A DNA stretch of 32,483 nucleotides from Promethearchaeota archaeon. GTDB lineage: Archaea; Asgardarchaeota; Lokiarchaeia; Sigyniarchaeales; SOKP01. Within the stretch, counting starts at the first letter, position 1. Every line of letters starts with the position of its first letter. Below the pieces are notes generated by a model. It was not told the origin of the DNA and did not search any database. It saw nothing but the letters and a program-made list of their open reading frames with translations. Both the position numbers and the translations under genes were made by a program. Below, piece by piece: positions 1-32,483 of the stretch. The stretch covers positions 1 through 32,483 of the forward strand of contig RDOA01000006.1 in NCBI GenBank assembly GCA_011364925.1. The letters are read 5' to 3'.

Positions 1-227
1 TGCTTAGGTGCTGAATAATTAAAAAATGCAGTGGCACTAATGAGTAAACCAAAGGCAGAAATCCAAAAGATAATGTTTTCGTAATCTTGCTGAGTTAACA
101 CAATGTCGACTCCTAAAATCGAGAGTTCCCTTATCCAAGTAAAAGTGAAAAATGGGATTACCATCGTGATAACTATATAAACACCCATAAATATTATTCC
201 TTTAAATATATTCAAAAATCGTCCCAT
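1..227 (-). CDS. Membrane protein of unknown function, partial (C-terminus beyond the left edge)
   Basis: An open frame starts at an ATG (225-227) and runs off the left edge without a stop, giving about 75 residues. Two hydrophobic stretches are visible: roughly residues 11-31 (IFMGVYIVITMVIPFF region) and 53-69 (IIFWISAFGLLISATAFF region). The short polar loop between them contains LTQQDYEN, so this is most likely an integral membrane protein. Its start lies 11 bases after the stop of the next upstream gene. The sequence GAGAGTGAT just before the ATG can pair with the archaeal anti-Shine-Dalgarno sequence, so the two genes probably form an operon. I do not recognise the family. The length of the whole protein cannot be known from this window. 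Confidence 0.6.
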   Translation of the reverse strand, partial: MGRFLNIFKGIIFMGVYIVITMVIPFFTFTWIRELSILGVDIVLTQQDYENIIFWISAFGLLISATAFFNYSAPK

Positions 228-238
228 TTAAATCACTC

Positions 239-775
239 TCATGGTATATCATAAGTCCCTATTGATACATTAACTATACCAACTGTAAAGGTGTATAGAT
301 TTAGTGAATAAGAAGCACTGAACAGAAGACCAATAAATAAGTCTAAATCAGGATTTCTATCAGTATTTACATCGGAAAGCGGTAATGTACCAAAGCCCGT
401 TAAATTCGCTTTGAGAGTTGCTCCTGGCAAAATGTTTCCATAATAGTGAATTACGTTAAATACAGTAAATGTAGTAGTGGCATTCCCTGCAGATATGTTT
501 TCAAATCTCATATCAAATTGTAATCCTAGTTCTACGTTTGAGAGCTCATATACTCCTCCATTCGAAATATTAAAAGGAATTGTAATTTGTACACTTGAAT
601 TCCCAATATTGATATTATATCCTATTGGTCCATCAGGTATATTGATATCGTCACTACTAGGATTCAATATTGTTACTGCTGACCACCCTCCCAATATAGA
701 TACAGCGGATAACGATAGGGTAAAAACTAATAAGAAAGCTCGAACAATCCATCTAAACACGCGAGACGGTCTCAT
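239..775 (-). CDS. Membrane-anchored surface protein, LEA2-like beta-sandwich
   Basis: The protein has 178 residues. After a basic start (RPSRVFRWIVR) comes one hydrophobic segment at about residues 9-31, which can act as a signal anchor. The rest is beta-rich and carries several NxS/T sequons (NSS, NIS, NAT, NLT, NVS), so an extracytoplasmic location is likely. The pattern IPFNISNGGVYELSNVEL, then a TFTVF strand and ILPGATLKANLTG, resembles the late-embryogenesis-abundant type 2 (LEA14-like) fold found in many archaeal surface proteins. That assignment comes from pattern recall and is not firm. I chose the ATG at 773-775. The frame is also open to a TTG at 784, but the GGTGAT motif lies between the two. 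It precedes the partial membrane protein by 11 bases and probably shares its transcript. Confidence 0.55.
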   Translation of the reverse strand: MRPSRVFRWIVRAFLLVFTLSLSAVSILGGWSAVTILNPSSDDINIPDGPIGYNINIGNSSVQITIPFNISNGGVYELSNVELGLQFDMRFENISAGNATTTFTVFNVIHYYGNILPGATLKANLTGFGTLPLSDVNTDRNPDLDLFIGLLFSASYSLNLYTFTVGIVNVSIGTYDIP

Positions 776-947
776 AATCACCAATCTTTACAAATACTTT
801 TTTATTAGATTAAGTAAGATAACAATAACTACGATAGGCATGTATTTAAATTTATTGTCAAGTTTTACACAAAAGGGATATTTTAAAATACGGAGCGGGC
901 ACAACCGCGAATCACTAAATCTTCAAAAATTTTCAAGATAAGTTCAT

Positions 948-1208
948 TTATAAACCGTATACGTCTAAATTTTTTTTTATGAACAACATTCCTACCTTTT
1001 TACCATCTATGTCTCCTACTGCAACATCGACGATTGTTAGTGGTTGCGCTTCAAATTCATCAATAATTTTCTTTTCAATGTACACATTGATCGGTTTAGT
1101 TTTCATTTGTTTATTTTCAATTTCAGAATCGTTTAACTGAATAAAGTCGTCGTCATTTAAGATTTTATGCTGTTCTACAAGCTCGACAACATTTCCACAA
1201 AAACACAT
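948..1208 (-). CDS. Small hypothetical protein, possibly a gene remnant
   Basis: This is an 86-residue open frame with no recognised family. The N-terminus (MCFCGNVVELVEQH) has two cysteines two residues apart. The middle is charged (ILNDDDFIQLNDSEIENKQMK) and the C-terminal half (INVYIEKKIIDEFEAQPLTIVDVAVGD) has a strand-helix-strand look, so it does read like protein. Against it, an in-frame stop sits two codons upstream of the ATG, and I see neither a Shine-Dalgarno sequence nor a TATA box. The surrounding 776-1444 stretch is otherwise non-coding and looks degraded. It may be a true small gene or the surviving piece of a longer one. Confidence 0.35.
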   Translation of the reverse strand: MCFCGNVVELVEQHKILNDDDFIQLNDSEIENKQMKTKPINVYIEKKIIDEFEAQPLTIVDVAVGDIDGKKVGMLFIKKNLDVYGL

Positions 1209-1444
1209 CGTTCAAGTTTCAGCTGAATGATAGAAAAGCACTACAACAAGTTGTTCGAATTTGGAATTTTGTTGCTCATGAAGAATATAATCCAATGCTT
1301 TTTCTGAGAAAGATATTCTAAATATTCATCACCAATATCATTTTTTTATGAGCTTATATTTTAATATATAATTTAGAAAACTATTATTTATCAAAAATAC
1401 TTAGTTTAATATTTTATGACATTATTTAAAAAAATGAAGTAAAT
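1209..1444. other. Intergenic stretch with likely ATPase promoter and a possible relic reading frame
   Basis: No gene is supported here. The 1355-1435 part is very AT-rich and holds several TATA-like strings (TTTAATATATAATTT at about 1359-1373, TTTAATATTTTA at about 1404-1415). One of these probably drives the downstream P-type ATPase, but I cannot tell which. At about 1211-1321 on the plus strand a short frame ends in RKALQQVVRIWNFVAHEEY and about ten further residues before a stop. It looks protein-like but has no start codon, so it may be the tail of a decayed gene. Confidence 0.3.
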
Positions 1445-4321
1445 ATGACAGAATTAAAAACGATCAACGCACATTCAGAAAAAATTGAAAAAGTTGTAGA
1501 AGCATTCAAAACTTCACTTGAAAGCGGTATCTCTGAAGCTGAAGCAAGGGTAAGACTTGAGAAATACGGAAAGAACGAATTAATTAAAGAAAAAGGAAAA
1601 TCTGCTCTCCAAATTTTTGTGGGACAATTTAAAAGTTTCCTCGTATATTTATTATTCTTCGCGATAGTAATTTCAATAATTATTGGATTTTGGGAAAGTT
1701 CTAAGCACTCTGGAGCGTGGTCTTCAGAATATACAGACGCTATCGTTATATTTGCGATTTTAATCGTCAACGCAATATTAGGATTTTATCAAGAATTTCA
1801 GGCTGAAAAATCTATGGAGAGCTTAAAGAAACTAGCACCACATTTTGCAAAGGTTCGGAGAGATGGCAAGGTCAATGAAATTGCAGTAGAAGATATAGTT
1901 CCAGGAGATATTGCACTTGTTGAGGAAGGAGACAAATTCCCAGCTGATTTACGATTATTTAAAGAATTCTCATTTTATGTTGACGAGGCAATTCTAACAG
2001 GAGAATCAAAACCGGTTAAAAAGCATCTTGGTGTTGTCGATGATAAGATGATTTTAGCAGATAGAACAAATCTTGGATATATGAATACTATTGTTACCAG
2101 AGGTAATGCAGAAGGAATTGTAATTGGAACCGCAATGAATACTGAGATTGGAAAAATCGCTGAAAGCTTGCAGAAAGAAAAAGTTGGACCTAGTCCATTT
2201 CAAATTGAGGTAAATCGGTTTGGAAAACTATTAGGTCTGATAATCATTCTGATTTGTTTAGGTGTTTTAATCACAGAATTTATTATCATTGTAGCGACAG
2301 AGGGATTAACATTCTCCGATACTGAAATTCAAGAACTTGTTGAAGCTTTAGAAATTTCCATTAGTTTAGCGGTATCAGCAGTCCCAGAAGGTCTTGTCGT
2401 CGTCATTACTGTAGTTTTAAGCATCGGAATGAGAAAAATGGCAGATAGAAACGCCTTGGTTAGAAATTTAACCGCTGTAGAAACCCTCGGTCGCGTTAAT
2501 GTAATTTGTTCTGATAAAACAGGTACGCTAACGAAAAATGAAATGACAGTAGTTAAGATATATATAAACGAGAAAGTTTTAGATGTAGAGGGTGTTGGAT
2601 ACAATATAATAGGAGATATTAATGAGAGTGGAAATCCAATCGCAATGAATGCCGAACTTAAACGATTTTTAGAAGTTTGTTTGTATTGTAATAACTCAAA
2701 TGTCAACATTCTTAATAAGACTACGGGAGAAGTTAGTGTTGTCGGAGACCCAACTGAAATTTCTATGAAAGTTCTAGCACTAAAAAAGAATTTAAGCGAA
2801 AATTTTGAGAAATTAGACGAAATTCCATTTGATTCAGATAGGAAGATGATGAGTGTTATAGGGAATATTGATGGTAAAACATACGCGTTAATTAAAGGTG
2901 CTCCAGATGTACTCTTGAAAAATGCAACATCTATCTTAGAAAATGGGCAGAAAAAACCAATTGGAAATTCAGCTGATAAATTAGCAAATAAAAATGAGGA
3001 ATTTGCCAGAAGCGCATTAAGAGTTCTGGGTGTAGCTTATAAGGAATTAGAACCAGGATATGATATTAACGACATTGAAAAAGATTTTATTTATATAGGA
3101 TTAGTGGGAATCATTGATCCTGCTCGAGATGAAGTAAAATTTGCGATTAACGAAGCTAGAATGGCGGGAATTCGTACGATAATGATCACCGGAGATCATA
3201 GAATTACTGCTATTGCTATCGCCCATCAAATTGGTTTAACAGAAACTACAGAGGCTATAACTGGTGTAGAATTGGAAGCCATGAGTGATGAAGAATTATT
3301 AGAAAGGGTAAAAACAACAGATATCTTCGCAAGGGTTACTTCTGAGCATAAATTGAGAATTCTGAAAAAACTTAAAGATTTAGGTTTAATCGTCGCCATG
3401 ACAGGAGATGGGGTCAATGACGCACCAGCTGTAAAAGGATCTCATGTTGGAGTAGCTATGGGTCTGAAAGGTACGGAGGTAACTCAAGAAGCTTCGGATA
3501 TGATTCTTATCGATGATAATTATGCAACAATAGTTAACGCAATCGAGGAAGGAAGAGGTATTTTTGAGACTACTAAAGGCTTTTTCCGATATATGCTGAG
3601 TACTAATTTTGATGAAATTTTCCTAATTTTAGCTGCCTATATAGTAATGAAACTCTTCGCTAACATCTTTATTGGTATACCTGTTGAACCAATACAAATT
3701 CTTTGGCTAAACATAGCCACTGATGGTATACCCGCTATGGTACTTGGTTTAACGCCTACAGATCCTGATGTTATGAAAAATCCCCCAAGAAAAGGGTTCA
3801 CATTATTGAAAGAAATTAGAGGCCCCGCGTTATTGCTGGGAATTTATACTTCAATAACAGATATTTCTCTCTATTTAATTTTGTGGGGAGTATTAATTCC
3901 AATTTGGAGTAACCCATTGAATCCATTGGATCCCGCCCTTGTAAGTGGAACAACCATATTTGGTATTACCTATACCGCAGAACAATACGCTATAGCTTTA
4001 GCGCAAACAATAGTTTTTAGTAACTTGATAATATGTGAGTTATTATTTGTTTATACATGTACTAGTAATATAAAACCATTTTACAAATTTCCCAACAAAC
4101 ATTTGTTCTGGGCTACGGGACTATCACTTGGATTACAATTTTTAATACTTTACACACCAATGGGTATAGCGTTTCATGTCATACCGTTAACACAGTGGTA
4201 TTATTGGGTGGCTGTCCTCCTCGGAGCATTTAGCGTCTCTGTTGTTGATGAGTTAAGGAAATATCGAATAAGGTTAAAGCTAAGAAAAGACCCTGATTAT
4301 TTAACTAAGATAAATATTTAA
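1445..4321 (+). CDS. P2A-type cation-transporting ATPase, probably Ca2+ (SERCA-like)
   Basis: This 958-residue integral membrane pump hydrolyses ATP to move cations across the cytoplasmic membrane. All P-type motifs are present: TGES (185-188, actuator domain), DKTGTLT with phosphorylated D357, KGAP (484-487, nucleotide domain) and TGDGVND (653-659). Ten membrane helices can be placed in the usual P2 layout. Compared with SERCA, the calcium ligands have counterparts: M4 PEGL E315, M5 N721 and E724, M6 N756, T759 and D760, and M8 E865. This supports Ca2+ as substrate and a two-site binding pocket, although the M4 motif reads PEGLV instead of PEGLP. The N-terminus has the usual cation-ATPase start domain (GISEAEARVRLEKYGKNEL). 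It stands alone on its strand and is followed by T-runs. Ca2+ is inferred from ligand conservation; Mn2+ or another divalent ion is not excluded. Confidence 0.9.
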   Translation: MTELKTINAHSEKIEKVVEAFKTSLESGISEAEARVRLEKYGKNELIKEKGKSALQIFVGQFKSFLVYLLFFAIVISIIIGFWESSKHSGAWSSEYTDAIVIFAILIVNAILGFYQEFQAEKSMESLKKLAPHFAKVRRDGKVNEIAVEDIVPGDIALVEEGDKFPADLRLFKEFSFYVDEAILTGESKPVKKHLGVVDDKMILADRTNLGYMNTIVTRGNAEGIVIGTAMNTEIGKIAESLQKEKVGPSPFQIEVNRFGKLLGLIIILICLGVLITEFIIIVATEGLTFSDTEIQELVEALEISISLAVSAVPEGLVVVITVVLSIGMRKMADRNALVRNLTAVETLGRVNVICSDKTGTLTKNEMTVVKIYINEKVLDVEGVGYNIIGDINESGNPIAMNAELKRFLEVCLYCNNSNVNILNKTTGEVSVVGDPTEISMKVLALKKNLSENFEKLDEIPFDSDRKMMSVIGNIDGKTYALIKGAPDVLLKNATSILENGQKKPIGNSADKLANKNEEFARSALRVLGVAYKELEPGYDINDIEKDFIYIGLVGIIDPARDEVKFAINEARMAGIRTIMITGDHRITAIAIAHQIGLTETTEAITGVELEAMSDEELLERVKTTDIFARVTSEHKLRILKKLKDLGLIVAMTGDGVNDAPAVKGSHVGVAMGLKGTEVTQEASDMILIDDNYATIVNAIEEGRGIFETTKGFFRYMLSTNFDEIFLILAAYIVMKLFANIFIGIPVEPIQILWLNIATDGIPAMVLGLTPTDPDVMKNPPRKGFTLLKEIRGPALLLGIYTSITDISLYLILWGVLIPIWSNPLNPLDPALVSGTTIFGITYTAEQYAIALAQTIVFSNLIICELLFVYTCTSNIKPFYKFPNKHLFWATGLSLGLQFLILYTPMGIAFHVIPLTQWYYWVAVLLGAFSVSVVDELRKYRIRLKLRKDPDYLTKINI

Positions 4322-4358
4322 TTTTTATTTTTAAACACTTTTTTTTATCGCCTTTTTT
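4322..4358 (+). terminator. T-run archaeal terminator after the ATPase gene
   Basis: Directly after the TAA stop there are four T-runs in 37 bases, including eight Ts at 4339-4346 and six at 4353-4358. Archaeal RNA polymerase terminates at such U-rich tracts without needing a hairpin, and none is evident here. Confidence 0.45.
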
Positions 4359-4456
4359 AAGCAGATAAGTATATTTTAAAAACTTTTAAGTAATATAAGG
4401 AATAAATCAAAATTAATAGAATATATATTCAGAATCTATTTTAAGAAGTGAAAAAA

Positions 4457-5473
4457 ATGAGTGTAAATGTTTCTGATGGGATTAAAAGTGGCGATGTAGT
4501 AATTAGGATATTGACCACTAATACAATAATTTCTACCTTATTAACAGAGGAGAAATTCGGTGGAAAAGTTTTACATCCACATTCAAATGGAAGTAAATAT
4601 TTCGCAGAACATGGGTTAGCTATGAGTATAGAAATAAATCAGGGAGATAAGATAAAGAAGTATCTTTTTGACACAGGAGGTCCTAAAAGCTCCATAATAT
4701 CCAACGCAGAATCTATGAATGTAGATTTCAAGGATTTTGACAAGTTTGTTTTAAGTCACGGGCATGTGGATCATTTTGGTGGTTTTTCAAATGTCTTTCC
4801 AAAACTTAAAGAAGGATGTGAGGTTTATCTAACTCCAAATTCTTATAATCAAAACACAATTCTAGTTCCAAAATCGGATCATGAATTCTATTCTCCAAAA
4901 GAATTAACAGAAAAATTTCGTGAATTGCTAAAACAAAACGCATTTAAATTTAACATAAAATTACCGTCATTGAATCGAACAATGGTTGAAAATTTAGGCG
5001 ATCAAAATAAACTTAAGATTATAGAAACTAAAAATCCTGTGAAGTTAGGACCGGGTATTACTACAAGTGGAGAAATAGAAATATTTGATGAAACAGAACT
5101 TACGAAGGGAATTTATTTATTGAAAGGTAGAAATGAATTTGAAAAAAATACATTTAGGGATGAAATTTCAATCTATATTAACATAAAAGAGAAAGGACTT
5201 GTGGTTCTTACTGGATGTGGACACACAGGAATTGTGAATACTATAAAACATGGACAAAAGTTAACAGGGATTAACAAAATTTATGCCGTAATAGGTGGAT
5301 TTCATAAAGAATGGGAAAGCATTAAAAATATTGAGGAATCAATTCGATTTATTGAAGCTTTGAATCCAGAAATCACCTGTGGGATGCATTGTACTGGGTT
5401 TGAATTTAATAAACTTATGTCACGGCACCCATCACATACTTTAGGAATTGTAGGGACTGAATTTCACCTTTAA
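4457..5473 (+). CDS. Metallo-beta-lactamase-fold protein of the COG1237 (DHPS-like) family
   Basis: The protein has 338 residues and no signal peptide, so it is probably cytoplasmic. The metal-binding motif HGHVDH is at 101-106. Further likely ligands are H256 in TGCGHTG, H283 in IGGFH and H311 in MHCTG, which is the COG1237 pattern. The characterised archaeal member (MJ0301) is annotated as dihydropterin ribofuranosylaminobenzene 5'-phosphate synthase, acting in methanopterin synthesis. A role here in making a methanopterin-type C1 carrier is plausible but not proven, because family members differ in substrate. The frame is open from a GTG at 4448, but that GTGA sequence makes a better Shine-Dalgarno site for the ATG at 4457, which I chose. 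Its end faces the end of the roadblock-GTPase gene 28 bases away. Confidence 0.75.
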   Translation: MSVNVSDGIKSGDVVIRILTTNTIISTLLTEEKFGGKVLHPHSNGSKYFAEHGLAMSIEINQGDKIKKYLFDTGGPKSSIISNAESMNVDFKDFDKFVLSHGHVDHFGGFSNVFPKLKEGCEVYLTPNSYNQNTILVPKSDHEFYSPKELTEKFRELLKQNAFKFNIKLPSLNRTMVENLGDQNKLKIIETKNPVKLGPGITTSGEIEIFDETELTKGIYLLKGRNEFEKNTFRDEISIYINIKEKGLVVLTGCGHTGIVNTIKHGQKLTGINKIYAVIGGFHKEWESIKNIEESIRFIEALNPEITCGMHCTGFEFNKLMSRHPSHTLGIVGTEFHL

Positions 5474-5501
5474 AAAATCTTTATTTTACTTGACATTCGT
5501 C

Positions 5502-6587
5502 TTAATCATCTTCAAAATGTTTAAAAAATAAGCCAATTCCAACTAATTTAAATGTGTCCTGAACATTTACATTTCGTAATGCGGATGTTTCGGTAAAAAG
5601 ACTTTTCAATTCTCTTGCTTTTTTCAATCCCTCTTCTTGAGATATTACTCTATCTTCTTTTAAATCTATTTTATTTCCAATAAGAACAAATGGTATATTA
5701 CCTAATTCTTTTTGAGCATCCTTAAGCCAAAAATCCGTCGCTTCTTCGAATGTTTCTCTTCTGGTGACATCGTACATTATAAACGCACAATTTGCTCCCG
5801 TATAATATTCATGTCTAACTCTCTTGAAGAAAGTTTGTCCTGCTAAATCATAGATTAAAAATTTGATTACATCGTCTTTAAAACCTTGAACATAATATCG
5901 TTGTGAAGATATTGCAATACCCAATGTCGGGCGATAATCTATAATTTCTTCTTTTTTAAGAAATCGGCTGACAAGAGTAGTCTTACCAACTGCAGCTGAC
6001 CCCAATACGATTAGTTTAAAAACTTTATCTATATGTTCACTCTTTTTGATTTTATGAGTAGGAGTTACTCCTTCTATAATAGACTTTGAGTGTTGGACAG
6101 AAAACCTGTCTAAACCTAAAGAGAAAGAATCGTATATGGATAAATCGGGTATTTCAAGAGAATTAAATTTAAAATCAAAACTATCTTCAAGTAATTGAGC
6201 GATTTTTTCGACAACAAGATATGCTATCGGGAAAAGGGTATCTAGATTTGTATTATAGTCACAAACAAGCAATAATATTGCTTCAAAGCCTGCCTCTAAG
6301 TATATAATTCGATTATGCTCAGTTTCAAATGAGCCACTCCCATAACGACCGGTTTTATATTCATGGCTAATTTTATCGAGAAGATTTTCGACAATTGCTG
6401 TAAACGCTCCATAGATATCTTCAGATTTTTTATCTACTTCAGTCGTTTCTTCGAATTTACCGTATTTAGACAATAATAAACCTTCGTTTGAATAAATATA
6501 GGCTATCATTATGTCATTTCGTGAATCTACAAAATTTTTTAATAGAATGCGAAGATTTTCCTCTTTCGTAGTAGCTTCTGAATGCAT
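5502..6587 (-). CDS. Roadblock/longin-like domain fused to a Rab-like small GTPase
   Basis: The 361-residue protein has two parts. Residues 1-135 form an alpha/beta domain (IMIAYIYSNEGLLLSKYGKF, then an IIYLEAGFEAILLLVCD strand pair and a long helix) that looks like a roadblock/LC7 or longin-like module. After a linker of about 50 residues, 188-361 is a Ras-superfamily GTPase with P-loop GSAAVGKT (196-203), switch I T221, DLAGQ (247-251), NKID (305-308) and ETSAL (333-337). All five G motifs are intact, so GTP binding and hydrolysis are expected. Switch II reads DLAGQ, so the usual WDTAGQ has YDLAGQ here. No C-terminal cysteine is present, so prenylation is unlikely and localisation may depend on the N-terminal domain. 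Such fusions are typical of Asgard archaea. The gene is divergent from acdB. Confidence 0.88.
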   Translation of the reverse strand: MHSEATTKEENLRILLKNFVDSRNDIMIAYIYSNEGLLLSKYGKFEETTEVDKKSEDIYGAFTAIVENLLDKISHEYKTGRYGSGSFETEHNRIIYLEAGFEAILLLVCDYNTNLDTLFPIAYLVVEKIAQLLEDSFDFKFNSLEIPDLSIYDSFSLGLDRFSVQHSKSIIEGVTPTHKIKKSEHIDKVFKLIVLGSAAVGKTTLVSRFLKKEEIIDYRPTLGIAISSQRYYVQGFKDDVIKFLIYDLAGQTFFKRVRHEYYTGANCAFIMYDVTRRETFEEATDFWLKDAQKELGNIPFVLIGNKIDLKEDRVISQEEGLKKARELKSLFTETSALRNVNVQDTFKLVGIGLFFKHFEDD

Positions 6588-6763
6588 TATAGAAGATTCT
6601 GTATATTATTGGTTGATTTCTATTAATAATGTTTTTTTTTAGAAAATAGGGTTTCTTTTCTTTAAAAATACTACTCGTTATATTTAAATCTTTTTTATAA
6701 CTTAATTACCTATTATAGTTCTTAAACCTTAATTTTGAAAAGATAAAGCTAGAGTTAGTTTTC

Positions 6764-7462
6764 ATGAATATTTCTGAATTAATAAAAAAAAAGCTTGAAT
6801 CAAACCAAACTGTGCTTACTGAATTTGAGTCAAAAAATTTGCTAAAGGAGATAGGAATTCCCATCCCCGAACAAGAATTAGCAATTTCTAAAGAGGAAAC
6901 AGTTTCTATTGCTAAAAGAATAGGGTTTCCCGTAGTATTAAAACTTATGGCGGAAGATATTGTCCATAAATCTGATTCTGGGGCAGTAAAGCTAAACATT
7001 AAAAATGAAGAAGAAACCACTAAAGCATACGATGAGTTAATGAAAATTCCTTCTCAGAATGAGAAATCAATAAGTGTACAAAAAATGGCTAGCGAACCTA
7101 TAACTGAATTAATCATTGGTATGACTACTGATGCTCAATTTGGACCCGCATTAATGTTTGGGATTGGAGGGATATTAGTCGAGCTTTTAGAAGATGTGAG
7201 CTTTAGAATTGCCCCAATCACAGAATATGATGCCCGAGAACAAATACATGAGATAAAGGGTTTTCCAATCTTAGATGGGTATCGAGGAAAGCCAAAAGCA
7301 GACATAGACGCCATTGTAAATGTATTATTAAAAATTTCAGATCTCGTGACTGAACACGAAGAAATTAATGAAATGGACCTTAATCCCGTTTTCATCTACG
7401 AGAAAGGATTGATTTGCGTAGATGCCCGAATAATTTTAAAGAAGCCAGAAAAAAAAGATTAG
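6764..7462 (+). CDS. acdB: Acetate-CoA ligase (ADP-forming), beta subunit
   Basis: This 232-residue protein has an ATP-grasp fold and matches the beta subunit of archaeal ADP-forming acetyl-CoA synthetase in length and motifs. The alpha/beta enzyme converts acyl-CoA, ADP and phosphate to acid, CoA and ATP, conserving energy at the end of amino-acid and sugar fermentation. The conserved segment VVLKLMAEDIVHKSDSGAVKL (57-77) contains H68, matching the beta-subunit phosphohistidine. The glycine-rich GPALMFGIGGILVELLEDVS and the C-terminal INEMDLNPVFIY stretch are also typical. No alpha subunit is in this window, so it must be encoded elsewhere or replaced by a fused paralogue. The gene is divergent from the GTPase gene, with TATA-like sequence around 6674-6700. 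Confidence 0.88.
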   Translation: MNISELIKKKLESNQTVLTEFESKNLLKEIGIPIPEQELAISKEETVSIAKRIGFPVVLKLMAEDIVHKSDSGAVKLNIKNEEETTKAYDELMKIPSQNEKSISVQKMASEPITELIIGMTTDAQFGPALMFGIGGILVELLEDVSFRIAPITEYDAREQIHEIKGFPILDGYRGKPKADIDAIVNVLLKISDLVTEHEEINEMDLNPVFIYEKGLICVDARIILKKPEKKD

Positions 7463-7465
7463 TAT

Positions 7466-7484
7466 TTAATCATTTTTTGATTAA
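7466..7484 (+). terminator. Small hairpin just after acdB
   Basis: Four bases after the stop there is a 7-bp inverted repeat (TTAATCA paired with TGATTAA) around a loop of five Ts. It is followed by more T-runs (about 7500-7505). It could help end acdB transcription, but the stem is AT-only and weak. Confidence 0.3.
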
Positions 7485-7651
7485 TATCATTGTAAATTAT
7501 TTTTTAAATCCTACTTGAATAGAAAATAAAATATAATTTACCCACAAATCTATTTAGAAAAAAGTAATTTTAAATTCAAATTACACGATTAATGATCTAA
7601 TACAATATTATAATGCATTATAACAAAACAATATAAGAATTTTTGATAAAC

Positions 7652-10600
7652 ATGTCTAAACAGCTATTTAATAAAAAACAGAAGTTGTTCTTTTTGATTT
7701 TCTTGACTTGCGGAATGACGGTAACCTTTTTGGGTTTACCTTTCTTTAACTCGTATTTATTTACCGATATCTCCGAAAAAAGTAATCCTATTGAATTAGA
7801 TAATCAATTTAACCAGCCTAAAATCGCTGAATATCAAAGTTATAGCGGTAGTGGTGAGATGTTAAACATTACCTTACACCAGTCTTTAATCAACACATCA
7901 AATATTCAGATTAATTACTTGACAGGAACTTATAGTTTTTTTGAGGCAAGTCCACCATTCACGGGATTTAAAAGTTCCTTTACTAACATTACAGTTGATA
8001 ATATTAATGCTTACAATCAAAGCATTACGATCGAAGATGATGCTATCGATGGTGGAGACGATGTCGCAACAATATCTGTAACTGCATTTACTGTTCCTTC
8101 AAGTTGCTACATATTAAACGCTTCTTTCTATGTTCGTGTAGCTTTAGGTAGCCCAACGGCGACAATTTACTTATATAGCTCCACGTGGGATTCGGGAAAT
8201 AGTAGATCTACGCCGACAGGATCAGGAAAAAATATTGGGTCATTTTCTCCTCCAAGTACTAATTGGTATAATATAGAATTAACAAAGACTTTCTTAAATA
8301 ATTCCCAGACAGCAAATAATACGTGGTTCATTGGTTTATACAACTCAGTTCCAGCTACTACTCTAGAATGGCGATTTGTTGATGATATTTCGAATGGGGA
8401 TAATTCGGATGCTTACAGGTTTTCAGCGGGATGGAATTTTGAAAGTAAAGATTATGAGTGCCGAGTTTTTCTTTCACCGATAAATCCAACACCAAATCCA
8501 GAAGATATAGGACTAAAAATTAACAATACGATTGTTAATGGATATCCGAATATTAATGGTTCTGGTTACTGGTCGTCCTATGAAGCTGTGGGTAGCCTCT
8601 CAGGGAATATCCAATTTGATATTAATGCAGATTGGTATAATATCTCTTGTGATATACCAAAAGTACAGATTAATTATACAAAGTCAGACATTCAAGCAAT
8701 TTCTTCATTTGATATTTCCAGTAGTGGCCTTGATGTAAACTGGAATGTTACTGTACCATCTGGTTTGAATTATTTCGATTCGAGATTAAATAATTATGTA
8801 ATAAATTATACAATTCCACGCATTTGGCACGAAGGTTCTATTAGAGTATTTAATGGTTCCACAGAAAAAACAGTCTTTAAAAGATTGCTTAACAATGGAT
8901 ATCGAGAAATACAAGTTTTAAACGCGGGTAATGGTATGTATTGGTACTTAAACGCAACATCATCTAATTTATTCTCCTCAATTGATACCTATGTAGGTGG
9001 AATAGCTTTAAGTAGAGTTAACCATTCAGACATAGTTAGATTAAATACAACATTTATTGAGACGATTTATGATGGGATATTAAACCTAAGCATTTTTACT
9101 CCAAATCAGGGCTATTTAAACCATACAAAAATAATTGATCTTACTCCCATAGGAGCAGATAATGAATTTTTTGTATCAGATTGGGATGTATCTGTAAATG
9201 TTACTGAATATGGTGCTTTTAAAATTCAAGTGTCTTGGAATAACGATACTGCTGCGGGATTATTAGAAGATTATATTACGGTCATAGCTGATACTAGCTT
9301 AACCTTGCAACCCTATCCGTTAAAATATACCTTTAATTCCAGTGCTACATTCAATTTAACAGTATTCTATCAAGACACAGGTTTAAGTGCAGGTGTCGAA
9401 GCAGATAGTATAAGATATCAGATTGGAAGTGGTGGTCAAAGAGATGCTAGTAGTTTCTATATTGGTGGTGGTTATTATAATATTACAATTGATGCAAACG
9501 ATGCAGATTTCAATTATGGTTCAAATACGATAATTGTAAGCGTAGAAAAGACTTATTATAATAACCAAACCGAATCTGAGGCGTTTACTATATTAGCTGA
9601 AACCGATGCTTATATAACTTATCCAGCTATGAACGATATTTTTGATTCAGGAGATACGATTGAACTTGAACTTTATTATAATGATACAATTAAAAATTCA
9701 GGAATTGGAGGTGCTACAATTGAATATAGCCTTGGAGGATCACCATTTAGAATAGATGCTGCAATAACAGATTATGGGACGGGTTATTATAATATAACGA
9801 TTTCTGCTTCTGATGGGGATTTTGGAGGTTATGGAATTAAAGACATTGATGTAAACATTAATATGGATTATCATTATAATCAGTCCGAATCAGTTACTAT
9901 TAAATTATTAGGGGAGACTTCACCGATAGCACCTGTAAGGGTTCCAAATAAAGCATACTATACTGCTGCTGAAACATTTAATATTTCACTATATTTTGAA
10001 GACAGCGTTAAAAGTATAGGAATAAGTGGAGCGACTATAACAGTAGACATAGGTGGAACCGTCTATAATCCTACTGCGTTAACCGACTATGGTGATGGAA
10101 ACTACGATCTGATAATAGATTGTAGCGATGTAATCTTTAGTAGCTATGGAGTTTTTCCAATCAGAATTAATGCAACTAAAACAAACTACTATAACCAAAC
10201 ATATACTTTAGACACATTAATTGTAGGAAACGAGTCACTTTCGGTGCAGGCGCCTAATTCTGGTGCAGTTTATACTATAGGTCAGAGTTTTGATATAACT
10301 ATCGAATATATTGACACAATTTTAAGTACTGGAATTGACGGAGCAACAATCGAATATAGTCTTAATGGAGGATCCACATTTAATTCAACTGGTGTGAATT
10401 CTATCGGACCTGGCCAATATAATATAACGATTTATGCTAGTGATGCTGATTTTGTTAGTTTCGGCTTTGTTGATGTCATTATTGATGCTTCCAAGCAATA
10501 TTATGAAAATAGGTCAACAACTTATACGTTCCATAGGCAAATAACTACTCAAATTGCTCCTCAAAATGCAGTAGATTTAGGGACAGTAATAAAAGGACTT

Positions 10601-13258
10601 AATATCACATATACCTTTAACTATTCTGACACAAATTTAAAATCTATAGATCGCGTTAATTGGACGAGAATAAGTGCTGAGGCTAATTTTGGAGCATGGT
10701 TAGAGAATTTAGGAAATGGCAATTATACTATGCATTTAGATACTACAAATGTACTTGTTACGGGCGTACCGTATGTATACGAGTTTATTGTTTACGCTGT
10801 TGGAAATGAAACGCAGACTTTGAGTTTAACGGTTAATGTGCTAATTATTGATACTGATGTAACAGTCAATTCATATATTCCATTAATTGCAAGAAATTCA
10901 GGCTTAAATCAAACGGTTAAATTCTACTTCAATGACACAACAAATAATCTTCCTGTTTTAAATATCGCTACAAATAATATTATTGTTAAAAATTACGCTA
11001 CGGGTATAGCTTTTGGTGCTGGACAATTTTGGCTCTATGATCCATACAATAATGGCACATATATCTTAGATATTACCATGGGAACCAGAAATTCAGGATG
11101 GTACACACTAGAAGTCAACGCATCGAAGTTTCCAAACTATGACTACACGCTATTTAATGTGAGCTTTTATTATAGAGGTAATTACACTGATATTAATCTC
11201 ATATCGTTATCGGACCCAAGCGGCCCACTTGTGCCGACTGGATTGTATAATTACACCATATTTGAAGGAAGCGATCTTGTAATTGAATTCAATATAACTG
11301 ATTCAGAATTTCTTGATACTTTAATCGTGGGTGATGCAGATTTGTATACAGTTAGATATACTAATTTAGGTACTGGATCGAACGGTGTTCTTGCTACTAG
11401 TCTAAATTTTATAACGATTCTACATAGAGGAACAATTTACACCTCAAATCCTGCCCTAACCGTAGGTAGATATCTATTAAACCTTACAACTTCGAGAACA
11501 AACTATGAAGATGCTTGGTTCACTTTCAATTTAACAATAACCGCAAAATACCAAACTAATTTAACTATAGTATTTGCGCCTACTCAGGTCAACGCAGGGG
11601 ATGAATTGACGATTATCTTAAAAGCTGAATACAATAATGGAACAATGTGGTTACCTATAGTTAATGGAGCAATCAGAATGACACCTTACTTCAATGGGCT
11701 CCTTTCCACAATTCAAAACGATATTACAAATACTTCAGGTGAGATAAAGTTCGTTATTATTACGGGGAGTAATGTCAGAAGCATAAATATAACTATTGAA
11801 CTTATTGTTGCATATAATTACCAAAATAAGTTATATAACATCCCTGCTTCACAAATAACAGTGATACCACCAACACCGCCTTTAACCTTCGATGACTTCC
11901 TTCCCTACATAATTATAATAGGCGCTGCCTTGGCTGTAGTAGTTACTGCGGTAGCAACCTATCGAGGTGTTGTTGTCCCTAAAAAGAAGGAAAAGCAACG
12001 CATATTAACCGAAGTGAAAACTATTTTTGACGATGCAATTAATCTAGAACACATCTTAGTATTATATAAAGGAACCGGAACTTGTATTTTCTTCAAATCT
12101 TATGGTTCAGAACAAATCGATCCTGAGTTAATAGGAGGTTTTCTATCTGCAGTTTCTTCGTTTGGCAAGGAAATGGCTACTCAAGCAGCGTTGAATGAAA
12201 TTTCCTATGGAGATAAAATGCTACTTTTAGCAGATGGATATCTAATAAGAGTTGCCCTGGTATTAGGGAAAAATGCATCGCTAATTCTACGAAGACATTT
12301 AAAAGAATTCATTGAAATGTTTGAGAATAATTACAAGGATATTCTTCCAAACTGGCGTGGTCAATTAAATTACTTCAAGAATGCTGGGATGATTGTCGAT
12401 GACATCTTGAATACATCAATCATACTTCCTCATCAGATTTCTTATGATTTCTCAAGTGTAAAGGACTTAAAAAATCCTCACTCGAGGGATATATTGAAAG
12501 TTGCACAGAGTTGTTGCGAAGAAGCTGAGAGAGAATTCTTTTTTATTGCAACCTTATTAAAAGAAGCTTCTGAGAGGACTAGTAAAGATACTGCAGAAAT
12601 TTTTATGGGAATTAAGGAATTAAGAGATAAAAAAATGTTAATCCCTATAGAAATCTCTGCCATTGAAGCTCAACCAATTTCTCAACAAGAATTAAACTTG
12701 ATTAACCAGAAAGTTGGAGCATTAACGAATTTAACCAGCGAAGAAAAACAAAAATTAGTGCAGGATCTTGCTCAATTAGGTCCAATTGAAAGGGAAGCAT
12801 ATCTTACTAGTTTAACCAAACAGGCTGAAATAGTTACTGCACCAATCAAAACTTCCGTTGAAGGATTTGATGTGGAGAATAAGAAATCTGCGAAAAAAGG
12901 AATTAAAGAGTTATTGAAGCGTGGAAAAATGGCACATGGAAAGAAAGATTACATTAGAGCTATTGAACTCTACGAAAGTGCAGCAATGTTAGCTTCCAAT
13001 TGGGAACTAGCTGACGATTATCTCAGAATCGAAGAAACAATTCGTAAGACCAAGATTGAAGATATGATGGAAAAGAAGACCAACTTAGAAAAAGAAGCTA
13101 AAGAAGCAGTTAAAGCAAAGAATTACGCTGAAGCTGCTGCCAAGTATAAGTACGCTTCGAGAATGGCCTCTGAAATTTTTAAATTAGGTGATACAGCTAT
13201 GACAAAAGAAGTAAAAAGATTAACTAACAAATCCAACGAATACGAGAAATTAAAATAA
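7652..13258 (+). CDS. Giant single-pass surface protein: Ig-like ectodomain, TM helix, cytoplasmic longin-like domain and helical tail
   Basis: The protein has 1,868 residues from the ATG at 7652; the frame is open upstream to a TTG at 7643, but TGAT precedes the ATG. Residues 8-30 form a signal sequence or anchor. About 35-1415 is an extracellular beta-rich region with dozens of NxS/T sequons and tandem Ig-like modules. A transmembrane helix follows at about 1418-1438 (YIIIIGAALAVVVTAVATY) with a basic stop-transfer KKKEKQR. The cytoplasmic part begins with a roughly 150-residue longin/roadblock-like domain (about 1451-1600: HILVLYKGTGTCIFFKSYG, later a helix ending NYFKNAGMIVDDIL). It ends with TPR/MIT-like helices (1743-1868: AHGKKDYIRAIELYESAAM and AKNYAEAAAKYKYASRMAS). 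I know no named family for the whole. The layout suggests a receptor or adhesin talking to longin-binding partners such as small GTPases; that is inference. Confidence 0.85.
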   Translation: MSKQLFNKKQKLFFLIFLTCGMTVTFLGLPFFNSYLFTDISEKSNPIELDNQFNQPKIAEYQSYSGSGEMLNITLHQSLINTSNIQINYLTGTYSFFEASPPFTGFKSSFTNITVDNINAYNQSITIEDDAIDGGDDVATISVTAFTVPSSCYILNASFYVRVALGSPTATIYLYSSTWDSGNSRSTPTGSGKNIGSFSPPSTNWYNIELTKTFLNNSQTANNTWFIGLYNSVPATTLEWRFVDDISNGDNSDAYRFSAGWNFESKDYECRVFLSPINPTPNPEDIGLKINNTIVNGYPNINGSGYWSSYEAVGSLSGNIQFDINADWYNISCDIPKVQINYTKSDIQAISSFDISSSGLDVNWNVTVPSGLNYFDSRLNNYVINYTIPRIWHEGSIRVFNGSTEKTVFKRLLNNGYREIQVLNAGNGMYWYLNATSSNLFSSIDTYVGGIALSRVNHSDIVRLNTTFIETIYDGILNLSIFTPNQGYLNHTKIIDLTPIGADNEFFVSDWDVSVNVTEYGAFKIQVSWNNDTAAGLLEDYITVIADTSLTLQPYPLKYTFNSSATFNLTVFYQDTGLSAGVEADSIRYQIGSGGQRDASSFYIGGGYYNITIDANDADFNYGSNTIIVSVEKTYYNNQTESEAFTILAETDAYITYPAMNDIFDSGDTIELELYYNDTIKNSGIGGATIEYSLGGSPFRIDAAITDYGTGYYNITISASDGDFGGYGIKDIDVNINMDYHYNQSESVTIKLLGETSPIAPVRVPNKAYYTAAETFNISLYFEDSVKSIGISGATITVDIGGTVYNPTALTDYGDGNYDLIIDCSDVIFSSYGVFPIRINATKTNYYNQTYTLDTLIVGNESLSVQAPNSGAVYTIGQSFDITIEYIDTILSTGIDGATIEYSLNGGSTFNSTGVNSIGPGQYNITIYASDADFVSFGFVDVIIDASKQYYENRSTTYTFHRQITTQIAPQNAVDLGTVIKGLNITYTFNYSDTNLKSIDRVNWTRISAEANFGAWLENLGNGNYTMHLDTTNVLVTGVPYVYEFIVYAVGNETQTLSLTVNVLIIDTDVTVNSYIPLIARNSGLNQTVKFYFNDTTNNLPVLNIATNNIIVKNYATGIAFGAGQFWLYDPYNNGTYILDITMGTRNSGWYTLEVNASKFPNYDYTLFNVSFYYRGNYTDINLISLSDPSGPLVPTGLYNYTIFEGSDLVIEFNITDSEFLDTLIVGDADLYTVRYTNLGTGSNGVLATSLNFITILHRGTIYTSNPALTVGRYLLNLTTSRTNYEDAWFTFNLTITAKYQTNLTIVFAPTQVNAGDELTIILKAEYNNGTMWLPIVNGAIRMTPYFNGLLSTIQNDITNTSGEIKFVIITGSNVRSINITIELIVAYNYQNKLYNIPASQITVIPPTPPLTFDDFLPYIIIIGAALAVVVTAVATYRGVVVPKKKEKQRILTEVKTIFDDAINLEHILVLYKGTGTCIFFKSYGSEQIDPELIGGFLSAVSSFGKEMATQAALNEISYGDKMLLLADGYLIRVALVLGKNASLILRRHLKEFIEMFENNYKDILPNWRGQLNYFKNAGMIVDDILNTSIILPHQISYDFSSVKDLKNPHSRDILKVAQSCCEEAEREFFFIATLLKEASERTSKDTAEIFMGIKELRDKKMLIPIEISAIEAQPISQQELNLINQKVGALTNLTSEEKQKLVQDLAQLGPIEREAYLTSLTKQAEIVTAPIKTSVEGFDVENKKSAKKGIKELLKRGKMAHGKKDYIRAIELYESAAMLASNWELADDYLRIEETIRKTKIEDMMEKKTNLEKEAKEAVKAKNYAEAAAKYKYASRMASEIFKLGDTAMTKEVKRLTNKSNEYEKLK
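9313..10540 (+). repeat. Four tandem Ig-like modules of about 100 residues inside the surface protein
   Basis: Units start at about 9313, 9604, 9931 and 10240. Each repeats the order: a strand with Y-F/D-T and a DT/DS turn, the phrase GI-GATIEYSLGG (variants AGVEADSIRYQIGSGG and GISGATITVDIGG), then G-YYNITI-ASDADF, a strand, and a YYNQ or YYEN end. The copies have diverged at the protein level, so this is an old duplication and not a recent slippage. A fifth, weaker unit may follow at about 10550-10850 (NGNYTMHLDTTNV). Confidence 0.7.
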
Positions 13259-13328
13259 ATTATATTATTTTTATAAAACTATTTTTTATTATTTTAATAT
13301 TATTTTAAAAAAGTAAGATATATTTATA

Positions 13329-14615
13329 TCAATCATTTATACCATTTTCTGTTATTGAGAATACTGCTTCTCCTTCTGGTAAATGGGGCGCGTCTATCAT
13401 TTTTGCTACTCGTTGTTCTCCTTTTCCTTTTCTTAAATACACTCTAATAGTTGATCCGTGGGCGACGATGTTTCCTCCGGCAGCTACAGTGGGATTTCCA
13501 TAAAAAACATCGGGTTTAGACTGGACTTGGTTTGTTACTATGACACTCAACTCAGGAAAAATATCGGTCAATCTTAGTAAATCGTGTAAGTGGGCATTTA
13601 TAGTTTGTTGTCTATTTGCAAGAGTACCCCTTCCTACATATTCGCTTCTGAAATGACCAATTAGAGAATCAACAACGATGAGTTTTATATTTTTCTCCCT
13701 AATAAGATTCGTTGCCTCCTTTATTAATAATACTTGGTGATCAGAATTATAGGCTCGACCGAAAACTATATTCTTTAAAACTTTCTTATGATCTAAGTCA
13801 AGTCCTTCAGCCATTTGAATAATTCTTTCAGGTCTGAAAGTACCTTCAGTATCAATATACAATGCATTCCCTTCTAAACCCCCGTCTTCTTTCGGCAATT
13901 GAACATTAACACATAATTGATGAGCTAATTGAGTTTTTCCAGTTCTAAATTCACCAAACAATTCAATCACACATCCAGTCTCAATTCCACCGCCAAAGAG
14001 ATTATCAAGTTCCTGACTACCCGTTGTGATTCTTGCTATATTTTTCCTATGTTCCCACACGGCCTCAGCCGATTTAAATCCAATATCTAACTTCTCCATT
14101 GAAGCTTTTATTAGTTTTGCAGTTGTTTTATCACCCAATCCAGATTCCTCTTGTATTATGCTAGGAGGTGTATAGGCAATTGATTCTAGGCTACTAAAAC
14201 CAGCTTTTATTAATTTTTTAAGCGTAGCTTCTCCTACGCCCGGTAGCTTTTTAACCGCGTCTACGCATTCACTTTCACCAATATTCAAAGGTAAATCCTC
14301 ATTATCGAAATCTTCATCTTCCCCATTTTCGTTTTGGACTTCATCTTCATCCATCTCACCAGGAAGATATTCGTCCTCTGGCAAATACTCTTCGTCTTCA
14401 GGAAAAGATTCCTCATCTTCAGTTACATTGCTATCTTCGAGTTGTGTGTCACCAGCTTCAATATCGGAAGATTTATCTTCTACTCCAAACTTAGCAAAAT
14501 TTAAGTGTTCTTTGTAAATCTTGCCTTTGGTATGATTGCGCTTACATTCTTGACAATAATATGGTTCTCCGATAGTAGGTTGACTTCCATTACTTGTTTC
14601 ACTTGCTTTAGCCAA
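13329..14615 (-). CDS. radA: RadA recombinase with an N-terminal zinc-finger-like and acidic extension
   Basis: This is the archaeal RecA/Rad51 homologue, which forms filaments on single-stranded DNA and catalyses strand exchange in repair. It has 428 residues, while typical archaeal RadA has about 320-350. The core is complete: helix-hairpin-helix domain (117-175, [17 protein letters not shown]), Walker A GEFRTGKT (221-228), Walker B LIVVD (312-316), the [13 protein letters not shown] and VTNQVQ segments, and a C-terminal [21 protein letters not shown]. The extra N-terminus holds C21-x2-C24-x3-H28-x8-H37, a possible zinc-binding finger, then a very acidic linker (about 46-108). The start is TTG: GTGAT at 14621-14625 sits five bases upstream and no other start fits the finger. 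The 245 bases between it and the isomerase gene are a divergent promoter region. Confidence 0.93.
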
Positions 14616-14860
14616 TTTTTATCACATTTAACTTAAAGTTAGTGTAATTTTTATATTTCTATTCAATTATAGTATAAATATTGCAAAAGTTATTTTAAAA
14701 AGAATAGACACCTAATTTACTAGAATTCTAAAATATTAACTTCTTAATACAATCTCTTGAGAAATGAGTCTTTTCTATGAATTATTAGCATAATCAATAT
14801 TTAAGAAAAAAACAATAGTATTATATTGTATTTATTGTATTTCTTGTTGTTGGTTAAAAT

Positions 14861-16105
14861 ATGAATGATGTATTAGATTTTGAATATTATCCGAATATAG
14901 ACACTAAATTACTAGACAAATCAAAAGGTAGAATCCTTTCAAATAAAGACAAGTGGGATACTCCATTTTTTACTGATACTGAATCCTACATTGACATGGG
15001 AGAACTCCAGCAAGTATCGAAAGATTTATCAGAAAAAGGACTAAAAAATGTAATTGTTCTAGGCACTGGAGGTTCGATCCAAACTTTACTTGCTTTAAGG
15101 CATTTATCAAAAAGGAATTTATATCCTATCACCAGTTCTCGAGCAGTAGAGTTGAAACATTGTCTTGATCACACCAATCCTGAAGATTCCATAGTTATTC
15201 CGATTTCTCGTGGAGGGGAGACTTTAGATGTTAATTCTACGATTGGAACTTTTTTAAAAAAAAATTATGAGTTTTTAGGGCTTTCATCGCAAGGTACTCT
15301 GTATCATATGCTAAAGAAGATTGGGTGTCCCATTCTCGACGTACCAGATTTATCTGGCCGTTTTGTTGGATCCATTTCTAATGTAGGAATTCTTCCCGCT
15401 CTTCTATTAGGAATTAATATTGAAGATTTTTTATCTGGATTGAAAGATGGGTATAATAAATATATGAATTTTATGAATAATCCTGCTTTAGAATATTCTG
15501 CATTTCTCTATAATTTGTATAAAAAAGAGTATAAGGTAATATTTTCTATGCCTTATTCAATGAATCTGGAAGGAAGTATTGGACTATTTGTTCAAGAGAT
15601 TTCAGAGAGTACGGGAAAAGAAGAAAAAGGATTTATGGGGGCGTATCAATCAGCACCGTTATGTCAGCATTCCGTATTGGAATATCTCTTGGGAGGCACA
15701 AAAGGAACTGTGATTCCTGTATTATGGACTATCGAAAATGAGATCTCAGATATTATTTTGGAATCTTCAATTGATTATATTCAAAAACAAAGCGCTCAAT
15801 CTATTGTAAATTACCAAGCTGATGCTACTTTTCAAGCACTAATCGGACAAGAAGTGCCATCAGCAAAAATCACCATACAAAAATCAGATGAGCATAATAT
15901 TGGCAATTTAGTTGCGTTTATTCAATCAAGCGTTTATCAATTATGTTTATTACTAAATGTGAACTGGTCAAACAATCCAAAAGTGATTATCGGGAAAGAA
16001 ATCTGTAATAATGCTTTAAAAGATAAAACTTCCTCTGAGCAAAGAAAGAACGAAAGAGAAGAGTTAGCGACAAATGTTTTTAGTCAAAAATTCTATAAAA
16101 AATAA
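14861..16105 (+). CDS. pgi: Glucose-6-phosphate isomerase (PGI superfamily)
   Basis: The 414-residue cytoplasmic enzyme interconverts glucose 6-phosphate and fructose 6-phosphate. It has the two SIS domains of the classic PGI family and is not the cupin type. Motifs in order: VLGTGGSIQTLLALRHL (66-82), phosphate-binding ISRGGETLDVN (115-125), SGRFVGSISNVG with R167, QEISESTGKE with E249, QHSVLEYLLGG with H270, and a C-terminal KVIIGKEI with K379. These match the Arg, Glu, His and Lys of known PGIs. The phosphate loop reads SRGGET where SKSGxT or SKTFTT is usual. The length is close to short archaeal PGIs. It ends 19 bases from the convergent aspartate kinase gene. Another sugar-phosphate isomerase specificity is possible but less likely. 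Confidence 0.8.
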   Translation: MNDVLDFEYYPNIDTKLLDKSKGRILSNKDKWDTPFFTDTESYIDMGELQQVSKDLSEKGLKNVIVLGTGGSIQTLLALRHLSKRNLYPITSSRAVELKHCLDHTNPEDSIVIPISRGGETLDVNSTIGTFLKKNYEFLGLSSQGTLYHMLKKIGCPILDVPDLSGRFVGSISNVGILPALLLGINIEDFLSGLKDGYNKYMNFMNNPALEYSAFLYNLYKKEYKVIFSMPYSMNLEGSIGLFVQEISESTGKEEKGFMGAYQSAPLCQHSVLEYLLGGTKGTVIPVLWTIENEISDIILESSIDYIQKQSAQSIVNYQADATFQALIGQEVPSAKITIQKSDEHNIGNLVAFIQSSVYQLCLLLNVNWSNNPKVIIGKEICNNALKDKTSSEQRKNEREELATNVFSQKFYKK

Positions 16106-16124
16106 GTCGATTCGTAAATTCCAT

Positions 16125-17549
16125 TTATTGTGTAATGAAAGCATCATATAAAACATTCACGGCTTTCTCACAATTTTTTCTATCAATTATTGCTGTAAAA
16201 TTCAATTCTGAAGAGCCTTGAGCAATCGCTAAGATGTTGATATTGTTGTCTCCTAATGAAGTGAACACTTTTCCAGCGATCCCTGGAGTGTAGAGGATTC
16301 CTGCGCCAATAATTGCAACTAAGGAGATATCGCTATCTAATTTTATTTTAAACCATTTTTCTCCAAAAAAATCGGAATTTCTCAATAAAAAGCTAACTTT
16401 TTTTGAGTCTTCATACTCGATTCCAAATGTGATATTGTTTTCTGAGGAACTTTGCGAAATAAAAACGATATTTATGTTATTTTCACCCAACAATGAAAAT
16501 AGTTTCGCAGCGGTTCCAGATAATGGAACCATTGTATCGCTTTCTAAGGTAACCATTGAAAGTTTTTCTATGGAAGTTATAGCTTTAATTACATCATCAT
16601 TCTTAGTAATTTCATTCGTAATTGTCGTAAAATCTTCAGAATCGGGTTCGTTGAAAAACCTTATTTCAGATTGAAGCCCTCCTTTTTCGTTAACATCAAG
16701 ACATAAAGGGTGGAGTACTTTCGCTCCAAAGAATGCTAACTCTTTAGCTTCTTTATAAGAAATTTTGCGAATAAGAGAAGATTTTTTAGAAATCCTTGGA
16801 TCTGCGTTAAGAAATCCTTTTACATCTTTCCAATATATGATCTTACATTGAAAATGATTTCGAAGAGCATATGCTAAAATAGCTGCTGATAAATCACTTC
16901 CTCCTCTTCCTAAAGTGGATATTTTATTGTCTTTCGTAGCACCATAATATCCACTTACGCAAATCAAATTATTATTATCCTTTAATAAAAGAGGATATAA
17001 AATTTCGTTTACGAGTATCTCTGTTTCTTCAAGTAAAGGAAGGGCTCTTCCAAAGTTATCGTTTGTTAATATTATTTTATCAGAGAAAAGATAATTTGAT
17101 TTGTGTCCTTGCGAAGTTAGATATTTGCTTAATAGGAATGTGCTGAGTTTTTCCCCATAAGATACGATCAAATCGTAAATGTCAGCACTTGGCCGTATTA
17201 GTCTAATAAGTCGTCCTAGTTGTTTTAATTCTTCAATGTTAGTTTGGAGAAATTCCACAGTTTCGGAGTATTCCATCCGATTTTTGTCTAATATATCGTT
17301 AACAAGTAGAATATGCATGTTGTATATTTCTTCAATAAGATCGTCGCAATTATTTTCTTCGCTACAAGATTTTTCGTAGAATTCTATTAATTTATTAGTC
17401 ATCCCTTGGATAGCTGAAACTACAATCAAGATCTTTGTAGATTTCATATACTTGTAAACTATACTATTAATCTGAAGATATGAATCTTTATTTTGTAAAC
17501 AGGAACCGCCAAACTTCATCACGGTTAAAGAATTTTTGTTACTTTCCAT
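16125..17549 (-). CDS. lysC: Aspartate kinase
   Basis: The 474-residue protein catalyses ATP-dependent phosphorylation of aspartate, the first step toward lysine, threonine and methionine. KFGGS (12-16) marks the start of the kinase domain. VSGYYGATKDNKISTLGRGGSDLSA is the catalytic core signature, followed by IIYWKDVKGFLNADPR. Two ACT-type regulatory domains fill the C-terminus: VTLESDTMVPLSGTAAKLFSLLGENNINIVFISQSSSE and a second copy containing GIAGKVFTSLGDNNINILAIAQGSSE. Feedback control by an end-product amino acid is therefore expected. I chose the ATG at 17549; a TTG nine bases earlier also keeps the frame. No other gene of the pathway is nearby. It has its own promoter element (17578-17621) that closely matches the one before the upstream serpin gene. 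Confidence 0.92.
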   Translation of the reverse strand: MESNKNSLTVMKFGGSCLQNKDSYLQINSIVYKYMKSTKILIVVSAIQGMTNKLIEFYEKSCSEENNCDDLIEEIYNMHILLVNDILDKNRMEYSETVEFLQTNIEELKQLGRLIRLIRPSADIYDLIVSYGEKLSTFLLSKYLTSQGHKSNYLFSDKIILTNDNFGRALPLLEETEILVNEILYPLLLKDNNNLICVSGYYGATKDNKISTLGRGGSDLSAAILAYALRNHFQCKIIYWKDVKGFLNADPRISKKSSLIRKISYKEAKELAFFGAKVLHPLCLDVNEKGGLQSEIRFFNEPDSEDFTTITNEITKNDDVIKAITSIEKLSMVTLESDTMVPLSGTAAKLFSLLGENNINIVFISQSSSENNITFGIEYEDSKKVSFLLRNSDFFGEKWFKIKLDSDISLVAIIGAGILYTPGIAGKVFTSLGDNNINILAIAQGSSELNFTAIIDRKNCEKAVNVLYDAFITQ

Positions 17550-17577
17550 TTTTACCAAAAATCTTAATTAACCTTAT

Positions 17578-17621
17578 ATTGGTATAAAAAAAATGTAGGA
17601 CTTATAGGTTTTTCTTAAAAT
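17578..17621 (-). promoter_or_regulatory. Promoter element of the aspartate kinase gene, copy 1 of a duplicated 44-bp block
   Basis: Read on the minus strand it has AAGAAAAAC, then CTATAAG (TATA box with a purine-rich BRE-like flank), then TCCTACATTTTT and TATACCAAT. The TATA box lies about 55 bases before the ATG, so transcription would begin near the distal end of the block, with a leader of about 30 bases. It matches 18840-18883 at 41 of 44 positions. Confidence 0.6.
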
Positions 17622-17653
17622 AAAGAATAAAGATCTGAGACCTAAAATCATTT

Positions 17654-18799
17654 TTATGATTTTGGATTCATTACTCTCCCCATAAATAATATTGCCTTCG
17701 TATAGGAGTCTATTAATAGAAAGATGAATGGATGATCGGCACGAAACTCTTCTGGTTGCGTCATATTCATTGCCGCACCTAGCATAACAACTGCGGTTAC
17801 AGCTGCTGCTTCAGTACCTTGCTCATTTACTTCAATAAAAGTTTTATGGATAATCTGAGAAATGTGCCTCGGGGGGTCTTCAGCAATTCGTGAGAAATCA
17901 GCTCCATCAGAAAATGCACTAGTCATTCCCAAGTCGTATAGTGCTTTTAGAAGTTCATACTTTCTTTCAATCTTAAATTTTGGAATTAATACTTTAATTT
18001 CTCTTTCCCAAACTTTATATAGTTTATTAATGTAAGAATTAACTTTATCACAAGTCAAAATTCTCTCTAATTCTATAGTCCCGTCAACTTTTTCAGGAAG
18101 GAATACTACCATCGAAATGTGGTCAAGTGTCCCAGATATTCGAGCACCCTTATATGGCATCTCTATGATCTGGAATCCATCTTCGTTCAGCCAGCGAAAT
18201 CTATCTTTTTGAAACATCATAGGAATTTTAATTTTTTCACCAGAAATCAATGTAAAATCTTTGTCTTCTGTATCTCTTTCCTTGAATTCTTTATCCCAAG
18301 TGCCCTTAAAATAAATAGCATTCACTAATACAAGTCCATCTTCTTTTTTTATTGTATGAATCACATCCGTAATTTTACCTTGAGTTTGATCCGCAACCCA
18401 TTTGTTTATTTTTGAACACGTTTCAGTAATAGCGTTGAAATTTAAATTCCAAATTCCCCCGCTATAATTATCTTCTACAATCCATAAGTATCTTTCAAGT
18501 AGCTTATAGTTTTCGTGAACGCATAATAGATTTGCCATGCTGAGTTCTGAACCAGTATTGCGTTGAAAAATACTTAAAAGCTTTTTGAAAGTTGTATGAT
18601 ATCGATTTTGATCAAGTGTGATATGGAGAGTTGACTTTATCTGTTTTTCAGTTATACTACCAGCTCCAGCAAATACCATTGAGAGTAATGTATATATACT
18701 TAATGGTGAAAAAAATGCGTTATCTTCGGGTGTTTTCATTGCTTGAAAAATTTCAATTGAAAACTCGTTATTCCCTTTAATGATTTGATCTTCTTCCAT
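17654..18799 (-). CDS. Serpin (inhibitory type), without signal peptide
   Basis: This 381-residue protein has full serpin length. Recognisable elements are NAFFSPLSIYTLLSMVFAGA (27-46), VNAIYFKGTWDKEF (159-172), ISMVVFLPEK (228-237), IPKFKIERKYEL and the C-terminal DHPFIFLLIDSYTKAILFMGRVMNP. The reactive-loop hinge is EQGTEAAAVTA (326-336), which fits the inhibitory consensus E-x-G-T-x-A-A-A. Small hinge residues allow loop insertion, so it should trap a serine or cysteine protease. Counting from the hinge, P1 falls near A342 in MLGAAMN, give or take one residue, suggesting an elastase- or subtilisin-like target. There is no signal peptide, so it probably protects against an intracellular protease. 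Serpins are uncommon in archaea; horizontal origin is possible. It has its own promoter block. Confidence 0.93.
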   Translation of the reverse strand: MEEDQIIKGNNEFSIEIFQAMKTPEDNAFFSPLSIYTLLSMVFAGAGSITEKQIKSTLHITLDQNRYHTTFKKLLSIFQRNTGSELSMANLLCVHENYKLLERYLWIVEDNYSGGIWNLNFNAITETCSKINKWVADQTQGKITDVIHTIKKEDGLVLVNAIYFKGTWDKEFKERDTEDKDFTLISGEKIKIPMMFQKDRFRWLNEDGFQIIEMPYKGARISGTLDHISMVVFLPEKVDGTIELERILTCDKVNSYINKLYKVWEREIKVLIPKFKIERKYELLKALYDLGMTSAFSDGADFSRIAEDPPRHISQIIHKTFIEVNEQGTEAAAVTAVVMLGAAMNMTQPEEFRADHPFIFLLIDSYTKAILFMGRVMNPKS

Positions 18800-18839
18800 A
18801 ATTCTAATAGTAAATCGATTAAAATTTTAATTTACTTTT

Positions 18840-18883
18840 ATTGGTATTAGAAAAATGTAGGACTTATAGATTTTTCTTAAAAT
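18840..18883 (-). promoter_or_regulatory. Promoter element of the serpin gene, copy 2 of the duplicated 44-bp block
   Basis: This has the same layout as 17578-17621, with three substitutions: AAGAAAAAT, then CTATAAG as TATA box, TCCTACATTTTTC and AATACCAAT. The TATA box is about 65 bases before the serpin ATG, giving an expected start site near 18840 and a leader of about 40 bases. Conservation stops at both ends of the block. Confidence 0.6.
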
Positions 18884-18929
18884 CTGACTTTCTTTTCTTA
18901 AGAATATTTAAGAAAAAAAAAGATAGCAG

Positions 18930-19286
18930 TTATTCCGACTTTTCCAATACTTCTTTAATTCTTTCTAATTCCTTTTTTCTTTGCTTTTTTGCTGCCTCTC
19001 GCATTTTTAATTCTATCTCATCAGGTTTTTCAAGAAGAACTCCATTAGTATATTCATTTAATGCATCTTTTAAATCGCCCATAACTAATTTTCTCAGATT
19101 TGGAGACTTATCTCCTGTTGGTGGCAATTCGGGGTATATCGATTTATCAATAGCTGCTATTTTCCGTCTTATTGCCGATCTAATAAAATCTGATTTAGTT
19201 TGAAAAGCAATACCAGCATATCTCTCTATTTTTTTAAATTCTCGCTCGGTTAACATAATTTTAATGAATTTATCTCTTTTTACCAT
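18930..19286 (-). CDS. Ribbon-helix-helix DNA-binding protein
   Basis: The protein has 118 residues. Residues 5-46 fit a ribbon-helix-helix fold: strand KFIKIML, helix TEREFKKIERYAGIA, turn, and helix KSDFIRSAIRRKIAAI. Such proteins bind DNA as dimers, placing the strand in the major groove. The C-terminal half is charged and helical (about 85-118, MREAAKKQRKKELERIKEVLEK), possibly a coiled coil for dimer or partner contact. The strand needs the first methionine, so I keep the ATG at 19286. A second ATG at 19256 would remove it, although the TATA-like string next to the first ATG (19290-19297) would fit that start better. Four phased palindromes lie directly upstream, which suggests autoregulation. 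No toxin-like partner is adjacent. Confidence 0.72.
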   Translation of the reverse strand: MVKRDKFIKIMLTEREFKKIERYAGIAFQTKSDFIRSAIRRKIAAIDKSIYPELPPTGDKSPNLRKLVMGDLKDALNEYTNGVLLEKPDEIELKMREAAKKQRKKELERIKEVLEKSE

Positions 19287-19311
19287 AATTTATAAAGTCA
19301 AAAATGATTGA

Positions 19312-19350
19312 TGATCATTCTATGATCATAAATTGATCATAATATGACCA
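19312..19350. promoter_or_regulatory. Operator array: four TGATCA-type palindromes at exact 11-bp spacing
   Basis: TGATCA occurs at 19312-19317, 19323-19328 and 19334-19339, and TGACCA at 19345-19350. The starts are 11 bases apart each time, placing all sites on one face of the helix. Repeated short palindromes at about one-turn spacing are the usual operator design for ribbon-helix-helix proteins, and the array sits 26 bases upstream of such a gene. Confidence 0.65.
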
Positions 19351-19371
19351 ACTTAATATTTAAATCTTAAT

Positions 19372-19866
19372 TTACAATTTGTTTATAATGAGTTTAGATT
19401 CATTGATCATTTCTTCTTTAATTTTATTTTCCATGTTGTATCCTTCTTTATAGACTAATCTTTTAATTCCTGCATTAATAAGAAGTTTTAAACAACTCAT
19501 ACAAGGAAAATGAGTACTATAAAGAGTTGTGTTACCCTGTATTGAAGTTCCATGAATAGCTGCTTGAATAATACAATTGATTTCTGCGTGAACCCCACGG
19601 CATAATTCCGGTTTTTCCCCACTTTTTAAATTCTGTCTTACACATGTTAGTGGAGTGCAATGATTAAACCCAGACGGTGAACCATTGTATCCTGTTGATA
19701 GGATATGAGAATCTTTGATTAATACAGCTCCGACTTTTCTTTTTATACAAGTACTTCTTTCTGACACAACTTGTGCAATTTTCATGAAGTAGTTATCTTT
19801 TGAAATTCTTGTTTTGTCCATAGGATTCATTTTTTCAATCAATTTTCTTAAATTATACTTTAACAT
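19372..19866 (-). CDS. Deoxycytidylate (dCMP) deaminase
   Basis: The 164-residue zinc enzyme converts dCMP to dUMP, supplying the thymidylate pathway. The zinc and catalytic motifs are HAE (93-95) and PCMSC (121-125). The family-specific segment RKVGAVLIKDSHILSTGYNGSPSGFNHC (43-70) and the VHAEINCIIQAA helix identify the dCMP deaminase (ComEB-like) branch rather than cytidine deaminase. C70, C75 and C89 could hold a second zinc, as in other members. The start is uncertain: M13 or M16 gives the usual family N-terminus (near ISKDNYFMKIAQ), but AT-rich sequence upstream of the ATG at 19866 could support a leaderless start there. The 117 bases between this gene and the aminotransferase gene contain nothing I can support. 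Confidence 0.88.
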   Translation of the reverse strand: MLKYNLRKLIEKMNPMDKTRISKDNYFMKIAQVVSERSTCIKRKVGAVLIKDSHILSTGYNGSPSGFNHCTPLTCVRQNLKSGEKPELCRGVHAEINCIIQAAIHGTSIQGNTTLYSTHFPCMSCLKLLINAGIKRLVYKEGYNMENKIKEEMINESKLIINKL

Positions 19867-19983
19867 TCAAGAATATAGTTAAAAAGCACTAATATAATTA
19901 TGATTTTTATTTTATATTGTTATTGTCAGAGGGGTAATTCATGAAACTTGAGAGAAAAAAAGTATAACTTCTAATAATAAAGT

Positions 19984-21105
19984 TTATTTAAAGAAATTGT
20001 TTATTGTTGTTGTTATATACTCAATTTCTTTATCCTCTAAATAGGGATGGATTGGTAAGCTTAGCATTTCATCAGCAAATCGAATTGTATTTTCATTATT
20101 GAAATGATCTAGATAGCTGAATGGTTTGGTTTTCTGAATAGGGATCGGATAATGAATTACTGTTTGAATTCCATTTTCGTTCAAATATTTTTGGAGCTCG
20201 TCTCGATTTTTTATACAAATTGCATAGATATGAAAAACATTTTTCTCTGCGTAAGGGGCTAATTTTGGTGTTATAACTTGGTCAATATCTTTCATTAGGT
20301 CGCTAATTTTCTTTGCAACTTCAATTCTCATGTTATTCCACTTATCTAAGTGTTTTAATTTCTCATCAACGATTATAGCTTGAATCGTATCAAGTCTGTG
20401 GTTATAGCCTTTAAAGTCATAAAAATATTTTTTACTCGAACCATAATTTCTTAGGGATTTACATTTTTGATACAGCTCTTCATTATCTGTAGTAATTATA
20501 CCAGCATCACCAGCAGCACCTAAATTCTTTCCGGGGTATAAAGAGAATGCAGATATATCACCAAAACTCCCCACTTTCTTACCATCAACTAATGCACCAT
20601 GTGCTTGAGAAGAATCTTCCAATATCTTGCAATCGTATTCACTTGCTAATTCGACGATCCTTCTAATGTCTGCGGGGTGACCAAATAAGTGGACAGGAAT
20701 AATAACACACGATTTCCATTTGTTTCTATTCTCTTTCAAGCATTTCTCTAATAATTTAGTATCAATTTGAAAGTACTCATCGCAGTCTATCAGCTGGATA
20801 TCTGCTTTTAACTTACATAAGTATGTAATAGCTAACACCGTTGCAACAAATGTATTAGCTGGAATTATAACACCACATGGAGATTCGACATTAAGAGCTT
20901 CTAAGGATATTTTTAATGCATCCGTGCCATTTGAAGTACCAATTCCATACTTGGTTCCAATATACTTAGCAAAATTTTCCTCAAATTGATCTACAGGAGC
21001 ACCACCTATAAAGTTGGATTGTTCAAATAATAGATCTAATCGTGGTTTCACTTCATCTTTTATAACATCCCATTGTCTAGCTAAATTATTAAAAAGTACT
21101 TTCAA
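19984..21105 (-). CDS. DegT/DnrJ/EryC1/StrS-family sugar aminotransferase (WbpE-like)
   Basis: The 373-residue PLP enzyme transfers an amino group to a keto sugar nucleotide. The PLP lysine is K193 in SLYPGKNLGAAGDAG. Other signatures are GTSNGTDAL (56-64), IPANTFVAT (81-89), PVHLFGHPADI (137-147), LEDSSQAHGA (162-171) and GYNHRLDTIQAI. With the adjacent Gfo/Idh dehydrogenase and hexapeptide acetyltransferase, the best model is 3-amination of a 3-keto UDP-GlcNAc uronic acid, as by WbpE. The start codon is TTG, with a perfect GGAGGT six bases before it inside the end of the previous gene. Only two bases separate the two reading frames, so translation is probably coupled. The substrate is inferred from context. 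Confidence 0.88.
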   Translation of the reverse strand: MKVLFNNLARQWDVIKDEVKPRLDLLFEQSNFIGGAPVDQFEENFAKYIGTKYGIGTSNGTDALKISLEALNVESPCGVIIPANTFVATVLAITYLCKLKADIQLIDCDEYFQIDTKLLEKCLKENRNKWKSCVIIPVHLFGHPADIRRIVELASEYDCKILEDSSQAHGALVDGKKVGSFGDISAFSLYPGKNLGAAGDAGIITTDNEELYQKCKSLRNYGSSKKYFYDFKGYNHRLDTIQAIIVDEKLKHLDKWNNMRIEVAKKISDLMKDIDQVITPKLAPYAEKNVFHIYAICIKNRDELQKYLNENGIQTVIHYPIPIQKTKPFSYLDHFNNENTIRFADEMLSLPIHPYLEDKEIEYITTTINNFFK

Positions 21106-21107
21106 CT

Positions 21108-21998
21108 TTATACCTCCAATATTTTTATAATGTCTACTGTTAGTTTCATTTGCTCAATCATTTCTTCATTTGATAAATTAAAAAACGAATTAATTGCGTT
21201 AATTAAAGGAGGAGAGTATTCACCACAGGGATAGCTTAAATTTCCTGAATAGATCGGAAAACTGACATTACTTGAGTCTTCGTATTGTAAAAACCTTTTA
21301 TAGTCATCCCAAACGATAAAATACTTTTCAAATTCAAATACACATTCTCGCACCTTTTTTCTGTAATTCCAACTAACATTAATAGTAGCAATAAAATCGT
21401 TGAATTGAATGAAACCAAGGGAACTATCATCTTGCTCCGCATCATTATTCCTTTTATAGTCTGTCCATCGTACATTAACAGGTTGCTCTGAAAATAGATA
21501 CTGGATGATGGAGATATCATGCGATGCTAAATCCCATCTTGCATTTACATCAAATCTCTCTGGACCTAAATTAAGTCTATTCATAGAGATACTCCTAATT
21601 TTACCCAATTTCCCATTGTCGTAATCCTTTTTTATAGTTTCAATATGAGAGTTAAATGTAAATACCCAATCCGTAAATAAAATTACTTTATGTTTGAATG
21701 CGATGTCATATAGAAGTTTTGCTTCGGAACTTGAAGTTGTTAGAGGTTTTTCACAGAAGACATGAATATTTTTTTCAAGAAAATATTTACAAATCTCAAA
21801 ATGAGTTTTTGTAGGAGTTGTAATAAACACATACTCACAATCTAATTTTTGATAATCGTTTACAAACTTATATTTTTTATACTTATCCTCTTTGGGAAGT
21901 GTGATATCACATATCTCAGTATCAACCTTTCCCATACTTTCTAAATTTCTGAGAATAATTTTACCCCAATATCCAAATCCAACTATACCTAACTTCAT
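21108..21998 (-). CDS. Gfo/Idh/MocA-family sugar-nucleotide oxidoreductase (WbpB-like)
   Basis: The protein has 296 residues. Residues 1-110 form a Rossmann domain with GFGYWG (7-12) for NAD(P). CEKPL (82-86) contains the conserved Glu-Lys-Pro whose lysine contacts cofactor and substrate. ARWDLASHDI (153-162) supplies the catalytic-region Asp and His of the family. Next to a WbpE-type aminotransferase and a WbpD-type acetyltransferase, the likely step is oxidation of the 3-hydroxyl of UDP-GlcNAc uronic acid. The Gfo/Idh family is broad, so substrate assignment rests on the neighbours. The gene begins six bases after the acetyltransferase stop, in the same operon. No UDP-GlcNAc 6-dehydrogenase (WbpA) is in the window. 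Confidence 0.82.
   Translation of the reverse strand: MKLGIVGFGYWGKIILRNLESMGKVDTEICDITLPKEDKYKKYKFVNDYQKLDCEYVFITTPTKTHFEICKYFLEKNIHVFCEKPLTTSSSEAKLLYDIAFKHKVILFTDWVFTFNSHIETIKKDYDNGKLGKIRSISMNRLNLGPERFDVNARWDLASHDISIIQYLFSEQPVNVRWTDYKRNNDAEQDDSSLGFIQFNDFIATINVSWNYRKKVRECVFEFEKYFIVWDDYKRFLQYEDSSNVSFPIYSGNLSYPCGEYSPPLINAINSFFNLSNEEMIEQMKLTVDIIKILEV
21112..21117 (-). promoter_or_regulatory. Shine-Dalgarno site GGAGGT that fixes the TTG start of the aminotransferase
   Basis: On the minus strand the sequence is GGAGGTATAAAG followed by TTG. The site overlaps the last codons (Glu-Val-stop) of the dehydrogenase gene and lies six bases from the TTG at 21103-21105. No ATG is available at a comparable distance. 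Confidence 0.75.
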
Positions 21999-22004
21999 TT
22001 TTAT

Positions 22005-22445
22005 TTAATCCTTTAAATTTTTAATAATTTTAGCAGGATTTCCTGCAACTACGCAGTTTGCTGGGACATTTTTAGTTACAACTGCACCTGCTCCTATAAT
22101 TGCATTATCTCCTACATTTATAGGTAATAAAGTAACATTTGAACCTATACGCACATTATCTCCAATTTTAGTTTCTTTTTTAATCCAACTCTCAAAATTT
22201 GGAGAATCAACAAATAAATCGTTAGTAAACATAGTGCCGTGACCAATAAAACAATGTTTTCCAATAGAAACTCCATCACAGATGAAACAATGGCTTTGTA
22301 TCCTTGTACCATAACCTATAGTAACATTTTTTTGAATTTCAACAAAAGGTCCAACAAAACAATCTTTACCAATTACACAGCCATACAAATTTACAGGTTC
22401 GATGATTTTTACATTTTCCCCTATTTTGCAATTATTTATCGGCAA
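22005..22445 (-). CDS. Left-handed beta-helix (hexapeptide) N-acetyltransferase, WbpD-like
   Basis: The 146-residue protein consists mostly of hexapeptide repeats (IGENVKI, IGKDCFVG, IGYGTRI, IGKHCFIG, IGDNVRIG, VGDNAIIG), which form a left-handed beta helix and work as trimers with acetyl-CoA. The segment GHGTMFTND (68-76), with H69 and N75, is typical of sugar 3-N-acetyltransferases such as WbpD and QdtC. The end AGAVVTKNVPANCVVAGNPAKII is the usual C-terminal motif. In this operon it probably acetylates the new 3-amino group, giving a 2,3-diacetamido sugar. The start is TTG: an in-frame stop nine codons upstream leaves no other start. No clear Shine-Dalgarno site is seen. Confidence 0.85.
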   Translation of the reverse strand: MPINNCKIGENVKIIEPVNLYGCVIGKDCFVGPFVEIQKNVTIGYGTRIQSHCFICDGVSIGKHCFIGHGTMFTNDLFVDSPNFESWIKKETKIGDNVRIGSNVTLLPINVGDNAIIGAGAVVTKNVPANCVVAGNPAKIIKNLKD

Positions 22446-22554
22446 TTTTACGAGGTATTTCTTTTTTATTACTCAATATATTCAATCATTTAGATAGTAA
22501 ATTCTAATTATATTTTGAATTTTACTAAAAGAGAAAGAAAAAAGAGAAATATCT

Positions 22555-23631
22555 TTAAAATGATGAATAAAAGGGATCAAAGATTGTAATAATCACAATA
22601 TACGCCAATGCTACTGCTAAAATTGATAGAACAAAGGTTATGATGTGATTATCTACCCTTATTTTCCCCTTTATTATTCCTAAGTTCAAATTGAAAGAGA
22701 AAAAGTCTTTAGCTTTTAAAATTCCGTAAAATATAAGAGGTTGAAAGTATCTAACAAAAGGATTACTGAAAAACATTACTGAAGCAGTCACTACGATTGA
22801 AAATATAACGAGCTCAAAAAGATCTGCTTTCTTGAATCTAAAGATCAGATAGAGGATAATAAGGATAGAAACTGGAATTAATCTAAAATAAAATGGAATA
22901 AATGTTTCACCTCGTGTGTTCCAAAATAGAAAAGTCATTAGAAAATTTTCACCAAAGAAGAATAGAGGTACTATTAGAAATAGAAATAATATAGATGCTG
23001 TAGTAATAAGAAACATTTTCATTTCTTTCCAATCTTTCTCAATAAGTAGTTTTAGAAAGAAGAATCCAACAAAAGGGATTGTGTATACTTTAGCTACTGC
23101 TGACAACGACAAGAAAGCATAGAATAAAATCCTACTTCTACTATCTTTTTTAGGGTAATATATTAAAGCCATAAACAAGAAGAAGAAAAAGAAAGCATCA
23201 GTTATGTGGTAACCGCAGTTCTGTATGCTAAACGAATTATTCAAGAAGAAAAAGGGATTTATTAGGAATAAACCCAACGCAAATTTCTTTTTAGGAATAT
23301 CAAAACTTTTAAGTACAAAATAAAACATTAATACAGTCAAAATATCTAAAAGAAATGCCCAGAATGCAAAGACTTCTATAATCCCAAATGAAATGAATCT
23401 GAAGAAAGTAAGAAGTATGATAGTTAAAGCGGGATATATGGTTGATGTGTAATTATTATAGTTATAGCCGACATCACCCCAACTTTTTCCCGGATCTAAG
23501 GAATGAGTATAATAATAATAAATTAACATGAAAATTCTAATAGCAATACCTATAATGACAAAAATAATTCCACTATTAAGGATAACTTTTCTTAAAAAAG
23601 ATTTATTTTCTGATTCAGTCCTATTTTCCAT
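22555..23631 (-). CDS. Polytopic membrane protein, probable GT-C-type glycosyltransferase
   Basis: The 358-residue protein has about nine or ten hydrophobic helices, the first at about residues 19-40. The first outer loop holds KSWGDVGYNYNNY with D53, the place where GT-C enzymes (dolichol-phosphate sugar users, Alg/PMT type) keep their catalytic acid. Further helices carry LINPFFFLNNSF and NPFVRYFQPLIFY, resembling archaeal mannosyltransferase-like proteins. It would transfer a sugar from a lipid-phosphate donor on the outer face of the membrane. Overall similarity is weak, so the call rests on topology, the first-loop acid and position between a GT2 gene and sugar-nucleotide genes. It is separated from the acetyltransferase gene by 109 AT-rich bases with no other feature. 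Confidence 0.6.
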   Translation of the reverse strand: MENRTESENKSFLRKVILNSGIIFVIIGIAIRIFMLIYYYYTHSLDPGKSWGDVGYNYNNYTSTIYPALTIILLTFFRFISFGIIEVFAFWAFLLDILTVLMFYFVLKSFDIPKKKFALGLFLINPFFFLNNSFSIQNCGYHITDAFFFFFLFMALIYYPKKDSRSRILFYAFLSLSAVAKVYTIPFVGFFFLKLLIEKDWKEMKMFLITTASILFLFLIVPLFFFGENFLMTFLFWNTRGETFIPFYFRLIPVSILIILYLIFRFKKADLFELVIFSIVVTASVMFFSNPFVRYFQPLIFYGILKAKDFFSFNLNLGIIKGKIRVDNHIITFVLSILAVALAYIVIITIFDPFYSSF

Positions 23632-23700
23632 TAATCAATCACCAAAGGTAATAAAACTAATTATCAAACAAATTAAACTATTTTGAATTGGTTGAAATAA

Positions 23701-24417
23701 TTAAGAGAGAATTGTTTTTAATCTGTAAGAGAGTAATTGGACAAAATTTTTTAAGATTGACCGAATTATGTAATAGGGATGTCTTGCAAATTCTTTTTCA
23801 ACATGATTAATAGGAATTTCAAAATATTTTAATCCTCTCTTTTTTAATAAATATACTAATTCAACTTCAATGAATGGTCCATTTGCTTTTGTGTATTTAA
23901 CTAATTCTTTACCGATATCTGTCTGAAACGCTTTTAAACAGTCCACATCGTTGTAATGAGTCCTAAAAAAAGCATTAACAAGCAATGTATGAAATTTTGA
24001 GATAAAAGTTCTTATGAAAGGGCGATCTACTTCACTTTTTTGGTGAAATCTTACACCAAAGATTATTGGATACTTGTTGATAAGTCTATATGCTCGTCCA
24101 ATAAAGTCTAAACTAAAAGCAAGATCCACAGGATAAAGAGTAACCATATCATTATTTGCGTGCAATATGCCATATCGATAAGCTCCTCCAAAAGATGGTG
24201 TTTTTAACGAAAAGAATTTAATATTAGAAAATTCAGTCTCTAATTCCTTAGCAATTATAGCGGTTTTGTCAGTACTTCCATTTTCAACAATGAGAATCTC
24301 AAAATCTTCACCGATGAGATTTTTTAAGTATCTATATATAATATTGATACTATTACGGAGATCCTTTTCTTCGTTATAAGCTGGAACTACAACGCTTATA
24401 CTGTTCATTTTTGGCAT
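23701..24417 (-). CDS. Family 2 glycosyltransferase, DPM1-like
   Basis: The 238-residue protein has a GT-A fold. VVVPAYNEEKDLRNSI (9-24) and ILIVENGSTDKT (41-52) are the nucleotide-binding signatures, and the family resembles dolichol-phosphate mannose or glucose synthases. It probably loads a sugar from a nucleotide donor onto a polyprenyl phosphate for the neighbouring GT-C-like enzyme. The metal-binding DxD site is changed: the expected D-A-D reads P-V-D in LYPVDLAF (95-101), so the first aspartate is missing. No membrane helix is obvious except a weakly hydrophobic C-terminus. A second in-frame ATG lies three codons after the first. It sits 52 bases downstream of the UPF0104 gene on the same strand. 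Confidence 0.8.
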   Translation of the reverse strand: MPKMNSISVVVPAYNEEKDLRNSINIIYRYLKNLIGEDFEILIVENGSTDKTAIIAKELETEFSNIKFFSLKTPSFGGAYRYGILHANNDMVTLYPVDLAFSLDFIGRAYRLINKYPIIFGVRFHQKSEVDRPFIRTFISKFHTLLVNAFFRTHYNDVDCLKAFQTDIGKELVKYTKANGPFIEVELVYLLKKRGLKYFEIPINHVEKEFARHPYYIIRSILKNFVQLLSYRLKTILS

Positions 24418-24469
24418 CGATGACCAATTGATTTTATATGCTGTAATTATTTCTTAAGATATGTTTAAG

Positions 24470-25534
24470 TTATTTCTTCATCTGTTGAATTTCTTTTAAA
24501 CTAAGATTATAATGTAAAATAGAATATCCCCCAAATATTAGGAGGTAAGCACTTCTGAATAAATGATCAATTATAAAAATCGATAGAATTTGAGTATAAT
24601 ATTCAGGAAAAAGAATTGAACTTGGAGCGTAGAAGAATGAAATGAATAGTGCTCCAACATTTTCAGATATCCCCCATCCTCCAGGTGTTATAGGGAATGT
24701 TTTGCTAAAAAATGTCAAAATTTTTGCTAGAATTAGTAAGAATATATTAAAGTCATAACCTAATGGGTAAACAATTATAGCAATTATAGCAGCGTCAATA
24801 ATCCATGTAGGAAAGCCCAATAAAATAATGTAGATAAGTTCTTTTTTATGGTACTTGAAGTTTTTCATCCCTTCTTTGAAATTTATTATAAATCGTCCTA
24901 AATAATGTGCTAATTTTGGAGAAAGTTTCTTAATAACTTTTAAAATAGTATCTGTCTTGTAGAGAAGCAATAGAAAAAGGATTAATATACCTACAATAAA
25001 AATTGCTCCAATTACGATGTAAAATTGGATAGTTTGGCCTAAAATTAATCTCTCGCTAGCTACACCATAGCTACTAAGATATAAATAAAGTAAAGCAAAA
25101 CAGCTTATAAAAAATAGCAAAATTAGATCCAACACCCTTTCAATAGCAATTCCAGCTGCCGATTCACTAAGTCTTATATTTTCTTTATCTTTAATTATAA
25201 ATATCTTTGCAAAATCACCTAATTTTGCAGGAGTTAAATCGTTAATAACAAAAGCTGCACCAATTGAGAAATAAGATGTTGAATAAGCTATTTCTTTATC
25301 AAGTCCTTTAAATATTAATTTCAGCTTATATGCTCTTAAGATGAATGCAACTGTATAGGATATTATGAATAATATCAATCCCAAGATACCAACTGTTAAG
25401 ATTTTATCAACTAAACTTGGAAAATCAACAAAATAGACCATAACTATTAGTAACAGAATCGTAGCGATTCCTATTAGGAGACGCTTTCTCCTTTTTAGCC
25501 AAATTAAAACTTTACTTCTGCTTTCTTCGTTCAT
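24470..25534 (-). CDS. UPF0104 / lysylphosphatidylglycerol-synthase-TM-like membrane protein
   Basis: The 354-residue protein has about eight membrane helices. Family signatures are NDLTPAKLGDFAK (98-110), AIERVLDLILLF (130-141) and PITPGGWGISENVGALF near the C-terminal third. Members of this family (COG0392; the membrane part of the archaeal N-glycosylation protein AglD) are often encoded with polyprenyl-linked glycosyltransferases and are suspected of moving lipid-linked sugars across the membrane. That role is not proven. Here it leads the minus-strand glycan block and is divergent from the U32 gene, so the 25535-25650 stretch is probably a shared promoter region. Confidence 0.82.
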   Translation of the reverse strand: MNEESRSKVLIWLKRRKRLLIGIATILLLIVMVYFVDFPSLVDKILTVGILGLILFIISYTVAFILRAYKLKLIFKGLDKEIAYSTSYFSIGAAFVINDLTPAKLGDFAKIFIIKDKENIRLSESAAGIAIERVLDLILLFFISCFALLYLYLSSYGVASERLILGQTIQFYIVIGAIFIVGILILFLLLLYKTDTILKVIKKLSPKLAHYLGRFIINFKEGMKNFKYHKKELIYIILLGFPTWIIDAAIIAIIVYPLGYDFNIFLLILAKILTFFSKTFPITPGGWGISENVGALFISFFYAPSSILFPEYYTQILSIFIIDHLFRSAYLLIFGGYSILHYNLSLKEIQQMKK

Positions 25535-25650
25535 AAATTAAAGTTCAAAATTTTCTTTTTATCTTAAATTTTTTTAAATTTACAATATTTGAGATAGTTC
25601 TAAAAATAATAATGGGTAATTTATTTTGGTTAATAAGTACATACTTAATT

Positions 25651-26913
25651 ATGACACGAGTTGAATTGCTAGCTCCAGCGAAAAACCTTAAGGCAATCAA
25701 AGCCGCTTCTAAGTACGCAGATTCTGTTTATTTTGGGATTGAAAATTTTAATATGAGGATGCGTTCGGAAAATATAGCTTTTGAGGATTTAGGAAGAATT
25801 ACTAAATATTGCCACGATAGCAACTTGAAAGCATATTTAACGACAAACACGATTATATATGATTCAGAATTGAATAATTTAGAGAATTTAATTTCTGAAG
25901 CTAAAAAAGCTGAAATAGATGCTATTATCGCTCATGATCTAGCAGCAATTCATATTGCAAAAAGATATAATATTGATTTTCATATTTCTACTCAATGTAA
26001 TGTGTCAAACTCGTTATCAGCAAGATTTTACGAAAAGCTCGGAGCAGAAAGGATAATTCTAGCAAGAGAATTATCTTTAGAAAAAATAAAAGAAATAAAA
26101 AGAAATTTACATAGGTCTGAAGTGGAAATTTTTATCCATGGAGCCATGTGTACTTCAATCAGTGGTCGATGTTATTTCTCTCAGGATATTTGTGGAACGG
26201 AAGAAAAGTCTGCAAATCGTGGTAATTGTATCCAACCTTGTAGAAGGAACTGGAAAGTCATTGATGATCAGAATAATGAGTTTATTTATGATGGAGAGAT
26301 GTTTTTGAATGCAAAGGATCTTTGCATGATTGAATACATACCAGAATTAATCGAAGCAAATATTGATGCGTTTAAAATTGAAGGTCGGATGCGACACCCA
26401 CATTATGTCGAAATCGTATCTAAAACTTATCGCGAGGCAATGGATGCGTATTATGAGGGTAATTTCACTAAAAAGCAAGTTGGAAGATGGGTAACTGAAT
26501 TAAAAAGAGTTTACAATCGAGGATTTACAACGGGATTTTACTTTAAAAGAGTGACAGAAGAAGATCATCAACATAAATCCCCTTCGAATTTATCGCATTA
26601 TAGATATATAAAATTAGGAAAAGTAGAAAGTTATGATCCAGTTGAACACTTAGCGATAATATCATTAAATAATGGTTATTTAACAAAAGACGATGATGTT
26701 ATCATAATGGGTAAAAATACTGATACATATTTGCATCAAAAGGCAGAAGAAATAATATATAATGGAAAGCTTGTAGAAAAAACGCCACAAGGAACTAGAA
26801 AACAGAAGATTGAGATCAAATTGCGTGTTGATGGAGAAGTAAAGGGAAACGGAGAAGATTTACTCTACATTTTTACTAACAAAACCTATAAGTTGAAAAA
26901 ATATTCTTTATAA
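25651..26913 (+). CDS. U32-family (peptidase-like) Fe-S protein, TrhP/RlhA-type
   Basis: The protein has 420 residues. The N-terminus VELLAPAKNLKAIKAASKYADSVYFG is a TIM-barrel start typical of U32. The family signature follows: HGAMCTSISGRC (163-174) and NRGNCIQPCRR (189-199), giving cysteines C167, C174, C193 and C197 spaced as the iron-sulfur ligands of TrhP and RlhA. FKIEGRM (241-247) is also diagnostic. Bacterial members hydroxylate tRNA uridine or 23S rRNA cytidine with prephenate, and older protease labels are doubtful. RNA hydroxylation is a reasonable but untested guess in archaea. The frame is open from an ATG at 25612, but family proteins begin near MTRVELLAPA, so I chose 25651. 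The next gene, ftcD, starts 24 bases after it on the same strand. Confidence 0.82.
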   Translation: MTRVELLAPAKNLKAIKAASKYADSVYFGIENFNMRMRSENIAFEDLGRITKYCHDSNLKAYLTTNTIIYDSELNNLENLISEAKKAEIDAIIAHDLAAIHIAKRYNIDFHISTQCNVSNSLSARFYEKLGAERIILARELSLEKIKEIKRNLHRSEVEIFIHGAMCTSISGRCYFSQDICGTEEKSANRGNCIQPCRRNWKVIDDQNNEFIYDGEMFLNAKDLCMIEYIPELIEANIDAFKIEGRMRHPHYVEIVSKTYREAMDAYYEGNFTKKQVGRWVTELKRVYNRGFTTGFYFKRVTEEDHQHKSPSNLSHYRYIKLGKVESYDPVEHLAIISLNNGYLTKDDDVIIMGKNTDTYLHQKAEEIIYNGKLVEKTPQGTRKQKIEIKLRVDGEVKGNGEDLLYIFTNKTYKLKKYSL

Positions 26914-26937
26914 TTAATAATCTCAAAATAAGCATTC

Positions 26938-27864
26938 ATGATTATGATGGAAAATTATACCAAAAAGATTATTGAGTCTGTTCCTAACTACTCTGAAGGC
27001 ACAGACGGCACTAAGATCGAAAAAATCGTTTCTGAAATAAAAAATGTTCCTCAAACTAAGATTGTTGACATTCAATACGATTCAGACTACAATAGAGCAG
27101 TTATTACTTTTGTAGGAACACCTGAAGCTGTATTAAAAGCTAATATTGCTGCTGCTAAAAAAGCAATAGAATTAATTGATATGAACAAACATAAGGGCCA
27201 ACACCCTCGTATAGGTGCTATTGATGTCGTGCCATTTGTTCCCGCTCAAAATGTTTCCATTGAAGAGTGTATTGAATTATCGAAAAAATTTGCTATGGAG
27301 TTGGCAAATGAGGGTGTGCCAGTGTATTTATACGAAGAATCGGCTCGTCTTTCAGAGAGAAAAAATATCGATAATATTCGAATCGGAGAATACGAAGGAT
27401 TGAAGGAAAGTATTGAAAAAGACCCAAGCAAAAAACCTGACTATGGACCTTCTAAGTTCCATCCAACTGCAGGTGCAGTTATTACGGGAGCTAGATATCC
27501 TCTTATTAGCTTCAACATTAATCTTGGAACCAAAAATGTAAAAATAGCGAAGAAAGTGGCTAAGGCTATTCATTTGCAATCAGGAGGATTGGTAAATGTC
27601 AAAGCAATGGGTACTGAATTAAAAGGTAGGGATTGTGTTCAAGTAGGCATTAGTAATATTAACTTCAAAAAAACACCGCTCTATCGTCAAATGGAGCTCG
27701 TGCGGATTGAAGCTGGTCGATATGGGGTACCCATTGTTGGAACCGAGTTGGTAGGAGTATTACCATTAGAGGCAGTTCTTAACTCGCTTGATTATTATTT
27801 ACAAATTGAAAATCCTAAAAAACTCGAACCAAAGCATTTATTAGAAAACTATTTCGATTTCTAA
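26938..27864 (+). CDS. ftcD: Glutamate formimidoyltransferase
   Basis: The 308-residue enzyme moves the formimino group from N-formimino-glutamate to tetrahydrofolate, or possibly to the methanopterin-type carrier of this organism, leaving glutamate. ESVPNYSEG (13-21) is the family N-terminus. H89 in GQHPRIGAIDVVPFVP matches the catalytic histidine of the porcine enzyme. FHPTAGAVITGARYPLISFNINLGT and GLVNVKAMGTEL are also conserved. The cyclodeaminase half of the bifunctional mammalian protein is absent, so release of ammonia needs a separate enzyme not seen here. Several ATGs occur in the first four codons; I keep the first. The gene follows the U32 gene and converges on hutI with 13 bases between stops. 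Confidence 0.93.
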   Translation: MIMMENYTKKIIESVPNYSEGTDGTKIEKIVSEIKNVPQTKIVDIQYDSDYNRAVITFVGTPEAVLKANIAAAKKAIELIDMNKHKGQHPRIGAIDVVPFVPAQNVSIEECIELSKKFAMELANEGVPVYLYEESARLSERKNIDNIRIGEYEGLKESIEKDPSKKPDYGPSKFHPTAGAVITGARYPLISFNINLGTKNVKIAKKVAKAIHLQSGGLVNVKAMGTELKGRDCVQVGISNINFKKTPLYRQMELVRIEAGRYGVPIVGTELVGVLPLEAVLNSLDYYLQIENPKKLEPKHLLENYFDF

Positions 27865-27877
27865 TACTATAAGATAA

Positions 27878-29209
27878 TTATTCTAGATCTATTACTATTT
27901 TACCATTTTTTATAACCTTTGATACTAAATTTACACCAAAATGGTATGGAAGAAAATTATGACTTGGTATATCAAAAACAACTAAATCTGCTTTTTTACC
28001 AACTTCTAAACTACCAATCTCTTCTTGTCGATTAAGAGCACAGGCAGCATTTATTGTAACTGCTGATAAAGCTTCCGCAGGTGAAAGTTTCATGTGGTAA
28101 CAAGCTAACGCGATTATTATCTGTAGTGACTCCGTCCAACAATTAGGATTAAGGTCAGTTGCGAGAGCAATAGGAATCCCCATCTCAATCATTTTTCTAG
28201 CTGGAGCATAATCTTTTAGCATTAAGCAAAACGGTGTTCCAGGTAATAATGTAGCAATGGTATTAGAGCTCTTTAATGCTTCTAATCCTTTATCGTTGGA
28301 TCGTAACAAATGTCCTACTTGTATCGCGTTTAACTCGGCAGCTAATAAAGCGCCACTCGTGTCAACAATCTCATCTATATGAATTTGCGGCTTAAGACCT
28401 GATTTTACCGCAGCATTAATTATCTTTTTAGTTTGCTCTAACGAAAAAATCCCTTCTTCGCAGAATACATCACAAAACTCCGCTAGTTCCTCTTCAACTA
28501 TTTTTGGGATCATTTCTGTAATGATTAAATCTACATATTCATCAGTCTTTCCTTTAAATTCAGGAGGAACAGCATGAGCCCCTAAAAATGTAGAAATTAT
28601 GTCCATAGGGTGTTCGAGGTTCAATTCCTTTACTGCTAACAGGGATTTTACCTCATTTTCGACATCCAATCCATAACCAGATTTAGTTTCTATTGTGGTC
28701 GTACCATATTCCATCATCCTATCTAAAATAATTCTACCATTTTTAATTAATTGAGCTAAAGGAGCTTTTCTAGTGGCTTTAACAGTTTTTAAAATACCTC
28801 CACCAGATTCTAAGATCTCAATATAACTCTTTCCTGCAAGTTTCATTTCTAGTTCGTTTTCCCTATAACCATCAAAAATGATATGAGTATGTGGATCTAT
28901 TAAGCCAGGTGTAACAAGACGATTTGTTGCATCGATGATAATAGTCTCTTCATTAGGAGGAAATTGTTCGATTAATTCTTTCGTGGTTCCTACGAATATT
29001 ATTGAGTCGCGAGAGATTGCTACGGCTCCATCATGAATAATAGCTAAATTTTTCATATCCTCCCCTATTCTTGGAACTCCATAAATGGTATCCATAGTTA
29101 CGAGTTCATTTGCGTGGATAATAATCAAATCTATGTGAGGCTTGATATTATTATCATTAATTACCTTTCTTCTTATTCTTTTAGGCGTTGGAGTAGATCT
29201 AACACTCAT
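27878..29209 (-). CDS. hutI: Imidazolonepropionase
   Basis: The 443-residue amidohydrolase opens 4-imidazolone-5-propanoate to N-formimino-glutamate, the third step of histidine breakdown. The metal site is DPHTH (H107, H109), with further ligands H277 in IHIDE and D352 in ATDLNPNC. H212 in GAHAVP and H300 are also in family positions. Substrate-binding ETKSGYGLD (174-182) and GGGILKTVKATR (136-147) are present. The N-terminus is extended by about 25 basic residues (TPTPKRIRRKVINDNN) compared with typical HutI. It follows hutH by 13 bases and ends the hutU-hutH-hutI run. Confidence 0.94.
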   Translation of the reverse strand: MSVRSTPTPKRIRRKVINDNNIKPHIDLIIIHANELVTMDTIYGVPRIGEDMKNLAIIHDGAVAISRDSIIFVGTTKELIEQFPPNEETIIIDATNRLVTPGLIDPHTHIIFDGYRENELEMKLAGKSYIEILESGGGILKTVKATRKAPLAQLIKNGRIILDRMMEYGTTTIETKSGYGLDVENEVKSLLAVKELNLEHPMDIISTFLGAHAVPPEFKGKTDEYVDLIITEMIPKIVEEELAEFCDVFCEEGIFSLEQTKKIINAAVKSGLKPQIHIDEIVDTSGALLAAELNAIQVGHLLRSNDKGLEALKSSNTIATLLPGTPFCLMLKDYAPARKMIEMGIPIALATDLNPNCWTESLQIIIALACYHMKLSPAEALSAVTINAACALNRQEEIGSLEVGKKADLVVFDIPSHNFLPYHFGVNLVSKVIKNGKIVIDLE

Positions 29210-29222
29210 TAAATTTGCTTCC

Positions 29223-30737
29223 CTAATTATTATTATAAATTTTTACTAATTCTTCGCTTTTTATAATACTCAAGGCTATTTCAATGAAATCTGATAATAC
29301 AACATCTTCATTGATGTGAGGGATTTTATTACGAATCTGAATATGACAAGCTTCTAAAATTACGCTTGAATTCAGCGGTTTCCTAAAATCAAATGCTTGG
29401 GCAGCACACAAAAGTTCAATCGCTAATATTTTTTCAAGGTTGTTTACAATTTTAAGTGTTTTTCGTGCACTAATTGCTCCCATACTCACATGATCTTCTT
29501 GTCCCATAGATGTAGGGATACTATCTGCACTTGCTGGGAAACACATCGATTTATTTTCGCTGACTAAAGCTGCTGAACTATATTGAGTTATCATAAAACC
29601 AGAATTTAATCCAGACTCTTTGATTAAGTAAGGAGGCAACCCCCATTTTCCTTCTAAAAGAAGATATGTTCTTCTATCTGATATGTTTCCAAGTTCAGAA
29701 GCAGCCAATCCAACATAATCTAAAGGAAGAGCGAGGGGTTGACCATGGAAATTTCCTCCACTAATTGTTTTGTTTTCATTAAAAATAATAGGATTATCTG
29801 TAATTGAATTTAACTCGCACTCTAATATATCCTTGAAGTGTAAGTATGCGTCTCGGGAGGCTCCGTGGACTTGAGGTATACACCGGATGGAATAAGGATC
29901 TTGAACTCTTCCACAATCCTTATGTGACTCAATAAATTGAGAATCTTTCAATAATTTTCTAAATTTTTCAGCAACAATGATAGCTCCTTTATGAGGTCTT
30001 AAGTTAATCAAATCCTCGTCAAAAGGTTGTGGTGAGCCTAGATAAGCCTCAAGACTTAAAGCACTAATGATATCAGCGTTATCGAGACAATTTCTAAATT
30101 TTTTATGAATTATTACCGCATTAGCAGTAATAAATTGCGTGCCATTGATTAAAGCTAATCCCTCCTTAGCTTGTAATTTCAAAGGTGACAAATTGTGTTC
30201 TTGCAGTATTTCGATTGACTCGACAAATTTTCCACCCTCCTTCGATAGATATCCTAATCCGATAAGAGGTAAGAAAAGATGAGCGAGAGGAGCGAGATCT
30301 CCAGACGCTCCAACCGAACCCTGCTCTGGAACTAATGGAATGACATTCCTTTCTATGTGCCAAAAAATACGCTCGATAACTTCTAACGAAATTCCTGAAA
30401 ATCCTTTACATAGAGTATGAAGCTTCAAAATTAGCATAAGTTTTGATAATAAAAGAGTTATAGGTTTACCAATCCCTACACTATGACTCTTGAGAAGATT
30501 TTCTTGTAATTTCCCTGTCTCTTCCTTTGAGATTATTGTAGTACATAGCGATCCAAAACCAGTATTTACGCTATAAACTAATTTTTCTCCTTTAGCTATT
30601 TTTTGAACCACTTCATAATTCTCTTTTACCTTCAATTTTACTTCTTCAGTAATTATACCTTTTATCTCCCCATTTGCAATTTGTAGAGCTAAGTCAGGCG
30701 TTAAGTGGTCAAATCCATATCTAAAATTATTTTTCAT
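29223..30737 (-). CDS. hutH: Histidine ammonia-lyase
   Basis: The 504-residue enzyme removes ammonia from histidine to give urocanate. The MIO cofactor forms from A144-S145-G146 in GSVGASGDLAPLAHL. Y55 in VYSVNTGFG is the usual catalytic tyrosine. The segments LINGTQFITA, KDCGRVQDPYSIRCIPQVHGA, FHGQPLALPLDY and PTSMGQEDHVSMGA confirm the histidine- rather than phenylalanine-lyase branch. Length is typical. It starts 18 bases after hutU and is followed by hutI after 13 bases, so the three are likely one transcript starting upstream of the window edge. Confidence 0.95.
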   Translation of the reverse strand: MKNNFRYGFDHLTPDLALQIANGEIKGIITEEVKLKVKENYEVVQKIAKGEKLVYSVNTGFGSLCTTIISKEETGKLQENLLKSHSVGIGKPITLLLSKLMLILKLHTLCKGFSGISLEVIERIFWHIERNVIPLVPEQGSVGASGDLAPLAHLFLPLIGLGYLSKEGGKFVESIEILQEHNLSPLKLQAKEGLALINGTQFITANAVIIHKKFRNCLDNADIISALSLEAYLGSPQPFDEDLINLRPHKGAIIVAEKFRKLLKDSQFIESHKDCGRVQDPYSIRCIPQVHGASRDAYLHFKDILECELNSITDNPIIFNENKTISGGNFHGQPLALPLDYVGLAASELGNISDRRTYLLLEGKWGLPPYLIKESGLNSGFMITQYSSAALVSENKSMCFPASADSIPTSMGQEDHVSMGAISARKTLKIVNNLEKILAIELLCAAQAFDFRKPLNSSVILEACHIQIRNKIPHINEDVVLSDFIEIALSIIKSEELVKIYNNN

Positions 30738-30755
30738 ATTTAATGCAAATCCATA

Positions 30756-32483
30756 TTAAATTTTGTTTAATTCTGAATCTATAATACTTTTAATCATATC
30801 CTCGTCTATTTGGAACGGTAATGTAATTTGTCCTTTTTCACTATATTGAATATTCCACCTATACGCTGTATCAATAGCATTTGTATTTCGTGCCCAGGCT
30901 CTTCTAGCAATTCCACATGTTACGTCCCAGTCGATAGCATTTCTTATTATCTCATTGACGCGCTCCGAACCGTCTAAAACTAATCCAAATCCTCCGTTGA
31001 TTGCTTTTCCCGTTCCTACACCACCTCCATTAGAGAGAACACACATTGTCATACCTCTAGCTATGTTCCCCGCCCAACTATGGTGTGCCATGTCTGCCAT
31101 AATATTGCTACCATCTTTTATGTTTGATGTTTCTCTGAATGGAGAATCTGTACCAGAGACATCGTGGTGATCTCTACCGAGCATAATAGGACCGATTTCT
31201 CCAGACCTAACTAATTCGTTAAATTTTAAAGCAATTTTTACACGCGTTTCCATATCAGCATATAATATTCGAGCTTGTGAGCCTACTACTAATTCATTTT
31301 TCTCCGCATTTTTAATCCAATACCAATTATCGCGGTCTTGAGCTCTTCGATTTGGATCTATACAATTAAGAGCAATTTCGTCTGTTTTCATTAAATCTGA
31401 ATGTTTTAAGCTTAAACAAACCCATCGAAAAGGCCCGTAACCATAATCAAAACATATTGGTCCCATGATGTGTTCTACATAAGAAGGGAAAATAAAGCCA
31501 TTTTTAGGATCTCCATTAATCGCGATTTCTTGAATACCAGCGTCATAAACAGCTTTAAGGAAAGAATTACCATAATCCCAGAAGTTTGTCCCTCTGTTTA
31601 CCATCGTTTTAATAAGTCTATATTGCTCACATAAGGATTCGTCAACCAGCTTCTTATACCTTGTTCTATCAGATTTTAGTAGCTCTCTACCTTCTTCGAA
31701 AGTTAAACTCATTGGGGTGTATCCTCCTTCATAAGGAGCATGGCAAGATGTCTGATCTGAGGCAAGTTCAACTTTAATATTATTATCAACCACATATTTC
31801 CAAATATCAACCACATTCCCATGAAAAGCTATCGAAACTGTATCTTTTCTCTTTTTGTATTCATCAACCCAATTGAAGATTTCCTCAAGGTTATTTGACA
31901 ATTTACTTACCCAACCTTGTTCATAACGAGTATTAATGCGGGACTTATCAACTTCTGCTATAATTCCGATACCACCCGCGATTTCTATTGCCTTGGCTTG
32001 AGCACCACTCATTCCTCCTAATCCAGAGGTAATATACAAAATTCCTCTAAGACCTTTATCCGGAGGGATATTTAGATAAAGCCTACCAGCATTTAATAAT
32101 GTGATATAGGTCCCATGGACTATTCCTTGGGGACCTATGTACATCCATCCACCTGCAGTCATCTGTCCATAATTTGCCACTCCCAGAGCGGACGCTCGTT
32201 GAAATTCTTCAGGAGTGTCAAATGAACCGACCATAAGACCGTTAGTCATAATTACCCTTGGAGCATCTTTTTTGCTGGGAAATAATCCGAGTGGATGGCC
32301 AGACATGACAGCGAGAGTTTGATTTTCCTTTATTACCTCGAGATATTGTCTAATTAAACAGTATTGTAGCCAATTCTCACATACTTGCCCGCTTTCACCG
32401 TAAGTAACTAATTCATAAGGATAAAGAGCAACATCAAAATCTAAATTGTTATCAATCATTAATTGTATGGCTCGCGCTTCAAG
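30756..32483 (-). CDS. hutU: Urocanate hydratase, long form, N-terminus beyond the right edge
   Basis: The enzyme adds water to urocanate to give imidazolone propionate, using NAD+. The visible 575 residues include GGWMYIGPQGIVHGT, YITSGLGGMSGAQ, the NAD-proximal cysteine region PICFDYGYGPFRW, GRDHHDVSGTDSPFRETSN and NGGGVGTGKAINGGFGLVLDG. The last two segments match the roughly 670-residue form known from anaerobic bacteria rather than the 555-residue Pseudomonas form. An ATG occurs at 32457-32459, but the frame stays open upstream to the edge and the extra codons (LEARAIQL) continue the family pattern. I therefore treat the gene as truncated by the window, with about 95 residues missing. 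It is the first of the hutU-hutH-hutI run visible here. Confidence 0.93.
   Translation of the reverse strand, partial: LEARAIQLMIDNNLDFDVALYPYELVTYGESGQVCENWLQYCLIRQYLEVIKENQTLAVMSGHPLGLFPSKKDAPRVIMTNGLMVGSFDTPEEFQRASALGVANYGQMTAGGWMYIGPQGIVHGTYITLLNAGRLYLNIPPDKGLRGILYITSGLGGMSGAQAKAIEIAGGIGIIAEVDKSRINTRYEQGWVSKLSNNLEEIFNWVDEYKKRKDTVSIAFHGNVVDIWKYVVDNNIKVELASDQTSCHAPYEGGYTPMSLTFEEGRELLKSDRTRYKKLVDESLCEQYRLIKTMVNRGTNFWDYGNSFLKAVYDAGIQEIAINGDPKNGFIFPSYVEHIMGPICFDYGYGPFRWVCLSLKHSDLMKTDEIALNCIDPNRRAQDRDNWYWIKNAEKNELVVGSQARILYADMETRVKIALKFNELVRSGEIGPIMLGRDHHDVSGTDSPFRETSNIKDGSNIMADMAHHSWAGNIARGMTMCVLSNGGGVGTGKAINGGFGLVLDGSERVNEIIRNAIDWDVTCGIARRAWARNTNAIDTAYRWNIQYSEKGQITLPFQIDEDMIKSIIDSELNKI

Follow-up and report, generated by a model that had tools for sequence, protein, structure and literature searches.

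A juxtamembrane longin domain in single-pass Ig-fold surface proteins of Asgard archaea, with a possible link to small GTPases

The Locus and the Encoded Protein

The stretch of DNA analyzed here (hereafter the window, 32,483 nucleotides) belongs to a 3.9 Mb genome in 112 contigs whose closest named relatives are Lokiarchaeial MAGs; the host genome is Lokiarchaeial. An open reading frame on the forward strand, open throughout from 7652 to 13258, encodes a protein of 1,868 residues from the ATG at 7652, and this protein is the subject of our study. It shares the window with a Ca-pump-like P-type cation ATPase having N- and C-terminal cation ATPase domains (1445–4321, forward strand), a Ras-like GTPase (Table 1), a full-length archaeal serpin (17654–18799, reverse strand; Pfam E = 1.6e-113) and a histidine-degradation set of formiminotransferase, amidohydrolase and urocanase (26938–32459). 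A surface-glycan gene set on the reverse strand (19984–25534), comprising a DegT aminotransferase, a Gfo/Idh oxidoreductase, a hexapeptide acyltransferase, a GT2 glycosyltransferase, a flippase-like LPG_synthase_TM protein and an unknown protein of 358 residues, may serve the glycosylation of surface proteins.

No family model in Pfam or NCBIfam matched any part of the 1,868-residue protein. Hydropathy, from which alone transmembrane (TM) helices were assigned in the window protein and in the surveyed receptors, revealed exactly two hydrophobic segments, the signal sequence and one TM helix (Table 1). A first-pass annotation of the DNA had proposed the order of signal, ectodomain, single TM helix, longin and TPR/MIT-like helices, and this order was borne out by hydropathy, AF2 modelling and fold searches. 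Neither an unrelated fold of the cytoplasmic region nor a lack of the TM–longin linkage in all relatives, the two outcomes that would have spoken against it, was observed. The order is kept in 20 or more independent MAG contigs, most of them with the same neighbors, and also in about a dozen families, and chance adjacency or misassembly was therefore rejected. Overall, the domain architecture and the membrane orientation of this longin receptor are well supported.

Table 1. Features of the longin receptor gene and a neighboring GTPase gene in the window.
Feature	Position	Strand	Basis
Signal sequence, residues 1–35, hydrophobic core 12–30	7652..7756	+	Hydropathy, sequence
N-terminal ectodomain, sequon-rich	7757..9289	+	Sequence, sequon count
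Six tandem Ig-fold modules, ~100 aa each	9290..11152	+	Profile; AF2 and PDB fold search of first three
Membrane-proximal ectodomain, sequon-rich	11153..11896	+	Sequence, sequon count
Transmembrane helix, residues 1416–1434	11897..11953	+	Hydropathy; conserved in A1
Basic juxtamembrane segment, P-K-K stop-transfer motif	11954..12004	+	Motif enrichment across receptors
Longin domain, cytoplasmic	12005..12421	+	Fold, profile placement, homology to longins that are soluble or fused to GTPases
Winged-helix-like segment, three helices and short strand	12476..12646	+	Predicted secondary structure; sub-threshold hits in paralogues
C-terminal TPR/MIT-like helical hairpins	12881..13252	+	AF2 model, fold and profile matches
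Ras-like GTPase with N-terminal extra domain (putative roadblock), candidate partner only	5502..6587	-	Synteny not conserved

An Ig-Fold Ectodomain

The ectodomain of the window protein contains 54 N-x-S/T sequons versus 25.9 expected (maximum of 40 in 1,000 shuffles), and an excess was also observed over 34 receptors, with 1259 sequons versus 551 expected. A repeat profile trained on four modules of the window protein located about six repeats of ~100 residues, starting from about residue 547. With this profile, module numbers ranged from 3 to 15 among orthologues, and those with a complete ectodomain had up to 15 copies (15 in Harpocratesius L099, 10 in L078). The AF2 model of three modules was all-beta, with a mean pLDDT of 92, and gave 836 matches to PDB structures at E<=1e-3, with Ig folds that included NCAM, titin and a bacterial ice adhesin. 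The protein consequently carries Ig-like beta sandwiches in tandem on the outer side of the membrane, and the Ig-repeat label given at first pass was correct. Surface adhesins built of Ig modules, such as the bacterial ice adhesin and NCAM-like proteins, share the tandem Ig-fold ectodomain but have no longin tail.

Orthologues that keep this domain order, mostly among unchanged neighboring genes, were found in four families of the taxonomic order to which the host belongs. Their tails were 50–90% identical while their ectodomains were only about 30–64% identical, and the tail is therefore constrained as the outside diverges. This pattern suggests that varied ligands feed one common intracellular pathway. 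It also bears on whether the protein is a structural surface-coat protein or adhesin whose longin only dimerises or anchors, and so fixes how the coat is spaced, with no part in signaling. Such a role would suit an ectodomain that is very long, glycosylatable and variable in repeat number, as well as the report that Ca. Lokiarchaeum ossiferum has complex surface proteins and no highly ordered S-layer (PMC9834061). However, it is the cytoplasmic part that is best conserved, and in this subfamily its >430 residues with further domains exceed what an anchor needs, so that we consider a purely structural role unlikely.

A Longin Domain Beneath the Membrane

In the window protein the TM helix is followed by the basic stretch YRGVVVPKKKEKQR. 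Lysine and arginine residues flanking the TM helix numbered 4.8 on the inside versus 0.7 on the outside, with 32 of 34 receptors in that direction, and a stop-transfer motif of proline followed by basic residues was found in 17 of the 34, versus 2.2 expected from shuffling. Across 33 proteins, drawn from about a dozen families, 10–28 residues (median 19) separated the TM helix from the longin, under a rule for the receptor class that permitted gaps of up to 60. The longin is thus placed ~19 residues beneath the membrane, on its cytoplasmic side.

An AF2 model computed from 42 aligned tails had a pLDDT of 80, and the first ~120 residues had the order beta-beta-alpha-beta-beta-beta-alpha. In Foldseek searches of the PDB, the top matches of the tail were the longin domains of AP sigma/mu, zeta-COP, Mon1-Ccz1, Fuzzy, TRAPP and VAMP7, at a probability of 1.00, with TM-scores on the target of up to 0.6–0.7 and E-values from about 2.5e-3; these modest E-values are probably due to the multi-domain query. 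The element order, beta-beta-alpha-beta-beta-beta-alpha(-alpha), matches that of solved longins and places the domain in the longin superfamily. At first pass the region had been called "longin/roadblock-like", and only the former half of that label stood. This is because no roadblock structure (MglB, LAMTOR) was present among the 50 best PDB matches, and the roadblock reading of the tail was rejected.

Sequence comparisons gave fainter signals. The window longin had no hit to curated longin profiles, a search of PDB sequences with a single tail sequence returned no hits, and the tail profile gave weak hits to AP sigma (E 0.3–0.5). Within the family, L022 scored 31.0 bits against Fuz_longin_1 (cut-off 26.1) and was aligned to the receptor longin profile at E 2e-6, and L019 had a sub-threshold match to Longin. 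By analogy with longins in general, the receptor longin is probably a dimer.

After the longin, the AF2 secondary structure shows a winged-helix-like arrangement of three helices and a strand, and equivalents C-terminal to the longin were seen in paralogues L019 (HTH_47) and L020 (DnaD_N) as sub-threshold hits. The paralogue hits to HTH_47, TrmB and DnaD, weak and below threshold, could be read as the mark of a transcription regulator that is held at the membrane by the longin–winged-helix pair and freed or activated on a signal. We regard this as very improbable, as the winged helices of ESCRT-II and PCI proteins bind proteins rather than DNA, and no release site was seen.

The C-terminal helices scored both as TPR and as MIT in fold and profile searches and are not to be named more precisely than "TPR/MIT-like". 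Their MIT matches included an archaeal katanin/Vps4-type MIT chain (E 0.003) and, by fold, calpain-7. Together with the fact that AP sigma/mu and zeta-COP are the best fold matches of the longin, they bring up the possibility that the tail is a sorting adaptor. In that case the longin would act as the small and medium subunits of the AP and COPI coats do, and the winged-helix segment and TPR/MIT-like helices would connect the surface protein to ESCRT or to coat-like machinery serving turnover, polar placement or the formation of vesicles or protrusions. Longin proteins that carry ESCRT-linked Vps28-C domains have been described in Asgard archaea (PMC10936438). Yet only some receptors carry the MIT/TPR extension and many end shortly after the longin and the winged-helix-like segment, and the PDB is rich in adaptor longins, so that the ranking of matches is biased. 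A sorting adaptor is on balance a doubtful reading, if a less improbable one than a coat protein, and it is compatible with the recruitment of GTPases.

Distribution in Asgard Archaea

The receptor longin was matched in 175 of 180 Asgard genomes at E<=1e-5, and the linkage of TM helix and longin recurs in relatives across the phylum, so that it is not a one-off of the window. Among the longin places located with a family profile in three genomes, the receptor type accounted for 6 of 38 in the host genome, a single one of 46 in G042 (a closed Lokiarchaeial genome) and 2 of 18 in G151; for lineages beyond these three it was mainly large-ORF hits that were fetched, so that counts there are biased. 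TM-longin receptors were found in families f1, f2, f5, f8, f13, f15, f18, f20, f21, f22 and f25, and in f3 and f4 from orthologues. Most of the 33–34 surveyed receptors share the Ig-module profile. The surveyed MAGs may be incomplete or misbinned.

Other longin proteins in the surveyed genomes were soluble proteins, longin–GTPase fusions and polytopic membrane proteins ending in a longin, the latter numbering 8 in the host genome, 8 in G042 and 4 in G151. Polytopic proteins ending in the same longin were observed in many lineages (L016, L115, L123, L128, L134, L152, L165, L170, L188, L196 and L210). One of these, L210, was the longest longin hit in the closed small genome G056, from which the receptor may be missing. 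Three tandem receptor-type longin genes of one Asgard genome, the third cut by the end of the locus, were observed at L192:1656-10498, and two in opposite orientation at L195.

An Asgard origin was supported when two degenerate patterns were run against 84,980 species, the one search that bears on a restriction to Asgard archaea: all confirmed loci were titled Asgard except for three contigs. These, titled Zixiibacteriota (L090) and Bathyarchaeota (L100, L103), carry the Asgard tail and are probably misnamed or misbinned.

Receptors were clustered in a tree built from 128 longins (11 label changes versus 29 by shuffling). A single clade, and with it one origin of all receptor longins, was rejected (AU p 0.024) in this tree of few columns, long branches and poor resolution. 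The joint of TM helix and longin is likely old and likely to have been gained or lost more than once. As the receptor longins do not form one clade, their function may differ between groups.

Relation to Known Longin Proteins and Small GTPases

At first pass, co-prediction with the GTPase encoded near the receptor gene, read as roadblock-type, had been put forward as a check. A special tie to this GTPase was not supported: it adjoins the receptor gene in 7 orthologous loci and is absent from 10 in which the interval is covered, and it is therefore not a fixed partner. A dedicated partnership was rejected on these grounds, and comparison also rejected the N-terminal domain of this GTPase as a member of the receptor longin family. 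Among the orthologous loci compared, no GTPase is a conserved neighbor of the receptor gene. The neighbors conserved beyond the genus are an ATP-grasp gene upstream and, downstream, RadA and a glucose-6-phosphate isomerase-like gene.

The longin family itself offers an indirect connection. In the host genome (G000), the protein L021 carries this longin ahead of an Arf/Rag-like GTPase domain (Arf E 2e-17), and its longin matched the receptor longin profile at E 4e-8 with hhalign; a second longin N-terminal to an Arf/Rag-like GTPase is present in G042 (L132). These fusions are of the same longin family and from the same genomes as receptors, but they are soluble, with the longin directly before the GTPase, and lack the ectodomain and TM helix that the receptor has. 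Lokiarchaeal longin–Arf fusions, and the 41 longins of Lokiarchaeum, were reported earlier in PMC4917890 and PMC10933270, and the latter summarises the literature on how longin and roadblock domains act as platforms for GTPases. In eukaryotes, small GTPase switches dock on longin domains.

Eukaryotic regulators of GTPases (Mon1-Ccz1, HPS1-HPS4, Fuzzy-Inturned, TRAPP Bet5-Trs23) have the longin fold in common with the receptor, and one Asgard paralogue scores above the Pfam cut-off for Fuz_longin_1. These regulators are subunits of cytosolic complexes, not tails of single-pass receptors. Longins also work without GTPases, in SNAREs and in adaptor small subunits. Longin SNAREs (VAMP7, Ykt6, Sec22) resemble the receptor in having a longin on a membrane protein; however, they have an N-terminal longin, a SNARE motif, a C-terminal anchor and no ectodomain, whereas in the receptor ectodomain and TM helix precede the longin, an order that rules out a longin SNARE. 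The AP and COPI small and medium subunits, although the best structural matches, are soluble coat subunits.

Comparable in domain content are Asgard Vps28-C/adaptin-appendage/longin proteins, in which TPR, Ig-like and HTH/PCI domains accompany the longin; the available sections of PMC10936438 present them as ESCRT-linked multidomain proteins and do not describe the order signal–ectodomain–TM–longin. TM receptors with longin tails are likewise not described in the available portions of PMC4917890 and PMC10933270, and the word "transmembrane" is absent from the main text of the latter. In the open-access literature we found no described family with an ectodomain–TM–longin architecture, in agreement with the first-pass annotation.

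Both halves of the protein, Ig ectodomain and longin, are of known kinds, and their combination is apparently undescribed; whether the longin is coupled to GTPases is, in our estimation, close to an even question. The leading explanation, judged from sequence comparisons and predicted folds and given about an equal chance for and against, is a single-pass Asgard surface sensor or adhesin that recruits small GTPases, or regulates them, through its juxtamembrane longin. Counting against it are the lack of a conserved GTPase neighbor, the lone receptor among the longin places of G042, the longins that work without GTPases and the failure of the receptor longins to form one clade. We hypothesize that a ligand or contact with a neighboring cell would alter the clustering or conformation of the receptor from outside, that at the plasma membrane the longin dimer would then recruit a small GTPase of the Arf/Rag/Rab-like kind or shift its nucleotide state, and that additional proteins that remodel membranes or the cytoskeleton would be brought in by the helical C-terminus.

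Were the coupling to GTPases shown, the protein would represent a new kind of receptor. Small GTPases and longin and roadblock domains abound in Asgard genomes, and a protein such as this one bears on the question of how these are attached to membranes or informed of events outside the cell. An early review emphasized the absence of SNARE parts from Lokiarchaeal longins and held that longins alone are no sign of trafficking (PMC4917890). A longin fixed under the plasma membrane on a large surface protein is a concrete candidate link from the cell surface to the GTPase system. The archaea concerned are the lineage closest to eukaryotes, and their cells are known for bearing protrusions and surface proteins. 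A broader proposal, to which we give somewhat less than even weight, is that receptors across the Asgard phylum signal directly into the eukaryote-like small-GTPase system through the juxtamembrane longin. Such a pathway, without a kinase, G-protein-coupled receptor or SNARE, would be unlike any described signaling system and possibly ancestral to the recruitment of GTPases to membranes in eukaryotes.

Longins of this family were also seen in other combinations: at L155:4467-5330 and L133:4417-5277 we observed a CBS domain fused to a receptor-family longin, and a V4R-like domain together with a longin.
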